The notes under the pieces: generated by a model
Database searches by the model: none
Told to the model about the DNA's origin: nothing
What the model saw: the letters and a program-made list of their open reading frames with translations, nothing else
Virus record (IMG/VR): IMGVR_UViG_3300034190_001539
Coordinates: 37,286 to 101,285 of that record
DNA: 64,000 bases
Direction: 5' to 3' (one strand)
From: a virus
Position numbers and translations under genes: made by a program
Shown: in pieces, positions 1 through 64,000 of the stretch
How the letters are laid out: every line of letters starts with the position of its first letter
Position numbering within the stretch: position 1 is the first letter of the stretch

Positions 1-3000
1 AATGTTTGATGAGTGTCCACCAAAAATTGACATTTTTTGAAATACTTCAAGTTTGTCCTCTACACGAGCTTTACTTGATTCTAACCTACCAAACGAACCA
101 GTTGATGTTACTGAGCCACTTATGTTTCCAAGAGGCAACTCCAAATTACCTTCTTTAGTTAGTATAAAAGTATCTTGCATACCACCATCATTTTGTGATA
201 TAACAAACGATACACTTGTTTCATCAAATCTTACTTTATTTTCACCACCTAATTTTAATTGACCAGTGTTTACAACCTCAGTTGTCATCTGAGAGTTGTC
301 TACTTTAAATTTATCGTTTCCACCATTTCTATAAACTAATTGGTCATTATCATAAACTAATGAACCATTAGCATCAAAAACATAACTAAAAGATGTACCC
401 TCTGTCCTTCCAAACGAACCAGTTGATTCAAATGAACCACTTAAAAAAGTTCCATCAATAGTAAAGTTAGATTCAGCAGTTCCTGAACCATCACCATCTG
501 CAGTTAATATTCTGTTCTCTCCATCATTGGCGATTGCCATAAATCCACCAGTTCCGCCTGTTTGACCTGTGCCACCAGTTCCACCAGTAGCACCTGTTTG
601 TCCAGTTCCGCCTGTTCCACCAGTAGCACCTATACCACCAGTTCCACCAGTTCCAGTTCCACCAGTTCCGCCAGTAGCACCAGTTGCTCCAGTCTGTCCA
701 GTTCCTCCAGTTCCTCCAGTTTGACCTGTACCACCAGTTCCACCAGTTTCGCCTGTTCCTCCTGTACCACCAGTCGCTGTACTAGCTGCTCCAGTTCCAC
801 CTGTACCACCAGTACCAGTTCCACCAGTACCACCTGTGTGACCAGTTCCACCAGTTCCGCCTGTTTGTCCAGTTCCTCCTGTTCCGCCAGTTTGACCTGT
901 ACCACCAGTTCCACCAGTGCCTGTTCCACCAGTACCACCAGTTGCTCCAGTAGCACCAGTTGCTCCAGTTTGTCCAGTTCCTCCTGTTCCGCCAGTTTGA
1001 CCTGTACCACCAGTTCCACCAGTGCCTGTTCCACCAGTTCCACCAGTTCCGCCTGTAGCGCCTGTTTGTCCAGTTCCACCTGTTCCGCCTGTAGCGCCTT
1101 GCGCTCCAATTCCACCAGTTCCTCCAGTACCTGTTCCACCAGTTCCACCAGTCGCTCCAGTTGCTCCAGTTTCACCTGTTTGACCAGTTCCGCCTGTTCC
1201 GCCTGTAACACCTACTCCACCAGTACCACCAGTACCAGTTCCGCCAGTTCCACCAGTAGCGCCAGTCTGACCTGTACCACCAGTTCCGCCAGTTTGACCA
1301 GTTCCGCCTGTTCCACCTGTTTCGCCTGTACCACCAGTTCCGCCTGTTGCTGTACTAGCTGCTCCAGTTCCACCTGTTCCACCAGTACCTGTTCCACCAG
1401 TACCACCAGTAGCACCTGTTGCTCCAGTCTGTCCAGTTCCACCAGTTCCGCCTGTAGCGCCTTGCGCTCCAATTCCTCCAGTACCACCAGTTCCAGTTCC
1501 ACCTGTTCCGCCTGTTTGACCAGTACCACCTGTTCCACCAGTAGCACCTATACCACCAGTTCCTCCTGTAGCACCTACTCCACCAGTACCGCCAGTTCCA
1601 GTTCCACCTGTTCCGCCAGTTTGACCTGTTCCACCAGTACCGCCAGTACCTGTTCCACCAGTTCCGCCTGTGCCTCCTGTTGCACCTGTTTCTCCAGTTC
1701 CTCCAGTACCCCCAGTAGCGGTAGACGCAGCGCCAGTTCCGCCTGTTCCACCAGTTCCAGTTCCTCCTGTTCCGCCTGTTTCTCCAGTTCCACCAGTTCC
1801 GCCTGTTTGTCCAGTTCCGCCAGTTCCCCCTGTAACACCTACTCCACCAGTACCACCAGTGCCTGTTCCACCAGTTCCACCAGTTCCGCCTGTTGCTCCA
1901 GTAGCACCTGTTTGTCCAGTTCCTCCTGTTCCACCAGTTTGTCCAGTTCCTCCTGTACCACCAGTTCCAGTTCCACCAGTTCCGCCAGTAGCACCAGTTG
2001 CTCCAGTTTGTCCAGTTCCGCCAGTTCCGCCTGTCTCTCCATTACCGCCAGTACCACCAGTTCCAGTACCACCAGTTCCACCAGTTTGACCTGTTCCGCC
2101 AGTACCACCAGTTCCCTGACCACCAGTTCCGCCTGTTCCACCTGTATCTCCTACACCACCAGTACCACCAGTTCCAGTACCACCAGTTCCACCAGTTGCT
2201 CCAGTTGCTCCAGTTTGACCTGTTCCACCAGTACCACCAGTTGCTGTGCTAGCTGCTCCAGTACCACCAGTTCCACCAGTGCCAGTTCCACCAGTTCCGC
2301 CAGTACCACCAGTTGTTCCATCACCGCCAGTTCCTCCTGTAGAACCTACACCACCAGTTCCGCCAGTAACTCCTATACCACCAGTTCCGCCAGTACCTGT
2401 TCCGCCTGTTCCGCCAGTAGCACCAGTAGCTCCTGTTTGACCAGTTCCACCAGTTCCACCAGTTTCACCTGTTCCGCCTGTTCCGCCTGTTACTCCATCT
2501 CCACCTGTTCCACCAGTAACACCTATACCACCAGTTCCACCTGTGCCAGTTCCACCAGTTCCGCCTGTTTGACCAGTTCCACCTGTTCCTCCAGTTCCTT
2601 GTCCACCAGTTCCACCAGTTGCTCCAGTTTGTCCAGTTCCGCCAGTTCCACCAGTACCTGTACCACCAGTTCCACCTGTTGCACCTGCTCCACCAGTACC
2701 ACCAGTTCCAGTTCCGCCAGTTCCGCCTGTCTGCCCAGTTCCGCCTGTTCCACCAGTTTGACCTGTACCACCAGTTCCGCCTGTTTCGCCTGTTCCACCA
2801 GTTCCACCTGTGCCAGTTCCACCAGTTCCGCCTGTTTGACCAGTTCCACCTGTTCCACCAGTAACACCTATACCACCAGTACCACCAGTTCCTTGACCAC
2901 CAGTACCACCTGTGTGACCTGTTCCACCAGTTCCTCCAGTTCCAGTTCCGCCAGTTCCTCCAGTTTCGCCTGTAGCACCTGTTTGTCCAGTTGCTCCAGT

Positions 3001-4107
3001 AGCACCTGTTTGTCCAGTTCCACCAGTTCCGCCTGTTTGACCTGTGCCACCAGTACCGCCAGTTCCTTGTCCACCAGTTCCACCAGTTCCACCTGTAACA
3101 CCTACACCACCAGTTCCACCTGTGCCAGTTCCGCCAGTTCCACCAGTAGCACCTACACCACCAGTTCCGCCTGTCTGCCCAGTACCACCAGTTCCGCCTG
3201 TTTCACCTGTTCCACCAGTACCACCAGTTCCAGTTCCACCTGTTCCACCAGTTGCTCCAGTTGCTCCAGTTTGACCTGTACCGCCAGTTCCACCTGTCTG
3301 TCCAGTTCCACCAGTTCCGCCTGTAGCACCTACACCACCAGTTCCGCCAGTTCCAGTTCCGCCAGTTCCACCAGTAGCACCAGTTGCTCCAGTAGCGCCT
3401 GTTTGTCCAGTTCCACCTGTTCCGCCTGTCTGTCCAGTTCCACCTGTACCACCAGTACCAGTTCCACCAGTACCACCTGTTCCGCCTGTTGCTCCAGTAG
3501 CACCTGTTTGCCCAGTTCCACCAGTTCCGCCTGTCTGTCCAGTTCCACCAGTACCACCAGTACCAGTTCCGCCTGTTCCACCTGTTCCACCAGTAGCACC
3601 TACACCACCTGTTCCGCCAGTTTCACCTGTTCCACCAGTACCACCAGTACCAGTTCCACCAGTTCCACCAGTTGCTCCAGTAGCACCTGTTTGTCCAGTT
3701 CCGCCTGTTCCACCAGTAGCACCTATACCACCAGTTCCACCAGTTCCAGTTCCACCAGTTCCACCTGTTCCGCCTGTTGCTCCATCACCACCAGTTCCGC
3801 CAGTAGCACCTTCACCACCAGTTCCACCAGTAGCACCAGTAGCGCCAGTAGCGCCAGTAGCACCAGTTGCTCCAGTAGCTCCAGTTTGACCAGTTCCACC
3901 AGTTCCACCAGTTCCTACTGTATAATCTTCACCATTTATTTGTAAAACACCAAATGAACCAGTTGATATTGCTGAACCACTAATATTACCAGCTACTGAT
4001 ATATAACCAAAAGAACCCGATGTTTCGGATGAACCACTAATATTACCTTTCTTAACGATAATATCGTGATTAAATACATTTTTACCTATGTATTTGGGAT
4101 TAGACAT
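1..4107 (-). CDS. Collagen-like tail fibre/adhesin, 3' end outside window
   Basis: An open frame of 1369 codons with no stop before the window edge. ATG at 4107 lies one base after the stop of the upstream gene. Residues 1 to about 60 contain two SGS..STGSFG-type motifs. Residues of about 60 to 1187 are almost pure Gly-X-Thr triplets (X = Gly, Ala, Gln, Glu, Asp, Ile or Val), i.e. collagen-like. At least 180 further residues follow, again with STGSFGR motifs ([22 protein letters not shown]), and resemble a non-repetitive fibre tip. Collagen-like triplets in phage fibres are known to form trimeric rods. Position after the neck genes and the shared STGSF linker support a virion adhesin or fibre. 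The frame was checked at both ends of the repeat and stays open. Its receptor and attachment site are unknown. Confidence 0.85.
562..3928 (-). repeat. Collagen-like Gly-X-Thr codon repeat tract
   Basis: About 3.4 kb of degenerate 9-bp units encoding Gly-X-Thr triplets, written on the plus strand as CCACCAGTT and variants. The triplet register is broken again and again by a dipeptide Gly-Thr (plus-strand CCAGTTCCAGTTCC or CCAGTACCAGTTCC), roughly 29 times, commonly about 100-110 bp apart. The tract is fully coding on the minus strand. It should be prone to slippage and length variation. Confidence 0.9.
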
Positions 4108-4108
4108 A

Positions 4109-4432
4109 TTATGTCATTTCCAATATACTTGCAAAGGCTTCTAAATCACCTGTAGCTGATGCAATTGCTTTCAATATATCACCAGCTTCTAAATTAATTG
4201 GTTTCTCTATTACCAAAGTTGAATCTGCTGGCACATCTACTGTTTTCATTATATGAAATGTAGTACCAGCGCTTGAATCTGTTACAGTAATATCTACTGT
4301 GGCATCGTTAGTTCCATCTATATTGCTAATATAAATTGCGTGAATAATTCCAGTTGTATTTGCTGGAGCAGTATAAATAGTTGTAGCACTATCACCAATT
4401 GCTACGCCTGCATTTTTAAAAGTATTAGCCAT
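4109..4432 (-). CDS. Small predicted virion protein, beta-rich, 107 aa
   Basis: A 107-residue protein starting [13 protein letters not shown], with alternating hydrophobic/polar stretches ([29 protein letters not shown]) typical of a small beta-sandwich. It has no Cys, no membrane segment and no signal peptide. Similar short proteins are common beside fibre genes in marine phages and are thought to be structural, but I know of no assigned function. The start has a strong GGAGGA Shine-Dalgarno that lies inside the last codons of the upstream gene, so the two are translationally coupled. It is followed after one base by the collagen-like fibre. It may decorate or help attach that fibre; this is inference from position only. 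Confidence 0.7.
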
Positions 4433-4434
4433 TA

Positions 4435-4680
4435 TTATCCTCCAAAGACTATAGCCATCGCCGTAGCGTGGTCAATTACAGATGAACCTTGTTCAAAGAT
4501 TCTTCCCTCAGCATTAATGTCAGCACCAGCTTTTAGTGTTCCAAATGAACCTGTAGATGTAGAAGAACCAGACACCAAAGCAAAAGATCCAGTAGATGTA
4601 GAATCGCCTACAAAGCTACCTGAAATCGTAAATGAACCAGTCAGTTTTGGATTTAGTTGTTTACTTCGTTGTAAAGCCAT
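4435..4680 (-). CDS. Small STGSF-motif virion protein, 81 aa
   Basis: An 81-residue protein made largely of the linker motif seen in this phage's fibres: STSTGSFALVSGSSTSTGSF occurs around residues 27-46, after an ISGSF segment. The C-terminal third (AGADINAEGRIFEQGSSVID) looks like a short fibre-type coiled or beta segment. It overlaps the end of the upstream zinc-ribbon ORF by 20 bases. A purine-rich GAAGAGAAAAG leader serves as a weak Shine-Dalgarno. Its own last codons provide the ribosome site of the next gene. It is probably a minor fibre or fibre-adaptor protein. It could instead be a remnant of a larger fibre gene cut down by recombination at the repeated motif. Confidence 0.65.
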   Translation of the reverse strand: MALQRSKQLNPKLTGSFTISGSFVGDSTSTGSFALVSGSSTSTGSFGTLKAGADINAEGRIFEQGSSVIDHATAMAIVFGG

Positions 4681-4936
4681 ATCTTTTCTCTTCTTTTACA
4701 CTCTCCCAATGACTTTTCATTGAGCGAGAAATTCTTTTTTTATGCTCTAAAGACTTAGGTTGTTTCATTTTCTCTATAGTCTCTAAAGAAATCTTTCTGT
4801 CCATCTGTGCACAAGATTTACATGCACTATTATTACCAACTGCTCTGTCAAAAGCATCTTTTCTTGAGTATGTCAGCATCTTTTTACAAGATGGACACTT
4901 TCTATTTTTTCTATCTTCCCAATGCCTTTTTCTCAT
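4661..4936 (-). CDS. Zinc-ribbon/NUMOD3-like ORF, homing-endonuclease relative
   Basis: A 91-residue basic protein. Cys14/Cys17 (CPSC) and Cys39/Cys42 (CKSC) form a probable zinc ribbon. The C-terminal part (SLEHKKRISRSMKSHW) resembles the NUMOD3 DNA-binding helix found in phage homing endonucleases. No GIY-YIG or HNH catalytic motif is present, so it is a stand-alone DNA-binding module or a remnant of a mobile nuclease. No clear Shine-Dalgarno precedes the ATG. The conserved AATAAATAT element sits only 3 bases upstream, unlike the well-formed starts of its neighbours. Position between gp15-like and fibre genes fits an inserted selfish element. Confidence in the gene is good, in the role moderate. 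Confidence 0.6.
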   Translation of the reverse strand: MRKRHWEDRKNRKCPSCKKMLTYSRKDAFDRAVGNNSACKSCAQMDRKISLETIEKMKQPKSLEHKKRISRSMKSHWESVKEEKRYGFTTK

Positions 4937-4974
4937 AGTAATAAATATAAAGAAATAGTAAAAGAAAGGTGGAA

Positions 4975-6516
4975 CTACGAATTAAATTTTCCTTGCGCTA
5001 TTATTTCATCATCATCTTCTAAATCATAACCTATACTGGTTGTATTAACTATTAGGTGAAATGTAGAGCCTGCTTGTTGTATCGTAAGAGCATCATGTTC
5101 CATATACTGACCATTTATAAAAAATACAAAGTCTTGTTCATTAGTGGCAGTAAGTCCAGTTGGAGCAGAAGCTGTTACAGCAGTAAAACTAGCAGTTGAT
5201 GGTGCTGAAATAGAGTTAGCTTTTTTAACAAATTGTTTTCTCAAATAAGAGTTAGTATCACCTGTGGTTACTCCATCCACCGATAGAGATCCAGAAATAT
5301 TTACACTACCTGTAAATTGGTGCGTATCGTCTATTGTGTCACCAAATATAGTAGAACCACTTGATTGCATAACAGACATAGAAACAATGGATGATGATAC
5401 TATATAATTTTCTGCAAAAATATCACCTTTAACAACCCAATCAGTATTTACTTCAGCTTTACCATCATCTCTTTGTTTTATTTCAAATGATGTTGCTCCA
5501 ATATGAATTGCATTTGAAGCACTAACATTATTAAACTGAACTGTGCTTGTAGTTCCTACTTCTTGCCCAATAGAAAAGGTAAATTCTTTTTCCTGTGTTC
5601 CATCAAATTTTCCCTCACCGCCTATGCTGACTCCAGTTCCAGCTATTACCTGAAATGATTTATCCAAAGTACCACCAGCAGCACCTTGTTGTACGGATAT
5701 TTTTACATCTTTAGTCTTACTGTCTCCAACTAAGTTGGTTAGATTTACACTTACATCATCTCCTATTAAAATTCTTTTTGGTGTTAGTGTTTTTTGAGTT
5801 GTAAGAACTCTATTAAATTCTTCAGGTATTAAATAACCATTTAAAGTAACTGAAAAGTTTGTTCTAATCAGTCTTTCAGAATTTACAGAAACTTCACTAG
5901 CATCTGTATAATTATCTATTGTTGTTCTGAATTTAAATTTTCCATCTTCTCCCCAATAAGAACCCTCACTCCAAATAATCTTTTCTACAATCTTATTCAT
6001 TTGTTCTGTGTAGGTTGTCCATATAACAAAATCATAAGTCACACTAACATAATCAGGCACACCTACTGTGTATAATTCATTAACTTTATTTAAACCTTGT
6101 TGTACGGAAAATTTATCATAACGATTTTTTTCAGAATATTTTCTTTGGAATGTATAAAATAGTTTAGGGTCTTTAGGATCTAATTTATCAACAGACATAT
6201 TAGTATCTTTTTCAATAGATGTTCTTTTAAAAGCAATTAATGGTATTATTAATTGTTTTTTATTATCTACTAAATAACCATTTTTTTGTACCATAGCCCA
6301 TCTTTCAGGATTAGAATACATAAGAGGAACTTTAATAGATTCTCCATTTTCCTCAACCATTGGTTGGATTGTATTATTAAAGTAAAACATAATAGCTGCA
6401 TCAATATCCATCAACCCAACTGATATTTGTTTTACTGTATCGTCATCTCTCGACCTTAATCTACCACGATTTAATTTTTTCCTAGCAGAGCGAGGTATTG
6501 GTTTTTCACGAGCCAT
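4975..6516 (-). CDS. 15: gp15-like tail terminator with C-terminal fibre-like extension
   Basis: Residues 1 to about 255 resemble T4 gp15, the tail terminator (sheath stabiliser) that caps the tail and joins the neck. The features are a segment near residue 35-55 ending in VPLMYSNPERW, an aromatic stretch VTYDFVIWTTYTEQMNKIVE, and RTNFSVTLNGYLIPEE near the end of the domain. T4 gp15 is 272 residues; this protein is 513. The extra half contains TGSVNISGSLSVDG and ends in a compact domain (FVFFINGQYMEHDALTIQQA) of the kind seen at fibre tips. It follows gp13 and gp14 with a TAATG overlap and an AGGAG ribosome site, matching the T4 order 13-14-15. The gp15 assignment is by remembered family similarity, not by search. 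Confidence 0.62.
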   Translation of the reverse strand: MAREKPIPRSARKKLNRGRLRSRDDDTVKQISVGLMDIDAAIMFYFNNTIQPMVEENGESIKVPLMYSNPERWAMVQKNGYLVDNKKQLIIPLIAFKRTSIEKDTNMSVDKLDPKDPKLFYTFQRKYSEKNRYDKFSVQQGLNKVNELYTVGVPDYVSVTYDFVIWTTYTEQMNKIVEKIIWSEGSYWGEDGKFKFRTTIDNYTDASEVSVNSERLIRTNFSVTLNGYLIPEEFNRVLTTQKTLTPKRILIGDDVSVNLTNLVGDSKTKDVKISVQQGAAGGTLDKSFQVIAGTGVSIGGEGKFDGTQEKEFTFSIGQEVGTTSTVQFNNVSASNAIHIGATSFEIKQRDDGKAEVNTDWVVKGDIFAENYIVSSSIVSMSVMQSSGSTIFGDTIDDTHQFTGSVNISGSLSVDGVTTGDTNSYLRKQFVKKANSISAPSTASFTAVTASAPTGLTATNEQDFVFFINGQYMEHDALTIQQAGSTFHLIVNTTSIGYDLEDDDEIIAQGKFNS

Positions 6517-7004
6517 TAAATACTCCTAATTCTTTCTATCTGTATAGAACTCTTTCTGATTAAGAAAGTGTTTGCTATAACCGAATAGTTTTGGTCAAAT
6601 TGTCCACCTATTAACTGATTCTCATTTATAGTACCAACCTCAAAATACCCATAGTTCCAATCTATTAAATCGCCTATCTCTAATACCATTGAAGCATCTA
6701 TAAAAGATTGTCGTAAGAATGAAAATGTTGCTGTCTGTCCAGCATCAGGTCCAAATTCTTCTTGATTAAAATCAAAATCTTCAGCATCTATTAATGCATT
6801 CATTTGTACACCATTCTTATATACCTTCTTACCACCAGCAGCTTCACCATACATATTGGTTACAGACTCCTGAAGTGATGGTTTGTATACAATACATTCT
6901 TGATTTATAATACCATCTTTGTTATTCTGTTTATCCCCAACCAACTCACGTGTAACTCTTGTAATTAAGTTCACATCAGATTGAGGTAAAAATCTACCAG
7001 CCAT
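6516..7004 (-). CDS. 14: gp14-like neck protein
   Basis: A 162-residue protein between the gp13-like and gp15-like genes. Its second half (FSFLRQSFIDASMVLEIGDL, then IDWNYGYFEVGTI) matches the part of T4 gp14 that reads as a soluble beta-rich neck domain. It is shorter than T4 gp14 (256 residues), lacking the C-terminal region. gp13 and gp14 form the head-completion neck ring to which whiskers and the tail attach. The start has AGGATAA upstream, and its TAA overlaps the ATG of the next gene by one base. The assignment rests on order plus weak sequence resemblance; an unrelated head-tail connector is the alternative. Confidence 0.55.
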   Translation of the reverse strand: MAGRFLPQSDVNLITRVTRELVGDKQNNKDGIINQECIVYKPSLQESVTNMYGEAAGGKKVYKNGVQMNALIDAEDFDFNQEEFGPDAGQTATFSFLRQSFIDASMVLEIGDLIDWNYGYFEVGTINENQLIGGQFDQNYSVIANTFLIRKSSIQIERIRSI

Positions 7005-7008
7005 ATGA

Positions 7009-8175
7009 TTATCCTATATATATTGGATAAGGAACTTTAGCCAACTTTTCTTGTAGATATTCAGCTTCATCTTTATCAGCTTCTAAAAGAGCTTTTCTAC
7101 TTGTTTGGTCTAACATTTCCCTAAGTTGAGTTACTAATATCTCCTTTTCAGTAGACGCCTCTGTTCGTAAGGTGTCTCCATCTAATGTTGTTTCAGCACC
7201 AGGTATTGGAAGTGAAGCATATTTACTTCTTATTGTTCCCAATAATTCTTTACAAAGAGCTAATCCATATTTCTTAATCCACTGTTTACCAACTTCGTTA
7301 ATATTCGCAAAAGTCATATTGTCAAAAGGAGCGTTTGAAAAATCTGTTATTACACCATCCGATTTTCCTTGCAGTGTATTATTTCTATCTTGCTTTACCA
7401 AATATCTAAAATGAAGTTTATATTCGCTTGTAGGATTTGGAAAAATTCTAAGTTTATTATTAACCAATTCAAATGAGTAAGCAGATTTTCTTATCTGGTC
7501 ATTGAACTCAATAGCTTGAACCTTTAATAAATCAGCATACATCGGCATCATCATAAACTGAACGGCTGGTGAGTTGTTGCCCCAACCAAAAGAATCTAAC
7601 ATATTGTAACTACCATCACCTGTACCAGCATAAGGATCGAAATATCTAGTAACTGCCGGAGAAGCCTCATAAAATACTTTTCTAATCTCTATGGCATTAC
7701 CACTTTCAGATGGTTGTGCCCAAAGAGCGTCTAAATCATAAACTTGCGAACCACTTGATACTGCTATAGAACCACTTTTAAAATCTACTGTACCACCGAC
7801 ACCTGCTTCTGTTCCGTATTGTTCAGCTAACTGAATACTTCTACCAATAGTGGGTGTTAGTTTTCTGTGTGTTAAATCTGTTTTTGTAGCACCAGAGCCT
7901 GTATTTTGTCCTTGTAGTGCCAACATATTATCCCTAATATTAAACTGATTTACTTGCGCACTGTATTCTGTGATAGCTTCTTCATAACAAGCATAAAATT
8001 GTTCTTTCTGTAATTCAACTGCTATTATGGGAAAGCCTAATCTTTTAGCTGCCCAATCTGAAAATTTATCCACATTATGATTACTAGATCCCGAAAAGTC
8101 TGTATCTGTATCGTAAAATCCATATGGAGTATCACCAGTTGAAAATGAACTACTACCTGGCCAAATTGCTTCCAT
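7009..8175 (-). CDS. 13: gp13-like neck protein (head completion)
   Basis: A 388-residue protein at the start of the neck operon. The C-terminal half (QWIKKYGLALCKELLGTIRS, followed by SLPIPGAETTLDGDTLRTEA) has the helical pattern and sequence feel of T4 gp13, the connector protein that closes the packaged head before tail joining. T4 gp13 is 309 residues, so this one carries extra N-terminal and central loops, including a Gly/Ser-rich start. AGGAGAATATA precedes the ATG. The gene lies directly after the gp23 terminator and an AATAAATAT motif, so it probably opens a new transcription unit. Confidence comes from order (23-terminator-13-14-15) plus C-terminal similarity. Confidence 0.6.
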   Translation of the reverse strand: MEAIWPGSSSFSTGDTPYGFYDTDTDFSGSSNHNVDKFSDWAAKRLGFPIIAVELQKEQFYACYEEAITEYSAQVNQFNIRDNMLALQGQNTGSGATKTDLTHRKLTPTIGRSIQLAEQYGTEAGVGGTVDFKSGSIAVSSGSQVYDLDALWAQPSESGNAIEIRKVFYEASPAVTRYFDPYAGTGDGSYNMLDSFGWGNNSPAVQFMMMPMYADLLKVQAIEFNDQIRKSAYSFELVNNKLRIFPNPTSEYKLHFRYLVKQDRNNTLQGKSDGVITDFSNAPFDNMTFANINEVGKQWIKKYGLALCKELLGTIRSKYASLPIPGAETTLDGDTLRTEASTEKEILVTQLREMLDQTSRKALLEADKDEAEYLQEKLAKVPYPIYIG

Positions 8176-8197
8176 TATATTCTCCTAAAAAAAGGTG

Positions 8198-8217
8198 TAT
8201 TTATTCATTAATAAATA
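8198..8217. repeat. Inverted repeat TATTTATT-n4-AATAAATA upstream of gp13-like gene
   Basis: TATTTATT at 8198-8205 is the exact reverse complement of AATAAATA at 8210-8217, with a 4-base spacer. Each arm matches the NATAAATA late-promoter core known from T4-like cyanophages, one per strand. The pair lies between the gp23 terminator and the gp13-like start. It may be a promoter, a bidirectional element or an operator. Confidence 0.45.
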
Positions 8218-8218
8218 T
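8210..8218 (-). promoter_or_regulatory. Intergenic ATATTTATT motif, candidate late promoter
   Basis: ATATTTATT read on the coding (minus) strand, AATAAATAT on the plus strand, 34 bases upstream of the gp13-like ATG and just after the gp23 terminator. It is one of eleven similar intergenic copies. Confidence 0.4.
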
Positions 8219-8227
8219 ACAAGGCAC

Positions 8228-8259
8228 AAAAAAAGGGTGAGAAATCTCCCACCCTTTTT
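8228..8259 (-). terminator. Rho-independent terminator after gp23
   Basis: A hairpin with GGGTG (8235-8239) pairing CACCC (8250-8254), an inner GA/TC pair, and flanking A7 and T5 tracts, so it can act in either direction. It lies 23 bases past the gp23 stop on the minus strand and is followed by the gp13-like gene. The left flank GGCACAAAAAAAGGG is identical to that of the terminator at 61.2 kb. Confidence 0.8.
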
Positions 8260-8281
8260 AAGTAGATTAATTGATATTCAA

Positions 8282-9904
8282 TTAAACTTGATCGATGTCG
8301 GTTACAACAACTTTTCCGTAGAATTCTGGACGAACCATCTTCTTAGCGTAACGAGTCATCACACCTTTACGTGGAGTAAAGTTTTGAGGATCGTATACTA
8401 ACGGAGTCATAATCATCGGTACATATGGAGCATATACAGCACCAGTTTCTAAGAAATTGCTTCCTCTGAAACCAATAAGTATAGAATTATCCAACATGTA
8501 AGGATTCTTATAAACAGTATATCTGTTATTGATTGAACCAACAGCTTCAACACCCATAGCATAAGTTTTACCTTCTGCATTACCAGTATTAGCAATATAT
8601 CCGCTAACTGATTCTAAGATTGTAGCAGTTTCAGGTGAAACAACAACAAAATTAGCACCACCACGAAGTGTTTTCTGATGGATAGCATTAGAAACAGATT
8701 GTATCTTAATACCTAATGTTTGAAACCATTGAGATTTCGTATAAGCATTAGAAGCACCACTTATTTGTGAAAAAGCAGGTGCACCTGTTCCAGAACCATC
8801 ATACTCATAGCCAACTTTAGCTGACCAGTATGCTGTCTTAGCAGAAGCATTAGCTTTTAACATATCAAGGATTTCTAAATCGATTTCCATTGCGATGTAC
8901 TCACTTAACATAGCAGTTAGTTCAGCTTCGGCATCAACAGAATGATAAGCATTAAGATCCTGAGCAAGCTCTGGTGTCCATACAGCTTTTAACTTTCTTG
9001 TTTTAGCAACGATAGCTTCACTTCTTAACTGAATGTCTACTTCTGGAATCTCAAGATCATCAGCAGATGATGGTCCAGGTGTAGTAAACGAGCTCTGTTC
9101 AAAATCACCACGTTGAGTAGCAATTGGAGCTTCGTGATACTTAACACCAAAAAGTTGTCCATCAGCAGGTGTAATCTTAGCAAAGAAACTAGCAGTAGTT
9201 ACATTATTGACATCATCAACTACACTATAAGCTGGATAAACAGCTGTTACTCCAGAACCACTAAGTTCCCAAGCACGTATGCCATTGTAGTCAGGTCTAG
9301 TAAATAAACCAGCACCAACTGATACTTTTAAAAGTGTTCCATCAGCAACAGAAGCACTTAAATCAGGCTCAAAGTCTACATCTTTCCATGTAGCAGAACC
9401 AGTAGTCATACCAAGTGGCGTAATACCTTCAGCTTTTTTATCGTTGATTGAATATCCAAATTTGCCTGCACCATACAAACCACCACTAGCATCGCCAGAA
9501 CCTGAAGTATTACCAAATACATCAGAATTTTGATCGATTTGTGAGGAAGCAGAACCATATTTGAAGTCCAAAAAGAAAATCAGACCTGATGGTAGATTCA
9601 TCGGTTGTACACTAACAAACTCTTGTGCTGACAATTCACCAAAGATTCTACGAACCAATGGTAATGCAACACCAGACCACTCTTCTCTATCACCACCAGT
9701 ACCTGTCGCTGAAGCTTCTTTAATAAGCTGCGTTGCCTGGTTTTCTAAAAGAACAGCCATTCCCTGTTTCTTAGTGGAGTCATCGATTTCATCTAACAAT
9801 CCGGTCGGTTCCCATTTGTCGACCAGTTTCCTAGTCTGTTTGAGAAGCTCTTTGTGTGGGTTGTGCCCAGTCATCAAAGAGTTTAGATTATCAAAGTTTG
9901 ACAT
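8282..9904 (-). CDS. 23: Major capsid protein gp23
   Basis: A 540-residue T4-type major capsid protein (T4 gp23 has 521). The signature stretch LPLVRRIFGELSAQEFVSVQ, then PMNLPSGLIFFLDF, is diagnostic of the family. A putative maturation site for the prohead protease is visible: QLIKE-ASATG at residues 59-68, cut after Glu63. This matches the T4 cut after Glu65 in an Ile-Ala-Glu context. The protein forms the hexamers of the prolate or icosahedral shell. GGGAGA precedes the ATG. The gene follows gp22 directly and ends in a strong terminator, as expected for the most highly expressed late gene. Confidence 0.96.
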   Translation of the reverse strand: MSNFDNLNSLMTGHNPHKELLKQTRKLVDKWEPTGLLDEIDDSTKKQGMAVLLENQATQLIKEASATGTGGDREEWSGVALPLVRRIFGELSAQEFVSVQPMNLPSGLIFFLDFKYGSASSQIDQNSDVFGNTSGSGDASGGLYGAGKFGYSINDKKAEGITPLGMTTGSATWKDVDFEPDLSASVADGTLLKVSVGAGLFTRPDYNGIRAWELSGSGVTAVYPAYSVVDDVNNVTTASFFAKITPADGQLFGVKYHEAPIATQRGDFEQSSFTTPGPSSADDLEIPEVDIQLRSEAIVAKTRKLKAVWTPELAQDLNAYHSVDAEAELTAMLSEYIAMEIDLEILDMLKANASAKTAYWSAKVGYEYDGSGTGAPAFSQISGASNAYTKSQWFQTLGIKIQSVSNAIHQKTLRGGANFVVVSPETATILESVSGYIANTGNAEGKTYAMGVEAVGSINNRYTVYKNPYMLDNSILIGFRGSNFLETGAVYAPYVPMIMTPLVYDPQNFTPRKGVMTRYAKKMVRPEFYGKVVVTDIDQV

Positions 9905-9918
9905 TATATGTCTCCCAA

Positions 9919-10977
9919 TTATATAAGGTTAGCTAACTTCTTAAACCTGTCTCTCAAATCTGAACTTTCAGTTATTACTTTCTTTTCAGATTTGGTAGAC
10001 GCTATTGGTTTAGATGCGCTTCCCTTATGTTCATTTATTTCATTTTTTCTAGCACCAAAAGATTCACCAAGTGTAGAATACACTAACTTGACTTCTCTAA
10101 GGTTACTAGCTCTATCGAATTGCTCAACGACTTTCATCTTCTGTTCATTGTTCAAACCATGCTTTCTGAATAGTTTGTTTGTGAATAAAAGTTTAGCATT
10201 TAGCAAGTTGACTTCATTTAGCTTTCCACGAAGTGTTTCGATTACGGAACGATGTTCTTCAAGATCAGATTTTAGTTCGGAAACTTCGTCTTTCTTTTCA
10301 TCTTCATCTTCTTCCTCAGAAAGTGCTTTAAGTACTTCGTCAAGATCGATGTCCTCATCCATCTCATCTTCGTCTTTATCTTCACCTTCTTTTAACTTCG
10401 CTTTTCCGTCACTTCCGACTCCAGATGAATCATTGGCTTTTTTATTGACTTTATTGTCACCATTACCAATATCAGAGGAAACGTCATTTTCATCCATTTC
10501 TTCTTTTTCATCTTTATCTTCACCTTCTTCAAGCTCAGACTCTAACTCTTTAATTACAGATTCTAAATCAAGATCTTCTTCCATATCTTCATCATCATCT
10601 TTAGCGATTTCATCCATTTCATCTTCATCTTCTTCTTCAGATACTACAGGTGCATATTTAACACCATCGATTTCGATTATTTTGGTTTCATCCACATCAG
10701 ACGGATCTTCATCAGCATCATCAGAAGGATCTTCGTCATCTTCTTTGTATGATATTTCATCAACATCATCATCAGAAGGATCTTCGTCATCTTCTTTGTA
10801 TGAGATTTCATCTACATCTTTCTCATCTTCATCTTCCATTTCTGTTTGAATCTTCTGAGATAGCATGTTCTGCAATCTTGGAGTGAAAGCCTCTTCTAAA
10901 GCCATCTTTGCGTTTTCTAAAGCAGTCTCACGAACAGCTTTTGCGTCAGCAATTGCTTCTTTTAAGAGATCATCCAT
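9919..10977 (-). CDS. 22: Prohead core scaffold protein gp22
   Basis: A 352-residue, extremely acidic protein. The N-terminus (EAIADAKAVRETALENAKMA then LEEAFTPRLQNML) matches gp22 scaffolds of marine T4-like phages. The middle (about residues 60-225) is Asp/Glu-rich low complexity with near-duplicate blocks (DEISYKEDDEDPSDD occurs twice). The C-terminal third is helical (VSELKSDLEEHRSVIETLRG). The family forms the internal core on which gp23 assembles and is destroyed by gp21. AGGAGA precedes the ATG. The leader is about 120 bases long, contains a hairpin and an ATATTTATA motif, and separates the gene from S21. Adjacent gp23 and gp21 make the call secure. Confidence 0.9.
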   Translation of the reverse strand: MDDLLKEAIADAKAVRETALENAKMALEEAFTPRLQNMLSQKIQTEMEDEDEKDVDEISYKEDDEDPSDDDVDEISYKEDDEDPSDDADEDPSDVDETKIIEIDGVKYAPVVSEEEDEDEMDEIAKDDDEDMEEDLDLESVIKELESELEEGEDKDEKEEMDENDVSSDIGNGDNKVNKKANDSSGVGSDGKAKLKEGEDKDEDEMDEDIDLDEVLKALSEEEDEDEKKDEVSELKSDLEEHRSVIETLRGKLNEVNLLNAKLLFTNKLFRKHGLNNEQKMKVVEQFDRASNLREVKLVYSTLGESFGARKNEINEHKGSASKPIASTKSEKKVITESSDLRDRFKKLANLI

Positions 10978-11044
10978 TATTATTCTCCTATTTAGGATTT
11001 AGTATAGTTATTGGGAACTATAATAGAATTATTATATTTCGGTT

Positions 11045-11069
11045 ACACCGTATACGATAGGAACGGTGT
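11045..11069 (-). promoter_or_regulatory. Hairpin in the S21-gp22 intergenic leader
   Basis: ACACCGT (11045-11051) pairs exactly with ACGGTGT (11063-11069) across an 11-base loop. It lies about 68 bases upstream of the gp22 start. It has no trailing T-run on the minus strand, so it reads better as an RNA leader structure or processing site than as a terminator. Confidence 0.4.
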
Positions 11070-11085
11070 GTTTAGTTTTGATATA

Positions 11086-11094
11086 TATAAATAT
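11086..11094 (-). promoter_or_regulatory. Intergenic ATATTTATA motif upstream of gp22
   Basis: ATATTTATA on the coding strand (extended TATATTTATATATAT), 108 bases upstream of gp22 and just past the S21 stop. It could allow separate high-level transcription of gp22-gp23. Confidence 0.4.
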
Positions 11095-11100
11095 AAAAAG

Positions 11101-11328
11101 TTAAAATTTTCTTCCTCTTTTTCGTGAATCTTCTTCCATTAGTTTTATTTTTTTCCAATAATTACGAGCTTTAGCTTTACTTTTAGCTTCTTTTTTAACA
11201 TCGGATGGTTTTTTATAAAACTCACGTTCTCTTAAATCATACATTAAATTAGAATCTTTTACTTTTCTTTTAAAAATACTGAGAGCTTTCTCAACATTAT
11301 TATTTTTAACAACAACCTTTATTGCCAT
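11101..11328 (-). CDS. rpsU: Ribosomal protein bS21 homologue
   Basis: A 75-residue, strongly basic protein with the bS21 layout: a short beta start (AIKVVVKNNN), a helix (VEKALSIFKRKVKDSNLM), the family hallmark LREREFYKKPSD at about residues 32-43, then a Lys/Arg-rich tail. E. coli S21 is 71 residues. bS21 sits on the 30S platform near the anti-Shine-Dalgarno and helps initiation. Phage copies have been reported in marine phages and may bias initiation on phage mRNAs. Its own ribosome site AAGAGGT directly follows the stop of the upstream head gene. Placement inside the late head operon, just before gp22, suggests late expression. The ancestral donor cannot be told from this sequence alone. 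Confidence 0.88.
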   Translation of the reverse strand: MAIKVVVKNNNVEKALSIFKRKVKDSNLMYDLREREFYKKPSDVKKEAKSKAKARNYWKKIKLMEEDSRKRGRKF

Positions 11329-11337
11329 ATTTACCTC

Positions 11338-11961
11338 TTAGTCTGTTTCTTTTTTTGCCTTATAATTTCTATCAACATAGTTAAAGAAATCATCCTTATC
11401 TTCTGGCTTTAAATCTTTTGGAGACTTAATTCCAAATTTTTTCATAGCTTTATTAAAAAATTCTTTGTATCCGTCATCCTCTCTAAACATCATATCCTTA
11501 CCTTCATTAGATTCGCTATCCTCATCATCATGACCTGGCACATGCTTTTCACCAATCTCATAGTATCTACCTAAGATATTCCCCATATCTTCGTATAAAC
11601 CACTCATTCTTTCCTGTAGAGAATTAGCTTCTTGTGAAACCTTACCAAATTGCTTTGATAAGCCTGTAAGTTCTTTCATATTACGGCTGACTGTAACCTT
11701 ATCAAACATATCTTCTGTTTCAGATAGAGTATGTTGAGCAGCACCTTCAGCAATCGATGAAAGACTTTCAGCTACTTCTTTTAAGCTACCTTTACCATAG
11801 ATGGATTCACCTATAGAGTTAAAGTTACGAATAGATTCTACTAATTCATTTACATTGATAGATGGTTTATCGTTTTCTTTCTTAGCCCACGGACTTTCTG
11901 AAATCATACCACCAGCTATTCTTATCTCTTTTAGTAAATCTTTTAATTTAACATTTGCCAT
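11338..11961 (-). CDS. Predicted head-core protein, 207 aa
   Basis: I do not recognise a named family. The N-terminus MANVKLKDLLKEIRIAGG is a short amphipathic leader with a Leu-Lys-Glu, like other proteins of this head cluster. Residues of about 50-130 are helical/coiled-coil (LKEVAESLSSIAEGAAQ, LSKQFGKVSQEANSLQERMS). The C-terminus (KFGIKSPKDLKPEDKDDFFN) is a compact helical segment found at the ends of several marine phage head proteins. It sits between S21 and an 85-residue gene with AAGGAGA before the ATG. A role in the prohead core or as an internal head protein is inferred from position and leader. Confidence 0.65.
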   Translation of the reverse strand: MANVKLKDLLKEIRIAGGMISESPWAKKENDKPSINVNELVESIRNFNSIGESIYGKGSLKEVAESLSSIAEGAAQHTLSETEDMFDKVTVSRNMKELTGLSKQFGKVSQEANSLQERMSGLYEDMGNILGRYYEIGEKHVPGHDDEDSESNEGKDMMFREDDGYKEFFNKAMKKFGIKSPKDLKPEDKDDFFNYVDRNYKAKKETD

Positions 11962-11978
11962 AATATTGTCTCCTTAGA

Positions 11979-11987
11979 TATAAATAT
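11979..11987 (-). promoter_or_regulatory. Intergenic ATATTTATA motif upstream of 207-aa head gene
   Basis: GATATTTATATC on the coding strand, 17 bases upstream of the ATG at 11961 and directly before its AAGGAGA ribosome site. Confidence 0.35.
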
Positions 11988-11995
11988 CTACTTTC

Positions 11996-12253
11996 TTAAT
12001 TTTCTTTATTTTGAAATTTATCTTCTAAACCATCTTTACCATCAAAGTAATTGTACACACTCTGTAAGTAGTCCATAGACTTAGTTAGTTTGGATTGAAC
12101 CCAAGCCGGCATTTCAACTTCACCACCATTACCGACATTATCAACTATCTTATAAATCATTTTTGCATACTTCATAGAACGTTCTAATTGAGCTTTAGCC
12201 ATTTTACCTTCGTGGTCATCAGCTTCGTTTAATATATCCTTTAATTTTATCAT
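11996..12253 (-). CDS. Small head-associated protein with capsid-targeting-like leader, 85 aa
   Basis: An 85-residue protein of unknown function, starting MIKLKDILNEADD. This leader looks like the T4 capsid-targeting peptides that end in Leu/Ile-x-Glu and are cut by gp21; a cut after LNE at residue 9 is predicted. The rest is helical (AQLERSMKYAKMIYKIVDNV, SMDYLQSVYNYFDG). The ATG overlaps the stop of the upstream gene as ATGA, so it is translationally coupled. It lies three genes downstream of the prohead protease in the transcribed direction. It may be an internal protein or core component comparable in role to T4 gp67/gp68, but no homology to those is visible. Confidence 0.65.
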   Translation of the reverse strand: MIKLKDILNEADDHEGKMAKAQLERSMKYAKMIYKIVDNVGNGGEVEMPAWVQSKLTKSMDYLQSVYNYFDGKDGLEDKFQNKEN

Positions 12254-13401
12254 TTTACAAACTTCATAGCCATTTTAGCCATCTTTGGTATTGATAGATT
12301 TGCGAACTTTTTCTTATTAGATGTATTGATTTTATCATATACTTGAGTTATAGCAGATGCAGAATAACTATCAACTTTCATCTTTTTACCTGATACAGGA
12401 TCTTTAATGTTAGTAATACCATTCTTTAAAACATCTCTAATTTTAGCAATTATATCAGGATCTTTAGCTTCATTTACAGATTCAGATATTTGAGGATTCC
12501 TTTGTGTTCCACTATTCCAACTACTAATTAGTGAAATAAACGGAGTCATATGTTTTTTGTACATTTTTAAAATAATCTTTTCGTCTGTTTTATCACCTCT
12601 TATTTTAGTAGACATTTTAGCTAAAACAATAACTTCTTGTTCAAATTTTCTAACTGATTTCATAAAATCATCAGTTAATTTTTGAGCATATTGTTTTTGA
12701 CCTTCATTTACATCACCCTTACCAGTAAGTTTATATCCTAAAACTTCGGCATTCTCTTTTCTGGCTTTTTCAAATTTTTTCTTTTCAGAACCTTTTAAAT
12801 CTCCACCAAATCCTTCATCTTTCTTTTTCTTTTTAAATTTAGCCATAAATCTTTGAAATAAACTTTTTGCTTTTTTATGGTCTTTATGATTTCTATTACC
12901 TAAAGCAGTTTTAACTTTAACATTTTTTGCAATCTGTCTGTCCAACATAGCTTTGTAAGCTGCTGGATTAGTGACGGACATAGGTGGAACTAATTCTGTT
13001 ATTTGAGATTCTTTCTTCAAACGACTCTTTTCAGCCCTTCCTCTATTCTTAGACTCTGATTCAAATCCCACAATCTTTCCCCCTTTGTGTGAGGCGTCTT
13101 TGCCATCACCATTACCATAAGTACCTTTCTTACGATTGTACTTATTTAATTCTGCTCTATACTTTTTAGACTTTGTAGAAGATTGAAATTTCTTATACTC
13201 ATCCTTATAGTCTCTTTCTTCCTTTACCTTTTTAGGTAAGTCGTCATGCTTTGTTTTAGCATACTTTCTTACACTACCCTTTTCCATAGACTTAGCAGCC
13301 TTTTGAGCTGCTTTTGAAAATTTACCAGCGGGCGCTTCACCCTTCTGTATCGACCTTACTATACCCATAAACTTTTGTTGTTGTTTGGATTTAGATGGCA
13401 T
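12250..13401 (-). CDS. Basic head-cluster protein with HNH-like insert, 383 aa
   Basis: A very basic, Lys-rich protein. The N-terminal module (MPSKSKQQQKFMGIVRSIQK, ending near TKHDDLPKKV at residue 58) is a recurrent short domain in phage proteins. Residues of about 64-130 (YKKFQSSTKSKKYRAELNKY, then GDGKDASHKGGK, then NRGRAEKSRLKK) resemble an HNH-like fold in which the usual Asp-His reads Ser-His, so activity is doubtful. The C-terminal 160 residues are helical. Possible gp21-type sites include QITE, GDVNE and ISESVNEA. The start codon directly follows the gp21 stop. Role unknown; a DNA-binding internal head protein fits charge and position. Confidence 0.6.
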   Translation of the reverse strand: MPSKSKQQQKFMGIVRSIQKGEAPAGKFSKAAQKAAKSMEKGSVRKYAKTKHDDLPKKVKEERDYKDEYKKFQSSTKSKKYRAELNKYNRKKGTYGNGDGKDASHKGGKIVGFESESKNRGRAEKSRLKKESQITELVPPMSVTNPAAYKAMLDRQIAKNVKVKTALGNRNHKDHKKAKSLFQRFMAKFKKKKKDEGFGGDLKGSEKKKFEKARKENAEVLGYKLTGKGDVNEGQKQYAQKLTDDFMKSVRKFEQEVIVLAKMSTKIRGDKTDEKIILKMYKKHMTPFISLISSWNSGTQRNPQISESVNEAKDPDIIAKIRDVLKNGITNIKDPVSGKKMKVDSYSASAITQVYDKINTSNKKKFANLSIPKMAKMAMKFVK

Positions 13402-14004
13402 TTAGCCTCTCATTATATCGTTAATGACTGCTTCTACCTTACCATACTTTGTATTACGAACAGCAACGTTCTTATCAACACTCTCATTCATTGGATACAT
13501 AAAAGCACCATGTGTAGATGGATTAGATACGAAGTCAAATGCAATCAGTTCAAAGTCATCCTGCACTTCTTGAGCCCCACTCTCATTCACAGATTCAACC
13601 GAACCCATACCACGAGAACTAATACCCAATCTAATACCACTTTTAAATAATTCTTTTAGAATATTACCGCTCGGTGTTGGTAAAACCTCTACAGTTCCAA
13701 CTAAATCATCACCATTCCAATTCATTTCTGTAATATTATGTGATACGTTAGCTAAATTCACAACAGAAGATTCGGGATGGTCTAACTCACCCATAGCCCT
13801 TTTCTGTCCAATAAAATTTTCAAAATACTTTTTAGCTTCACGCATTAGTATTTCTTTTGGATACACCCTACCATTTTGGTTTTTAGTGTCTGCTCTTTGC
13901 AATACACCCTTAACAACTAACTTTCCGTTGTTCTCTTTCATAGCCTCGTTGATTTGGTCGGCTTGTATTTCAAATGGTAAATAATCTACTATTAATTGTT
14001 TCAT
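13402..14004 (-). CDS. 21: Prohead core protease gp21
   Basis: A 200-residue serine protease of the T4 gp21 (prohead protease) family. Catalytic His76 lies in GELDHPES, and Ser129/130 lie in GIRLGISSRGMGS. The N-terminal KGVLQRADTKNQNGRVYP is the family hallmark. The enzyme sits inside the prohead, digests the scaffold and trims gp23 and internal proteins after (Leu/Ile)-x-Glu. Its own ADQINEA at about residues 15-21 is a possible self-cleavage site. AGGAG precedes the ATG, which overlaps the upstream stop as ATGA. It is flanked by head-core genes and leads to S21, gp22 and gp23, the T4-like order with extra genes inserted. Confidence 0.95.
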   Translation of the reverse strand: MKQLIVDYLPFEIQADQINEAMKENNGKLVVKGVLQRADTKNQNGRVYPKEILMREAKKYFENFIGQKRAMGELDHPESSVVNLANVSHNITEMNWNGDDLVGTVEVLPTPSGNILKELFKSGIRLGISSRGMGSVESVNESGAQEVQDDFELIAFDFVSNPSTHGAFMYPMNESVDKNVAVRNTKYGKVEAVINDIMRG

Positions 14005-14783
14005 TTTCTACTCCTAAATATTCTATCGTAATTTTCTTTTAATATACGAGGATTCTTTTTTGATTCCTTTATTGCTTTATATTTTTTTCCATCGATTACT
14101 TTGATTTTTTCGTCTTTAACTTTTATAATGGAGTTAGCATAATCTCCTAAATCTGCTAATGTTCCATCACCTTCACCATCCATAGCCTTTCTAATTTTTT
14201 CATCATCTACCATTTTTTCAAGAGCTGCGTCTGCTTCTTCTTTACTACCAAAATACATTGGAGAAGATCCCATTCCCAATTCTATAGCATATTGAGGCTC
14301 GCCAGTCATATTTCCATCATCATCAAAATTTGGAGCAGCGTGAAATCCTAATACATTATCGGGATCATCATCTTTACCAACCAAGCTATGAATCTCTCCA
14401 CCATAGTTTGCATCTTCTGAGCCAACTGTTAGTCCTTTATCCTTTGCAATATTCTGTAATTCTTTTTCAATTTGTTCGTTTTCTTTTTCTGGTGCATTTT
14501 TTTCGTCATCACCATCATCAGAATCCATATCTGGCTCATCTCCACCATCTCTATCGAAATCACCACCACCTAGCTTATCGCCAGAATCCTTTTCACTATC
14601 ATCGCCACCATCATCTGACATTTTATTGTAAGCGACTTTTGCTGGGTGGTCATCTGGTTGCTTTTTAGCAGCACCAGCAGTCATTTCTTGAGACTCACCC
14701 TCTTTGTCTTTATACTTGATGATTTTATCATCATCGACATCAGCCTCATTCATATTTGTTGCAATTTCTAATAGTGAAATCAT
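14001..14783 (-). CDS. Acidic predicted head-core protein, 260 aa
   Basis: Unrecognised family. The N-terminal leader MISLLEIATNMNEADVDD resembles a capsid-targeting peptide. Residues of about 50-105 are Asp/Gly/Glu low complexity. A globular part follows (GEIHSLVGKDDDPDNVLGFH, YAIELGMGSSPMYFGSKEEA) that resembles no fold I can name. The C-terminus (KAIKESKKNPRILKENYDRI) is basic and carries two (Ile/Leu)-x-Glu sites. It overlaps its neighbours by 1 and 4 bases, with GGAGA before the ATG. The acidic bulk and position between portal and protease match T4 core proteins gp67/gp68 in role, though not in sequence. Confidence 0.65.
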   Translation of the reverse strand: MISLLEIATNMNEADVDDDKIIKYKDKEGESQEMTAGAAKKQPDDHPAKVAYNKMSDDGGDDSEKDSGDKLGGGDFDRDGGDEPDMDSDDGDDEKNAPEKENEQIEKELQNIAKDKGLTVGSEDANYGGEIHSLVGKDDDPDNVLGFHAAPNFDDDGNMTGEPQYAIELGMGSSPMYFGSKEEADAALEKMVDDEKIRKAMDGEGDGTLADLGDYANSIIKVKDEKIKVIDGKKYKAIKESKKNPRILKENYDRIFRSRK

Positions 14784-14968
14784 TAGTCTTTCTCCATCAT
14801 AATTTCGTGTTTAAGACTTTCCAGTTGTTCTATCCACTGTCCAAGTCTCCTTATCATATAATTCTTATCTACATCTTTTTTCTGTATTTCAATTTGCCAT
14901 CGTTTTAACAATGTTGAAATACTAAAAAGAGTATCCATATAGGATTTCTTCTTATCTTCAAACGGCAT
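14783..14968 (-). CDS. Small hypothetical head-cluster protein, 61 aa
   Basis: A 61-residue, mostly helical protein (MDTLFSISTLLKRWQIEIQK, GQWIEQLESLKHEIM), with no Cys and no membrane segment. GGAGT lies upstream of the ATG, and its TAA shares a base with the next ATG. Tight packing between two head-core candidates argues that it is real and co-expressed. Function unknown; the helix pattern suggests a small coiled-coil partner of a core protein. Confidence 0.6.
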   Translation of the reverse strand: MPFEDKKKSYMDTLFSISTLLKRWQIEIQKKDVDKNYMIRRLGQWIEQLESLKHEIMMEKD

Positions 14969-14979
14969 AGTGACTCCGG

Positions 14980-15408
14980 TTACTGTAACTGACCTACTTT
15001 GCTTGCTAGTTTTACTAACCTCTCACTTATTTTATTTAAAGCCTTATGTGTATTTTTCCAATATGACCTAGAATCGACATTCAATTCATTTTTAAGACGA
15101 ACATTCATCTTTACCAATTTATCCAATTCATTGAGACTATCTCTAATCTCTCTCATAGAACGACCTATCTTTTGTTTTGGATTCATTGACTCATCATTTC
15201 TATAGTTGTGATACTTACCTTCAGTTACTTTGCTGTATCCAGTAGAGTTGGTAGCTATCTTCTTCTTTTTCTTCTTATCTTTCTTTCTACCACCACCAAA
15301 TGCATAAGGCGTTTGATAGCCAGCAATATCACCAGTTACAGAAGCTTCATCGAGCTCATTTTTGATTAACTCTCTGATTATTTCTTTGAGTTTATCCATT
15401 TTAGACAT
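14980..15408 (-). CDS. Predicted head-core protein with Lys-rich loop, 142 aa
   Basis: The N-terminal helix MSKMDKLKEIIRELIKNELD is followed by LDE-ASVTGDIAGYQTPYAF, so a gp21-type cut after Leu-Asp-Glu at residue 20 is plausible. Next come a Gly/Lys-rich loop (GGGRKKDKKKKKK) and a C-terminal helical domain of about 65 residues. The VTGD..G...AF motif has a weak echo in the metallopeptidase gene at 44.2 kb. It overlaps the end of the upstream gene by 8 bases with AGGAG inside that gene. It is widespread in marine T4-like phages as far as I recall, but I know of no function. Head core or internal protein is the best guess. Confidence 0.65.
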   Translation of the reverse strand: MSKMDKLKEIIRELIKNELDEASVTGDIAGYQTPYAFGGGRKKDKKKKKKIATNSTGYSKVTEGKYHNYRNDESMNPKQKIGRSMREIRDSLNELDKLVKMNVRLKNELNVDSRSYWKNTHKALNKISERLVKLASKVGQLQ

Positions 15409-16255
15409 TCTTTAGCTCCTTAACTAATTCATAATATCTCATTAATGTAACCACTTGCTTATCCTCAACTATTCTTCCCTTCATAAGAGTTTCTGCTTGA
15501 TTTATAGCCTCTTTTAGCTTAATCTTTGTAACTTTGTCTGAAACTTTAGGTAAATGCGATTGGAGTTGCTTTTTTACCTTAACTGTTTCACTTTCAATAA
15601 ACTCTTTAAGAGAATTGGTGTTAGAAATGTTATTTATGTACTCTTTTAACAAATTTCTTTGATTTGCGCTAAGAGAACTATATTTTTTGTTAAATTTTTC
15701 AACTAAAATTCCATAAGCAAGCAATCTCAAATCTTTTTCTTGCTTTTTGTAACCCTCTACCATAACATTCTCTTTCTTTTTGGTTGAAAGGTTCTTTCGT
15801 GTTATGTTTTCTACAATAGTAAAGCGACTTTCTGTTTCTGTCTGAGGATTCATAGCTTCTTTTGTTGAAAATAGCTTAAAGATTGAAGCATTTACTTTAT
15901 AGTTTGGTATTCTAGCCATAAAAAAGTTATTTATATCATAATGAGAACGAACCTCTTTAATTAGATTATATTTTTCTCTTTTTAGAGAAGCTTCGTTTAA
16001 TTTGATACGAGCAGTTAATACTGCATCTACTAAATGATTGGCTTTTGTTTCTGATTTGTAATTCTCAACAGTTAATACTCTATATAATTCGTACTCTTTA
16101 CCCAATTGAGTGTTCTTATTAAAAAACTCTTTTAATATTTTAGCCGCATAACCTTTCTTATCATTATTTAACACATCGACTGTAATCTGTCTAGTTAATA
16201 ACTCAAATAATATTCCGGTGTTACGGATTTTTGAGTGTTTTGTTTTTGAACTCAT
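15401..16255 (-). CDS. Conserved head-cluster protein downstream of portal, 284 aa
   Basis: An all-helical, basic protein starting MSSKTKHSKIRNTGILFELL, with a conserved-looking N-terminus (RNTGILFELLTRQITVDVL). I chose the ATG at 16255 because GGAG lies 8 bases upstream; an in-frame TTG at 16267 has nothing comparable. An internal LNEASLKRE gives one Leu-x-Glu site. It sits right after gp20, where T4 has the core genes 67 and 68. No fold or motif with a known activity is visible. Possibly a scaffold partner that links portal and core. Confidence 0.7.
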   Translation of the reverse strand: MSSKTKHSKIRNTGILFELLTRQITVDVLNNDKKGYAAKILKEFFNKNTQLGKEYELYRVLTVENYKSETKANHLVDAVLTARIKLNEASLKREKYNLIKEVRSHYDINNFFMARIPNYKVNASIFKLFSTKEAMNPQTETESRFTIVENITRKNLSTKKKENVMVEGYKKQEKDLRLLAYGILVEKFNKKYSSLSANQRNLLKEYINNISNTNSLKEFIESETVKVKKQLQSHLPKVSDKVTKIKLKEAINQAETLMKGRIVEDKQVVTLMRYYELVKELKNV

Positions 16256-16288
16256 ATTATACTCCAATCGTTTATATAATTCTTCATA

Positions 16289-16297
16289 TATAAATAT
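16289..16297 (-). promoter_or_regulatory. Intergenic ATATTTATATATGAA motif after gp20
   Basis: The full-length form of the intergenic motif, 33 bases upstream of the ATG at 16255, in the 50-base gap after the portal gene. The same 15-mer occurs before 25018 and 47805. Confidence 0.45.
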
Positions 16298-16305
16298 ATG
16301 ATTAC

Positions 16306-18111
16306 TTAATTTTTCTTAGTATTAAGGGAAGATACTTCATCTTTATATTCAGTTTCTAAGTCACTAGCCTCTGAAAGCAAAGTTTTTGCATCTTTACCCA
16401 AATGTTTGAATAGATTTTCATAGTGTTTTGTAGCAACTCCACCATAAGCCTTCTTCTTATCATGAGCCCCTAACGGATCTCTACCCCTCGCACCACTATC
16501 CTTACTATATTTATTAGCTTCTTTAGGTCTCCCAGCGCCTGGTTGTCCACCTTCTTCTGAACCACCATTATTATCCAACTCATGACCTGTTCTACCAGCC
16601 GCCATATCCGATGGAGTACCAGCAGATTCTCCGCTCTTAGCAGGATCGTTTCCTTCCATTTCAATTTGTGAGCGTCTAAATTTATTCTTATAGTCAAATA
16701 CTATTTGTTCATCATTTTCTTTAATCTGTTCTTCTGTAAAATTAAAGATGTTTTTGTAAATCCATTCGGAAGATACTAAACCATCTTGTAGCATAGAAGA
16801 TGCTAAAGATGTTTTGTTATTCCATAGCTCTACTTTTTCCTGTTCATATATTGTAGATGGATTTGTTAAACCTAAATCAAAGTTTACAAGCTCTTGGTCT
16901 CTAAATCCTTGAGCATATAGATGAACTACTGCAATCTTTGTTAATTCACTAACAATGATTCTTTGTATTCTTTCAATTGTTCTAGCAAAGCGAACATCTT
17001 CAGCAGCCAATGTAGCTTTAGAACCTAATCCTTCTTCATATCCTAAGAAAGCCTTTGGAACTCTTAAAGATGCTAACATTTTGTTTTTTAAATATTCAAT
17101 ATCCTCTGTTGCTTCATAGGTTAAACCTGGAAGTGCATCAATACTTGTTCCACTATCTCCACCTCTTACAGGTAAAAAGAAATCTTCTGTAAGGTTTTGG
17201 ATATTATAACGAAGATTATAGTCACCTGTTTTCTCATCAATAACAGGAGCTTTTTTCATTTTATTAACTACTTGTTGCATATAATTATCAACTTCTGCTG
17301 GTGGAATGTTTCCAATATCCAACTTAAATACTCTCTTTTCAGGAGCTCTCATAATCCTATGAATCAACATAGCATCTTCCATAAGAGTTAATTGTTTCCA
17401 CACCTTTCTACCACCCTCTAATTGTGACCTACCATAAGGTACATAGTTAGAATCTGATAGAAGTCTAAAGTGAGCTACCTCATAGTTCTCAAATGTTTTT
17501 GTATCCTGCTTTTTAGAACTATGTCTACTACTATCTCCTTGTGGTGTTAGCATAAACTGAACTAAAGATGGATTATCAGGATCGTGTCCTTCCATTCTAG
17601 CAACATCGTAAGCAGACATAGGTGTTACATTCGTAATACCATACTTTTCAGCTACCTCTAATTGTAAAAAGAAATCACCATACTTATTCATATTACGAAT
17701 CCAAGGCCATAGATTAAATTCTATGTTTATAATATCATAAAATAGATTGTGTAGTATATCATATATTTGATCATTATCTGTTTTAATATCCAATACTTTA
17801 CCATACTCATTTTTCATTGTTGATTCATCTGAGTAAATATCTAAAGCTGAAGCAATAATAGGATCAGAATCCATTGACTCATAATCTCTAAATAATCCTA
17901 ATCGTAATTGTTGTGCATACAATTGGTCGTTATATCCAATCTGTTGCATATTAGAATACAACTTAGTATATCTATCTACTAAATTTGTTTGAACATTTGA
18001 TTGTAATTGTCCTGTATCAACTATTTTTAATTTTCTTCCACCTATATTTCTAACGATAGTGTTTGTTGAAAACAATCGTTTTAGTCTTGAAAATAAATCT
18101 TGTTCTGCCAT
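16306..18111 (-). CDS. 20: Portal vertex protein gp20
   Basis: A 601-residue T4-family portal (T4 gp20 has 524). Hallmarks are SDPIIASALDIYSDESTMKN near residue 80-100, LWPWIRNMNKYGDFFLQLEV, YVPYGRSQLEGGRKVWKQLT and RVPKAFLGYEEGLGSKATLA. Twelve copies form the ring at the head vertex through which gp17 packages DNA; it also initiates core assembly. The C-terminal 100 residues are Gly/Lys-rich and flexible and include LLSEA near the end, a possible gp21 site. AAGAGG lies before the ATG, 10 bases after the terminase stop. No gp18 or gp19 lies between 17 and 20, unlike T4. Confidence 0.96.
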   Translation of the reverse strand: MAEQDLFSRLKRLFSTNTIVRNIGGRKLKIVDTGQLQSNVQTNLVDRYTKLYSNMQQIGYNDQLYAQQLRLGLFRDYESMDSDPIIASALDIYSDESTMKNEYGKVLDIKTDNDQIYDILHNLFYDIINIEFNLWPWIRNMNKYGDFFLQLEVAEKYGITNVTPMSAYDVARMEGHDPDNPSLVQFMLTPQGDSSRHSSKKQDTKTFENYEVAHFRLLSDSNYVPYGRSQLEGGRKVWKQLTLMEDAMLIHRIMRAPEKRVFKLDIGNIPPAEVDNYMQQVVNKMKKAPVIDEKTGDYNLRYNIQNLTEDFFLPVRGGDSGTSIDALPGLTYEATEDIEYLKNKMLASLRVPKAFLGYEEGLGSKATLAAEDVRFARTIERIQRIIVSELTKIAVVHLYAQGFRDQELVNFDLGLTNPSTIYEQEKVELWNNKTSLASSMLQDGLVSSEWIYKNIFNFTEEQIKENDEQIVFDYKNKFRRSQIEMEGNDPAKSGESAGTPSDMAAGRTGHELDNNGGSEEGGQPGAGRPKEANKYSKDSGARGRDPLGAHDKKKAYGGVATKHYENLFKHLGKDAKTLLSEASDLETEYKDEVSSLNTKKN

Positions 18112-18121
18112 AATTTGCCTC

Positions 18122-19699
18122 TTAGTTAATTAACCAATCTAACGATTCTTTTTCTCCATTGGGTCCTACTTCCATTTCCCAAGAATTATTTTGATTGGTT
18201 GGTGTTTGTGGCAACATCTGTGATGCTACTCCACTTAAAGTTCTCTTAGTTAATTCTATTCCCTCATTTTTGAGTCTTAATGCAGTATCTCTTACCCAAA
18301 GTGTAAGAGCAAAACTCATCACTAAATCATCGTTGTATCCTGTCATCGCTTCAGCTTTATTATTGTTATATATAAATACAAACAATTCATCAATTAATCT
18401 ATTTGAGCGAGCAATAACTGACTTTTCTCTGAAGTATTCTTCTAATTTAGCAATAACTAATGGTCGTGTTTTGGATGTCATACTAAATCCAGCTACCATA
18501 TTTCTATCTGCAATTCTATACTTATTAGTCATTTGATGTTCTGTATCTACATACTTTAAATCTTTACTTGTGTAAAATAAATTTTCATAACCCCTATCAA
18601 TACATTGTTGTAGTGTAGCCCAACCTATATTGTTGTTCTCTACTACCAACAAAGCATTATTATATTCTGTTGCTGTATTTACACATAAGTTTCCAAAATC
18701 TTTTGTTGATATTTTACCTTTATATTCTGCTACTTGTTCCATAGTTTCTATATCCATAACGTGAAATGCAGAATAATCAGAACCATCTCCTCTGCTGACA
18801 TCAGCACTTAGTACATAATCTTTAGTATAGTTTGCTGGTTGCCATACCCAAAGGTTACTATCTATCCCTCTCTTCTCTAATGGGTCTGTAACGTGTGTTT
18901 GTTTATACTCTTCTAAGATTACACCATCTATGACAGTCTGTCCTGAAGTTAAGAAGTCACAATCACATTCTTGAGCAGCTAAAGAAGGACCCAATAGTCT
19001 ATCTTGCTCTTTTCTCCATTCATCATTTCTTTCAGGATGTAAGTTCCAATGTAGTTTGATAAAGTTCCAATCGTTACTACCATCTTCTGCACCAACCCAA
19101 GTCTTATGAAACCAATTACCTATACCATTTGGTGTAGATAGTGCAATACATTGTCCACCAGTAGATAGTGTCTGTGAAGCAGCAGCCCATATCGGTTCAA
19201 TCTTATCAATGAAAGCAGCCTCATCTAATATCAAAAGAGACAAAGCCTCAGAACGACCACTATCCTCGCCGCTAGAAACAGCTTTTATCTGTGAACCATT
19301 ATTATATCGTAATGATAGTTTATTATCTTCTGTACATTTCTGTTTTAACCAACTTGGCAAATTAGCGTGCATTACCCTAACCTTTGTAACTAAGTTTTTA
19401 GCAGTATCTTGTTTGGTTGCAATCACTAATATATTTTTGTCTTGATGAAATGTCATCATCCAAAGGGAGTATCCGGCTGACAACGTAGACAAACCTAACT
19501 GACGAGCTTTTAGAATTACATTGAACCTATGTTCTTCAAATGTTTTAAGAGATTCTTCTTGAAACGGCCAAAGATGAAATGGAACTTTACCTTTAATTGG
19601 GTGCTGAACAACACAATACTTTTTTAAAAAGTATATAGGATCTTTAGCGCATTTCTTATATTCGCTTTTTATTACCTCTTTTAGTTGTCCTGGTTTCAT
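18122..19699 (-). CDS. 17: Terminase large subunit gp17
   Basis: A 525-residue packaging ATPase/nuclease. The Walker A variant KARQLGLST is at about residues 64-72 and Walker B LLILDE at 155-160. The C-terminal RNase-H-like nuclease has acidic residues Asp300 (LSADVSRGDGSDYS), Glu354 (LVVENNN) and Asp457/458 (GYNDDLVMS). It translocates DNA through gp20 and cuts concatemers. I chose ATG 19699 over an in-frame TTG at 19735 because AGGAAA sits 7-10 bases upstream and the upstream stop overlaps as TAATG. The gene is directly followed by gp20. Confidence 0.96.
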   Translation of the reverse strand: MKPGQLKEVIKSEYKKCAKDPIYFLKKYCVVQHPIKGKVPFHLWPFQEESLKTFEEHRFNVILKARQLGLSTLSAGYSLWMMTFHQDKNILVIATKQDTAKNLVTKVRVMHANLPSWLKQKCTEDNKLSLRYNNGSQIKAVSSGEDSGRSEALSLLILDEAAFIDKIEPIWAAASQTLSTGGQCIALSTPNGIGNWFHKTWVGAEDGSNDWNFIKLHWNLHPERNDEWRKEQDRLLGPSLAAQECDCDFLTSGQTVIDGVILEEYKQTHVTDPLEKRGIDSNLWVWQPANYTKDYVLSADVSRGDGSDYSAFHVMDIETMEQVAEYKGKISTKDFGNLCVNTATEYNNALLVVENNNIGWATLQQCIDRGYENLFYTSKDLKYVDTEHQMTNKYRIADRNMVAGFSMTSKTRPLVIAKLEEYFREKSVIARSNRLIDELFVFIYNNNKAEAMTGYNDDLVMSFALTLWVRDTALRLKNEGIELTKRTLSGVASQMLPQTPTNQNNSWEMEVGPNGEKESLDWLIN

Positions 19700-20085
19700 T
19701 ATATTTTTCCTAAGATAAATCCTATTCCTAACCAAAGATATTGATTCTCATACCATTTTGGTTTAATTACTTCTACTAATTCTTCATTAGTTTTATCACG
19801 AATTTTTAATAAATCAATTTGTTTTCTCTGAGCAAGCATTAATAAAGAATCTAATTTTATTTGTTCTTCTAATTGATTAATTACATCGTCACAATCAACA
19901 ATCGATTCTTTGTAGCCTTCTATCAATGAATCTGCTTTAGCTAATTTGCCTTCCCATTGTGCATCACGAGCTTTCAACATTTCTAATGCTTGTTCTTTTG
20001 TAAAAGAAGTTATTTCTTTTCCATCTTTTTGAATTGATTGTCCAAGTAAAGGAACTATTAATAATAGTGATAAAAAATATTTCAT
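19699..20085 (-). CDS. Small membrane protein with coiled coil, lysis candidate, 128 aa
   Basis: MKYFLSLLLIVPLLGQS is a signal peptide or N-terminal membrane anchor. A helical/coiled-coil middle follows (ALEMLKARDAQWEGKLAKAD, DVINQLEEQIKLDSLLMLAQ), then a C-terminal hydrophobic segment WYENQYLWLGIGFILGKI. There is no lipobox Cys. I chose ATG 20085, two bases after the upstream stop; an in-frame ATG at 20109 would add eight residues and overlap the previous gene. Neither has a clear Shine-Dalgarno, so reinitiation is likely. The layout suits an inner-membrane spanin or similar lysis accessory protein, but no endolysin is in the window. It could equally be a membrane-bound host-interaction factor. 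Confidence 0.6.
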   Translation of the reverse strand: MKYFLSLLLIVPLLGQSIQKDGKEITSFTKEQALEMLKARDAQWEGKLAKADSLIEGYKESIVDCDDVINQLEEQIKLDSLLMLAQRKQIDLLKIRDKTNEELVEVIKPKWYENQYLWLGIGFILGKI

Positions 20086-20086
20086 A

Positions 20087-20380
20087 CTAACCGTGTTTTT
20101 TAAGAACATAAATTACAGCACTACTTGCAGCTGTTATTTTACTTAATGATAAATCATATACTACACCTGCAGTTAGATTTGCAGCTGGAATTGTTCCACC
20201 ATCTGATAAATGAAATACAGCGCTTCCATGTGTTTTTACTATTACAGCACTTGCGCCATAATTTGATCCTGTATAAGCAGTCATTCCGTCTGATACTACT
20301 GATGCAGAAATATATGTTCCTGGATGTCCTTTTTTTTGAAAATCAGAATATTCTGATGGTGAGTCGTGCATATTTGACAT
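20087..20380 (-). CDS. Small predicted virion protein, 97 aa
   Basis: A Ser/Ala/Gly-rich, beta-type protein without Cys or membrane segment. Its end (YDLSLSKITAASSAVIYVLK) resembles the last strand pair of small fibre or decoration proteins. MSNMHDSPSEYSDFQKKGHP forms a flexible start. GGGAGA precedes the ATG. It is located between a membrane coiled-coil gene and another small membrane gene, upstream of terminase. It is similar in size and composition to the 107-residue gene at 4.1 kb, though I see no clear homology. Function unknown; head decoration or fibre accessory protein are candidates. Confidence 0.55.
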   Translation of the reverse strand: MSNMHDSPSEYSDFQKKGHPGTYISASVVSDGMTAYTGSNYGASAVIVKTHGSAVFHLSDGGTIPAANLTAGVVYDLSLSKITAASSAVIYVLKKHG

Positions 20381-20391
20381 TTTGTTTCTCC

Positions 20392-20700
20392 CTATTTCTT
20401 AGCAAAGTTTCTTAAAAAATCTTCAGCTGATTCGACTTCATCATTGTCATAAGCTTCCTGCATTTTTTGAGTTTTCTTTTTGCTATTAGTTAATTTACGT
20501 TTAAGGTTTCCTATCTCTTTTTTGGAAGATTTTTTGTTTTCCTCCATTACCTTTATTTCTTTTTCAACTTTTTTCTCTTCTTTTTTGTTTACTTTTATAA
20601 CTTCTTTTAACTTTTCTACTTCTTTACTTTTAACTGATTTAGCAGCAAAGAGTGCGCCAACTACGCCAAAAAATCCGAGTATTAATTTCCAAATTTTCAT
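20392..20700 (-). CDS. Membrane-anchored coiled-coil protein, 102 aa
   Basis: The N-terminal membrane segment MKIWKLILGFFGVVGALFAA is followed by a highly charged, Lys/Glu-rich coiled coil from about residue 25 to 85 (KLKEVIKVNKKEEKKVEKEI). This is the architecture of inner-membrane spanins and of some phage holin-linked proteins. GGAGAAACAATA lies before the ATG, whose first base is shared with the previous stop (TAATG). Together with the 128-residue gene at 19.7 kb it could be part of a lysis set. No outer-membrane lipoprotein partner is recognisable, so the spanin label stays tentative. Confidence 0.55.
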   Translation of the reverse strand: MKIWKLILGFFGVVGALFAAKSVKSKEVEKLKEVIKVNKKEEKKVEKEIKVMEENKKSSKKEIGNLKRKLTNSKKKTQKMQEAYDNDEVESAEDFLRNFAKK

Positions 20701-21227
20701 TATTGTTTCTCCAGTTCGTTTAAAGCCTTTGTGTATTCTTCTAAGGCTTCGTCAGCCATAGTGTTTATTTGTGTCATATCAATATTCCATTTTTCTTTTT
20801 CCAATTCAGGATGATTAACACCAACTTGATTATAAAATTCAGGAGCTTTTTGATTTCTAAACTCATTTATTTTTTCTATAGAATCTTTTAGAAATGATAT
20901 TTTATTCTTCCTAATTTTTTCTTCAGCCCATTCATCATATTTGCCAGCTATTCTCATTTTGTTTTCTATTTTTACTTGACAATCAAAACAATGTCCAAAT
21001 AGTCTCCACATTTTATCATCTAAATTTTGTTTCATAACAGAATCACAGTTAGGACAAAACCAAGGCATTCTAACACCCTGCATTAGTTCTGTCATTTTAG
21101 GAATAACATCGCCCTTTTCTTTCTCCTTACCTTTGTAACCAACCATTACTCTTTTATCAGGAGTTCTACCTTTCAGTAAATCACCTAATGCTTTATTCTG
21201 TCTTTCTGCTTCTTTGCTGTATCCCAT
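20700..21227 (-). CDS. Zinc-ribbon protein near terminase, 175 aa
   Basis: A Cys58-x2-Cys61 (CPNC) and Cys80-x2-Cys83 (CFDC) zinc ribbon sits between a basic N-terminus (RTPDKRVMVGYKGKEKEKGD) and a helical C-terminal half. The layout of DNA-binding ribbon plus helices, and location three genes before gp17, raise the possibility of a packaging recognition or regulatory protein in the place of the small terminase (gp16). I know of no assigned function for this type, and T4 gp16 itself has no zinc ribbon. GAGG lies before the ATG, two bases after the stop of the large multidomain gene. Confidence 0.6.
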   Translation of the reverse strand: MGYSKEAERQNKALGDLLKGRTPDKRVMVGYKGKEKEKGDVIPKMTELMQGVRMPWFCPNCDSVMKQNLDDKMWRLFGHCFDCQVKIENKMRIAGKYDEWAEEKIRKNKISFLKDSIEKINEFRNQKAPEFYNQVGVNHPELEKEKWNIDMTQINTMADEALEEYTKALNELEKQ

Positions 21228-21229
21228 AA

Positions 21230-24200
21230 TTACCTCGTAAACTTTAACATACCTAGTATTTGATTAACAGGTGCAAATGCTCCTGTATATTTGAAAACCT
21301 TTCCTTTAAACACAAAAGTAATACCCTCACTCGGTATAATCTTTTTAAAGCCACCCAAAGCATTTAATCTATCTAATTGAGTTTTTAACATTTCTAATTT
21401 AGAAGGATCTTTAGCTTTTTTTACCTGAGCTATTACTTTTATCAAATCTTTTTTTATTTTTTGTACAGCCTTATCAGGATTAGCTGCTATAAAATCTTTC
21501 ATATTACTTAGTACCTCAGCACCTAATTCAAAGAAAAGAACTTCCCAATCTCTTATGTGCTTTTTCTGTAGCTTGGCATGATCGTTTTTATCAGTAGACA
21601 ATACCCAATCTAAAAACTTAGGATAATCCTTTAAGTCTTTTTTAATCTGTGGAATCTTATATGATTTATCAAAGAAAGCCCACCTCTTCAAAAGACCAGC
21701 CATAACATTATTTGTTACATTAGGATTGTCTGTTTGTTTTCCACCATTAAATATATACTCATACCAATATGCCTGATGATAATCTGATAATGTGTCTGTA
21801 TCTTTTAAATCAAATTCTTTTTTTAATTTGTTTAACTTACCTAAAAAGTAACTTTGTCTGGCAGAAAAGTCTTTTACCTTTGGTAGATTAGCAACAAATG
21901 GTTGTGTAATCTTAAATGCTTTTTGTACATTTTGATTAACTTGCTTTATCATACCAGCCAAAACTCTTGCACTTCCTCTATCTTCCCCTTGCGGAGAACC
22001 TGCGGAATCATATTCTATTGTTCCGTGAAACTGTAATAATGCTTTATCATATGGTATAACATTTACTGTCTTTGGATATATGACTTCTAAAGACATAAAC
22101 TTTTTACCTTCATCAAATATTTTATCCTTTTGCGCTTTACTTAATTTACTAACCGCTATCTGTAAATCTCTTATAGCATAAACAAAGGCTTTTTCAATAT
22201 CACCTCTACCCGCAAACATATTTTTAATACCATTAATATCTAATGCGTTAGCACCAAAATTTTTAATATGTCCTTTGTTACGAGCTGCGATAAGTTTATT
22301 ATTTTTCCAACTTACCATTATATTCTGTCCATCTGTTTTTTCAGTAACAGCGCCTTCACTACTAAGATTACCTTGTAATGTATTAATAATTAGTGTTTTA
22401 AAATCTGAAAATGTAAGATTTTTATCGTCAAATGGATGACTTAAATGACCATAAGCTCCGCCCATAAGCAGTAACTCCTTTTCTTTGTTTCTTTGTCTTA
22501 GTTTATTTTTACTATTTATTTGTTCTTTTAAATCTATTTCATCACCCTCATATGAATCACCATCAGCACCAGCTGCAAATAGAGTACCAATAATATTATC
22601 AATTGCTGCTGTACTTCCCATCCAATTTACTACTTCCCAACCTAATGGTTTTACTACCTGTTCCATCCAATTTTTGTACTTAGTAACTGCCATAGTAGAA
22701 CCATTTGCTTGTCCATGATCTAAATAAGTTAGTGGTACAGATCTATATTGATCTGTTATTGAATTTTTTGCATCGGAACTCAAAACATAATCTAAAACTT
22801 TCCAACCGGCATCTTTGTAAATTGAATCCAACCATTCTTTAGAAGTCTTTTTGTATGTTTCATAATCTGTATAAAATGTGGAAGGACCATCATCTAAGTT
22901 TCCAGCAGGTGTGGATGATGATTCTAATAAAAATTCTTCAATTAATTCATCCGTCAATATGTATGATTCAAATAACTTTTTGAAATTATTCGTCATCATA
23001 GTATACACAGCTTTATCATAATATCCAAATGATTTTTTAAATAGTTTTTCTCTGGCGCCATCATCAATTTTAGGATCACCTAATAACTTTCTCATCTGTG
23101 TTCCACTTATATTACCTGATTTTGGTGCTTGAACAAAATATCCGTGTTCTTCAAAACCCTTTATATCATTCTTATTTTTTTTATAATCTTGATAGTATGA
23201 TTTACTACCATCTTTCTTTTTACCACCTTTTAAACGACCAGCATCTTTTTCACCAAAAGCAAAAACAACTGCTGTATTATTACTATTAAATTTTTTCAAT
23301 AAATTATTTGGAACATATGGCGACTTTTCTTTAATGATACGATTTTTTGGAATACCCATTTTAATCATATGTGAAGCTTTTTCTTTAAAGTTCATCGGAT
23401 GCCGTGGTGGTTGTTTTATATCAGAAGTTGTTATATAAACATCATCAAAGTTTGATTTCATCCACTTATATGTAGCTAAATGTCCACTATGAAATGGTTG
23501 AAATCTTCCACCAAATACACCGATTAGTTTTTTATCTTTGTTTTCGTTCAAATTAGATGCACTATCCCCATTATCAACTATAGAATATACAACATTTTCC
23601 ATATACAAGTCAAGACTTTCTTTTATATTTTTTGCTTTTTTATAACCACTACCATATGGAACTGAAGTATTACCTTTCTTCTTCATTTTCTTAACCATCT
23701 TACGGCTTGGTGATGGTAATGTTCCTGCTGGTGCTCCAAATTCTTCATTCTTCTTTTTGGTTTTCTTTTTCATCTTATTTATGTAAGCTCTATAGACAGC
23801 TGCTTCCGAACTCTTGCCCATCTCTTTAGCTCTCTGTTCCATAGCTACAGCAGCTTGTATCTTATGTGCGTGTTTTTTACCACTTCCACTTATCTTACTA
23901 ACTGATGCTTTAGCATCTTTGACTGTAGCAAACTTTAATCCTTTAATTGTTCCTTTTGGATTCTCATCCGTATATAAATCTGAATGAGACTTTGAACCAC
24001 GATGTTGTCCTTTCTTACGAGGAACTCTTGGTTCTTCAGATACATTTTTTAAATAATCTTTATCTTTGGCCATTCTAAATTTTACAACTGGCTTTCCATT
24101 TATTGTTGGCATTCCGTGTTTGTCTTTTCCGATATTTTTAACAAATACCTTTTTGTTTTTAAATCTACCCACTTTAATTGTATCACCAACATTTACATCT

Positions 24201-25018
24201 ATCTTTATAGCCTCAAAGAAACGAGATTGGCCTGGATCTTTAAATACTTTTTGAAATTTCTTTTCTTTTCTTAACCAAGCTTTTGCTATTTTACTTTTTG
24301 GTTTTAATTTCATAAATTTATTTATACCCTTATCAACTAACATCTTAAATTTACTTTGTGCTTGTTTAGGGCTAAGAAATTTATTATTACCAACTACCAT
24401 AAAATTACTCATACCAAACAAACCTTGAAAAAATGCTAAATTGTTTTGAACATCTTGCCAACTTTGACGAACAATCTTTTCAGGAACAACCCTTGCCCTT
24501 TCTTCATTTCTCTGTAAAGCAACTTCTAAAGAGGTATTGACAAAAACCATAAAACAATCGTAACCCAATGCTTCTAATTTCTGTTTCTTTTCTTTTACAG
24601 AACCATATTTGTGTCCAGTTCCATCTATGATTACACCCAATCTACCATTGGTATATAATCTCAATCTTTCTTTACTTAAAGATTTAGCAAATTTTCTTAA
24701 ACCGCTTGTATCATAATCTACAGGATCGCCATTTCTATCTACACCTGTCAAATCAGCAAACAATTCATCTGGCATAATGTCTAAGTCTGTAGTACCATAA
24801 TATTTTTTTAATAACATTTCCAATTCAGAATCTTGATTTACCATCTTCAAACCTGTTTTAGAAACATTTATCTTTTCAGGTATACCGAATAATTGAGAAG
24901 CTACATATGATTTACCACTTCCAGGCCCTCCAGCTAAAAAGATAGCTTTAAATATGCCAGGATCCCTAGCTCCTTCGTTTAGAAATGGTTTTGTTAAAAA
25001 TTCTGTAAGTTTATCCAT
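21230..25018 (-). CDS. Kinase / NMNAT-like / RNA-ligase-like multidomain protein, 1262 aa
   Basis: Domains in order. Residues 1-15 are a short leader ending LNE-G. About 24-230 is a P-loop kinase (GGPGSGKS, 30-37) resembling polynucleotide-kinase/zeta-toxin folds. About 230-480 is basic linker and a small domain (GTIKGLKFATVKDAKASV). About 497-660 is an NMNAT/cytidylyltransferase-like fold with GRFQPFHSGH (His510, His513) and ISGTQMR (about 636-642). About 700-880 is of unknown fold. About 885-1262 has covalent-nucleotidyltransferase motifs: EKTDGQN (Lys894), MSLEVIYP (about 977), and EGITFVF then KVFKYTG near the end. Kinase plus ligase recalls T4 RNA repair; NMNAT recalls phage NAD+ salvage. 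LNE and LLE sites lie between domains. AGGAAA lies before the ATG. Activities are inferred from motifs only. Confidence 0.72.
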   Translation of the reverse strand: MDKLTEFLTKPFLNEGARDPGIFKAIFLAGGPGSGKSYVASQLFGIPEKINVSKTGLKMVNQDSELEMLLKKYYGTTDLDIMPDELFADLTGVDRNGDPVDYDTSGLRKFAKSLSKERLRLYTNGRLGVIIDGTGHKYGSVKEKKQKLEALGYDCFMVFVNTSLEVALQRNEERARVVPEKIVRQSWQDVQNNLAFFQGLFGMSNFMVVGNNKFLSPKQAQSKFKMLVDKGINKFMKLKPKSKIAKAWLRKEKKFQKVFKDPGQSRFFEAIKIDVNVGDTIKVGRFKNKKVFVKNIGKDKHGMPTINGKPVVKFRMAKDKDYLKNVSEEPRVPRKKGQHRGSKSHSDLYTDENPKGTIKGLKFATVKDAKASVSKISGSGKKHAHKIQAAVAMEQRAKEMGKSSEAAVYRAYINKMKKKTKKKNEEFGAPAGTLPSPSRKMVKKMKKKGNTSVPYGSGYKKAKNIKESLDLYMENVVYSIVDNGDSASNLNENKDKKLIGVFGGRFQPFHSGHLATYKWMKSNFDDVYITTSDIKQPPRHPMNFKEKASHMIKMGIPKNRIIKEKSPYVPNNLLKKFNSNNTAVVFAFGEKDAGRLKGGKKKDGSKSYYQDYKKNKNDIKGFEEHGYFVQAPKSGNISGTQMRKLLGDPKIDDGAREKLFKKSFGYYDKAVYTMMTNNFKKLFESYILTDELIEEFLLESSSTPAGNLDDGPSTFYTDYETYKKTSKEWLDSIYKDAGWKVLDYVLSSDAKNSITDQYRSVPLTYLDHGQANGSTMAVTKYKNWMEQVVKPLGWEVVNWMGSTAAIDNIIGTLFAAGADGDSYEGDEIDLKEQINSKNKLRQRNKEKELLLMGGAYGHLSHPFDDKNLTFSDFKTLIINTLQGNLSSEGAVTEKTDGQNIMVSWKNNKLIAARNKGHIKNFGANALDINGIKNMFAGRGDIEKAFVYAIRDLQIAVSKLSKAQKDKIFDEGKKFMSLEVIYPKTVNVIPYDKALLQFHGTIEYDSAGSPQGEDRGSARVLAGMIKQVNQNVQKAFKITQPFVANLPKVKDFSARQSYFLGKLNKLKKEFDLKDTDTLSDYHQAYWYEYIFNGGKQTDNPNVTNNVMAGLLKRWAFFDKSYKIPQIKKDLKDYPKFLDWVLSTDKNDHAKLQKKHIRDWEVLFFELGAEVLSNMKDFIAANPDKAVQKIKKDLIKVIAQVKKAKDPSKLEMLKTQLDRLNALGGFKKIIPSEGITFVFKGKVFKYTGAFAPVNQILGMLKFTR

Positions 25019-25041
25019 AATTTCCTATGTTCTTATTCATA

Positions 25042-25050
25042 TATAAATAT
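25042..25050 (-). promoter_or_regulatory. Intergenic ATATTTATATATGAA motif upstream of the 1262-aa gene
   Basis: Full-length form of the motif, 23 bases upstream of the ATG at 25018, in the short gap after the S74 fibre gene. Confidence 0.45.
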
Positions 25051-25062
25051 AAAGTTTGTGAA

Positions 25063-26859
25063 TTATCCATTATCGGTGAGTGTAGTTTTTAAAGCGTTGA
25101 AGTCACCACTACCACTTATCTGTGCTTTTAGAGTCTCTACCTGTGAAGATAATTCTTGTATAGCTTTTATCATCGGTGATAGGAATTCATTATATCGTAA
25201 ACTCAACTCAGGATTTGGAATAGCAGTAAAGTTTTCCATTTCCCAATCAGCAGTATCTCTTATATCTTTTTCACTTCCACTTACGCTTGCACTAACAAAC
25301 ATTCTATTTTCAACATATCCTGCAAAGTTGTCTGTGTGGACAGAGGACTTAGCTAATGAGGAAGAAACTTCTTGTGCTATTAAACCATAATGTGGTCTAC
25401 CTTCTGACAACCATTGATACTTTACAGGATTTAAATCATTTATAAAATCTAAACCTAAATCTGAACCACTTATCTGCGTTTTAAGATTTCTATCTGATGT
25501 CTGTATCGTTCCATTTGTAGCTCGAACATCATCCCATCTAAAACTAGAATTACCCAAATCATAAAGATTATCTGTTTGAGGTTGGCAATGACCAAAAACC
25601 TCTATTGCTCTAGTTCCTCTAGGTATTGTGATTTGTTTGTAAAAAGTATTATTGTTCATTGTTCCCAAATGAAAATCATCAGAATCTTCATCATAAACTA
25701 TTTTTGCTCCGTATTGTGGAGCACTTACACTAAAAGTACCTGTTTCGTACCAAGTTATACCACTTCCATTGGTTTCAGCGCCGTCTTGAGCCCGAATGCT
25801 TATCCAATTTTCGTGGTTACTTGTTGTGTCACCTAATCTAAGAACTGTGCCAGCTGAGTTTTTAGTAGTTAAGTGGACATAACCAGGAGTATTAGCTGAA
25901 GAACCATCGCCGCCTACTCCAGGTATTAATTCCACATTTCCACCAGCTGCTTGGCTTAAATAAGAAGCCCCACCTTGTATTCTTACTGAACCACCGGTTC
26001 CAATTGGTGCAGTCTGCCCATTAATTAGAGTAGACACTCCATTATCGGCACCAGAAGCTGAAAGGTGGGTTAATGTTAATTCCGTATCAGCGGCTCTGGG
26101 TCTTAGTTGGTCTCCTAAAAAAGCATTACCAGTTCCTGTCGCAGTAACAGTACTACCAACTATAGCGTTTGCAGCTAGCTGATTTTTACAACTAACAGAA
26201 CCAGAGATTTGAAGTGGATTTGCATTGCTAGTGTCATAATAAAATATTTGATAAGCATCCTTTACATCATCGTAACCGATAGACAATTTATTAACACTAC
26301 CACTAACCCATTTTACATAACCATCACCAAATTGTTCATCCCACATCAAAGAACTTCTCATTCTTCCTTGTGGTGCCATTTTGAAAGATTGTGCTACTGT
26401 TACACCGTTAGCTATAACATCTCCTGATAAGTAATTGGTAGGGTCATTAGTATCATCAGATAATTTAAAATTTTCTGTATATATTGGTATACCCTCTGGC
26501 AAACCTAAAACACTGCAAACTTTTGAACCCCAAAATGTGTAAGATTTAAGACCACCATTTGTAGTGGTTTCTGTATCAGTAAAAGTTATACTACCTGTAT
26601 GTGGTTCTGTAAAGGAGGCTGAGATATAGTCTATACCCATAGTTCCTGCATTAGAGTTTGCATAAAATTTAGAAGCATGCATGCTGACAGCTTCTTCACT
26701 TTGAATATAAGGACTACCCACTGGTATAATATTTATCCTATCAACTATATTTGAAGAACTTATTTGTAAATCAGCATCCGTAGCGAATGATGATGTATAG
26801 TAACTATATTGATCTCCATCTCCTGTTTCTATATTTACTTTAAATGGATAATTTGCCAT
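25063..26859 (-). CDS. Tail fibre with C-terminal S74 self-cleaving chaperone domain
   Basis: A 598-residue fibre-type protein. The N-terminal 430 residues are Ser/Thr/Gly-rich and beta-repetitive. From about residue 452 comes the intramolecular chaperone of endosialidase (peptidase S74): TSDRNLKTQISG, with the expected Ser-Asp cleavage pair near 453-454, then DFINDLNPVKYQW and GLIAQEVSSSLAKSSV, and a C-terminal coiled coil (MIKAIQELSSQVETLKAQIS). In this family the domain trimerises the fibre and then cuts itself off. AGGAG precedes the ATG. It directly follows the 4103-residue fibre gene and is probably co-expressed; it may form the tip or a side fibre. Which protein it joins cannot be seen. 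Confidence 0.88.
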   Translation of the reverse strand: MANYPFKVNIETGDGDQYSYYTSSFATDADLQISSSNIVDRINIIPVGSPYIQSEEAVSMHASKFYANSNAGTMGIDYISASFTEPHTGSITFTDTETTTNGGLKSYTFWGSKVCSVLGLPEGIPIYTENFKLSDDTNDPTNYLSGDVIANGVTVAQSFKMAPQGRMRSSLMWDEQFGDGYVKWVSGSVNKLSIGYDDVKDAYQIFYYDTSNANPLQISGSVSCKNQLAANAIVGSTVTATGTGNAFLGDQLRPRAADTELTLTHLSASGADNGVSTLINGQTAPIGTGGSVRIQGGASYLSQAAGGNVELIPGVGGDGSSANTPGYVHLTTKNSAGTVLRLGDTTSNHENWISIRAQDGAETNGSGITWYETGTFSVSAPQYGAKIVYDEDSDDFHLGTMNNNTFYKQITIPRGTRAIEVFGHCQPQTDNLYDLGNSSFRWDDVRATNGTIQTSDRNLKTQISGSDLGLDFINDLNPVKYQWLSEGRPHYGLIAQEVSSSLAKSSVHTDNFAGYVENRMFVSASVSGSEKDIRDTADWEMENFTAIPNPELSLRYNEFLSPMIKAIQELSSQVETLKAQISGSGDFNALKTTLTDNG

Positions 26860-26883
26860 TTTATTTTACTCCTATTATTAACC

Positions 26884-29800
26884 TTATGTTGTGATATTAC
26901 CTGGTACTGGTGCTTTTGAAGGATCGAATTGAGTAGAGCCACCAGCCGGTGGTGCTATAGTACCACCAGCATTGAATGAAAATTTACCTACCGAAGTTAC
27001 TGTAGTGTGTACTTCATTTCCATATCCTCTAATTGATACGCCTGGTTCTATTTTTATTCCACGCTTTGCATTATTAGAATTTGAATCAATACTACCTGAT
27101 GCTATAGAAAATGTTGCAATATTACCACCAGTTGCTGTAACAGCACCTGACATTGATACATTACCACTAGCATCCACATTAAAATTATCTGTTACGACAA
27201 CTATTTTTCCACTTACGGATTGAATATATCCTGCGTTAGTACCACCATTTTTGATTAAAACATCCCCATCAGCATCTACAAAGAATCCTTTTTCTGTACT
27301 TGCCGTATCTGTAACACTATCTACTGTTCCTAATTTAAGTGATGTCTGTGTAAGCTTAAAGTTTGTTGAACCTAATGAAAAAACTTCAGATTTAATATTA
27401 AGTACTGGATTTGCGTCTGAAGCAAAGATTATTGCATTATCACCGGAATCATCACTTATTTCAAATTTAGGAATGTCATCGTCTATACCAAGAACAAAAC
27501 CAATTTGGTCATTATCAAATGCATTAAAAGGATCATCAAAATGTGCACCACCAGCTATGAAACTATCAGTACCACCCGCTATCTTTACCTTATTACCTAA
27601 AGACATTGAAGCTTGTGTTGCAGATATTCCAATACCAGAAGCTACGCTTGTTGATTCTATTGAGCCAGACTTTATCGTAAATCCACCTATTGTACCTTCT
27701 ACAGCATTTACTTTTCTAACTATCACATCTCCATCAGTTTTTATGTGAAATTTAGATGAACTTACTTCAAAACCAGTACCAGTATCAAATTTTAAAAAGG
27801 CAGTAGAACTACCTACTCTAAATACACTTCTACTTCCATCGTCTCTTGTACCAAGTATTATAGGTATAGAAGTATTTGATTCTAACGCTACACCACCGCC
27901 TACATTATTACCTATGAGTATACCAAGAGCGTCATCACCATCTATTTGTAGATTACCAGAATTAGCATCTATTCTTATTCTTTCTGTAGATGATTGATTA
28001 AAATTTATATTAGAATCACCGATTGACCAACCACCTACTTTTAATACATTACTTTCATACTTAAAATTACTTCCAATAGACATTCTGTTGCCAGGTCCAT
28101 CAATAAAAGTTCTATTACTTTGACCAAAGTTATGTGTACCAGTTCCTAATGAAAGAACACCACTACCACTTAATATTGCATTTGGTACATTTGAAGTTTG
28201 TTTTGAAGATGATATAACCCCACCACCAATAGTCCAACCACCAGCAGTTAATGTATCGTCTACATAAGAAAATGTCGAACCTACATAAAATACAGGTTTA
28301 GTAGAAGCACTAACGAAGAACAATCCATCGGTTGGTGTACCAGTTGCTGTTGTAGCACCAGTTCCGAGTGCGATTGAAGCGTTATTACCATTTATATCCG
28401 CTACAGTTCCACTACTTAATCTACCAGGTATTAATTCCCAACCAGCTAATTTAGCTTTATTTGCTGTTATTAATACCGAAGCACTATCTTGACTTCCCGA
28501 TACTTGACCTGTTCCACTAAATACTGCAAATCCATATGGTGAATCTACTGTTCCGTCATTTAGTGGTAATTTTCCTAATACTAATTTTGGTTCTCCATAA
28601 TCTATACTACCAGTCCAAATTGTTAGGGATTGACTAAAAGCACTAAGAGCCACACTACCACCAGCATTGTCACTCTTTATTGTTCCTGGCATCAAATCCC
28701 AACCAGCAATCATATTTTGACCTTGACCAAGTTCTGCTATTAGATTTCCATCAGCAGTTCCACCACCATTAAATATTTTTAATCCATAAACACTACCACC
28801 ATCAACTTCACCTAAGTATATTCTATCATTACTTCCATCGTTAATTGTAATTCTTTTTGCAGCTGCACTTATTGTTATTATATCAGATGGACTTGTTATA
28901 GCTGCTGTTGATATTGTCCATCCAGCGATTGTATTTCCACCCTCACCTAATTCTACAAGTATATCACTATCGGCTGTACCAGTTCCATCAAATATTTTTA
29001 GTCCATAAACAGTACCATCATCAACCTCACCCAAATGAATCATCTCAGTACCATTGGTTTTAGAGATAGTAATTCTCTCAGTAGCAGCGTCTATATTTAT
29101 TGTATTGCCAGAACTACTTATAGCAGTTGCTCCTATTCCCCAACCACCGATATTACCTGTTTTAGCATTTATAGCACCCTCTAAGTAAACAGAACCTGAT
29201 GCCCATAATCCAAAATTACTATTATCTCCAGAATCTCCGTCTTTATCTAAACTACCAAATCTAGGAGAAGTTATTCCAGCTAAATTACCAAGCCTCACTA
29301 CAGCAGAACCACTATTTGAGTTTACATCTATAAAAGGGCTATTAGGTGAAGAAGCATCAATAGCTACTGTACCACCATTTATTCTGGCAGCCGTTGAACC
29401 AACATTTATATTATCTAAATCTCCTATTACATTGTCCACATTGTATGTATCAAAATCTCCACTTGTAGTTTTACTTCCAGCTATTTGAAATTGTACAGCA
29501 TTTATATTTCCAGCATCATTCGCATCTTTGAAAAGTAAAATATCATTGTCGCTGAATGTAGCAGATTTAGTATTATCAAATGTAACAGTACCACCACTTT
29601 GAGAAGAGCCTGATACGACACCACTATCTGATACGAATAAAATACCATTAGTTGCTTTGACAATATCTTTTTGGAATATATGTGTTCTTAAAGTATTTCT
29701 TACTACTATATTATCTACCTCTAACAATGTTCCATTGGAAGCATTATCTTGTATTCTAAATCCATCACCAGTTATACCTGATATAAAAGTTGAAGTTCCT

Positions 29801-32800
29801 AAAGTTTTTGTGTCAGCAAATGTAACATCACCAGTTACGGCTAATGTACTTCCATCAAAAGTAAGATTAGCTTCAGCGTTCATAGCGTCTGTACCAGTAG
29901 CAGTTACAACCCTATTGTTTGAACCATTTGCCATAAAGTCTGAGACATCTACTGAAATTGCATCTGCGGCAACATCAATTCCTGTTCCAGCACCTACTGC
30001 GAGAGTTCTATTAGCTGCTATAGTTCCACCGCCTGTTAAACCATCGCCTGATATAACCGATACTGCTGAGTGGTCAATGTGTTCATTAGCAACAAATCCA
30101 CTTAAATTATCGTGTACGATTTCACTATCTGTAGTTGTTATTTCATTAGCGTTAGCAGTTATACCTGTTCCGCCAACTACATTTATTGTTCTATTTGCAG
30201 CTATTGTTCCACCGCCGGTTAATCCGGCACCTGCTATAACACTTACTGAACTATGGTCTATATGTTCATTTGATACAAATCCACTTAAATTATCGTGAAC
30301 GATCTCACCATCTGTGGTTGTTATTTCATTAGCGCCGACAGTTATACCTGTTCCACCTATAACATTTAAAACTGAGTTGGTGGCAGTCATACCAGCTCCA
30401 GCTAATAAGGTTGCTACATCAGCAAATGCTTCTTTTTTAAGAGTACCAGTTGCCCCACCATCTAAAAATAATACATAATCCCCATTTGCTAAAGTTTCTT
30501 CACCAGCCTCAGACAAATCAACATCTATCTGATTTGCTTGGACATCTACAAAATTACCAGCTATAGCATTTACTGTAATCGAACCACCTAATGTTACAGT
30601 ACCCCCACCAGTCAAACCTGTTCCAGCAGTTACTGTCACAGCATCTTCTGCTAATCGACTAATTGGTATTTCATCATTATCAATTTCAGCAACTATTGCT
30701 GCGGCTAATTCATCTGATATACCACTAGCTTCAAGCCTACCAAACGAACCTGTTGAGGTTGATGAACCACTTATTGCATGTCCAGTTCCCACGAACTCAA
30801 TTCCTGTTCCTGTGCTATCATTTCTGATTTTTAATGCTGTTGTACCAGTAGCACTTGCATGGTCATTTACTATTTCAACCAGATTCCTTGTACCTGTGTC
30901 TGAACTATTTGAACCAAAATACGCTATTCTTCCAGTTGTTAAACTATCTGCTCCATCTACCATTAAAACAGAACCACCAGTATTAGCTGGAGTTGGAATA
31001 TAAATAGTTGAGTTTGAAGTTGCTTCTGAATCTATGTAAAGTGCAGCATTATTACCATCCTGATCTATTTCCAATCCATACTGACCTTGATCCTGTTCAA
31101 TTTTTATTCCAGATTCTGCTCCAGTTGCATTATGGACAACCAATGTTGCTTCAGCTGAAGCCAACGATGCCCCAATTCCTGCTCTTTTTGTAGCGTTTAC
31201 CATACCAAACGAACCGGTTGAAGCAGCTGAACCACTTATTATATTACCTGTTAAATTTAAAAGTTCTGTATTATTTACATCGAAGTGTATTTCGTTTGCT
31301 GTTTCAAAATCTATTTTAGTTTGAGCATCTTCACCAATAACTAAATCAGTTTTATAGATAGATTCAATAGTTGTTTGAGCTGCTGTGATAGCAATATCAT
31401 TTGCGTTTGCAGTAATTCCATCCCCACCAATTACATTTATTGTTCGATTAGCTGCTATTGTTCCACCACCAGTCAATCCAGTACCAGCTACAACTGATAC
31501 AGATGAATGGTCTATATGTTCATTAGCAACAAATCCACTTAGATTGTCATGAACTATTTCTGAATCGTTTGTTGTTATGTCATTTGCGTTTGCCGTAATA
31601 CCAGTTCCACCAACTACATTGATAGTTCTGTTAGCTGCGATTGTTCCACCGCCAGTTAATCCGGCACCTGCTATAACACTTACTGAACTATGGTCTATGT
31701 GCTCGTTTGCAACAAATCCACTTAAATTATCGTGAACAATCGCTGAATCATCAGTTGTAACCTCATTAGCTCCTACACTAATACCAGTTCCACCTATAAC
31801 ATTTAAAACCGAATTAGTAGCCGTCATACCAGCTCCAGCTAATAGTGTAGCTACATCAGCAAATGCTTCCTTTTTCAAAGTACCAGTAGCACCACCATCT
31901 AAGAAAAGAACATAATCACCATTTGCTAAGGTTTCTTCGCCAGCTTCTGATAAATCTACATCTATCTGATTTGCTTGAACATCTACAAAATTTCCAGCTA
32001 TAGCATTGACTGTGATTGAGCCACCTAATGTTACAGTACCCCCACCAGTCAAACCTGTTCCAGCAGTAACAGTAACTGCATCCTCTGCTAACTTAGCTAT
32101 TGGGATTTCGTCATCATCTATTTCAGCAACTATCGCTGCGGCTAATCCATCTGATATACCACTAGCTTCAATTCTACCAAATGAGCCTGTAGAAGCAGCT
32201 GAACCGCTTACTATATCGCCTGTTAAGTTTAATAATTCTTTATTGTTTACATCAAAATGTATTTCGTTTGCTGTTTCAAAATCTATCTTAGTTTGGGAAT
32301 CTTCTCCAATTACTAAGTCTGCTTTGTATATAGACTCTATTGTAGTCTGAGCTGCTGTAATAGCAATATCGTTGGCATTTGCAGTTATACCATCTCCACC
32401 AACGACATTAATAGTTCTTGTTGAGGCTATTGTTCCACCGCCTGTTAAACCATCACCAGCAGTTATAGAAACTCCACTGTGGTCTATGTGTTCGTTTGCT
32501 ACAAAACCACTTAAATTATCGTGTACGATTTCTGAATCATTAGTTGTTATATCATTTGAATTTGCAGTAATACCTGTACCACCAACTACATTTATTGTTC
32601 TATTTGCAGCTATTGTACCGCCACCTGTTAAACCAGCACCTGCTGTGATTGAAACAGATGAATGGTCTATGTGTTCGTTTGCTACGAATCCACTTAAATC
32701 ATCGTGAACTATTTCTGAATCGTTTGTTGCTATATCGTTTGCGTTTGCCGTAATACCAGTTCCACCAACTACATTAAAAGTTCTATCACTAGCTAATGTA

Positions 32801-35800
32801 CCACCGCCTGTTAAACCAGCTCCAGCAGTTAATGTCCTACCTTGTAATGTATCTACATTACCTTCTTCGGTTGTTACTCTAGTAGCTAATGATGATGAAA
32901 CAGCAGTGAACGAACCACTAATATTTGAGGCTAATGTCGAATCTGAAAAGTCTACTGCTAAATTTTCTGAACCTTCATCTTTAAGTCCAGTCCCTGCAAA
33001 GTCACTAACATCTACTCCTATATTTTCTGAACCAAGGTCTTGTAAACCATCTCCTACAAAATCACTTACATCTACATTTAATGTTACTGAACCACCTAAT
33101 GTTACAGAACCACCAGTTTTTAAACCATCACCAGCAGTTATTGTTACAGCATCCTCTGCTAGTTTTGCTATCGGAATTTCATCATCATCAATTTCTGCTA
33201 CAATCGCTGCGGCTAATCCATCCGATATACCGCTAGCTTCTATTCTTCCAAATGAACCAGTCGAAGCAGCTGAGCCACTTACTATGTCGCCAGTTAAATT
33301 TAATAATTCTTTATTGTTTACATCGAAGTGTATTTCGTTTGCTGTTTCAAAATCTATTTTAGTTTGAGCATCTTCACCTATAACCAAATCAGCTTTATAA
33401 ATGGATTCAATAGTTGTCTGAGCTGCTGTGATAGCAATATCATTTGCGTTTGCAGTAATTCCATCCCCACCCACAACGTTAATAGTTCTGTTAGCCGCTA
33501 TAGTACCGCCACCTGTTAAACCAGCACCTGCTGTGACTGATACACTACTATGGTCTATATGCTCATTTGCTACGAACCCACTTAAATCATCGTGTACTAT
33601 TTCAGAATCGTTTGTTGCTATGTCATTTGCGTTTGCAGTAATACCAGTTCCGCCAACCACATTAAAAGTTCTATCGGAAGCTAATGTTCCACCGCCAGTT
33701 AAACCTGCACCAGCAGTCAATGTTCTACCTTGTAATGTGTCTACATTACCTTCTTCGGTTGTGACTCTACTAGCTAATGAGGATGATAAAGCAGTAGAAG
33801 AACCAGTGACATTTGAGGCTAATGTGGAATCCGAAAAATCGACATTGAAAGTTCTACTAGCTGCTATAGTACCACCACCACTTAAACCAGTACCAGCAGT
33901 CAATGTTACTCCACTATGGTCTATGTGTTCGTTTGCTACGAAGCCACTTAAATTATCGTGTACAATCTCACTATCTGTGGTTGTAATCTCATTAGCATTA
34001 GCAGTTATTCCAGTCCCACCAACAACGTTTAGTGTGACTGCGCCAGTATCACCACCACCTGTTAAACCATCACCAGCAGTTACACTCGTAATGTCTCCCT
34101 CACTAACTTGAAGTCTAGATGAAATAGAAGCTGAAAAGTCTGTTAGGTTGGTTGATGCTCCACCAAATCCAGCAACATTAACTGCGCCAAATGAACCTGT
34201 AGAAGCAGCTGAACCACTTATTATATCACCAGTTAAGTTAAGAAGTTCTGTGTTGTTTACATCAAAGTGTATTTCGTTTGCTGTTTCAAAGTCTATCTGA
34301 GTTTGAGAATCTTCACCAATTACTAAGTCTGCTTTATAAATTGATTCAATAGTTGTTTGAGCTGCTGTAATGGCTATATCATTGGCATTAGCCGTAATTC
34401 CATCACCACCAACTACATTTATTGTTCTATTTGCAGCTATAGTTCCACCACCAGTCAATCCAGCACCAGCCGTAACTGATACAGATGAGTGATCGATATG
34501 CTCATTAGCAACGAACCCACTTAAATTATCGTGTACGATTTCAGAATCGTTTGTAGCAATATCATTTGCATTTGCTGTAATACCAGTTCCGCCAACTACG
34601 TTAAAAGTTCTATCAGAAGCTAATGTTCCACCGCCTGTTAAACCAGCACCAGCAGTTAAAGTTAATGATTGAAAAGAACCACTAATATCATCACCAGCAT
34701 CAGAACCAAATGATGAATTCCAAACACCATTGGATATTGTTGTACCATCTATTGCACTATTTATTGTACTTCCTGCTATGATATGTACGTGATTTCCTTT
34801 AGCAAACTCTCCAACATTTCCATCACTAGCAGTAGTTCCTATCGCTTCGGGATCGGCTGTGTAAGCCTGTAAGGCTGGAGCACCTAATGTTCCAGCAACT
34901 TGACTATCGTTTGTAAAACTTTCTCTGTTTATAGCAGTTCCAAAATTAGCTACTCCACTACCACCTCTAATCTCAATACCAGCTCCAGTCATTTTAATAA
35001 AACTATCTTCTGAGTTGTATATTAATAAACCTTGTGGTGTTAATTCTACTTTTCTCGTATTACTACGAACAGAAAAATTATCGAATGTTATTTCAGTTTC
35101 AGGATTCTCTGCGGTTGTACTTCCAACTACTGTTTTGGTAAATGTTTTCTTACCTAAACCTGTATTTACAGTTCCCTTATTACCTGCAAAAAGTGGTTTT
35201 TCTACAGTAAAACCAGTATCATCATTAATACTTCCTGTTAATACAAGCTTTATATAAACGGCAGCTTCTGGTAATTCAGCCGAAGCACCAAAACTATTGT
35301 ATTGTCCACTTCCTAAAAAGTATTCACCATAACCATTTGAAGCAGTATATTCATTTTCAGGTAAAAATGGAATCCAACCATTACCGCCTGAAGCACTATA
35401 TTCTGCTCTAAAATATTGTGGGCCTAATGCCCTATCTTTTCCAATTTTATTAAATGATGAACTAAATCTAGCAACCGAACTAAAACTTATAGTATCACCA
35501 GCTGCAAAAGATTCTGTCATAATGTTTTCTAATAGGTACTGATTACTTCCTGTATAATTAACTGCTCCGCTTGGTACAACAATGTCTAAAGTATTGTCTC
35601 CACTTACTGCTTGATCGTCACCTGAATAACCACTCCTATCGGTTAATGAAACAAAAACAGCATCGGTTGTAGAGAAAGACCAACTGGTAATATTAGAACC
35701 AGACCTTACATTTCTACCAGCTGCTATTGTTTGATCTTCAAAACTTTTATTTCCTATATATTGTTGTCCACCACCTATTGTTTGAAATGAACCTGATTTT

Positions 35801-38800
35801 ATAGATACTCTTTCAACACCAAGATTATCCTTTACATTTAGCCCATGCGTAACACTACTCAATTCAACTGTTTCTTCTTCGTTTATAAGTTTATCAGATT
35901 CTATATTAAATCCACCTATTTTTCCACCACTAAATAAAACTTGTGAGCCTGTAATTTCTCCAGTACTTTTTAATATTAATTTATCGTTTGATGAATTTAT
36001 TTGAGTTTGTGCTATTTCAAATCCACCAATAGTACCTGTTCCTGTAACATCAATATTTCCATCAAATAATGCTGATGAGCCTGTTATATCTCCATTTTCT
36101 TTAATATTAAATTTTGAAGTACTAATAAACATATGTTCATCTAATGGTAATCCACCTGTCTTTGGGCTACCACTTATGAATATATTAGCACTATGAAATG
36201 AATGACTATCGGTAGTAAACCCTCCGATTAAACCAGCGCTAGCAGTAATTGTACCAATAAATGTGGCACCACTTGCTATAAGAATACCATCTTTGTCAAC
36301 TGTAAAGTTTGGTCCGAATTTAACATAAGCATTATCAGGGTTTTCAACTGTTGGTGAAAAATCTATATAGTACTCATCTTTTAAAGATAAATTACTCTCA
36401 CCAGTGTCGGTGCCTGGACCTTGGTCTGATTTAAATATAGTAGAGTTGTTAGCATCCATTGTAATATTACTACCACTAATTCTACCATTATCTATTGTAA
36501 AGTTTCCAATATTACCACCCTCAGCAGTTATAATACCACTCATAGTAACATTACCTTCTGGTGTTAGATGAAAATTAGAAGAACTTATTTCTATATTACC
36601 CTCAGAACCACTAACAAATTGTCCAGCACCACCTAAGAAAAATTTAGATGAACTCATAATCAAATCAGTTCCATCAAATTGTATTCTACTACCAGTTGGT
36701 TGTCCTACACTAAAAATTTCGTTTTTACTATCTACGTGAAATTTAGATGAACTTATTTCTATATTACCGCTAGAACCACTTAAAAATTGTAAACCCTCTC
36801 TACCGACAAAGAAAGCATCTGCTTGTACATCAAATACGCTTGGGCTAGTTCTAAATTTTAAAGAACCACTTTCTCCAACTAATTCTAAACCAACACCTTT
36901 GTAATTATCCCCACTGTCTGGCAATACAGAACCACTATAAATCATAAATCCATAAGAGCCAGATTGTGCTGATGCTGATACAAATCCTTGGTAGCCTATA
37001 GAACGAATGAAACCAGATCCTTCAGCACCATCTTTACCAGTTTCAGGTAGTTTTGAATCAACACCACCAAAGTGAATACCACTTCCAGTAGTGTCTCCAC
37101 CTAAGAACATATCACCACTTTGAATATTATCATTACCACTTATTACTATGTTAGCACCAGTAAATACAGAGCCAGTTGTGAAAGCAATCTCATCTGCAAT
37201 ATTATTATTTATATCATAAAACTCAGTTAAAAACTCTAAAGTCTCAGGTCTTTTATGTTGTAATGGAGCAGGAAGTTCTTGTTTAAATTGAATAAACGAT
37301 GGTGAGAATCCTGTATCCGATGATGGTCTAATAGATACATCTGATATATTCCACTTTCCTGATATAACTCTAAACTGAACATTACCATCTCCAGTTAAAT
37401 CAGAGTTGAAATTATGAGTTACTGTTCTAAAATCTTTTTGACTATCTTCATCCGATTCTATTTCTAAAACTCCCAATCTTTTTCCATATTGAGGTGGCTC
37501 TGCTATTTGTTTATTCGTAACATCATCAGTAAATAAATTTATTGCTTTAGTCATTGAAGAACCTGATACATATAATAACATCAATGCTCTACTATCAGTT
37601 CCTTTTTCTGCTCTAGCCTTAAAAGATAAAGTATAATCTATACCAGTTGTTAAATCAAATTTGTATTTGTCTTTTAATTGAAATTTTATTTGGTCTGTGA
37701 ATGTCGATATACTTCCTGATAGCATAACAGAATCCAACATCGAATCATTATCAAAAGAAGCTGTAGTAGTTGCTGTCGGACCTGACAATCCATTTGTGCT
37801 ACCCGACACAACCCAATATGTATCTTTATCTGTTTCGGATACGAAGTAACCTGTTCGTTCTCCGATGCCTACTGAATCAGAGTTTACCAATAACTCAGGA
37901 GATTCTAACGGAACTTCTGCTAGTAATTTAAAATCATCAAAAGCTCCCTCAGCTCTTACATAAACTTTTGCTTTGAATACATCACCTGAAAAAGTTCTCA
38001 TATTACCTAACCTAATGTCGGCATAAGAAACTATATTCTTTAAACTATAAGAAGCGCTAGGTTCTACTTCGTAAAATATTTGAGCATTTGCCCGTACAGG
38101 TAATACTATGTATTCTCCCTCTCTGTTTTGTTTTGTAAAAGGTGTACTTACATATGCTGTTCTACTGTTTTCTAATTGTGCGATAGATCCTGTGTAATGT
38201 GTTGGATGATTTCTATCTTTCGTATCGGTTACTATCTGAAAAGAAACATCACTAGCACGACCTAATCCAACATCTTCTAAAGTTCTATCATTATAAATAG
38301 AAGAAGTAATATCAGAAAATAAAATATCACCACCTATTTGAGTAGTATCAAATTTGTGGTCTCCGCCGGTTATTGTAAAACTATATGGATATTCAATAGG
38401 AGAATTTCTACGTTTTATTCTTTTAGATCTTTTAGTTCTACTATCACCCCTAACACTTTGTTTTTTAGTAGATCGTTTATTTAATTCTTTATCTGCCTTA
38501 TCACCCTTTACATCACCTTTTGGAGGACCTTCTCTTTTTACATCTCTCTGTTCTTTTATTCCAGCACCCTTTGCTAAAAGTTCATCTTCTCCACTTGTAA
38601 ATGGTCTGAATTCAAATCCTGATGCTGGTCTACCCTCAATTTGAAATATTGAAGATGATGCTATAGGAGAACCACCTTCTCTTTCTAAAGTACCAAATCT
38701 TTGTTCTATAGCTCTTAGTTGTGGAGAAGCATAAAATTTTATAGGTTGTATGTTTATTTCTGCTGGATTTATAATAACTTCACGAGTAAGTCTTATATTG

Positions 38801-39195
38801 TATGCACCTTGAAATTCTTTAGGTACAGGTCTTACATCACTAAATTGACCAGGATCATCAGGCACATATTCTAATTCACCAACTATTATTAACGTAGCAA
38901 TTCCAGCTGCTGTATCATCATACACCTCAACTGATATTGTTCTCGAAGTACCCTCTAAATAATTTTGTACAGGCTCTGAATAAATACTCTGTCCTTTTGA
39001 ATCGATAAAATCCATCTGTAACTCTGTACCTTCTTTAAGGTATGGAGAAACCTCTATAAGAAAAGAGCTCTTTCCTTGAGGTAGACTTTGGGGCATATCA
39101 GTTATAGTTATATATCTAGAGGTTTCTCTATCGTCAATTAATACATCTATTTCTTCAAGCCCGAGTAATTTATTGAATCGTTTGACTGCAGCCAT
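26884..39195 (-). CDS. Giant repetitive tail-fibre protein, 4103 aa
   Basis: A 12.3-kb gene. Residues 1-200 form an apparent attachment domain (RYITITDMPQSLPQGKSSFL). About 212-266 is a basic low-complexity linker. About 270-1500 holds beta-rich modules, many with ISGSNIT- or GGFTI-type strands. About 1500-3070 carries some fifteen TAGAGLTGGG repeats, nine LSGFVANEHIDHS blocks and repeated ISGSAASTGSFG linkers. The C-terminal 1000 residues contain GGWGIG/IAGWTI modules with KIFDGTGTADS-like repeats. No S74 or endosialidase domain is present. AGGAAC lies before the ATG. It is likely a long tail fibre or adhesin with host-range function; trimerisation and chaperoning are not visible. The frame is open throughout. 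Confidence 0.88.
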   Translation of the reverse strand: MAAVKRFNKLLGLEEIDVLIDDRETSRYITITDMPQSLPQGKSSFLIEVSPYLKEGTELQMDFIDSKGQSIYSEPVQNYLEGTSRTISVEVYDDTAAGIATLIIVGELEYVPDDPGQFSDVRPVPKEFQGAYNIRLTREVIINPAEINIQPIKFYASPQLRAIEQRFGTLEREGGSPIASSSIFQIEGRPASGFEFRPFTSGEDELLAKGAGIKEQRDVKREGPPKGDVKGDKADKELNKRSTKKQSVRGDSRTKRSKRIKRRNSPIEYPYSFTITGGDHKFDTTQIGGDILFSDITSSIYNDRTLEDVGLGRASDVSFQIVTDTKDRNHPTHYTGSIAQLENSRTAYVSTPFTKQNREGEYIVLPVRANAQIFYEVEPSASYSLKNIVSYADIRLGNMRTFSGDVFKAKVYVRAEGAFDDFKLLAEVPLESPELLVNSDSVGIGERTGYFVSETDKDTYWVVSGSTNGLSGPTATTTASFDNDSMLDSVMLSGSISTFTDQIKFQLKDKYKFDLTTGIDYTLSFKARAEKGTDSRALMLLYVSGSSMTKAINLFTDDVTNKQIAEPPQYGKRLGVLEIESDEDSQKDFRTVTHNFNSDLTGDGNVQFRVISGKWNISDVSIRPSSDTGFSPSFIQFKQELPAPLQHKRPETLEFLTEFYDINNNIADEIAFTTGSVFTGANIVISGNDNIQSGDMFLGGDTTGSGIHFGGVDSKLPETGKDGAEGSGFIRSIGYQGFVSASAQSGSYGFMIYSGSVLPDSGDNYKGVGLELVGESGSLKFRTSPSVFDVQADAFFVGREGLQFLSGSSGNIEISSSKFHVDSKNEIFSVGQPTGSRIQFDGTDLIMSSSKFFLGGAGQFVSGSEGNIEISSSNFHLTPEGNVTMSGIITAEGGNIGNFTIDNGRISGSNITMDANNSTIFKSDQGPGTDTGESNLSLKDEYYIDFSPTVENPDNAYVKFGPNFTVDKDGILIASGATFIGTITASAGLIGGFTTDSHSFHSANIFISGSPKTGGLPLDEHMFISTSKFNIKENGDITGSSALFDGNIDVTGTGTIGGFEIAQTQINSSNDKLILKSTGEITGSQVLFSGGKIGGFNIESDKLINEEETVELSSVTHGLNVKDNLGVERVSIKSGSFQTIGGGQQYIGNKSFEDQTIAAGRNVRSGSNITSWSFSTTDAVFVSLTDRSGYSGDDQAVSGDNTLDIVVPSGAVNYTGSNQYLLENIMTESFAAGDTISFSSVARFSSSFNKIGKDRALGPQYFRAEYSASGGNGWIPFLPENEYTASNGYGEYFLGSGQYNSFGASAELPEAAVYIKLVLTGSINDDTGFTVEKPLFAGNKGTVNTGLGKKTFTKTVVGSTTAENPETEITFDNFSVRSNTRKVELTPQGLLIYNSEDSFIKMTGAGIEIRGGSGVANFGTAINRESFTNDSQVAGTLGAPALQAYTADPEAIGTTASDGNVGEFAKGNHVHIIAGSTINSAIDGTTISNGVWNSSFGSDAGDDISGSFQSLTLTAGAGLTGGGTLASDRTFNVVGGTGITANANDIATNDSEIVHDNLSGFVANEHIDHSSVSVTAGAGLTGGGTIAANRTINVVGGDGITANANDIAITAAQTTIESIYKADLVIGEDSQTQIDFETANEIHFDVNNTELLNLTGDIISGSAASTGSFGAVNVAGFGGASTNLTDFSASISSRLQVSEGDITSVTAGDGLTGGGDTGAVTLNVVGGTGITANANEITTTDSEIVHDNLSGFVANEHIDHSGVTLTAGTGLSGGGTIAASRTFNVDFSDSTLASNVTGSSTALSSSLASRVTTEEGNVDTLQGRTLTAGAGLTGGGTLASDRTFNVVGGTGITANANDIATNDSEIVHDDLSGFVANEHIDHSSVSVTAGAGLTGGGTIAANRTINVVGGDGITANANDIAITAAQTTIESIYKADLVIGEDAQTKIDFETANEIHFDVNNKELLNLTGDIVSGSAASTGSFGRIEASGISDGLAAAIVAEIDDDEIPIAKLAEDAVTITAGDGLKTGGSVTLGGSVTLNVDVSDFVGDGLQDLGSENIGVDVSDFAGTGLKDEGSENLAVDFSDSTLASNISGSFTAVSSSLATRVTTEEGNVDTLQGRTLTAGAGLTGGGTLASDRTFNVVGGTGITANANDIATNDSEIVHDDLSGFVANEHIDHSSVSITAGAGLTGGGTIAANRTINVVGGTGITANSNDITTNDSEIVHDNLSGFVANEHIDHSGVSITAGDGLTGGGTIASTRTINVVGGDGITANANDIAITAAQTTIESIYKADLVIGEDSQTKIDFETANEIHFDVNNKELLNLTGDIVSGSAASTGSFGRIEASGISDGLAAAIVAEIDDDEIPIAKLAEDAVTVTAGTGLTGGGTVTLGGSITVNAIAGNFVDVQANQIDVDLSEAGEETLANGDYVLFLDGGATGTLKKEAFADVATLLAGAGMTATNSVLNVIGGTGISVGANEVTTDDSAIVHDNLSGFVANEHIDHSSVSVIAGAGLTGGGTIAANRTINVVGGTGITANANDITTNDSEIVHDNLSGFVANEHIDHSSVSVVAGTGLTGGGTIAANRTINVIGGDGITANANDIAITAAQTTIESIYKTDLVIGEDAQTKIDFETANEIHFDVNNTELLNLTGNIISGSAASTGSFGMVNATKRAGIGASLASAEATLVVHNATGAESGIKIEQDQGQYGLEIDQDGNNAALYIDSEATSNSTIYIPTPANTGGSVLMVDGADSLTTGRIAYFGSNSSDTGTRNLVEIVNDHASATGTTALKIRNDSTGTGIEFVGTGHAISGSSTSTGSFGRLEASGISDELAAAIVAEIDNDEIPISRLAEDAVTVTAGTGLTGGGTVTLGGSITVNAIAGNFVDVQANQIDVDLSEAGEETLANGDYVLFLDGGATGTLKKEAFADVATLLAGAGMTATNSVLNVIGGTGITVGANEITTTDGEIVHDNLSGFVSNEHIDHSSVSVIAGAGLTGGGTIAANRTINVVGGTGITANANEITTTDSEIVHDNLSGFVANEHIDHSAVSVISGDGLTGGGTIAANRTLAVGAGTGIDVAADAISVDVSDFMANGSNNRVVTATGTDAMNAEANLTFDGSTLAVTGDVTFADTKTLGTSTFISGITGDGFRIQDNASNGTLLEVDNIVVRNTLRTHIFQKDIVKATNGILFVSDSGVVSGSSQSGGTVTFDNTKSATFSDNDILLFKDANDAGNINAVQFQIAGSKTTSGDFDTYNVDNVIGDLDNINVGSTAARINGGTVAIDASSPNSPFIDVNSNSGSAVVRLGNLAGITSPRFGSLDKDGDSGDNSNFGLWASGSVYLEGAINAKTGNIGGWGIGATAISSSGNTINIDAATERITISKTNGTEMIHLGEVDDGTVYGLKIFDGTGTADSDILVELGEGGNTIAGWTISTAAITSPSDIITISAAAKRITINDGSNDRIYLGEVDGGSVYGLKIFNGGGTADGNLIAELGQGQNMIAGWDLMPGTIKSDNAGGSVALSAFSQSLTIWTGSIDYGEPKLVLGKLPLNDGTVDSPYGFAVFSGTGQVSGSQDSASVLITANKAKLAGWELIPGRLSSGTVADINGNNASIALGTGATTATGTPTDGLFFVSASTKPVFYVGSTFSYVDDTLTAGGWTIGGGVISSSKQTSNVPNAILSGSGVLSLGTGTHNFGQSNRTFIDGPGNRMSIGSNFKYESNVLKVGGWSIGDSNINFNQSSTERIRIDANSGNLQIDGDDALGILIGNNVGGGVALESNTSIPIILGTRDDGSRSVFRVGSSTAFLKFDTGTGFEVSSSKFHIKTDGDVIVRKVNAVEGTIGGFTIKSGSIESTSVASGIGISATQASMSLGNKVKIAGGTDSFIAGGAHFDDPFNAFDNDQIGFVLGIDDDIPKFEISDDSGDNAIIFASDANPVLNIKSEVFSLGSTNFKLTQTSLKLGTVDSVTDTASTEKGFFVDADGDVLIKNGGTNAGYIQSVSGKIVVVTDNFNVDASGNVSMSGAVTATGGNIATFSIASGSIDSNSNNAKRGIKIEPGVSIRGYGNEVHTTVTSVGKFSFNAGGTIAPPAGGSTQFDPSKAPVPGNITT
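30000..34670 (-). repeat. In-frame tandem repeats of the giant fibre gene
   Basis: About 4.7 kb of imperfect long repeats. Units of roughly 200-480 bp encode GLTGGGTIAANRTINVVGG, GITANANDI, SEIVHDNLSGFVANEHIDHS, and a longer block IESIYKADLVIGEDAQTKID followed by STGSFG. Different copies differ mostly at synonymous sites, which indicates old duplications kept for protein structure plus ongoing exchange. Confidence 0.85.
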
Positions 39196-39205
39196 TAAAA
39201 GTTCC

Positions 39206-39228
39206 TATTTATTGGTTGTTAATAAATA
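39206..39228. repeat. Inverted repeat TATTTATT-n7-AATAAATA in divergent region
   Basis: TATTTATT (39206-39213) and AATAAATA (39221-39228) are exact reverse complements around a 7-base spacer, in the 89-base gap between the giant fibre start and the plus-strand regulator. A further ATATTTATT lies at 39248-39256. The gap is a possible bidirectional promoter/operator. Confidence 0.45.
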
Positions 39229-39229
39229 T
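39221..39229. promoter_or_regulatory. AATAAATAT motif between divergent genes
   Basis: On the plus strand this matches the NATAAATA late-promoter core and points toward the regulator at 39285. On the minus strand it is the ATATTTATT form, 25 bases from the giant fibre ATG. Confidence 0.4.
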
Positions 39230-39284
39230 CATTATTTTAATATTTTAATATTTATTATATGTACAATGTATGGAGAATATCGGT

Positions 39285-39458
39285 ATGAAAAAGAAATATT
39301 CATTTACTATAGAAGAGAGCCTAATGGAATGGTTTAGAGTGCATGTTAAAGAAGAAAGCACTACGATGAGCGCAGTCCTGAATCAATATGTATTAAGTTT
39401 AAAGAGAGGTGAAACTAAACCCAAAAGAATTATGTACTCTAATCAAATGAAACGTTAG
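39285..39458 (+). CDS. Ribbon-helix-helix-like small regulator, sole plus-strand gene
   Basis: A 57-residue protein beginning MKKKYSFTIEESLMEWFRVH. A short strand (KYSFTI), a helix (EESLMEWFRVHVKEE) and a second helix (TMSAVLNQYVLSLKRG) fit an Arc/CopG-type ribbon-helix-helix DNA-binding fold, with a basic tail. I chose ATG 39285 because GGAGA lies 8 bases upstream; the in-frame ATG at 39270 has no ribosome site. It diverges from the giant fibre gene, and its last 20 bases overlap the 3' end of the gp47-gp46 gene tail to tail. It is likely a transcriptional or translational repressor acting on the divergent promoter region. The target is inferred. Confidence 0.62.
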   Translation: MKKKYSFTIEESLMEWFRVHVKEESTTMSAVLNQYVLSLKRGETKPKRIMYSNQMKR

Positions 39459-42400
39459 AGAATTTATCTTCCTTCTTTATTTCCAACAGAGTATCTACAG
39501 CATCTCTCATAGAATCTATATGTGAAACAATCATTGTAAATTGAAACTGAGTCTTTAAATATTGAAATAGATTATAAACTGAATTTAGATTATCCGAATC
39601 CATTGTACCCCAACCCTCATCAATAGCTAAAAAGTTAGCTGCTGGTAGATTAGAAACGTTTATCAATCCTACTCTCATAGCTAATGAAGATATGAACCTT
39701 TCCATTCCACTACTTAATTCAAGCGGCCAGACATTATCATTATCATAAACAATATAACAATTAACATTCTTACCATCCATTTCTAGTATCATAGAGAAGT
39801 CTACAATTTGTGCTAGTATATCATTTACAGCGCCTTCAATTGTTGGGAGAGCTTTAGAAATAAGTTCATAAGGTATACCATCACGCTTTACAGCATCTAA
39901 ATAATACTGATAAGCAGCATACTTACCTTCTAATTCTTCTACTTTTTTAATATTATCCAATATAGTTTTACGATTTGTTTCTAATACTTTAATCTCACCA
40001 TTTACTGATTGTAGTTTCTTATCTAACTCCTCTATTTCTATTTCTAAATTATCAGATTTATTTTGTGAGCTATCTATATCACTATACAAACCCATATTGA
40101 AGATAATATCTTTTTCTTGTTCGTGATACAAATTAATCTTATCTTCTAAAATAGCTAATTGATTTATTAAGTTTTTTCTTTTTTCTGTATTTAACTTTGT
40201 CTCACTATCTAATTTACTTATATTTGTAGTTAGTAAACTTAAACTCTGTATTGAGGAATCCATTTGTTCTTTATGAGCCGTAATATGAGACAGCCCAGTT
40301 ATAATATTTTCTAAATTATTAGATTGTTTTACAAAAGTATCGGCTAACATTTTATCATCATTTAACTTTTTCTTTGTTTCCATAGCATCTAATGTAAAAG
40401 GATTACTCATACAATAAGAACAATCAGAATCATATTCTAAATTACCAAGCTTATCAATCTTATCTAATTTGTTCTTAACTTCTATTTTAAGTTTATCTAT
40501 TTCAATTTGATTGTTTGATTTTTCTAATTTGTATTGTTCTAGTTGTGCATACTTTTTATCTATTTTATTTTCTTTATAGATTTTAATCTTTTCATTTAGC
40601 TCAGTTTTTTCTGAAGAAAACTTTTCTGATTGTGCAACTATCTCACCAACTCTCTCATCTACCTTTGTCAAAGCATTAGTTAGATTAACTTTTCTTTCTT
40701 CCAACTCATCTAAACTATCAGCAGTTTCATCTACTTTTCTGAGTTGTTTTGTGAGATGAATTATTTTTCTATCTTCACGTTTTTTATTAGCTATCATTTC
40801 TTTTTTAGAAGAAGTTTTTTCTTTTGATTTTTTTCTAAAATCAGCTAGACTTTCTTTTATATCAGCTAAATCTTTATCGTAGTTGTTATTTTTAAAAGAT
40901 TTTAGAAGAGAGGATACGTCGTGTATTTCATCTGCGGCTAATTTCCAAAGATCGTCAAATACACCAATACCCATAAATTGTGCAAGTAAGTCTTTTCTTT
41001 CTTTTTGTGTCTTATCAATAAATACAGTTGAGTTTGTTTGTAGAGAAAGTGCTGTCATTACAAAATCATCATAAGTACCAATCAATCTACGAATATTTAC
41101 ATCTGTAGTTCTTCTTTGGTCTCCGTTCATAGAAACCTTTTCACCATCATCAGCAAATGTATAGAAATCTACATTTACCTTAACGTGACCATTTGATTGC
41201 TTTTTAGCATTTCTTTCTATAAAGTATTCTACACCCTCAACCTCTAAAGTAGCTTTACATTTGAACCAATCTTTTTTATTATTAAGTACATTGATTGCTT
41301 TATAAGCTCTTGAAGATCTATCAAATAGACAGAATGATAGGGCATCTAATAAAGAAGATTTACCACTAGCATTAGGAGCAAACATTCCAATAATACCACT
41401 CAGCTTTGTAAAGTCTACAACATTATCTTCTCCATAAGAAAACATATTATCAAACTCAAACTTTTTAACTTGCCAGCTAACTCCCCTATTTACATCATCT
41501 TCTGGCAATCTACTATTTAATTCTTCATTTATCTTTTTAATATCTATTAGAGTTTCATTATCTACAAAGTGATTTGCTTTTAAATATTCTTCTATTAGAT
41601 TATATTGATAATCAGAATCTCTGACATTACCAACTGCTATGTGTTGTCCTCTTACTTTATCGGTAGAATATATAGAGTCTGTTTTTGTAACTGTAACTTC
41701 TTTGATTCCATATTTACTATGAATTAAACTCATAGCTTTTTTTAATTCAGATGGTTTTGTGTTTGATACTCTAACCCTTAAACGAGCTTTCTTTGGAATA
41801 TCAGGACAATCTGGCACCTTACCATTATCAATATTTATAGTGTAATAGCCGTAGTCATTCGGTATTTCTATATACTCAGACTTTCTCTTTGGAACATCCC
41901 ACAATAAATAACCATGACTTAATCCTTCTCCGTGATTCTGTTGTACCAATGAACCACAATAAGAAATGGTTTCCTCTTTATTGAGATGCTGTCTTTTGTG
42001 GATGTCGCCAAGCAATCCCATATCATAACCTTTAAATTTAGCAATCTTTACATCCGATGGAAGAAAGAATCCTAAATCTGTTTCCGACTTATCTACTGTT
42101 CCGTGAAAGAGAACTACCTTTGTATCACCCTCAAAGTCTTTAGCCTCAATATAGTCATCTTCTTTTTCCCATACATCCCAAACAACGAACTTTACATCAG
42201 CACATTTATATACACCACTATCTTTTAGGTAATGTAAATCTTTGTGTTTTAGGTTGTTTACAATTGGAGAAAGAACATCCATTCTCGAACGATTATTTAA
42301 GTTACAATCGTGGTTTCCAGCAATCAAAATCGTTGGACATATATCCGCAAGATTCTTAAATAAACGAGAGAGTTGATCGACTAATTCAGGTGACATTTCG

Positions 42401-42594
42401 GTTTTTGAATGAGCTATATCGCCACCAATATAGACTACGGCATTATCTTTATGTTTTTTTACCTGTTCGTATGTACGTTCAAAAACTTCTTCGTATTCTA
42501 TATGTCTTTTTAGATTACGAATCTGTATATCTGAAATGTGGTGTATGTATTTTAATTTACGAAATGGTACTTTTACAACATTTTCTTTAATCAA
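39439..42594 (-). CDS. 47-46: Fused gp47-gp46 recombination nuclease/ATPase (Mre11-Rad50-like)
   Basis: A 1051-residue single chain. Residues 1 to about 370 form the Mre11/SbcD calcineurin-like nuclease (T4 gp47): SDIQIRN, GGDIAHSK, AGNHDCN, VLFHGT and GDIHKRQ. Residues of about 375-1051 form the Rad50/SbcC ATPase (T4 gp46): Walker A FAPNASGKSS (Lys412), long coiled coils around a zinc hook Cys725-x2-Cys728 (CSYC), signature LELSSGMER (about 957-965) and Walker B FLAIDEGWG (about 991). T4 makes these as two proteins that resect DNA ends for recombination-dependent replication. The start is TTG at 42594, overlapping the upstream stop as TTGA with AGAGGA upstream; no nearby in-frame ATG exists. 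Motif I has Gln where His is usual. Confidence 0.9.
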   Translation of the reverse strand: MIKENVVKVPFRKLKYIHHISDIQIRNLKRHIEYEEVFERTYEQVKKHKDNAVVYIGGDIAHSKTEMSPELVDQLSRLFKNLADICPTILIAGNHDCNLNNRSRMDVLSPIVNNLKHKDLHYLKDSGVYKCADVKFVVWDVWEKEDDYIEAKDFEGDTKVVLFHGTVDKSETDLGFFLPSDVKIAKFKGYDMGLLGDIHKRQHLNKEETISYCGSLVQQNHGEGLSHGYLLWDVPKRKSEYIEIPNDYGYYTINIDNGKVPDCPDIPKKARLRVRVSNTKPSELKKAMSLIHSKYGIKEVTVTKTDSIYSTDKVRGQHIAVGNVRDSDYQYNLIEEYLKANHFVDNETLIDIKKINEELNSRLPEDDVNRGVSWQVKKFEFDNMFSYGEDNVVDFTKLSGIIGMFAPNASGKSSLLDALSFCLFDRSSRAYKAINVLNNKKDWFKCKATLEVEGVEYFIERNAKKQSNGHVKVNVDFYTFADDGEKVSMNGDQRRTTDVNIRRLIGTYDDFVMTALSLQTNSTVFIDKTQKERKDLLAQFMGIGVFDDLWKLAADEIHDVSSLLKSFKNNNYDKDLADIKESLADFRKKSKEKTSSKKEMIANKKREDRKIIHLTKQLRKVDETADSLDELEERKVNLTNALTKVDERVGEIVAQSEKFSSEKTELNEKIKIYKENKIDKKYAQLEQYKLEKSNNQIEIDKLKIEVKNKLDKIDKLGNLEYDSDCSYCMSNPFTLDAMETKKKLNDDKMLADTFVKQSNNLENIITGLSHITAHKEQMDSSIQSLSLLTTNISKLDSETKLNTEKRKNLINQLAILEDKINLYHEQEKDIIFNMGLYSDIDSSQNKSDNLEIEIEELDKKLQSVNGEIKVLETNRKTILDNIKKVEELEGKYAAYQYYLDAVKRDGIPYELISKALPTIEGAVNDILAQIVDFSMILEMDGKNVNCYIVYDNDNVWPLELSSGMERFISSLAMRVGLINVSNLPAANFLAIDEGWGTMDSDNLNSVYNLFQYLKTQFQFTMIVSHIDSMRDAVDTLLEIKKEDKFSNVSFD

Positions 42595-42812
42595 GTATTA
42601 TCCTCTATAAATTTTTTGACTTCTTCTAATTTATCGTTTGGTACTACAATATCCCAAGAAGTTTCTTCTGAAAGACTTCCACTTTCATAATAAATAGTAG
42701 TTGAATTCTTCAAATCAAATTTTATTTTTACTTTGTTTAGCAGCTCGCTGTCTGTAAAATGAACTTTCCATTCATCGTCATTAAATTTCCATATATTTTC
42801 GTTTTTTGCCAT
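42591..42812 (-). CDS. Small acidic hypothetical protein, 73 aa
   Basis: A 73-residue protein, MAKNENIWKFNDDEWKVHFT, with alternating strands (VKIKFDLKNSTTIYYESG, TSWDIVVP) and a C-terminal helix (DKLEEVKKFIEDN). No known motif is visible. It overlaps the primase end by 32 bases and the gp47-46 start by 4, so it is translated as part of the replication set. GAGGATGA lies before the ATG. Possibly a small partner of the primase or nuclease; this is from position only. Confidence 0.6.
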   Translation of the reverse strand: MAKNENIWKFNDDEWKVHFTDSELLNKVKIKFDLKNSTTIYYESGSLSEETSWDIVVPNDKLEEVKKFIEDNT

Positions 42813-43722
42813 TTAATTTCATCCTCATCAAATCAGAAAAAGAAGTTTGCTTTGTTTCTTTTATAAGATTGATTACCTTTTTAAATCCCATATCTGAAGG
42901 ATCTTCTTCTTTAAGATTAACAAAATATACATCAATGCCATTTCTCATCAAATCATCGGTTATTTTTATAGAATCTTTAATCGCATCGCTATCTAATAAT
43001 ATATATATCTGCTTAACTCTTTTTTCGTAGATTTTCATCTTTAATTTTTTTGGTATAGTTTTACCAAATAATGGTATTGCATTTCTTCTAATAGCCATAG
43101 CATCAAATGAACCCTCACATAATACAATAGGTTCATCCCAATTAACAAATAATTCAAATCCTATAACATCTTTAGATACAGGTGGATTTTTATATTTCAT
43201 ACCACCACTGTAAATATCTCTACCAACAAAATAATTAATCTCTCCATCGCTGTTATATGATGGTATTATAATTCTGTTTCCATATACACCATCTTCACAA
43301 TAACCAACATTATAACGAATCACATCACCCATTGTAATTCCACGCTTTTTTAAATAATTCATAGCGTGTCTTTTAATTATACTATCTTTGCTATTCCACA
43401 GAGGTTTGAATTCTTTTGGTAATCTTACAACATTTTCCTTGACTTTCTCACGATTTGATGATAGTGATTGGCGTGGTTTTCCTACTATGTCTGCTAATTC
43501 ATCGAATTGTTCTCTACTTGCTTTTAGCTTTTTGAATAATTGAAATAGGTTATGACCACCTTGATTAGAAATCCAACAATGCCATTTCTGAGTTTTTGTA
43601 TTTATCTGTAATTTAGGTTTATGGTGATGTACGAATGGTGACCAATACATATACTCATTAGCTTTATTTAAAAGCCTACCATTGTTTCCAATTACCCTAT
43701 TTAGAAGATTTATTATTTTCAT
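42781..43722 (-). CDS. 61: DNA primase, TOPRIM family (gp61-like)
   Basis: A 313-residue DnaG-type primase. The N-terminal domain (KWHCWISNQGGHNLFQLF) resembles the primase zinc-binding/CHC2 region, but most zinc-ligand Cys are missing and His-rich YWSPFVHHHKP stands in front, so metal binding is uncertain. The TOPRIM core has VLCEGSFDAMAI with Glu near residue 203 and YILLDSDAIKD with Asp-x-Asp near 243-245. It makes RNA primers at the phage fork with a helicase that is not in this window. It overlaps the upstream resolvase gene by 26 bases. Function is confident; the T4 number is by analogy. Confidence 0.85.
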   Translation of the reverse strand: MKIINLLNRVIGNNGRLLNKANEYMYWSPFVHHHKPKLQINTKTQKWHCWISNQGGHNLFQLFKKLKASREQFDELADIVGKPRQSLSSNREKVKENVVRLPKEFKPLWNSKDSIIKRHAMNYLKKRGITMGDVIRYNVGYCEDGVYGNRIIIPSYNSDGEINYFVGRDIYSGGMKYKNPPVSKDVIGFELFVNWDEPIVLCEGSFDAMAIRRNAIPLFGKTIPKKLKMKIYEKRVKQIYILLDSDAIKDSIKITDDLMRNGIDVYFVNLKEEDPSDMGFKKVINLIKETKQTSFSDLMRMKLNGKKRKYMEI

Positions 43723-44050
43723 TTATTAGTTCTATAAATTTATCTATGTTAATGACAGCATAAGTTTTACTTCTGTTTCTTTTAAATATCAGAACAGGAT
43801 CGTAATCACCACTATTTTCTTCAGCTTGTTTTAATGATGACCATATATTTAATGCTTCTTGATTTTTACATTCAAATGAATAAGGGATTAGTTTTCGAGC
43901 CGCTGGAGATAATTTAATATCTTCTCCTGATTCACCCATAATAGCAGATTTAATATCATCCGGCTCTAACTGATTAAATGTTTCTAGCAAAAGGTCTCTT
44001 ACATTGTTTTGAAGTCTTTTACCTTTATTCTTAGCACTTCTTGATTTCAT
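43697..44050 (-). CDS. Holliday-junction-resolvase-like PD-(D/E)XK nuclease
   Basis: A 117-residue protein with the layout of a short PD-(D/E)XK nuclease: a basic N-terminal helix (SAKNKGKRLQNNVRDLLLET), MGESGEDIKLSPAARKL with the catalytic Glu/Asp, then SFECKNQEALNIW with Glu-x-Lys, and a final strand (PVLIFKRNRSKTYAVIN). Very similar short nucleases in phages are annotated as putative Holliday-junction resolvases. It would process recombination intermediates made by gp47-46. It is first in the replication operon. Its ATG lacks a Shine-Dalgarno and is preceded directly by a run of ACAAGTA repeats, which may control its expression. Confidence 0.78.
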   Translation of the reverse strand: MKSRSAKNKGKRLQNNVRDLLLETFNQLEPDDIKSAIMGESGEDIKLSPAARKLIPYSFECKNQEALNIWSSLKQAEENSGDYDPVLIFKRNRSKTYAVINIDKFIELINENNKSSK

Positions 44051-44056
44051 AGTTGA

Positions 44057-44092
44057 TACTTGTTACTTGTTATACTTGTACTTGTTACTTGT
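44057..44092 (-). repeat. Five ACAAGTA repeats in the leader of the replication operon
   Basis: TACTTGT on the plus strand occurs at 44057, 44064, 44073, 44079 and 44086 (ACAAGTA on the coding strand), ending 7 bases before the resolvase ATG. Regular short repeats at a start lacking a ribosome site suggest an operator or protein-binding RNA leader. Confidence 0.55.
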
Positions 44093-44116
44093 TAATTATT
44101 AATATCTAATTTAAGG

Positions 44117-44122
44117 ATTATA
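44117..44122 (-). promoter_or_regulatory. Possible -10 box TATAAT upstream of replication operon
   Basis: TATAAT on the minus strand, 67 bases before the resolvase ATG, in a 169-base gap otherwise AT-rich and without an ORF. No convincing -35 is seen at 17 bases. A host sigma-70-type early promoter is only a suggestion. Confidence 0.25.
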
Positions 44123-44219
44123 AAAAACAAGGCAAAAAGATTTTATTAAAAAACCTATACAGAATTTTTTATAACCAAATTAAATACTAGTATTAATATC
44201 GACAGTAATATATATAAGA

Positions 44220-45047
44220 TTAAAATCTTTTATTCAAATATTTTTTCACTTCTTTTTGAGCCCACCTTTCAGCTCTCTCTTCCCATTTATTATCATCGTG
44301 AGGATCTAATCCATCATAAGCAGCCATAGTTCCTGCCTGTGTATATTTTTTAATATATTTTCTGACTCCTAACTGTTTTGCATCCAGTGCATGTTTTATT
44401 TCGTGCAGTACAGTTATTAAGAACTCTTTTACGCTTGGATAGGATGGTCTCAATGTTACAGTATCGGTTTCGGGTATATACTCCCCCATATCTTTTCCAC
44501 TACCTATTTTCACTTTAGATTTCAGTTTATACTTCTTAATCATTCTCTGTGCAGTATCTAAGTAGTCTATTCTTTCTACTAATAAATAACCCATAGCTTT
44601 TTTATAAAAAGAAGCCATCGATTTATTTCTTTTCTTAAATTCATCAGAATCCTTTAGAAAAGCAGCATATCCCTTTGGACCAGGCGAATCACCTGTAACA
44701 GTAGATTCTTCTAATCCCTCTGTATTTTGTGAATTAAAATCTTTATCTATAACCCAATCCTCCCAATTTTCAAAATGTGCTTCAAAGTCTTTATCTATCT
44801 GAGCCACATAGGCAGTTTTTATTACTGAATAATCTTCTTCCTCACCTTTACCATAGATATAATCAGCTTTAGGAAAATCAATCTGTTCATATCCACCTCT
44901 TTCAAACCAAGGTTCAGGTTTACCTGCTAGTGTTCCTAATTTTCTCTTTCTATCACCTCTGATAAAACCTGTATCCGGCTCACCTTCGTCAGCACCATAT
45001 CCACCGATATTAGAAGATACTTCCATCATTTTTTTAAATTTACCCAT
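44220..45047 (-). CDS. Predicted zincin metallopeptidase, 275 aa
   Basis: The C-terminal half has a zinc-peptidase active site: HEIKH at His215-Glu216-His219 in FLITVLHEIKHALD, and a Glu-rich helix (EERAERWAQKEVKKY) about 40 residues on that can give the third ligand. The N-terminal half is polar (SSNIGGYGADEGEPDTGFIR) and contains LEES-TVTGD near 112-120, a (Leu)-x-Glu site like the head proteins. It is last in the baseplate operon, its ATG sharing a base with the previous stop. The substrate may be host envelope, a virion protein or a host factor; nothing in the sequence decides. Confidence 0.65.
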   Translation of the reverse strand: MGKFKKMMEVSSNIGGYGADEGEPDTGFIRGDRKRKLGTLAGKPEPWFERGGYEQIDFPKADYIYGKGEEEDYSVIKTAYVAQIDKDFEAHFENWEDWVIDKDFNSQNTEGLEESTVTGDSPGPKGYAAFLKDSDEFKKRNKSMASFYKKAMGYLLVERIDYLDTAQRMIKKYKLKSKVKIGSGKDMGEYIPETDTVTLRPSYPSVKEFLITVLHEIKHALDAKQLGVRKYIKKYTQAGTMAAYDGLDPHDDNKWEERAERWAQKEVKKYLNKRF

Positions 45048-46036
45048 TATACATCAAACCTCACTTGAATACCTAACAATAATTCTTTATCGTTTTTTAC
45101 AGGCTTTGCTAATTGTCCTATTGCCAATAATTCATTAAAATCATTATATAAACCAATCTTTGTAATATATGGTGCAAATAAAGAGTGTGTTGTAAAGTTA
45201 TTATATCTATCTGCTTGTCCATAGTAGTGTTTATAAGAGCCTGATTTAGCTGATGCATGACCAGGTGGAAATAGCCTCCAGCTTTCGGAACCTGAAACGT
45301 TTATGCTACCACTCCTATCAGGTGTAACTGATATATTTGTAGATGTATTATACTCATTTTCACCAACTATACAAGTATATGAATGTTCTTTAATTGTTAC
45401 TTGAGATTTGTATGTTAGACTATAACCATTAGCCGCACTTCCTGTTCCAATAGCATTGTATTGAGAAGTATCAGCCGAACCTGTATTTGTGAATACTAAT
45501 ATTCCTTGTTCGTAAAATGCGTTTCCAACAAAACTACCAGTTTTATCGATACTAGCGGTAAAATTACTAGCAGCAAATCTTGCAAAGCTAGAAGAAAAAT
45601 CATTATCATATAGATTTCCATTTCCATCATCTACAATTGTTAAAGTTGTAGGACCGCTATCGTCTTTTAATGTTATTGATTTTGGTTTAATTCTTTCACC
45701 ATATAAACTTTGTGGTACAGATATTACTGTAGCATTAGAATGTAACTCTCTAAATTGTTTACCATTACTCAAACCAAAGTTATTGAAATTATTATCAACA
45801 TCTTTATAGTATCTGTGATTTAACATAAACCAAGTTGGTACTGCATAAAAACTAGCAGTTGTTGGACTACCAAAGTTAGTAACAGTAGCAGTAGATGGAA
45901 TAAAGTTATGTAAACTAGAACTTGTTGCGGCGAAACCATAAACACCACTACCGCTATCCGTATTGGTTACAGTAAACTCTTTATAAGCTTTGAACGGCGT
46001 TATATTGATGTCTCTTGGGTCGAGTCTTTTAAACAT
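45047..46036 (-). CDS. Tail/baseplate structural protein, paralogue A
   Basis: A 329-residue, Ser/Thr/Asn-rich beta protein. Its C-terminus (YITKIGLYNDFNELLAIGQL, then AKPVKNDKELLLGIQVRFDV) closely parallels the next gene upstream, so the two are paralogues with shared C-terminal domains. The N-terminus is MFKRLDPRDINITPFKAYKE. No Cys-based motif, peptidase or lysozyme signature is visible. Position after the 2266-residue baseplate protein suggests a baseplate or tail-fibre-adaptor protein. GGGAGA lies before the ATG. The T4 counterpart, if any (gp8, gp9 or gp10), is not clear. Confidence 0.65.
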   Translation of the reverse strand: MFKRLDPRDINITPFKAYKEFTVTNTDSGSGVYGFAATSSSLHNFIPSTATVTNFGSPTTASFYAVPTWFMLNHRYYKDVDNNFNNFGLSNGKQFRELHSNATVISVPQSLYGERIKPKSITLKDDSGPTTLTIVDDGNGNLYDNDFSSSFARFAASNFTASIDKTGSFVGNAFYEQGILVFTNTGSADTSQYNAIGTGSAANGYSLTYKSQVTIKEHSYTCIVGENEYNTSTNISVTPDRSGSINVSGSESWRLFPPGHASAKSGSYKHYYGQADRYNNFTTHSLFAPYITKIGLYNDFNELLAIGQLAKPVKNDKELLLGIQVRFDV

Positions 46037-46054
46037 GACCTATATCTCCCAAGC

Positions 46055-47122
46055 TTAGAAGTCTAATTTAACTTTAATTATAGCTTCTCTCGAATAAGAT
46101 TTCATCAGCGGTTTACTTAATTTAGCAATTGCTAACAGTTCATTATCATCATTATACAATCCAACTTGAGTTATAAATACTTTTGGATTTTTATAAAACG
46201 TTGGTACAGTAAAATTACCACTTGAACCAGAAGTAAATGTTGGATTTGAACTAAAGTTAAATTCCTTATTAGGTACTCTACAAAAATAATGCTGTGAAGT
46301 AATTACCTCTTCTCTTCTTGCCTGAAAGTATGAACCACCAGAAAGTTTATTGAAAAATTTTGCTGTATTTCCACCTTCTGAATTTGAAGCAACGGAAGCT
46401 GACAGTGAAGCAGAACCAGCACCACCTAAAACAGGTCCATTGAATATCAATATACCAGTATCAGGATAAAATAATCCAATTCCACCACCTGGTTGTAAAT
46501 TTGCGGCTGTTTTTACTGTCGCTTGTCCACTTGATATTGAACCACTAACTATGTTGAATACCCTACCACCTTGATTTACAGTTGGATTTGTTGTAGCATC
46601 ACTATCGTCAATATATTTTAATATTTGTGGACCTGAACCACCACCACTACCACTAAAGTGTAGTTCCCAATTACCTGGATCCATCTTCTCACGAAGTTGT
46701 TGTCTAGCAATTGAAATAGCATATATATAAGATGGTGTAGTATGAGCCCCATCGGAAGCTTCAAAAGTAAATCTATCTTCATTTGGCCCTAAAAGGATAT
46801 TAGACAATTGTCTGTATATGGTAGCAGACTCTCTATTTCCATCAACACCTAAAGCACCAGCACTACCACTTCCGTGTACGTGTCCATAAGCAACTGAAAA
46901 TTGTGTTGTGGCTGTAGCATCTGTTGTAGGATTCTTATCCCAAACATCTAAGTAATAAGTTCCATAAGATGCCTCAGCTGCAGAAGATGTGAAGAAAGAA
47001 GTTAATGTTCCTGCTCCATCTGCCCACATTCCCGAAGATACAGTGTCTTTGACATTTGTTACAACGTCACTTGATAGAGGACTATCGGGATCTTGAATGT
47101 TAAAATCTTTATATACTGACAT
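46055..47122 (-). CDS. Tail/baseplate structural protein, paralogue B
   Basis: A 355-residue protein whose end (VFITQVGLYNDDNELLAIAK, then LSKPLMKSYSREAIIKVKLD) matches that of the gene at 45-46 kb. Gly/Ser-rich loops (HVHGSGSAGALG, FSGSGGGSGPQILKY) alternate with strands. Its N-terminus (YKDFNIQDPDSPLSSDVVTN) differs from the paralogue's. AGGAG lies before the ATG. Such IGLYND..ELLAI ends are common in structural proteins of T4-like marine phages, as I recall. It is presumably in the baseplate or at the fibre junction; the paralogue pair may form a hetero-oligomer. Confidence 0.65.
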   Translation of the reverse strand: MSVYKDFNIQDPDSPLSSDVVTNVKDTVSSGMWADGAGTLTSFFTSSAAEASYGTYYLDVWDKNPTTDATATTQFSVAYGHVHGSGSAGALGVDGNRESATIYRQLSNILLGPNEDRFTFEASDGAHTTPSYIYAISIARQQLREKMDPGNWELHFSGSGGGSGPQILKYIDDSDATTNPTVNQGGRVFNIVSGSISSGQATVKTAANLQPGGGIGLFYPDTGILIFNGPVLGGAGSASLSASVASNSEGGNTAKFFNKLSGGSYFQARREEVITSQHYFCRVPNKEFNFSSNPTFTSGSSGNFTVPTFYKNPKVFITQVGLYNDDNELLAIAKLSKPLMKSYSREAIIKVKLDF

Positions 47123-47136
47123 TTGTTACTCCTATA

Positions 47137-47805
47137 TTATCCTGCCGCTCCTGCGCCGCCTATTAAACTATTTAAAGTTACATTATTAGTAATATTGATA
47201 GATGTCGTAGCACCAGTATCATTACCAATAATTGTTAATTGAGTTGCTCTCGATGCATCTTGTGGAATAACACCAAGTTTAACTGTTTGTGCAACAACTG
47301 TTTTACTATTTGGTGCATCATCATCACCTAAAAAGTATGGTGTAGTTGCTCCCACACCAGCACCAGCAGCTATATCTACATTCATCGAACAAACCGATTG
47401 ATTGTGCAGAATAAATGTGTATGACGCATCACTAACATTAGCAGTATTTACTACAATAGTTGGATTTGGTTGATTTACACCACCAGCAGCTGCAAAAGTA
47501 ACTGAACCTGGTGTAACATTTATTACTGGCATTCTAATTGTATTCTTAGGAAGAGTTACTAACTTATATCTCATCACATGATTCTCATCAGGTATTGCTT
47601 CTAAAAGTGGCATATTTTCTATTACTTTTCCATAATAGTCACTCCCATTTGGATGTGTCACATCCCATAAGTTATAATCTACTTCGTCATCAGCTAATGC
47701 AAATTTAGTAATATTGAAAGCATCAGTTCCCTGCGCTAACAATTCACGTCCCTTTTTGGTTAATATAGCATCTACTGTTACATTAGTGTTGTTTAAAAAT
47801 CCCAT
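47137..47805 (-). CDS. Conserved baseplate-cluster structural protein, 222 aa
   Basis: The N-terminal 60 residues are highly characteristic of marine T4-like phages: TVDAILTKKGRELLAQGTDA, then FNITKFALADDEVDYNLWD. The rest is beta-rich and Ala/Thr/Val-rich, without Cys pairs, ending in a Gly/Ala tail. It is annotated as a virion structural protein in related phages, as far as I recall, with no defined role. AGGAG lies before the ATG, with an ATATTTATATATGAA element 50 bases upstream. It is the first gene after the giant baseplate gene and probably contributes to the tail tip. Confidence 0.68.
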   Translation of the reverse strand: MGFLNNTNVTVDAILTKKGRELLAQGTDAFNITKFALADDEVDYNLWDVTHPNGSDYYGKVIENMPLLEAIPDENHVMRYKLVTLPKNTIRMPVINVTPGSVTFAAAGGVNQPNPTIVVNTANVSDASYTFILHNQSVCSMNVDIAAGAGVGATTPYFLGDDDAPNSKTVVAQTVKLGVIPQDASRATQLTIIGNDTGATTSINITNNVTLNSLIGGAGAAG

Positions 47806-47855
47806 AATGAACTCCTAATTATAAATTTAAATATTTGGTATGAATGTGATTCATA

Positions 47856-47864
47856 TATAAATAT
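47856..47864 (-). promoter_or_regulatory. Intergenic ATATTTATATATGAA motif upstream of 222-aa gene
   Basis: Full-length form of the motif, 50 bases upstream of the ATG at 47805, in the 77-base gap after the 2266-residue gene. Confidence 0.45.
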
Positions 47865-47882
47865 CATCTATTTAAGTTTTTA

Positions 47883-50800
47883 TTACTTTTTCTTTTGTTT
47901 CTTACTTTTCTTTCCTTTTATCGTCATTTTTTTCTGAGCTTTACCTTTAGACTCTATAGGTGAACTTTCAAATTTTGCTTCTTCTGCTATTTTTCTTCTT
48001 TCTTTTTCTTGAGTCTCTCTTATAATCATAGCATCTGTTATTGGTTTTTCTGGCGTACCACGTTTCTTCTTAGCTAAACCTTTAAGACCTCTTAATTTCT
48101 TTCCCTTTATTGTTAATGGTTTACCTGGAATCAATACTTCTTCAGAGGCTTGAGGTTCTTCTATTATGTTCGGATCGAATTTATCTTTTTCAGGTTCCTT
48201 TTCTTTAAATTCAGATACTATACCCTCTCCTGTTTTTAATGTAGAATCACTATCTTTAGTGGTTACTAACTTAGATGGTGCAGTTATAATTATTTCAACT
48301 GGTGAACCCCCATCTATAGTAGTTTTTTTAGTATTTTTAACTCCAGCATAAACTCTATTAAACAAAGCAGTATCTTGTTCTACCTGATTATCCAAATCAA
48401 CATTAAAGAGGGAAGAAGAATAAGCTATAAATAAAGAAGCACTTAATGATGAAGAGTAGTGTGGCATTATTTGTTGATTTCTACCATATATTCTAGATCC
48501 AGTTACTACAGGTTGAAATACTTCAGAATAGTGAATATCACCCGACTGAATAGATGCTGTCGCATAATATTTATCTCTACTCATACCATCACGCTTGTTT
48601 ATTCTTTGCCACATACTTAATTCTACAAATCCATCTCCAAGTGAAGCAGAAGCTTCTTTTAGTAAATTTTCACCGCTTGAAGATATAACTATTGATTCGG
48701 TTGAGTAACCATATATTTGAATTTCACCATCGTAAGCGTCATATTTTGAAATAGAAGCACCCGCATTAAATGAACCAGTTACAACAACCAATCCATCAAC
48801 TACATTCCCAATATCTATAGAAGAAGTAAAGAATGTATCCTCAACTTCAGGCTTTTTACCAACTACTACTTTTGGTCTTTCAAAAATATTAGGTTCTATT
48901 AGTAAACCAATATCCGGCTTTGCTCTAGCAGGAATCATCTTTCTTAATTGTGGATATAAAGATTGGTCATAATATTTTATCAATCTCATATAATCCCAAA
49001 AGTTATTTGTAGATGTATATTTTTTCCAATAAATATCTGTTACTCTTTCTAATCCTCTATATGAATTTTGTAATAAGTCTCTCGGGTCACCTAAATAATC
49101 ATTAAAATCCATATTACCAACTGAATTAATAATATCATTATTTACAACATCGGTTGGTGCAAAGAAAATACCGACTTTATTTGAATCTAAAGGTGCATTA
49201 TCATATGCGGGAGAAGTAGACCTTTTAGTTCTAGAAAGTATCTCACCAGGTTTTAAAGGATTATCCTCAACCCTTATTTTATTAGTAGTTCTTCTAAGTG
49301 CGCCTATACTTGGTATAAAAGATTTTTGTTCATCAACCACACTCCTAAAAAAGTTTCCTGTAAATCCACTATGTGAACCTGATAATGTAGAGGTTTGGTT
49401 AGAACTAACATCTCTAATACCCTCAGTATCGGAACTTAAATCTTTATTATCATTCATTGAATATCGTAAAACTAAATTTTCATAAGAAGATGATACAGAA
49501 TTACCATCGTAAGCCTTTGGATTAGCTATATGATTTTTAAATGATGATGTATTTAGTGTCTCTGTCCAATGTCTGTACTCCATAATTGAACCTGTAAGTG
49601 GTGCACCAATAAAACCATCTTTACTCGAACTAAAATTAGTCTCACCGCCGATATAAATATCACCATTGGATGAAAAATTTTCATTATTATCACCACTGCT
49701 GCCTGTTATAAGCATAGTTGTACTACTAAATAAATTTATCTTACTTCTACTACTATCATATTTACCAACGTTTAATTCGTATGATTGTGATATGTGTTCA
49801 CTATTACTTCCAGATTTTCTAGCCAACATAACAGAATAAAAATCACCATCATAAATAGGAAAAGAAGTAGATTCTATTTCATCATATCCACCAGAACCTG
49901 ACAACATAAATGCCACAGAACCATAATCATCCACAGAATCATTGTCTTTTAATCTTATTATAAAATCATTATCTTTATTTACCAAAATCTGATTAGAACT
50001 ACTTACTGCTCTAAATCTAAACTCAATCGTATCCGGCTTTCTACCTGAATCTGTATCATCAGCCCAAGCAACTTTTACATATTGATTTCCTTTAAAATCT
50101 AAAGCCTTTGTAAACTTCTTTGTGACTTCAAATTCTGGCGAAGCATCATCTGGTAAATTAGGCCCACCATATTCTTTAACTCTTAAAATAGTTGATGGTA
50201 TACCATAAATATTTATCAACCCTTTCAAAGCTCTAATAGTACCCTTATTCTTTAAGAAGAAAGGCATATTGTTTATTATACGACTCCAAATTTCTCTTGA
50301 TATATCACGTTCAGATGTCGCTGAGTAATCAGAGTAAGCTGAACCAGTAACTTCTTTACCTAAAGCATATCTTGGTAAATCAATTAAATCTTTCCCATCA
50401 TCCAAATTCCAACCTAAAGAACGACCAACAGAATATAATAAATCTTTTGAAATACCCTCTGTTAATTTTTCTCTTCTATCAAAAGTATCTGTTATTCCAT
50501 TTATATAAACCCATATAGAATCAAAATGTTGTCCAATCATATCTATAAATTTTAAGTATACATCGTTCTCTACATTTTCTATTATGTGTTGAGGAAGTAA
50601 ACTGCTTAATTTACTTGAGTTTTCTTCATCATAAAGTGAGCCAGAAGTTATTGCTTTATTGAACCAAGCTATACCATTGGTAGAGTTAGTAGTTTCTAAA
50701 ACATAAGGACTTCTTAAATTTCCCTCACCACTAGCTTTTGGCCATGCATTATCATATTCAATTCCTAACGAAGCGCTACTATAAGAAGAACTCTGATAGT

Positions 50801-53800
50801 ACATATATTTTTCAAATTGGTCAAAGTTATTTTTTACTTCCAATACTCCAACTTCAGCAGCATTAATAGAAGCATCTGAACCACTAATTCCAATAAACGA
50901 AGAACTTACTGCATTAAAATCCTCAATCTGTTTTAATTTAAGTTTAAAATTTCTTATTCTTTTTTCAACAGAACTAAATTTGATAAAATTTTCATACCTA
51001 CTATGGTCTATATTTAATTCAACACTATCTATACTCTGACTTAAAAATTCATTTTTTAATTCAGTTGATATTGTAACATCATCTGTTAATATTTCATTTT
51101 CATTTTTAAAGTCTGTTTTTCTACCTCTTATTGGACTTTCCACATTTTTCAAATCAGGTGATTTTAAAACTAATTGTGGTTCTTCTGCTGGAATAAAATC
51201 TAATATTTTTACCTTTTCTACTACAGGTTCTGCCATTTCTTTAACTATGATACACTCATCAAATTCAGCAAAGCTATCTGGCAAAGGTTCGTATAATTTA
51301 TAGACGACAGCGTGTGGGTAGTTTGAAACGTTTATCTTGTCTTGTTTAAAGTTAGTTGTTAAAAATAACTGATTATTGAATTTCAGATAAGTTCGTAAGT
51401 CTAATGGATTTAAATTTAAGTAAGTAACTCTAAAGTTTGGAAAACCAATGTCGGGTGGATTGTCTATATCATAAACTTCAGTATCAGGATTGTCATCTTC
51501 TACTCCTATGTCAATAGCATTTTGCTTATAACTTCTATCTAAAGTAACAAACAAACCATCGGGAGATACTTCTTCAATCTGTGCAGTAAATGGTCTGTAT
51601 ATTTTTTGAGTTACTGATTCATCTACTAATGTAAAATCCATATAAAGATTATCTACCCAAGTTATACCAAACTCTTGATTTCCATTACCCCTTATATGTC
51701 CGTAGAAATATATGTACCAATCTTGGTCTAAAATCCAATCATTTGGAATTAATATTTCTACATTTTTAGTTTCCCATTTACCAGCTGCGTCTGTAGGAAT
51801 AAATTCATATTGGTGTGCATAACTATATCTTGGTGGTGCTATAACATTTTCTTCCCATATTGCTAGTACACCATTCCATTTCCATAAACTACCTGGACTT
51901 AGAGTTCCATCTTTAGTTGGATTTGGATCGAAACTATAGACAGAGCTTCCATTATCATAATATGGTTCATTTACATTAATAACCTCACCATCTTCGTTTT
52001 GAATACCATAATTATCTGCGCCAGGATTTCTAGACCCAAAGGTTAAATCGATTCCCTCTGAACCAACCTCTCCTGCGCCATAAAAGTATTCATTGACTGG
52101 AAACCTTTCTGAAACTCCTTCTGATTCATCTTCTTTTAAATTAATCCACTGTCCACCATTTTCTGCAGTTACACCATAAATTCCACTATAATTAGAGAAG
52201 TGACCACTTGTGTGTCCTTGAGAAAACCAAACATCAAAATAGTTTCCATCTACGCCAGCAAAGCCATTACTAAAAGAACCTGCCTCTCCATTCTCATCTT
52301 CCTCAAACCAAGTATCTTGATTGGTAGAGAATATATCACCATCACCATCATTCGTTCTCCATCTTTTATTTGTACCCTTTACACAGGCATAATGGTGCCA
52401 AGTACCACCACTTCTTTGTTTTCCAGAAAAAGCCCATTCCATTTCACCACCTTGAGCATTAACAGTATCATTAAAAGCACCATCTAAATCTTTTAAGTAA
52501 AAGAAATCTACAAAATCTTCTGCTCCGATTTCAGCCATAAATACTTTATTTGAATCTTCATTTCCACGGCCATCTGTATAAAACAAAACAAAGAAATTAT
52601 CTCTGTTGTGATCGTTATTTGTAGCCCTTGTTCTTGTTATACTTTGTATTCTACCGTGTTCAAATATATCGTTATAGACTGTGTGTGTTTTTATTTGATT
52701 TCCATCACTATCTGTCTTAGATATTGTTTGGCTGTGTAACTGAGGAAACATAGTGTCAATTGTGGTTAAACCAATCTTTTCTTTATTTGTAGTATATCCA
52801 ACATCACCAACAACCCAAACTAAATCATTCTTTATTAAAATAACAGCATTGTTGTTTACAAGTTCCGCTGGCACACCACAAACAGTAGTCATTTTAGTAT
52901 CTTCGCCATCCAATGTTGTACCTGTTTGCCATCCTCTATTTTCACCAGGATAAATATCTCTTTTGAAGCGTGGTGTTCCTTGTCCTTCTAATTGATAAGG
53001 ATGAGTATTCACCGCTTCTGGATATTCAAAATCATTTACTGTTCCTACCGGTGCTGTTGGAAATGAAGGGAAAAAATCAGGATTCGCACCCCAAGCAGTG
53101 CCATCCCATTTCCACTCTTGCTCTAAACTTAAAGTACCTGCTTTACTATATTCTACACCAACTAAATTTGGACTCCAAGTAAAAATTGGATTTTGTCCAC
53201 CAGTGCTTTGAGTTATTATCCAAGCGCCTTCCCCACCCCAAAATGTTGTCGAATCACCTACACTTATATCTACTTCAGGTGCACCTGATAAATACAGACT
53301 GACAACAGTAGAGTATTTAGATGGTGGTTGATCCTCAATGTCTGAAGCATTTGAAGCTGTATTCGCAATATATCCCTGTGGAGGATCATTTGGAACTTCT
53401 TCACCTGGTGGTGGATTATTAGGATTGTAATATCCTATAGGCGGAGCATCAGGAATATTTTCTGTTATTAATTCATTTGGATAATATAAAGATACTAAAA
53501 TACCCCTTCCTGCAACACTAGCCTTTAAATCTAATGTTAAATTAACAAAGTCAAAATGTTTAACTCCCTGACCTATAAGAGCTCCCATCTTTTGATTTAT
53601 ACCCAACCAACGACTTGCATACTCCGTTGGCCATTCGTCTAATTCTCTAAAGATTTCATTTTGGTCGGGAAATTTCATACAAACACCACCAGTAACGCCC
53701 TCACCTCTTACAAAATGTGCGTGGTAGCCTAAGTGCGCTGTTCCAGCAAAAACTCCATTAGGATTGGACATACTATTGTAACCAGGACTAAAACCATCCA

Positions 53801-54683
53801 CCCTCACAGCTTTAGAATGTAAACTTGCATCCCAACCATAATAATTAGCTAAACTGACTTCATTACCATAAGAATCTCTTTCAGTAATTTCAAGGTCTGG
53901 ATTAGTTATAAAATTTATTCCTGTTTTTACAGGTGTTTGAACTTCGTTTACTAAGAAAACATTTGGTATGGTAATAGTACCATTCTTCATTTTTTGTGTA
54001 AATAAAAATCCATTTTCAGCTGGTGATATATTTAAAACATTAGATTCAAATAAATCAGCGTTGCTTCCATCTGGTGCAACAAAATTAATAGTTTCCTCAA
54101 TATCATTTGCTGTTACAGCAGTTTGTATATTTATAAAATCATCTGTATAAGAACCTTTTATATTTTTTGCTTTTAATCTAACTTCGGTTCTATTTGGAGA
54201 TATAGTATCAATTGAATATTTTAAATCCTCTACGCTTAATTGTTCAGCAGTTCCAGGACTTGATCTAAAAGACTCTTCTGTTCCTGTGTATACCTTACCA
54301 TCGGGTTGAATATTAAAATTAGCAGTATAAACATCTCCTTCAAATCCTGCTTTATTTCTAACTAAAACTGCTCTTTCATCACCAGCTAATTTTCTAAAAA
54401 AATTATAATTTACATTAAATATTCCATTATTAAATCCGAGCTCTCTTAAATGATTTCCTACATAAAATTCTATATTTCCATTATCAGCGTTATTTATAAA
54501 TTTATCACTAGGTAAATTTGTAAAATCTATTAAATTATTTGAATCATCATAAATTTCTAAATAAGCAAAATCATTATGACCTTGAGTTCCCCACAAACCA
54601 TTTTCATATGGTTTTTCTCCAACCCTTTTAGTTTGAAAAGCATTGAGTAGTTGTTTATCTCTTTCGTTTAATTTACTAGCCAT
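47883..54683 (-). CDS. Large baseplate protein with LamG-like domain, 2266 aa
   Basis: Residues 1-220 contain a Leu-rich strand domain (NGIFNVNYNFFRKLAGDERA). About 240-1150 is long, with Trp/Gly/Asn-rich carbohydrate-binding-like segments. About 1470-1500 has IINNMPFFLKNKGTIRALKG then INIYGIPSTILRVKEY, a conserved stretch of baseplate proteins in marine T4-like phages. About 1530-1745 is a LamG/concanavalin-like jelly roll (FRFRAVSSSNQILVNKDND, GFIGAPLTGSIMEYRHWTE). The C-terminal 150 residues are Lys/Glu-rich and basic. Place after gp6 is that of T4 gp7, a much smaller wedge protein (1032 residues); equivalence is possible, not shown. GAGGAA lies before the ATG (TAATG). Confidence 0.75.
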   Translation of the reverse strand: MASKLNERDKQLLNAFQTKRVGEKPYENGLWGTQGHNDFAYLEIYDDSNNLIDFTNLPSDKFINNADNGNIEFYVGNHLRELGFNNGIFNVNYNFFRKLAGDERAVLVRNKAGFEGDVYTANFNIQPDGKVYTGTEESFRSSPGTAEQLSVEDLKYSIDTISPNRTEVRLKAKNIKGSYTDDFINIQTAVTANDIEETINFVAPDGSNADLFESNVLNISPAENGFLFTQKMKNGTITIPNVFLVNEVQTPVKTGINFITNPDLEITERDSYGNEVSLANYYGWDASLHSKAVRVDGFSPGYNSMSNPNGVFAGTAHLGYHAHFVRGEGVTGGVCMKFPDQNEIFRELDEWPTEYASRWLGINQKMGALIGQGVKHFDFVNLTLDLKASVAGRGILVSLYYPNELITENIPDAPPIGYYNPNNPPPGEEVPNDPPQGYIANTASNASDIEDQPPSKYSTVVSLYLSGAPEVDISVGDSTTFWGGEGAWIITQSTGGQNPIFTWSPNLVGVEYSKAGTLSLEQEWKWDGTAWGANPDFFPSFPTAPVGTVNDFEYPEAVNTHPYQLEGQGTPRFKRDIYPGENRGWQTGTTLDGEDTKMTTVCGVPAELVNNNAVILIKNDLVWVVGDVGYTTNKEKIGLTTIDTMFPQLHSQTISKTDSDGNQIKTHTVYNDIFEHGRIQSITRTRATNNDHNRDNFFVLFYTDGRGNEDSNKVFMAEIGAEDFVDFFYLKDLDGAFNDTVNAQGGEMEWAFSGKQRSGGTWHHYACVKGTNKRWRTNDGDGDIFSTNQDTWFEEDENGEAGSFSNGFAGVDGNYFDVWFSQGHTSGHFSNYSGIYGVTAENGGQWINLKEDESEGVSERFPVNEYFYGAGEVGSEGIDLTFGSRNPGADNYGIQNEDGEVINVNEPYYDNGSSVYSFDPNPTKDGTLSPGSLWKWNGVLAIWEENVIAPPRYSYAHQYEFIPTDAAGKWETKNVEILIPNDWILDQDWYIYFYGHIRGNGNQEFGITWVDNLYMDFTLVDESVTQKIYRPFTAQIEEVSPDGLFVTLDRSYKQNAIDIGVEDDNPDTEVYDIDNPPDIGFPNFRVTYLNLNPLDLRTYLKFNNQLFLTTNFKQDKINVSNYPHAVVYKLYEPLPDSFAEFDECIIVKEMAEPVVEKVKILDFIPAEEPQLVLKSPDLKNVESPIRGRKTDFKNENEILTDDVTISTELKNEFLSQSIDSVELNIDHSRYENFIKFSSVEKRIRNFKLKLKQIEDFNAVSSSFIGISGSDASINAAEVGVLEVKNNFDQFEKYMYYQSSSYSSASLGIEYDNAWPKASGEGNLRSPYVLETTNSTNGIAWFNKAITSGSLYDEENSSKLSSLLPQHIIENVENDVYLKFIDMIGQHFDSIWVYINGITDTFDRREKLTEGISKDLLYSVGRSLGWNLDDGKDLIDLPRYALGKEVTGSAYSDYSATSERDISREIWSRIINNMPFFLKNKGTIRALKGLINIYGIPSTILRVKEYGGPNLPDDASPEFEVTKKFTKALDFKGNQYVKVAWADDTDSGRKPDTIEFRFRAVSSSNQILVNKDNDFIIRLKDNDSVDDYGSVAFMLSGSGGYDEIESTSFPIYDGDFYSVMLARKSGSNSEHISQSYELNVGKYDSSRSKINLFSSTTMLITGSSGDNNENFSSNGDIYIGGETNFSSSKDGFIGAPLTGSIMEYRHWTETLNTSSFKNHIANPKAYDGNSVSSSYENLVLRYSMNDNKDLSSDTEGIRDVSSNQTSTLSGSHSGFTGNFFRSVVDEQKSFIPSIGALRRTTNKIRVEDNPLKPGEILSRTKRSTSPAYDNAPLDSNKVGIFFAPTDVVNNDIINSVGNMDFNDYLGDPRDLLQNSYRGLERVTDIYWKKYTSTNNFWDYMRLIKYYDQSLYPQLRKMIPARAKPDIGLLIEPNIFERPKVVVGKKPEVEDTFFTSSIDIGNVVDGLVVVTGSFNAGASISKYDAYDGEIQIYGYSTESIVISSSGENLLKEASASLGDGFVELSMWQRINKRDGMSRDKYYATASIQSGDIHYSEVFQPVVTGSRIYGRNQQIMPHYSSSLSASLFIAYSSSLFNVDLDNQVEQDTALFNRVYAGVKNTKKTTIDGGSPVEIIITAPSKLVTTKDSDSTLKTGEGIVSEFKEKEPEKDKFDPNIIEEPQASEEVLIPGKPLTIKGKKLRGLKGLAKKKRGTPEKPITDAMIIRETQEKERRKIAEEAKFESSPIESKGKAQKKMTIKGKKSKKQKKK

Positions 54684-54991
54684 TATAATTCCTCAAAATC
54701 TCTGTCTAATGTGCTATTAATACTAGCTTCATCATCTCTTAATTTATTTACAATTGAAGTGTGTACTATCTTTGTAGAAGGATCTTCTGGCAATACACCT
54801 GTGTATGGATTTTCAAATATTAAAATTGTACCATCACTATCTCTGACTAACAAAGAACCATCATTTGATGAGCCTGAAATAGAAGCTTGCGCTTCTAAAA
54901 TATCTTTATTAGCAAGGTACGCTTGTTCATCTTCATCGATTAAATTCTGGTACCAGGATAAATTTTTTAATTCCTCTTGTGTATATGGCAT
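54683..54991 (-). CDS. Small baseplate-operon protein, 102 aa
   Basis: MPYTQEELKNLSWYQNLIDE begins a helical N-terminus; a short Ser-rich middle (ASISGSSNDGSLLVRDSDGT) and an acidic helical end (DDEASINSTLDRDFEEL) follow. It is acidic overall, with no Cys. Its stop overlaps the ATG of the 2266-residue gene, so translation is coupled. It could be a chaperone or small wedge partner of that giant protein. No family is recognised. Confidence 0.62.
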   Translation of the reverse strand: MPYTQEELKNLSWYQNLIDEDEQAYLANKDILEAQASISGSSNDGSLLVRDSDGTILIFENPYTGVLPEDPSTKIVHTSIVNKLRDDEASINSTLDRDFEEL

Positions 54992-54995
54992 TTTT

Positions 54996-56135
54996 TTATC
55001 TCACAACTTTAAATACGAAATCTTCATCAAAATATTGTATTGTCTCCTCGTCTGTTCCACTACCACTAACAACCTTAAATTCAAATTTATAATATCTTTC
55101 TGATTGAAACCCATTCATCCATAGATTAAAATAGTTTCCTGTGGAATCGCAACTTATAGCAGAGCCTGAACCAAATGGAATAATAACATCATCTGTCTGA
55201 TCGTCTATTACCGAATAGTAAGCACCATCACCACCAATCTGTTCTTTACTTGCGCTTGGAAAATATTTTACTGTCAAATATTCAGAGGCTGTATTTGAAT
55301 ATGATTTTGTAGGATAGCGACCTCTTCCAACTATTCTAAATTTTATTTTAGATTTTTCTTTATATTCAGGTCTTAAACTTTTCATATAGAAAACAGCATC
55401 TTCTAATTCAGCTGACGATAGTGGACTTAAAGAACCTGTACTAAATTTTGTATCATACCACTCAACTTCTAATTTTGGTGGGTAAATTGTATTGGTTTCT
55501 CTCGAAAAGAAAGAAAAGTTTCCTAACCTATCTTTACTTCCCTCATCTGTATTACTATCTAAATTTCCCAAACTACCACTTCTTTTGATTATAAAGCCGT
55601 TATTTGGATAAACTTTTGTTAGCCAATCACCTACTATAGGCGTAACATCCATTCTCATATCTCTCGTTTCAAATTCAAAAGATTGAGATGCGTATGATGA
55701 TGAGAACCAAGCACCACCTGAAGAAGAAACTGCGGCATCTTCTGCTCTTCCCCAATAAGTTTTCTCTGTAATACCATCTCTAAACTCCCAAGTTGCTCCT
55801 TCTTGAGTCTTTGGATTATCAGCTCTATATCCTTCACCTGGAACCCAACTAGCACTTATAGGATAAGCAAATAAAGATTGACTATATGATAATTCAGTTG
55901 GATTTGCATCATACATATTTAAATAAAATTTGGCATCACTAGCTATCTGTCCTCTAACCATTGACCTAGAAACTTCAGCTAAATCAAATTTAATTAGTAT
56001 TCGAGAAACTCTTACATTTCCACCTGACTGATTCATAGTTTTTTCTATTTCTAATATCTCATCAAGTCCTGTGTTTCTACTAGCAGAAGCTTGATATAAT
56101 GTAGTATCAAACTCTGGAAAAATAAAATAATGCAT
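54996..56135 (-). CDS. Baseplate protein with DNRLRE-like N-terminus, 379 aa
   Basis: The N-terminal half begins FPEFDTTLYQASASRNTGLD and continues VSRILIKFDLAEVSRSMV, then WVPGEGYRADNPKTQEGATW and MRMDVTPIVGDWL. This pattern (Asp-Thr-x-Ile/Leu start, LIKFDL strand, W..G.G loop, DVT..V) resembles DNRLRE-type beta domains of surface proteins. The C-terminal half (SKIKFRIVGRGRYPTKSYSN, YYKFEFKV) is another beta domain. It sits between gp6 and the giant baseplate protein, with GGGAGG before the ATG and a TAATG overlap with gp6. It is probably a wedge protein in the place of T4 gp8 or gp53; identity not established. Confidence 0.62.
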   Translation of the reverse strand: MHYFIFPEFDTTLYQASASRNTGLDEILEIEKTMNQSGGNVRVSRILIKFDLAEVSRSMVRGQIASDAKFYLNMYDANPTELSYSQSLFAYPISASWVPGEGYRADNPKTQEGATWEFRDGITEKTYWGRAEDAAVSSSGGAWFSSSYASQSFEFETRDMRMDVTPIVGDWLTKVYPNNGFIIKRSGSLGNLDSNTDEGSKDRLGNFSFFSRETNTIYPPKLEVEWYDTKFSTGSLSPLSSAELEDAVFYMKSLRPEYKEKSKIKFRIVGRGRYPTKSYSNTASEYLTVKYFPSASKEQIGGDGAYYSVIDDQTDDVIIPFGSGSAISCDSTGNYFNLWMNGFQSERYYKFEFKVVSGSGTDEETIQYFDEDFVFKVVR

Positions 56136-58084
56136 TAACTACCTCCCGCTGAATCACCAATTACTCTTCCCTCAATATCTATATTAGGATATTTTAGTTC
56201 AAAGCAACTTGGATCTAATGATGGATACACTATGCCATCTTGTGTGGCGCTCTTTATATCATAAAGGTTTCCAGAGTAACCACCTGATTCTAAAAATTTA
56301 TTTTCAATTAATACTGGTAAACCATCTGAATTATTTTCTTCAGGAGCAACTACAGCAGAAACTCCATCTGTCAAAGATATTTGATAAGCCAAATCAGCTA
56401 TTACAATTGGTTGTCCGATTTGCCACTTATCAACATCAAAGAAGTCTTTAACTTTTTGTATAGCTCTCAGAACAACTTCATCTTTATTATATCCTGCTTT
56501 AGTTAATAAATTAAATTTAACCCCTATGTTTATTACAAAAGCGTTTTGTATATTTACGGCATCAGTAACCATTCTGAATTGAGTTAGGTAAGTTTGTATA
56601 TTTTCTTTAACAGCTTTATTTACATTAGTCAATTTTTTACTAGCATCAAATCCTAATACATATAGATTAAGAGCTAATGGATTTATAACTCTATTATTAG
56701 AGTTTGCTCCTGCTTTACTATCTAATTGTGTGTCTTGAACAATGTAAGCCTTAGCAATATTTCCATATTTAGTTGGTAAAGCATACACTCTTGTTATATA
56801 ATCTTCTTTAGTTACTGCTCTTTGTTGTGCTTGAAAATATGCTAATGTATTATTTTTAACTTCTATAATACTCTCAGAGTCTTTACCACCAGTAGCTGGT
56901 ATGTTATTGTTTACAGCTATGGAAGCTCTTGTACTAGCTACTAATGATGAATTTAAACCTGATGTGTCTGTATTTACATTTATAGATTGTATACTTCTTA
57001 AAGTATTTGAATTTACATTATGTGAAAGACCACCACCATATCTATATGTGATTGTCAATTGAGTATTAGATGGCGCTTGTCCATACGCTTTTGTTGATAA
57101 AAAGTTAGAAGGATCAAAAGCAGTATTTAAATAAGTTGGAGAGCCAGGTAAAGATGAACCCACACTATCAGGATTTGGAATTATCTCTTCATCAGGGCTA
57201 TCCGATGTTCCAGCACCAAACCTTAATTCAGTTTTACCATCTTCTCTAATAAATGTTGTAAATCGTCTTGTTGTTTTTACTAACTTTAGCAAGTAAGGTG
57301 CTTGGTCTGCATAAGAATATAAATCATCATCATTTTCTTCTGTATTTTGCATATCATCAAACACTGTATCTTGCGCTAGAAAAGGAACTTCGTACCAACT
57401 ATTACCATCACTATCCGTACAAGAAATTATTTCTGTTATGTTAGAATTTGCTAAAGCTATTCTTGTATACTTTTCAGCCGTGTTAAATGTAAAAAATTCC
57501 TCAGCTATTGTACCGCTACTAGCTTTAACAGATTTTTTTAATAAGTAAGTTACAGGAACATTATTAGAACTTTCATAGATACTAATATCTAAAGGATCGT
57601 AAGAACTTGAAAATTTAAAATTACAATCTTCTTGCGTAATAAATGTTATACCTGTATCTGAAGTAACTTCCATTCCAGATTTGATTACCATAGAATATCT
57701 TAAATCAGGCACTGTGGTGTAACTACCACCTGCGCCAGCTGATAATGCAGGTACTGTTTGAAATACATCTAAATCTGTGACGCCTGGCGAAGATAATTTT
57801 GGTTTGTATCCTAACGACTGAGCCATATTGTATACAGTTCTTTTTTCTTCAGCAAAGGCTAATAAACTTTCTTTAAATTGATTATCTATATAGTAAGAAA
57901 GTACATCTCCAACATAAGATGCCATTTCTATAAACATCATACCTGGTGATGATTCATTAAAATCATTATATTCTTTTGGAAAATATATTTTAGTAAATTC
58001 AATCAGATTGTCTTTAAAAGATGTAAAATCTTTATTTAAGTATCTAACTTCCTTTACTGATTTTTTAGGTGTAGAATATGGCAT
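56135..58084 (-). CDS. 6: Baseplate wedge protein gp6
   Basis: A 649-residue wedge protein of the T4 gp6 / baseplate J family. The diagnostic stretch is YNDFNESSPGMMFIEMASYV, then GDVLSYYIDNQFKESLLAFA, near residues 39-77. A middle beta domain and a C-terminal part with KTKYGN-like PTKYGNIAKAYIVQDTQL, and NAFVINIGVKFNLL, follow. gp6 dimers tie the wedges into the ring that surrounds the hub. GGAGATGA lies before the ATG. It directly follows gp25, the T4 order 25-6. T4 gp6 has 660 residues, so length agrees. Confidence 0.93.
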   Translation of the reverse strand: MPYSTPKKSVKEVRYLNKDFTSFKDNLIEFTKIYFPKEYNDFNESSPGMMFIEMASYVGDVLSYYIDNQFKESLLAFAEEKRTVYNMAQSLGYKPKLSSPGVTDLDVFQTVPALSAGAGGSYTTVPDLRYSMVIKSGMEVTSDTGITFITQEDCNFKFSSSYDPLDISIYESSNNVPVTYLLKKSVKASSGTIAEEFFTFNTAEKYTRIALANSNITEIISCTDSDGNSWYEVPFLAQDTVFDDMQNTEENDDDLYSYADQAPYLLKLVKTTRRFTTFIREDGKTELRFGAGTSDSPDEEIIPNPDSVGSSLPGSPTYLNTAFDPSNFLSTKAYGQAPSNTQLTITYRYGGGLSHNVNSNTLRSIQSINVNTDTSGLNSSLVASTRASIAVNNNIPATGGKDSESIIEVKNNTLAYFQAQQRAVTKEDYITRVYALPTKYGNIAKAYIVQDTQLDSKAGANSNNRVINPLALNLYVLGFDASKKLTNVNKAVKENIQTYLTQFRMVTDAVNIQNAFVINIGVKFNLLTKAGYNKDEVVLRAIQKVKDFFDVDKWQIGQPIVIADLAYQISLTDGVSAVVAPEENNSDGLPVLIENKFLESGGYSGNLYDIKSATQDGIVYPSLDPSCFELKYPNIDIEGRVIGDSAGGS

Positions 58085-58096
58085 TACTCATCTCCA

Positions 58097-58522
58097 TTAA
58101 ATTATTTGTACTGCTTCATAGTTTCCAAAATCTAATGCCAGTTGTTCTTCTTCACTAACATCTGTAGCTAAACTAAATCTAATAGAAACATTTACAATAT
58201 TTTGATTAGCTTCAGAAAAGAGACTTTTTATTTCTATAATATTTACAAATGGTAAAAATTCATCTATAGCTGAAGTTATAGCTTCTTCTATCGCACTTTC
58301 TACATCACCCTCTTTTTCAAATAACACTCTTCTCAAATCACAACCAAATGTGGGATTACCTAACCTCTCACCTTTGTTTGTTGATAGAAGATTTTTGATA
58401 TTAGATCTTGTTTGCTCTAAAGAAGTTTTAGTTCTATTAAAGAATCCCGAATTACCATATGTTAGTGGTAATTCTATTCCAATATAAGTATCTGGATCTA
58501 AATCGTTTTGAAGTGCTCCCAT
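58097..58522 (-). CDS. 25: Baseplate wedge protein gp25
   Basis: A 141-residue protein of the gp25/GPW family (T4 gp25 has 132). IELPLTYGNSGFFNRTKTSL opens the fold, NIKNLLSTNKGERLGNPTFG is the hallmark, and FLPFVNIIEIKSLFSEANQN closes it. gp25 links the wedge to the sheath start and is conserved through contractile injection systems. Its stop is 12 bases before gp6. The ATG shares a base with the upstream stop (TAATG). Confidence 0.93.
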   Translation of the reverse strand: MGALQNDLDPDTYIGIELPLTYGNSGFFNRTKTSLEQTRSNIKNLLSTNKGERLGNPTFGCDLRRVLFEKEGDVESAIEEAITSAIDEFLPFVNIIEIKSLFSEANQNIVNVSIRFSLATDVSEEEQLALDFGNYEAVQII

Positions 58523-59007
58523 TATTTATTGTCTCTCTTTTTTAAAGCTTTCATCACTCCACTATAATCTTTAGTCAAATCTTTCATTACTTCTTGTACT
58601 ACAGGATTTGATGTGTCAGCACCTGCTGCTTGTGCAGTTTGTACTGCGGCTACTTCTCTTCTAACTTTCTTATCACCGCCCATCATATTACCATATCCCA
58701 TAGCCTCAGCCATTTTTGTACTATCAAATGTTCCACCACCCATTGTCGGATACTCATCCATTTCTTGAGGATTGTTTGCTGTCTCATTTAAAATATCATT
58801 TAACACTGGATTGTTTGTGTATGTGACTTTTTTCTTCGGTTTTGGTTTTCGTTCAGGTAGAACTTCTATAACTGTATCCTCTACTAATGTAGACTTTTGA
58901 GCCATAGATTTCATTCCTTCCTTAATAAATATCTGCTTAACCTCTTTTTGTACTTCTTGTCGTACTATTTCTCTGATTAAACTTATTATTTTTTTAGTGT
59001 TTGCCAT
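58522..59007 (-). CDS. Baseplate-operon protein of unknown function, 161 aa
   Basis: The N-terminal helix (KKIISLIREIVRQEVQKEVK) is followed by a Pro/Lys-rich linker (LPERKPKPKKKVTYTNNPVL), a Gly/Met-rich stretch (AEAMGYGNMMGGDKK) and an Ala-rich helix (VQTAQAAGADTSNPVVQEVM). It looks largely flexible. AGGAGTT lies before the ATG, followed directly by gp25. Similar proteins sit before gp25 in marine phages; I know of no function. A tape-measure-like or hub-assembly accessory role is possible but unsupported. Confidence 0.65.
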   Translation of the reverse strand: MANTKKIISLIREIVRQEVQKEVKQIFIKEGMKSMAQKSTLVEDTVIEVLPERKPKPKKKVTYTNNPVLNDILNETANNPQEMDEYPTMGGGTFDSTKMAEAMGYGNMMGGDKKVRREVAAVQTAQAAGADTSNPVVQEVMKDLTKDYSGVMKALKKRDNK

Positions 59008-59023
59008 AGTAACTCCTGTTTTA

Positions 59024-59032
59024 TATAAATAT
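59024..59032 (-). promoter_or_regulatory. Intergenic ATATTTATA motif upstream of 161-aa gene
   Basis: CATATTTATATAA on the coding strand, 16 bases upstream of the ATG and touching the AGGAG ribosome site, which is very close for a promoter of this gene. Confidence 0.3.
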
Positions 59033-59033
59033 G

Positions 59034-59540
59034 CTAACTTAGCATCTTTTTGTTTTCTTCAGCAATTCTTTTTTGCGCTGCTCTTCTTGCTTTTTCTTTT
59101 CTAATTTTATTTCTTGTTCTTGTAAAAAATTTATCAAAATTGTCTAATATCTGTGGTGCAACATTTAATTCATCTCCTATATCTTTTATTTCTATTTTAA
59201 GTCTATCTATTATAAATTTTTGAGCAAATGCTATAGCTGCAGCTGCTGGATTTAAAGCCGAACCAATAGTAGAAGCCTTCTCTGTTGCTTCAGCAGCTTT
59301 TCTGCCTGAATCAAAGGATAATCGGATAGATTTAATTCTATCTATTGCATCTGAAACTTTTTGTTTAGCATCTTTAGCTTTTTCTATACTTACTTCAATT
59401 TCATTCACCGCCCCATCAGCTGCTTCACTTCCATTTCTATAAAGAGTTAGAGCGTTGTCTACTTTCTTATCTAATTTTTGTTTTTCTTTTTCAATAGAAT
59501 CATCTATAAGTTTCTTTAATGCGTCTGATGCTTTACTCAT
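59034..59540 (-). CDS. Coiled-coil baseplate-operon protein, 168 aa
   Basis: Almost entirely helical: LKKLIDDSIEKEKQKLDKKV, EIEVSIEKAKDAKQKVSDAI, an Ala-rich central hydrophobic segment (ALNPAAAAIAFAQKFII) and a basic C-terminal helix. The Ala-rich segment could cross a membrane or bury in a coiled coil. GAAGGATAATT lies before the ATG, two bases after the gp5-like stop. It is located between spike and gp25. It could be a small hub or tail-tube chaperone, or a fragment of a tape-measure-type protein. Function unknown. Confidence 0.62.
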   Translation of the reverse strand: MSKASDALKKLIDDSIEKEKQKLDKKVDNALTLYRNGSEAADGAVNEIEVSIEKAKDAKQKVSDAIDRIKSIRLSFDSGRKAAEATEKASTIGSALNPAAAAIAFAQKFIIDRLKIEIKDIGDELNVAPQILDNFDKFFTRTRNKIRKEKARRAAQKRIAEENKKMLS

Positions 59541-59542
59541 AA

Positions 59543-60736
59543 TTATCCTTCTGTTTGAATATTTGGAACTTCTGTTCCTAAATCTTCTTTATCATCAGCT
59601 ATGAACACTGTTTTGCTAGATATTTTTGGTAATTGTTTTTGTTTAAGCACACCCAATTCTTCATTTAAAGTTTTAGCTGCTGCTCCTATTTGTTTTGGGT
59701 CTGATGATTTTTCTAACGTACTTAAAAAATCTTCTAAACTATCAAACACCCCTTCTAATAATTCTTCCAATTCGTTACTTTTTACCACACTATTAATAGC
59801 ATCAGGATCTCCTAAATTTATAGCTCCGCCTGATTCACCACCTGCTCCTATATTAATTTCATAGTTAGAAGCTAAATTTATATTTCTTGCAGCAAAAATA
59901 TGTATGTCACTATTATTACCTTTTCCATCACCCTTCGCATTAAAAACTAATTTATCAGAATTTAATGTAATCATATCTCCGCTCATAGAATTTCCAGCAA
60001 CAAGTGGTGGCCATCTCTTTGAGTCAGCGGATGGTTCTAATGACTCTATTTCTTTTAATTCACCTGATGTCACAAAAATAGAAGAACCATCTGAGTTTAT
60101 ATCTTGTTCGTGTGGAAAATGTTCATCAGCCACTTTTATATCAGGAACTGATTGTCTATTTGTAATTTTTATATTTGGGTACATATACTCTTTATCACTT
60201 CCCAATCTTAATCCATTACCAAATCTACCATTAAGAGAAACATCACCTTGCTCTGAATAAATTTTTCTGTTGTATTTAGTTCTCTGTGGTAAAACCAACC
60301 CCTCACCACCTTTTCCTGTAGCTCGATTCATATTTACTTTACCATACAAATTCAATGGTGGTGCATAATACAATTTTCCATCGTGAACAGTTACATTTAC
60401 CACCTCACCTTTTAGGGGATATGTTATTAAGTGGCTTGATAAAGGTTTTATAAAGCCATCTATTAAATCTCCTTCACTTTGACTATGTATAAACCTAGCC
60501 TTTATACAACCATAGAAAGACCAATCAGGAATATCTCTCAATGGATTTTGTTGTTTTATTTTAGGAAGATTATTTGAATCAATTAGAACTTGTTCAACAA
60601 TCGCAGGTTCTATTTCATAAAATTCAGAACTGTCATCTATATTATCTTTTAGTATTCTATATACATCTGAATAAGTGGTAAATCCTACATTTTCTGTTTC
60701 TCTATTTAAAGTTAAACTTGAATTACGAAATGCCAT
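59543..60736 (-). CDS. 5: gp5-like baseplate central spike protein
   Basis: A 397-residue spike. Residues of about 70-140 form an OB-like domain (DWSFYGCIKARFIHSQSEGD, LITYPLKGEVVNVTVHDGKL). About 255-325 has the beta-helix-type repeats of gp5/VgrG tips (MITLNSDKLVFNAKGD, DIHIFAARNINLASNYEINI, GGAINLGDPDAI). The C-terminal 70 residues are helical. T4 gp5 (575 residues) carries a lysozyme domain between OB and beta-helix; I see none here. It pierces the outer membrane during contraction. The ATG shares a base with the upstream stop; the ribosome site GTTGAG is weak. Confidence 0.8.
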   Translation of the reverse strand: MAFRNSSLTLNRETENVGFTTYSDVYRILKDNIDDSSEFYEIEPAIVEQVLIDSNNLPKIKQQNPLRDIPDWSFYGCIKARFIHSQSEGDLIDGFIKPLSSHLITYPLKGEVVNVTVHDGKLYYAPPLNLYGKVNMNRATGKGGEGLVLPQRTKYNRKIYSEQGDVSLNGRFGNGLRLGSDKEYMYPNIKITNRQSVPDIKVADEHFPHEQDINSDGSSIFVTSGELKEIESLEPSADSKRWPPLVAGNSMSGDMITLNSDKLVFNAKGDGKGNNSDIHIFAARNINLASNYEINIGAGGESGGAINLGDPDAINSVVKSNELEELLEGVFDSLEDFLSTLEKSSDPKQIGAAAKTLNEELGVLKQKQLPKISSKTVFIADDKEDLGTEVPNIQTEG

Positions 60737-61125
60737 TAGTTCTCAACTCTTTTAATATCTTCTTGTATCTCATCTGAATGACTTTGTAAGTCTGTAGCAG
60801 CATCTTCTATTGCTCCCATAAGTTGTTCTTTTTCAGCTTCAGATAAACCGAACTCTTCTTCAGAACCACCTTTAGATTCGGAAGCTATTATACGTTGTAC
60901 TATAGCGGCTACCTTTACTAATTGGTCATCATTTTTTACATTGATTTCTAAGTACTCTTTCAACATAGGAATAATCTGCACAGCCGTATCGCCGTCTTTT
61001 ATAAAGCCAGTAACCTCTTTCATAAGAACTTCTAATTGAGTTTTATTTCTTGTCGTATTGTCGTATATATCTTTGAATAAATCAGATAATGATTTACCAT
61101 CAAATATTTCATAGTCATTAGCCAT
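60736..61125 (-). CDS. Conserved hypothetical protein opening the baseplate operon, 129 aa
   Basis: An acidic helical protein: FDGKSLSDLFKDIYDNTTRN, then KTQLEVLMKEVTGFIKDGDT, then EYLEINVKNDDQLVKVAAIV. It is strikingly conserved-looking and occurs before the spike gene in related marine phages, as I recall. No catalytic motif is visible. AGAGGT lies before the ATG, with a 129-base leader carrying two NATAAATAT-type motifs after the gp55 terminator, so this gene starts the baseplate transcript. It may regulate or chaperone hub assembly; unknown. Confidence 0.68.
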   Translation of the reverse strand: MANDYEIFDGKSLSDLFKDIYDNTTRNKTQLEVLMKEVTGFIKDGDTAVQIIPMLKEYLEINVKNDDQLVKVAAIVQRIIASESKGGSEEEFGLSEAEKEQLMGAIEDAATDLQSHSDEIQEDIKRVEN

Positions 61126-61167
61126 AATGTACCTCTTTATTGTAAAAAATTTAGATTTGTAGTTATA

Positions 61168-61176
61168 TATAAATAT
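61168..61176 (-). promoter_or_regulatory. Intergenic ATATTTATATATAA motif upstream of baseplate operon
   Basis: AATATTTATATATAAC on the coding strand, 43 bases upstream of the ATG at 61125 and downstream of the gp55 terminator, exactly where a new transcript must start. Confidence 0.5.
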
Positions 61177-61193
61177 TGATGTTTTTAACTTTT

Positions 61194-61202
61194 AATAAAT
61201 AT
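61194..61202 (-). promoter_or_regulatory. Second ATATTTATT motif upstream of baseplate operon
   Basis: AATAAATAT on the plus strand, 69 bases from the ATG at 61125, between the terminator and the first motif copy. Confidence 0.35.
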
Positions 61203-61225
61203 ATATTAAATTTAATAAAGGGCAC

Positions 61226-61256
61226 AAAAAAAGGGAGTTTTTACTCCCTTTTTTTT
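61226..61256 (-). terminator. Rho-independent terminator after gp55
   Basis: A near-perfect hairpin: AAAAAAAGGGAGT (61226-61238) pairs ACTCCCTTTTTTT (61243-61255) with a TTTT loop. It begins at the gp55 stop codon itself. The A and T tracts make it bidirectional. The flank GGCACAAAAAAAGGG is shared with the terminator at 8.2 kb. Confidence 0.88.
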
Positions 61257-62061
61257 ATTGATTCTCTCTCATAAGAGAACCTGTGTAACTCACATCAACC
61301 ATACCAACCTTATCAAATTCGGATTGCAACCTTTTATTATATTTCTTCATAACATTTATGATTCGAGTGATATGCTGTGTGTTTGATCCTGTCATCTCAC
61401 GGATAAGAATATAAAGAGCTTTCTTATTAAAGTTCTCTATATTCTCTTTTATACGGAATATATGTAAAACTGCATCAGCAACTCTGATGTCTTTGTCTCT
61501 ACGGAAGATGTTAGTTAGGTTTGTATCCCAAAACCTATGTAACTCATCTATAAATAAAACCGACTTTTCAGAAGTTTCTGATGTGGAATTCTCACCCATA
61601 AGATTTCTTTTGTAATCTAATACCTTCATTTCAGAATGTATCTTACCCATTTTATAGTTCTTATTGTTATTAAGGATAAGATAGTTCTTAGCTACAATAC
61701 TAAAGTAGGAGAATGCTTTACCCTTACCCTCTTTAAATTTGTGCATATTCATAACTAAGAATGAGACTACTTCGTGTTTTACTTCAATAGAACCCACATC
61801 AAAGTAATAAAACTTAAATGTATGAATAATATTCTCAGCCAACTTATCAAAAGCAGCTCGAATATGTTCATTGTAAATTTTATTTCTTACATTTGCATCA
61901 TCCGTTTTATTGTATAGGATAATAGCATCTTCAGTTCCCTGATTGAAGTAATAATTTTTACCTTTCTTCTTTCTTTTCCTTTTGACAGGAGGTTTCTTTT
62001 TTGTTGCAACTTTTGTTGCCTTTGCTATTTCTGAACCTGATACTGTTGCTGTTGTAGCCAT
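61255..62061 (-). CDS. 55: Late transcription sigma factor gp55-like
   Basis: A 268-residue protein. Residues 1-37 are a Lys-rich start. YYFNQGTEDAIILYNKTDDA begins the conserved part, HIRAAFDKLAENIIHTFKFY and KGKAFSYFSIVAKNYLILNN match gp55-type sigma factors of marine T4-like phages, and ALYILIREMTGSNTQHITRI gives a C-terminal helix-turn-helix. The family directs host RNA polymerase to late promoters (TATAAATA in T4), usually with the gp45 clamp. AGGAGA lies before the ATG. It is probably the activator of the structural operons in this window. It is longer than T4 gp55 (185 residues). Confidence 0.85.
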   Translation of the reverse strand: MATTATVSGSEIAKATKVATKKKPPVKRKRKKKGKNYYFNQGTEDAIILYNKTDDANVRNKIYNEHIRAAFDKLAENIIHTFKFYYFDVGSIEVKHEVVSFLVMNMHKFKEGKGKAFSYFSIVAKNYLILNNNKNYKMGKIHSEMKVLDYKRNLMGENSTSETSEKSVLFIDELHRFWDTNLTNIFRRDKDIRVADAVLHIFRIKENIENFNKKALYILIREMTGSNTQHITRIINVMKKYNKRLQSEFDKVGMVDVSYTGSLMRENQ

Positions 62062-62321
62062 TATTGCTCTTCTCCTTTGAACCTATCTAACTGTTTGATT
62101 GTGTTTTTTATTTCATTAAAGATTACGCCGACCTCATCATCTGCTTCAAAATAACCTTTGTAATCTAATTTTTTTAAATCTATATTTACTTTATTAACTG
62201 TATTGATAAAATCTTCTACCCAATTCTCTAATAATTCTAACTTTCTAATTACATTCCATATTCCATAACACGAAGTTACGAATAAAAGTGATATAATTAC
62301 AAGACTTATTTCTAAAAACAT
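62061..62321 (-). CDS. Small membrane protein, 86 aa
   Basis: The N-terminal membrane helix LEISLVIISLLFVTSCYGIW is followed by a helical soluble part (LLENWVEDFINTVNKVNIDL, IFNEIKNTIKQLDRFKG) containing YKGYFEADDEVG. A single Cys is in the membrane segment. It is coupled to both neighbours: its ATG directly follows the HD gene stop, and its stop shares a base with the gp55 start. It is probably a membrane-anchored accessory protein; no known role. Confidence 0.6.
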   Translation of the reverse strand: MFLEISLVIISLLFVTSCYGIWNVIRKLELLENWVEDFINTVNKVNIDLKKLDYKGYFEADDEVGVIFNEIKNTIKQLDRFKGEEQ

Positions 62322-63083
62322 TTACTTATCTCCAAATAATTCTTCAAAAAGATCTTGTGATTTCGCACTTAACTTTGGTGATTGCTTAGGTTTCTCTTCG
62401 GTAGTAACCGCTTTCTTAAAGTTGTTACTTACTTCTTCATCTTCCCTTTGCCACTCATCAAACTCAATGTGTGTCGCCATCATATCTGCTTGGTGAAGTA
62501 TGTACGCTATATTGCTTTTTAAACTCCAATCGGGGTTGTAAGACATATAGTAAGATTTGTTCGCTTCTTCGTACATACCATCAGTTAATCGTAATCCGAT
62601 ATACTCCCATTGTGACATCGTAATACCGAAGTGATTTAAAATAAAAATAGCTCGGTCGGTGACTGTCATATATTGGAGATTCGGATTGTGTTTAAAGATT
62701 TCGCCTCTATTCTTACGATGCCATTCGGAGTCTTGTGGGATATAATAATCTTGATTTAAGTCACCTACTTTACCTAAGTCGTGGTGCATCGCAGCGAATA
62801 TGAGTTCTTCATCGGTAAAGTTAATCATAGCGCCATTAGACTCCCACAGCTTTTTAATTTGAATAGCACAATCAGTTACGTGTAGGACGTGTTCTACATA
62901 ACCACCAATCATAGCGTTATGGTAGGCAGCTTTTCCGCTTGCTGGCGCTGTAACCATCCTATCTTCAAAGTACTTATACATCTCTAAGAGTTTGTCTTTA
63001 CGCTCTCCCTCAAATGTATCCTCAATAAGTTTCATTAACTTATTCCAATTATCTACTATCTGTTGTTCTGTAAGTTGTTTCAT
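62322..63083 (-). CDS. HD-domain phosphohydrolase, 253 aa
   Basis: The HD-domain metal site is complete: YHNAMIGGYVEHVLHVTD (His55, His65), FAAMHHDLGKVGD (His101-Asp102), and a later Asp in HQADMMATH. The fold is seen in dNTP/nucleotide hydrolases and cyclic-nucleotide phosphodiesterases; it also occurs in phages near gp55. The C-terminal 40 residues are a flexible tail ending in LFEELFGDK, like a clamp-binding peptide. The substrate is not predictable. The ATG shares a base with the HTH gene stop, with AGGAG upstream. Confidence 0.8.
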   Translation of the reverse strand: MKQLTEQQIVDNWNKLMKLIEDTFEGERKDKLLEMYKYFEDRMVTAPASGKAAYHNAMIGGYVEHVLHVTDCAIQIKKLWESNGAMINFTDEELIFAAMHHDLGKVGDLNQDYYIPQDSEWHRKNRGEIFKHNPNLQYMTVTDRAIFILNHFGITMSQWEYIGLRLTDGMYEEANKSYYMSYNPDWSLKSNIAYILHQADMMATHIEFDEWQREDEEVSNNFKKAVTTEEKPKQSPKLSAKSQDLFEELFGDK

Positions 63084-63310
63084 TACTGACTCCTAAATCT
63101 TTCAAACCAATTATTGAATTCATCCATTCGGAAAAATACTCTTCTACTAATTTTAAAGTAAGGTAGCCCTTCTTCTAACATCCATCTTCTGAGTGTGGAT
63201 TTACTTATACCAAGTGTTTCAAGAATTACCTTCCTATCCATATACTCCATATCTTTAGAATATTTTAGAGTTGGTTTTCTGACAAGATCTTTTTCTGTAA
63301 GTTGTTTCAT
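63066..63310 (-). repeat. 18-bp direct repeat at two adjacent gene starts
   Basis: TTCTGTAAGTTGTTTCAT occurs at 63066-63083 and 63293-63310 and encodes the first six residues MKQLTE of both the HD protein and the HTH protein. It may be a duplicated translation start. Confidence 0.6.
63083..63310 (-). CDS. Small helix-turn-helix DNA-binding protein, 75 aa
   Basis: A 75-residue protein with a MerR/excisionase-like winged HTH: KVILETLGISKSTLRRWMLE is the helix-turn-helix, EGLPYFKISRRVFFRMDEFN the wing and following helix. The length fits AlpA/Xis-type regulators. It is a probable transcription regulator acting early, before gp55. Its ATG follows the glycosyltransferase stop directly, with GAGG upstream. 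It shares its first six codons with the next gene. Confidence 0.72.
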   Translation of the reverse strand: MKQLTEKDLVRKPTLKYSKDMEYMDRKVILETLGISKSTLRRWMLEEGLPYFKISRRVFFRMDEFNNWFERFRSQ

Positions 63311-64000
63311 TTATCTAACCTCATATCTGTTTTTTGTAAATTTAATTGTTGATTCTGTTCTAAGTCTATTTCTGTATGGACTAAAGGAAATCCGCACACC
63401 CCAACCAAGATAGTCTAATATTTCTTTTTTAGTAACCGATTTTCTTTTGTGTATGAAATCTACTATCTTAGGATAAGCCTCACTCTTTTCTCCAATCATA
63501 TCGAACTTATCAGGTTGTAAGAAATCCCACCCATTAAACCAATCCGGCACTCTACTAGCCCACGGAAATTCTTCTATCTTTGTTTTGAGATAAGCCTTAG
63601 CTTTATCTACGCTTCCATCATCATCTAATGCTCCATTTATCTTTTGTAAGAATTCATCTTTACCATTGTATAATAATGGATAGTCACCACCAACCATTTC
63701 AGGATAGCATAATTTATTTGGTAAGATATAAGGAACACCCATACTGAGTGAATCTGTAGTTGATATAGACCAAGCTGAATACTTTTGGAATGTTCCAACA
63801 CCAACATGCATTGAACGGATAAAATCTAAGTACTCATCTCTGTCACTTATTTTTACACGTTTAGCATATGGTCTATCTAAATCAGCTAGTGTAGTATAAA
63901 CAGTGAAGTCTTGCCTTTGCTTGTAAAGTTCATCCATTCTATCTATAAACCAAGTCCAACCTGTATAGTAATTGTCTCTATGATTGAAGATGATGGTTTT
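63311..64000 (-). CDS. Glycosyltransferase, C-terminal part, with winged-helix-like tail
   Basis: The frame stays open to the window edge (229 residues seen), so the true start lies outside; an internal ATG at 63937 is not the start. SIRSMHVGVGT-type text (FIRSMHVGVGTFQKYSAWSI), then DSLSMGVPYILPNKLCYPEM, is the GT-B donor-binding half of family-1-like glycosyltransferases. The last 50 residues (SVTKKEILDYLGWGVRISFS, YRNRLRTESTI) look like a winged helix. In T4 a DNA glucosyltransferase lies near gene 55, so DNA-base glycosylation is one possibility; a virion- or host-directed transferase is another. Confidence 0.7.
   Translation of the reverse strand, partial: KTIIFNHRDNYYTGWTWFIDRMDELYKQRQDFTVYTTLADLDRPYAKRVKISDRDEYLDFIRSMHVGVGTFQKYSAWSISTTDSLSMGVPYILPNKLCYPEMVGGDYPLLYNGKDEFLQKINGALDDDGSVDKAKAYLKTKIEEFPWASRVPDWFNGWDFLQPDKFDMIGEKSEAYPKIVDFIHKRKSVTKKEILDYLGWGVRISFSPYRNRLRTESTIKFTKNRYEVR

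Follow-up and report, generated by a model that had tools for sequence, protein, structure and literature searches.

Domain layout of the protein and its locus

On the minus strand of the window, the 64,000-nucleotide stretch of viral DNA analysed here, lies an uninterrupted open reading frame (ORF) of 1262 amino acids that starts with ATG. From the N- to the C-terminus we distinguish a leader, a P-loop kinase (KIN), a small module, a Lys-rich module (M3), a basic linker module (L4), a nucleotidyltransferase of the NMNAT/HIGH superfamily (NAT), a module X and an RNA-ligase-like nucleotidyltransferase (LIG) (Table 1). The initial annotation had proposed that kinase, NMNAT-like and RNA-ligase-like domains are joined in one polypeptide, and a single intact ORF indeed encodes all three. 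Since five other contigs carry the ORF at full length (100% in two, 86% in three), it is not an assembly chimera, and this origin was ruled out. The motifs named in that annotation were recovered at their positions: GGPGSGKS (30-37), HSGH (510-513), ISGTQMR (637-643), KTDG with Lys894, LEVIYP near 977, EGITFVF (1231-1237) and KVFKYTG (1240-1246). The kinase, NMNAT and ligase motifs are not mere chance resemblances.

Table 1. Features of the ORF, its candidate cleavage sites and neighbouring genes. A slash marks the candidate cut.
Feature	Residues	Coordinates	Strand	Basis or remark
Whole ORF	1-1262	21230..25018	(-)	stop codon 21230-21232
Leader MDKLTEFLTKPFLNE/G	1-15	24974..25018	(-)	resembles T4 capsid-targeting sequences
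KIN, PNK/zeta-toxin type	20-258	24245..24961	(-)	Pfam AAA_33, profile search
KOW	267-316	24071..24220	(-)	own HMM; without Pfam name
M3	326-424	23747..24043	(-)	tblastn; HMM
L4	425-466	23621..23746	(-)	HMM census
Candidate prohead-protease site IKE467/S	end of L4	23618..23626	(-)
Candidate prohead-protease site LNE492/N	just before NAT	23543..23551	(-)
NAT	495-694	22937..23536	(-)	Pfam, profile, AlphaFold model, Foldseek
Candidate prohead-protease site LLE699/S	between NAT and X	22922..22930	(-)
Module X	700-836	22511..22921	(-)	alignment; conserved DDGPxTFY start
Candidate prohead-protease site LKE832/Q	between X and LIG	22523..22531	(-)
LIG	845-1262	21233..22486	(-)	conservation, AlphaFold, Foldseek
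175-aa gene		20700..21227	(-)	no PHROG match
Terminase large subunit		18122..19735	(-)	phrog_2, E 1.7e-50
Portal protein		16306..18111	(-)	phrog_213, E 1e-68
Head maturation (prohead) protease		13402..14004	(-)	phrog_207, E 6e-55; presumed processing enzyme
Small head-cluster gene		11996..12253	(-)	10-residue leader MIKLKDILNE/A
Major head protein		8282..9904	(-)	phrog_138

The modules between the enzymes are less familiar. KOW is our own label for the small module after the kinase, which is frequently repeated or relocated among relatives according to our HMM. M3 is about 75% identical to hypothetical proteins of the cyanophages P-TIM68, Bellamy and S-SM2 by tblastn. The stretch at about 700-880 had earlier been left without an assigned fold, and this continues to hold for residues 700-836, where module X is predicted with low pLDDT.

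The gene sits just upstream of those for terminase, portal and prohead protease. In relatives, the 175-aa gene directly follows LIG (257 loci, median gap 12 bp). The terminase lies downstream on the same strand in all 267 loci in which it was found, and it is present in 67 of the 69 loci whose downstream sequence extends for 8 kb or more. We found no tRNA genes in the 101-kb record, which is a fragment, and a tRNA cluster thus lends no support to the functional reading developed below.

The three enzyme modules

The kinase was recognised by Pfam AAA_33/Zeta_toxin on residues 26-202 (E 6e-9, above the curated cut-off) and matched phrog_505 PNK with an E-value of 7e-6. Its best solved relatives in profile searches were the Clostridium thermocellum Pnkp kinase (1.7e-3) and PSTK (2.4e-3). 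The P-loop lysine K36 is kept in 55 of 55 ungapped rows of the kinase alignment, the catalytic D63 in 60 of 60 and the lid arginines R170/R174/R176 in 58 of 60. Unlike T4 Pnkp, the window protein has no recognised 3'-phosphatase domain, and Pfam returned no phosphatase family. With its nearest solved relatives at E-values of about 2e-3, KIN may be a Pnkp-like enzyme or another small-molecule or RNA kinase.

NAT contains both GxFxPxHxGH (residues 503-513) and ISGTxxR (637-643), and residues 501-643 match Pfam CTP_transf_like with an E-value of 2e-8, above the curated cut-off. The predicted structure of residues 490-690 is a confident NMNAT fold with pLDDT mostly above 90, which Foldseek assigned with a probability of 1.00. 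Since archaeal NMNATs are the closest solved relatives of the NAT profile (E 6e-6) and the window protein keeps canonical HSGH and ISGTQMR, the module could act against NAD-depleting immunity, as suggested in the initial annotation, by reconstituting NAD+ in the face of systems such as Thoeris or SIR2, RNA repair then being secondary. Several results make this very doubtful. The first His of HxGH is replaced by Gly in 59 of 138 relatives, and the NCBIfam NMNAT equivalog/subfamily models score 24.6 bits on NAT, far below the curated cut-off of 127. Furthermore, no NAPRTase (Nampt/NadV) family was found in the records of 12 relatives, most of them incomplete and that of Microcystis phage Mel-JY01 complete, whereas in a published survey all phages bearing NadM also have NadV (PMC9503650). 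A dedicated NAD+ branch is therefore not borne out. NAT, a nearly constant partner of LIG, would transfer a nucleotidyl group to some acceptor.

For the C-terminal third of the protein, Pfam gave no significant family; RNA_ligase (PF09414) matched weakly in 5 of 26 relatives, and its best match (E 0.034) did not reach the cut-off. The identity of LIG consequently rests on conservation and fold. K894, D896, G897, R913, E978, Y990, E1231, G1232 and K1243 are invariant in all 212 sequences, as are motifs I, III, IV and V of the ligase. AlphaFold modelled residues 840-1262 with a pLDDT of 88.5. Nearly all of the best approximately 27 Foldseek matches in the PDB were RNA or DNA ligases, an archaeal RNA ligase and T4 Rnl1 ranking first. 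Their E-values were weak (best 6e-3, TM about 0.22), probably owing to a helical insert at about 1051-1226 that separates the motif III region from motif IV. In a viral library LIG again matched RNA ligases (RM378, 3.9e-4). When a sequence-only ligase profile was run against the PDB, the hits were noise (coiled coils, eS6, fusion glycoproteins), and the fold search was preferred. These data support the assignment of LIG to an ATP-dependent RNA-ligase-like covalent nucleotidyltransferase fold. The initial annotation had staked its proposal on the folds around Lys894 and His510; ligase and NMNAT folds were modelled there, and neither result refutes it.

The arrangement is close to that of T4 Pnkp and Rnl1, with which the window protein shares 5'-kinase-like and ligase-like modules, ligase motifs I, III, IV and V and the RNA-ligase fold. 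It differs in that the modules are joined in one polypeptide, with a capsid-targeting-like leader and an NMNAT-fold partner. In T4 Rnl1 an all-helical domain lies C-terminal to motif V. This domain is absent from the LIG model, in which the chain ends about 19 residues past motif V and the helical domain is instead inserted before motif IV.

NAT and LIG might also form a chemical couple, in which LIG would take AMP from NAD+ and release NMN, and NAT would remake NAD+ from NMN and ATP. Such a cycle would explain their pairing, which makes up the conserved core of the marine relatives; in freshwater relatives a diverged HIGH nucleotidyltransferase occupies NAT's position. We find it hardly credible, since the LIG fold matches ATP-dependent RNA ligases rather than NAD+-dependent DNA ligases and no LigA-type Ia domain was recognised in LIG.

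Architecture of the family

The three domains had been read as one fixed multifunctional enzyme, which the family does not uphold. Among 112 distinct complete ORFs only NAT and LIG form a stable core, KIN and the other modules are optional, and KIN is often encoded by a separate gene. The module order is permuted in some relatives (in L161 by BLAST and HMM), and LIG is split across two ORFs in a few (L230, L249, L064). Microcystis phage Mel-JY01 encodes a NAT-LIG homologue of 639 aa (WWT39297.1). The gene is common among aquatic phages, and the group is widespread.

In some relatives a CCA-adding tRNA nucleotidyltransferase is fused into the chain (Pfam PolyA_pol, 1e-29; NCBIfam CCA tRNA nucleotidyltransferase, 5e-52; best PDB match a tRNA CCA-adding enzyme, 2e-32), accompanied by an HD domain in at least two fusions. 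No CCA domain was recognised in the window protein itself. A first HMM of the HD region (HDx) matched many Lys-rich linkers and was left out of the census. The CCA-adding enzymes strengthen the theme of RNA end-healing and sealing put forward in the initial annotation, and they point to tRNA or RNA repair rather than NAD+ salvage.

Protease-like domains are added in other relatives (e.g. Zn_protease in L133). Together with the Pfam Zeta_toxin match of the window kinase (8e-9), and with a mosaic architecture and late-gene context that fit the polyvalent-protein theme (PMC5512222), they would suit an effector directed against the host, whose zeta-toxin-like kinase acts on nucleotide sugars or proteins and whose nucleotidyltransferases modify host molecules. 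We consider this improbable: among solved structures the kinase is closest to RNA kinases (Pnkp, PSTK), ligases and CCA-adding enzymes serve in repair, and none of the ligase motifs I, III, IV and V varies. The likeness to polyvalent proteins (Iyer et al., 2017, PMC5512222) lies in the disparate enzymes of the chain, the shuffled architecture and the virion-gene neighbourhood. The window family differs by its repair-type cargo (ligase, CCA enzyme), and no ligase association was reported for the 2H domains of polyvalent proteins (PMC5512222). Furthermore, we propose an external prohead protease, and Pfam found no in-chain peptidase in the window protein.

Flavobacterium phage immuto gp088, annotated as NadR, is likewise an NMNAT-like multidomain protein upstream of terminase. 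In contrast to the window protein it has no LIG match, and it carries a Pol-beta-like motif and two HExxH motifs.

Leader, linker sites and a possible delivery route

The capsid-targeting sequences (CTS) of T4 follow a rule by which residues 4 and 7 target and residues 8 and 10 process (PMC9026906). The window leader has hydrophobic L4, F7 and L8 and a glutamate end (LNE15); the T4 leaders compared were MKTYQEFIAE/A of IPII/IPIII and MELITELFDE of Alt. The same type of leader precedes differing first modules in the family, namely KIN, KOW, M3 or NAT. A leader regex matched 90 of 110 family ORFs and 6.7% of shuffled N-termini, which is not an independent test because the regex was composed after the family had been inspected. 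It also matched 269 of 1424 other ORFs of the same loci (19%), including several capsid-cluster genes and also terminase and protease, which are not known cargo.

Candidate cleavage motifs are concentrated between the modules. The observed/expected ratio of [LI]xE was 2.08 in inter-module linkers (1.65 when residues 1-30 are left out) and 0.90 inside modules, that of [LI]xE[GASN] in linkers was 2.8 and that of the control motif [LI]xD 0.98, all of these being counts from related and hence non-independent sequences. The major capsid protein of the window has IKE63/A where T4 gp23 has LTE65/A. Leader, inter-module sites and the position beside terminase, portal and protease, which the initial annotation had overlooked, together suggest a delivery route.

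We lean towards the view that the product of the ORF is a polyprotein of RNA-repair enzymes that is packaged into the head, processed by the prohead protease and delivered into the cell together with the DNA. The N-terminal peptide would direct the polyprotein into the prohead, the role that the CTS plays for IPI-III and Alt in T4. The site distribution suggests that the protease would cleave behind [LI]xE, both at the leader and between modules, so that a kinase-containing piece, NAT, X and LIG would be released within the capsid. Ejected along with the DNA, these could be active ahead of all phage gene expression. KIN would phosphorylate 5'-OH RNA ends; LIG would adenylylate itself on Lys894, pass the AMP to the 5'-phosphate and seal the break; and the CCA modules of some relatives would rebuild tRNA 3' ends. 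The purpose may be to mend, as infection begins, tRNAs or other RNAs that host immune RNases have cut.

An ordinary late or cytoplasmic repair enzyme, in which activities like those of T4 Pnkp and Rnl1 are fused so that they are expressed in coordination, not packaged and merely encoded among structural genes, would also account for the enzyme folds. It appears rather unlikely, given a T4 CTS-like leader common to proteins with differing first modules, an [LI]xE enrichment specific to linkers and an invariant head-gene neighbourhood; late expression would moreover come too late against early RNases. Many tRNA-cutting defences act early, and the Pnkp/Rnl1 repair system of T4 is made after infection begins. 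More tentatively than packaging itself, we suggest that a capsid-packaged kit of 5'-kinase, ligase, nucleotidyltransferase and, in some relatives, CCA-adding enzyme might restore cut tRNAs before phage expression, including after the action of CCA-tail cutters such as Cas12a3. Our literature search found no paper describing an RNA ligase or a tRNA-repair protein packaged in virions, and a virion-delivered repair kit would, if true, be a new counter-defence route.

Like the window protein, the packaged T4 proteins IPI-III and Alt begin with a short leader that is hydrophobic at residues 4 and 7 and has an [LI]xE-type end, and their genes also lie near head and packaging genes. The T4 cargo is in each case a single protein, either small and basic or an ADP-ribosyltransferase, whereas the cargo here would comprise several enzymes in one chain of 1262 aa that has candidate cleavage sites within it. 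For hundreds of uncultured aquatic phages, the packaging reading makes a prediction that can be tested. Two uncultured-phage proteins in UniProt/BFVD, A0A6J5MCV5 and A0A6J5MBE6, belong to the same family and have the same ligase domain (TM-score 0.91-0.93). Their name, 'Cytidyltransferase-like domain-containing protein', covers only the NAT half, and we came across no annotation for the half that holds the ligase. The reading developed here also gives a likely function to a large family so far labelled only 'cytidyltransferase-like'.

Domain composition of the ORF and its relatives

The initial annotation had placed a kinase, an NMNAT-like and an RNA-ligase-like domain on one polypeptide. The ORF is one unbroken frame, and since it is present over its full length in two contigs at 100% identity and in three at 86%, a local assembly accident is excluded. 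Two regions have Pfam matches, one to P-loop kinases (KIN; AAA_33 6e-9, Zeta_toxin 8e-9) and the other to nucleotidyltransferases of the HIGH superfamily (NAT; CTP_transf_like 2e-8); the C-terminal third gave no significant match. The best solved relatives of the KIN profile are L-seryl-tRNA(Sec) kinase and Clostridium thermocellum PDB entries deposited as 'Metallophosphoesterase', which we take to be the Pnkp kinase. A confident NMNAT fold was predicted for NAT (Foldseek prob 1.00), and a profile search recovered archaeal NMNATs at 6e-6. The model of residues 700-836 (module X) is of low confidence and gave no fold assignment. The C-terminal domain (LIG) was modelled with 38 relatives using AlphaFold (pLDDT 88.5, pTM 0.83). 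Its top Foldseek matches in the PDB are RNA ligases (Palaeococcus/archaeal RNA ligase, T4 Rnl1, T4 Rnl2, Naegleria ligase). The E-values of these matches are modest (6e-3), and a helical insertion of about 175 residues ahead of motif IV in the model is the probable reason. In a viral structure library its own family, labelled only 'Cytidyltransferase-like', ranks first and genuine phage RNA ligases follow. Nine catalytic positions (K894, D896, G897, R913, E978, Y990, E1231, G1232 and K1243) are invariant in 212/212 sequences.

Aquatic viral contigs very often carry relatives: 260 were found with the whole protein as query, and at least 567 with LIG. KIN-KOW-M3-L4-NAT-X-LIG is the most frequent architecture (23 of 112 distinct complete ORFs); in other ORFs of this set KIN is missing or encoded by the adjoining gene. 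A few relatives have permuted modules, such as X-NAT-KOW-LIG (locus L159) or LIG ahead of NAT (L161). The 639-aa homologue of Microcystis phage Mel-JY01 consists of NAT and LIG only. In freshwater relatives the same ligase is preceded by a diverged HIGH nucleotidyltransferase (GGFKPPHxGHL...ISASxLR), and NAT-LIG is thus the stable core of the family.

Features of the window, the rest of its record (L285, L286) and other loci, mostly of relatives (other L-numbers)
Feature	Position	Remarks
Candidate polyprotein ORF	21230-25018 (-)	1262 aa
M3	23747-24043	73-77% identity to hypothetical proteins of cyanophages P-TIM68, S-SM2 and Bellamy; no matching family in Pfam search
NAT	modelled as residues 490-690	
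LIG	modelled as residues 840-1262	
ORF upstream of tail-fibre gene	26884-39195	4103 aa
Possible ThyX	L285:4118-4816	by-eye call on N-terminal sequence only
Two carbamoyltransferase-like (NodU-type) genes	L286:4860-6473, 8388-9677	by-eye call on N-terminal sequence only
LIG divided between two ORFs (a few relatives)	L230:2429-3661, L249:2350-3582, L064:8001-11656	broken genes or sequencing errors
Inserted Zn_protease domain	L133:2647-3813	6e-8; recalls in-chain peptidases of polyvalent proteins
Inserted Ntn-type AAT domain	L075:8145-9164	6e-6; recalls in-chain peptidases of polyvalent proteins
NUDIX hydrolase gene	L259:81-512	PF00293 2e-19; similar ORFs in L139, L147, L223, L233
ORF with capsid-targeting-like leader	L175:11264-12322	weak ThsB_TIR match (E 0.005, under cut-off)
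Flavobacterium phage immuto gp088	L289:13122-15845	907 aa, upstream of terminase; Pol-beta-like motif, NMNAT-like domain, two HExxH motifs; no LIG match

Probable RNA repair and the disfavoured NAD+ salvage reading

A CCA-adding tRNA nucleotidyltransferase is inserted in the same chain in complete ORFs of L033, L036, L158, L190, L195 and L258 and in truncated ORFs of L031, L037, L055 and L207; L033 and L036 also encode an HD domain. Best matches of this module are a tRNA CCA-adding enzyme in the PDB (2.4e-32) and CCA tRNA nucleotidyltransferase in NCBIfam (5e-52, under the full-length cut-off). That a family with a ligase and a PNK-like kinase has acquired a CCA enzyme as well points strongly to tRNA/RNA repair. 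The NMNAT fold of NAT could also be read as serving NAD+ salvage, as initially considered. This reading is disfavoured, since no NAPRTase was found in 12 relatives' records (mostly incomplete), HxGH is changed in 59/138 relatives and NCBIfam scores of NAT fall far short of the cut-off.

Head-gene synteny, leader and candidate protease sites

Genes of the window, which belongs to a virus record of 101,285 bp, were named via PHROGs. Where a homologue of the window terminase was found (267 loci), it always lies downstream of the ligase on the same strand (267/267), at a median of 1.2 kb from the ligase stop, and is followed in order by portal (205 loci) and prohead protease (105 loci). It is present in 67/69 loci having at least 8 kb downstream.

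Irrespective of the next module, family proteins usually start with M-[ND]-K-L-T-[EK]-[FWY]-L-..-[LI]-x-E; the window protein has L4, F7, L8 and LNE15/G. The capsid-targeting sequences of T4 (NC_000866) are MKTYQEFIAE/A in IPII and IPIII and MELITELFDE in Alt. The first ten residues of IPIII are enough, residues 4 and 7 acting in targeting and 8 and 10 in processing (PMC9026906). The leader expression was composed with the family already in view, so its match counts are descriptive: it fits 90/110 family ORFs, whereas among shuffled N-termini 6.7% match and among the remaining ORFs of the same loci 19%, several of the latter being capsid-cluster genes.

The T4 prohead protease gp21 cleaves C-terminal to glutamate in an [LI]xE-type context. 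The phage's own major capsid protein has IKE63/A at the place of LTE65/A in T4 gp23. In the 110 family ORFs, which are related and hence give non-independent counts, [LI]xE is enriched 2.08-fold over shuffles in inter-module linkers (1.65-fold once residues 1-30 are left out, and 2.8-fold for [LI]xE[GASN]), compared to 0.90 inside modules and 0.98 for the control motif [LI]xD. In the window protein such sites end at module boundaries (residues 15, 467, 492, 684-699 and 832); further sites are LTE6 in the leader and two within modules (46-48 and 562-564).

The best-supported reading is a capsid-targeted polyprotein that the prohead protease would cut into pieces, which would then be injected, with the KIN and LIG pieces healing and sealing RNA. 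The domain folds, the invariant catalytic residues, the CCA enzyme fused in relatives, the constant head-gene order and the leader and linker-site patterns are observed; that the protein is packaged, processed, injected and enzymatically active, and on which RNA and when it acts, we infer. Each element has been described on its own (RNA repair in phages, the internal proteins of T4, polyvalent proteins), and we found no description of a ligase-bearing polyprotein with such a leader and protease sites in the open-access literature. What is new is the combination of known kinds in one variant.

Upstream of L4-NAT-LIG genes without kinase, the NUDIX hydrolase genes carry a capsid-targeting-like leader (MIKLKDLLNE or MSIPKLKDLLKE) and are possibly more head cargo. 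Immuto gp088 occupies the same genomic slot as the window family but differs in cargo.

Follow-up and report, generated by a model that had tools for sequence, protein, structure and literature searches.

Whether the two activities that bacteriophage T4 carries as gp47 and gp46 reside on a single polypeptide is the question raised by one minus-strand frame (42594..39439, 1051 codons) in the window, the 64,000-nucleotide stretch of virus record IMGVR_UViG_3300034190_001539 analysed here. The frame starts with a TTG that overlaps the TGA stop of an upstream 73-aa ORF, and its product begins with an Mre11/SbcD-like nuclease and continues as a complete Rad50/SbcC-like ATPase that includes a CSYC zinc hook. 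Pfam Metallophos (residues 17–200, E 3.4e-8) and AAA_23 (residues 382–621, E 8.5e-10) score over cut-off, SMC_N (residues 376–1044) slightly below it, and NCBIfam SbcC/SbcD models match below cut-off; PHROG 77 (SbcC-like) matches with an E of 1.4e-41. Both domains were also recovered by sequence comparison with the PDB and by structure comparison, residues 14–303 of the AlphaFold model matching Mre11/SbcD structures (Z of about 24) and residues 374–1051 matching Rad50/SbcC heads (Z of about 26). The continuous frame, the Pfam domains and the model thus bear out the fusion proposed in an earlier, sequence-only reading, which had also placed Lys412 of Walker A and CSYC at 725–728 exactly. At a probability of roughly 85%, the gene represents a single-chain Mre11–Rad50 complex, the phage counterpart of T4 gp47 plus gp46. 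Direct support for this reading comes from the continuous frame, the domains, the conservation of active-site and ATPase residues, and an upstream primase; the helices and linker are seen by prediction and homology, and no record searched gave a further AAA_23 match.

The Rad50 half harbors all features of a split ABC ATPase. Its N-lobe (residues 373–545, 40960..41478; Pfam and structure comparison) contains the Walker A motif APNASGKS (residues 406–413, 41356..41379), whose Lys412 is found in 222/226 aligned rows, the remaining rows being gaps. An antiparallel coiled coil (residues 546–905, 39880..40959), delimited on the AlphaFold model, carries the CSYC zinc hook (residues 725–728, 40411..40422), both cysteines of which are invariant in 24/24 rows. 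The C-lobe (39442..39879), assigned by alignment and structure comparison, bears the signature LSSGMERF (960) and the Walker B motif FLAIDEG (988).

A trivial explanation would be an assembly or sequencing error by which the boundary between two true genes was lost. A first viral scan yielded 129 relatives, the best 80 of which were kept for a frame check; a single open frame holds the match at 80/80 of these loci, on independent contigs and at identities of 39–100%, with 78 loci complete and two (L031, L072) ending at a contig edge. Single long frames also occur in the cultivated phages Mel-JY01, pT24, PTm1, PAU, and MA9V-1. Across all scans, Mre11 and Rad50 profiles fall into the same frame at 223 of 226 non-duplicate loci. 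The frame check rules out that sequencing removed a stop or frameshift from residues 360–390, and an assembly artefact, whose probability is negligible, was rejected on the strength of these single-frame relatives. In a later check, a single frame spanned the protein from residue 45 or earlier to residue 1000 or later at 160 of 169 loci. The nine exceptions comprise five loci ending at a contig edge (L031, L088, L089, L133, L134), the window's own minus-strand copy (L001), which the script did not count, an interrupted gene (L083), a distant fusion in a single frame that aligns only in part (L084), and T4 (L169), where the genes are separate. A cellular search of genome_contigs, a scan that detects only matches to its two peptide patterns, returned five loci, all from metagenome-assembled genomes that may be phage contigs; the search for a close plasmid-borne relative gave two weak partial matches only.

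The rarity of the fusion that the sequence-only reading had implied did not survive the homologue search: the fused state is the usual one among the relatives found and was published as early as 2011, so that gp46 and gp47 are not always two phage genes. According to the available text of PMC3175470, which also summarizes the established replication role of T4 gp46/gp47, the fusions described in that year include Mimivirus R555, one in Bacillus phage 0305phi8-36, and those of Deferribacter and Clostridium kluyveri plasmids; aquatic homologues were inferred to be phage-owned, and in environmental data the fusion was confirmed for only a few long sequences, to which many full-length ones are now added. 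As described there, these fusions resemble the window protein in having Mre11 followed by Rad50 in one polypeptide, a linker of about equal length and, in most cases, a region of the length of the capping domain plus helix-loop-helix (HLH), and the environmental homologues adjoin phage primases, as the window gene does. For its part, the window protein belongs to a tailed phage, and its length of 1051 aa falls short of the 1351 aa given for R555 in that paper. In the parts available of further papers, R555 is mentioned (PMC6466248), the wording "SbcDC fusion" occurs (PMC4213011), and SbcC and SbcD are called nearly universal in jumbo phages in passages that do not mention a fusion (PMC7824862). 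Among the titles and abstracts listed from the open-licence literature, no paper besides PMC3175470 treats Mre11/Rad50 fusions; none on Mel-JY01 was found in that literature.

Microcystis phage Mel-JY01, which infects Microcystis elabens, also carries a fused protein (WWT39521.1, "AAA domain containing protein", 1066 aa) that is 39.5% identical to the window protein over 99% of the query and likewise has a DNA primase-like gene upstream, but features His rather than Gln at position 24. Metallo-phosphoesterase or "DNA repair" proteins of PAU, pT24, PTm1, PTm5, MA9V-1, and MA9V-2—PTm5 and MA9V-2 being known from search rows only—likewise show matches to both the Mre11 and the Rad50 part within a single annotated gene. 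They differ from the window protein in their length of about 1300 aa and show weak or no direct match to it, only pT24 being matched (27% across 20% of the query). The two activities are also those of T4 gp47/gp46 and their homologues in cyanophage S-RIM2, which likely serve recombination-dependent replication in the same way but are encoded separately, with two small ORFs between the genes in T4 and one in S-RIM2. The statement that T4 and the cyanophages have separate genes thus holds for T4 and S-RIM2, whereas Mel-JY01 is fused. The window gene is real and largely ordinary, given that this kind of fusion has been published since 2011 and is carried by many phage sequences.

The nuclease half (core and capping domain, residues 1–304, 41683..42594; Pfam, structure, and alignments) adopts a calcineurin-like phosphoesterase fold with a capping domain in the model, aligning with S. 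aureus SbcD over 271 residues (14..303) at Z 24.2. Its metal site is formed by D22, Q24, D59, N94, H95, H164, D197, and H199. The full canonical Mre11/SbcD ligand set (D, H, D, N, H, H, H) is not present, D22, D59, N94, H164, and H199 being kept, and on account of its variant ligands the protein is not classed as a canonical Mre11. His is replaced by Gln at position 24 (metal-1) in 74/226 rows, including the clade of the window, and by Asp at position 197 (metal-2) nearly family-wide (224/226 rows). His95, which we take to correspond to H85 of P. furiosus, is found in 225/226 rows, the remaining one being a gap. With two ligands changed, nuclease activity is not assured as judged from the residues, and the protein might be a tethering or clamp protein with a weakened nuclease, in which Q24 and D197 would leave mainly ATP-driven DNA binding and bridging. 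This is improbable: D22, D59, N94, H95, H164, and H199 are invariant in a 24-row alignment, a strong conservation that would argue for kept catalysis, and Asp is able to bind Mn2+. The nuclease half of the single-chain complex shares the build of canonical Mre11 and probably its mode of action, the variant metal site being partly common to R555. As in R555, known here from the text of PMC3175470 in the part available, GDxxD is replaced by GDxxH (H62 in the window protein) and His206 by Asp (D197).

Fusion might also have replaced the grip of the HLH, by which Mre11 binds the Rad50 coil root in separate complexes, and so made the C-terminal helices of Mre11 needless, as the sequence-only reading suggested. 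A covalent link could in principle serve instead, single HLH residues are less conserved in more distant alignment rows, and the Bacillus phage fusion, unlike the window protein, is without the capping/HLH part according to the description in PMC3175470. The helices are nevertheless retained. By prediction and homology, the Mre11 C-terminal HLH is present at residues 327–361 (41512..41616): two helices, 327–341 and 346–360/361, appear in both predicted models with fair to high confidence, the profile of the Mre11 half aligns across 327–361 with the helices at the C terminus of full-length T. maritima Mre11 (3qg5_C, residues 167–376), and the region superimposes on the helices of E. coli SbcD. 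The helix-bearing chain 7yzo_B aligns structurally over 310 residues (model 15..372), and further such chains over comparable lengths (6s85_B, 309; 7yzp_B, 307; 6s6v_A, 320; 3av0_A, 315; 3qg5_C, 313); the remaining Mre11/SbcD chains from bacteria and archaea, among those listed with a Z of at least 21, align over 258–279 residues. Two long chains, 3tho_B and 5dny_A, nevertheless reach just to model residues 304 and 307. A profile built from the nine separate phage Mre11 proteins matched the fused half no further than residue 276, short of the HLH, and so does not bear on it. In L258 the nuclease has an ORF of its own, and a helix-like segment, read by eye, is kept at the head of the Rad50 ORF. 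That the helices have become dispensable is thus very improbable. In both models, a linker of about 11 residues (362–372, 41479..41511) joins the two parts.

In the proposed single-chain complex, the ratio of Mre11 to Rad50 would be fixed at 1:1 by the shared chain, and two chains presumably assemble as the usual M2R2 particle, in which the nuclease domains would dimerize, the Rad50 lobes would clamp DNA upon ATP binding, and the coils would join via the zinc hook. The retained helices may still grip Rad50, each HLH holding a coil root, probably that of its own chain; because the full-length AlphaFold model reaches a pTM of only 0.45, the relative placing of the domains, and hence binding in cis, is a model-level proposal. 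Nuclease and ATPase activities are expected from the conserved motifs, and by analogy with T4 gp46/gp47, DNA-end resection and tethering would most likely initiate phage recombination-dependent replication and repair. The fixed stoichiometry and pairing make a single-chain Mre11–Rad50 handy for structural work.

The neighbouring genes run in the same direction. The 73-aa ORF (42591..42812), which has no family match, is preceded by a DnaG-type primase (42781..43722) and a RusA-like/PDDEXK nuclease (43697..44050; PHROG: Holliday junction resolvase), both assigned by family searches. A primase lies directly upstream at 164 of the 170 loci (duplicates included) having at least 1300 upstream bases. 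At L163 and L166, a gap of -1011 had hinted at a triple fusion with the primase; this was rejected, since the two frames are divided by a stop codon that the match ran through. In a search for an additional, separate SbcC, the Rad50-type AAA_23 turned up once per record in 11/11 records searched, which are possibly incomplete; extra Metallophos genes (frames of 220–271 aa) occur in 4 of the 11 (G003, G004, G007, G008).

As likely as not, one ancestral fusion marks a very large tailed-phage lineage and has been rebroken several times, in the cases examined never at the old gene boundary but inside or just after the nuclease, or in Walker A by a split intein. Independent fusions in the window/Mel-JY01 group and the PAU/Tenacibaculum group are somewhat less probable: in a quick tree, whose branches are long and which includes no cellular rows with separate genes, all 27 fused rows are parted from all 9 separate rows by one change, and Asp at position 197 is common to both groups; yet the split receives an SH-aLRT of only 92, and the thirteen fusions treated in the available text of PMC3175470 do not form one group, several events being inferred there. 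The polypeptide is broken inside or just after the nuclease in L083, L203, and L258. A search of the L083 insert for an intron gave no intron family and two chance-level Rfam matches below gathering scores (E 1), and Rfam at E 0.5 matched nothing at seven further loci whose genes are interrupted or split. Together with the variant metal site, such fractured relatives constitute natural tests of the contacts that the complex needs.

In some distant relatives, a split intein probably breaks the protein exactly in Walker A. In the C-part of L275, intein_Cterm (TIGR01443) lies at the expected place with 14.9 bits versus a cut-off of 15.6 (NCBIfam, E 10); a Pfam search at E 0.05 detected no intein domain either there or in the N-part of L240. 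As no intein N-terminal model matched in L240 or L234 (NCBIfam, E 10), the N-part, which is very short (17–32 residues), was recognized by reading motifs by eye. Inteins in Rad50/SbcC were not found among the listed titles and abstracts of the open-licence literature. If the split intein is real, Rad50 activity in these phages would need protein trans-splicing of two products, the genes for the two halves lying about 4 to 6 kb apart.

The fused gene, read on the minus strand from 42594 to 39439 of the window, comprises 1051 stop-free codons; its TTG start codon overlaps the stop (TGA) of a 73-aa ORF. Its Metallophos (residues 17–200) and AAA_23 (382–621) domains both score above the Pfam cut-off, and residues 375–1049 match PHROG 77 (SbcC-like). 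This bears out the sequence-only reading, which had proposed a single uninterrupted Mre11 and Rad50 frame; the Walker A lysine (Lys412) and the CSYC zinc hook (725–728) lie where it had put them, followed by the signature LSSGMERF (960) and the Walker B motif FLAIDEGW (988). The full-length AlphaFold model (mean pLDDT 78.6, pTM 0.45) resembles Mre11/SbcD structures over residues 14–303 (e.g., 7dog_A, Z 24.2, rmsd 3.5, 271 aligned) and Rad50/SbcC heads over residues 374–1051 (7yzo_D, Z 26.4, rmsd 3.5, 346 aligned). Assembly, activity, and a role in recombination-dependent replication would be expected by analogy with T4 gp46/gp47 and cellular homologues.

An assembly or sequencing artefact, i.e., the lost stop codon or frameshift that the same reading had named as its possible undoing, is ruled out by the relatives. 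The first viral scan contributed the best 80 of 129 relatives and the other scans 5 of 5, the best 80 of at least 588, 20 of 20, and 71 of 71; together they yielded 255 loci, or 226 once loci contained within another were removed. One open frame holds the match in all of the best 80 of 129 loci (78 complete). Mre11 and Rad50 profiles share a frame in 223 of the 226 non-duplicate loci, a figure that takes in frames cut by contig ends, a locus broken inside the nuclease part (L203), and eight loci fractured at a putative intein; at L258 the two profiles fall on separate frames, and L089, which ends at a contig edge, and L269 match the Mre11 profile only. The rankings of the two best-80 scans favour long matches and thus fused relatives. 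The 71-locus scan, in contrast, used two patterns that both read as Mre11 motifs and therefore needs no Rad50 part; here the junction lies in one frame in 62 of 64 non-duplicate loci.

In the nuclease site, we take D22, Q24, D59, N94, H95, H164, D197, and H199 of the window protein to be D8, H10, D49, N84, H85, H173, H206, and H208 of P. furiosus Mre11, a correspondence partly backed by alignment with T. maritima Mre11. Asp occupies position 197 in 224 of 226 rows (the others being one gap and one His), and at position 24 there are 150 rows with His, 74 with Gln, and two with a gap. Gln24 (codon 42523–42525, minus strand) occurs in the window's clade and, separately, in four PAU/Tenacibaculum-like rows (L204–L207). 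A His206-to-Asp change, equivalent to D197, is also described for the Mimivirus fusion R555 (PMC3175470).

The suggestion that fusion may have made the C-terminal helices of Mre11 dispensable finds no support. A half-length model of the Mre11 part (mean pLDDT 84.7, pTM 0.78) contains helices at 327–341 and 346–361, a profile built from this half extends along full-length T. maritima Mre11 to residue 376 of 3qg5_C, and structural alignment with two chains of E. coli SbcD continues up to model residue 372 (7yzo_B, 310 aligned, rmsd 4.8; 6s85_B, 309 aligned, rmsd 5.3). Alignments with 6s6v_A, 3av0_A, and 3qg5_C also reach the helix-loop-helix (model residues 360–364), with large rmsd values of 8.3, 10.8, and 17.7, respectively, and those with 3tho_B and 5dny_A end at residues 304 and 307, possibly because the helices are set differently relative to the core. 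By prediction and homology, the Mre11 part keeps its helix-loop-helix. At about 11 residues, the linker is in line with an estimate of nine to twelve made from the T. maritima complex (PMC3175470). Given the retained helices and the linker length, the fusion most likely acts as a tether on the normal Mre11–Rad50 interface rather than as a substitute for it.

Among phage records, 52 match the window protein, with query coverage above 80% in two only: Mel-JY01 and an uncultured 484-kb phage with an interrupted gene. Using two distant fused proteins as queries added Tenacibaculum phages pT24, PTm1, and PTm5, Chryseobacterium phages MA9V-1 and MA9V-2, Sphingomonas phage PAU, and a 735-kb uncultured phage; frames were inspected for pT24, PTm1, PAU, MA9V-1, and the 735-kb phage, and PTm5 and MA9V-2 are known from search matches. 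Separate Mre11 and Rad50 genes are found in T4, Twort, PG07, MTATph1, S-RIM2, Cba120, LysYB1, OspM_OC, and Larrie. In a quick, midpoint-rooted tree with several long branches, one branch (SH-aLRT 92) divides 27 fused from nine separate rows, which would fit, without proving, a single fusion event among these phages; the fusions treated in PMC3175470, based on other rows, are described as not forming one group. That paper reports thirteen fusions, one in Bacillus phage 0305phi8-36, as well as enrichment of R555 homologues in viral fractions and phage primases sharing scaffolds with them. The window gene can be placed in this environmental pool as a full-length example of a fusion type already known.

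Portal, terminase, major head, and baseplate genes in the window identify the virus as a tailed phage. Upstream of the fusion lies a DnaG-type primase gene (42781–43722), itself preceded by a RusA-like nuclease gene; in Twort, the separate Mre11 and Rad50 genes, primase, and RusA-like gene all occur within one stretch. A primase was found upstream within set limits in 164 of 170 loci with at least 1300 bases upstream (184 examined, duplicates included). It was not found upstream at L089, overlaps by 70 and 67 bases at L130 and L192 (limit 50), is adjacent on inspection at L163 and L166, where a read-through match had distorted the measured gap, and is separated from the fusion by one ORF at L203. 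In each of the 11 records searched, the fusion gives the sole AAA_23 match. Downstream, a 4103-aa ORF (26884–39195, minus strand) with many near-repeated stretches is possibly a fibre-like structural protein. Elsewhere in the window, a 275-aa ORF (44220–45047, minus strand) has a weak zincin-like metallopeptidase match below the Pfam cut-off.

In nine relatives (L230, L233–L237, L240, L243, and L246, with L236 repeating L235) the frame breaks directly after the Walker A lysine (GENQ[VA]GK | S) and continues for 17–32 residues opening with C[VL]HP[EDQS]T, which looks like the N-part of an intein. The remaining Rad50, a frame of 857–867 aa (776 aa where the contig ends), lies elsewhere in the same record in six of eight records searched (that of L237 left out) and was not found in the other two (G017 and G018). 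In five of five records inspected, this frame opens with a stretch of about 130 residues whose last two are HN, with SNILN coming next, and the halves are separated by genes in the opposite orientation. The C-parts (L275, 1–2511, minus strand, and L296–L300) lie about 4 to 6 kb from the N-part. NCBIfam intein_Cterm matches at the expected place in L275, slightly below cut-off; no N-terminal intein model matched in L240 or L234. The best reading of this arrangement is protein trans-splicing by a putative split intein at Walker A.

Other interruptions lie in or just after the nuclease part. In the 484-kb phage (L083, 5959–10184), the gene is interrupted within the nuclease domain, right after GDIHKRQ, by an ORF whose match to a TnsA-like endonuclease barely exceeds the Pfam cut-off; Rfam returned no intron family for this insert. 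L203 (2992–6226) is broken at about the same point into two overlapping frames, with no insert separating them. At L258 (2992–6678; identical to L261), the nuclease core forms a 263-aa ORF, a 222-aa ORF follows, and the large ORF after that still carries a capping-end/helix-loop-helix-like segment fused to Rad50; L269 is possibly similar. Five relatives (L085–L089) lie on contigs in metagenome-assembled genomes titled Chloroflexi, Gammaproteobacteria, Nitrosopelagicus, Dehalococcoidia, and Cellvibrionales, and are perhaps misbinned phage contigs.
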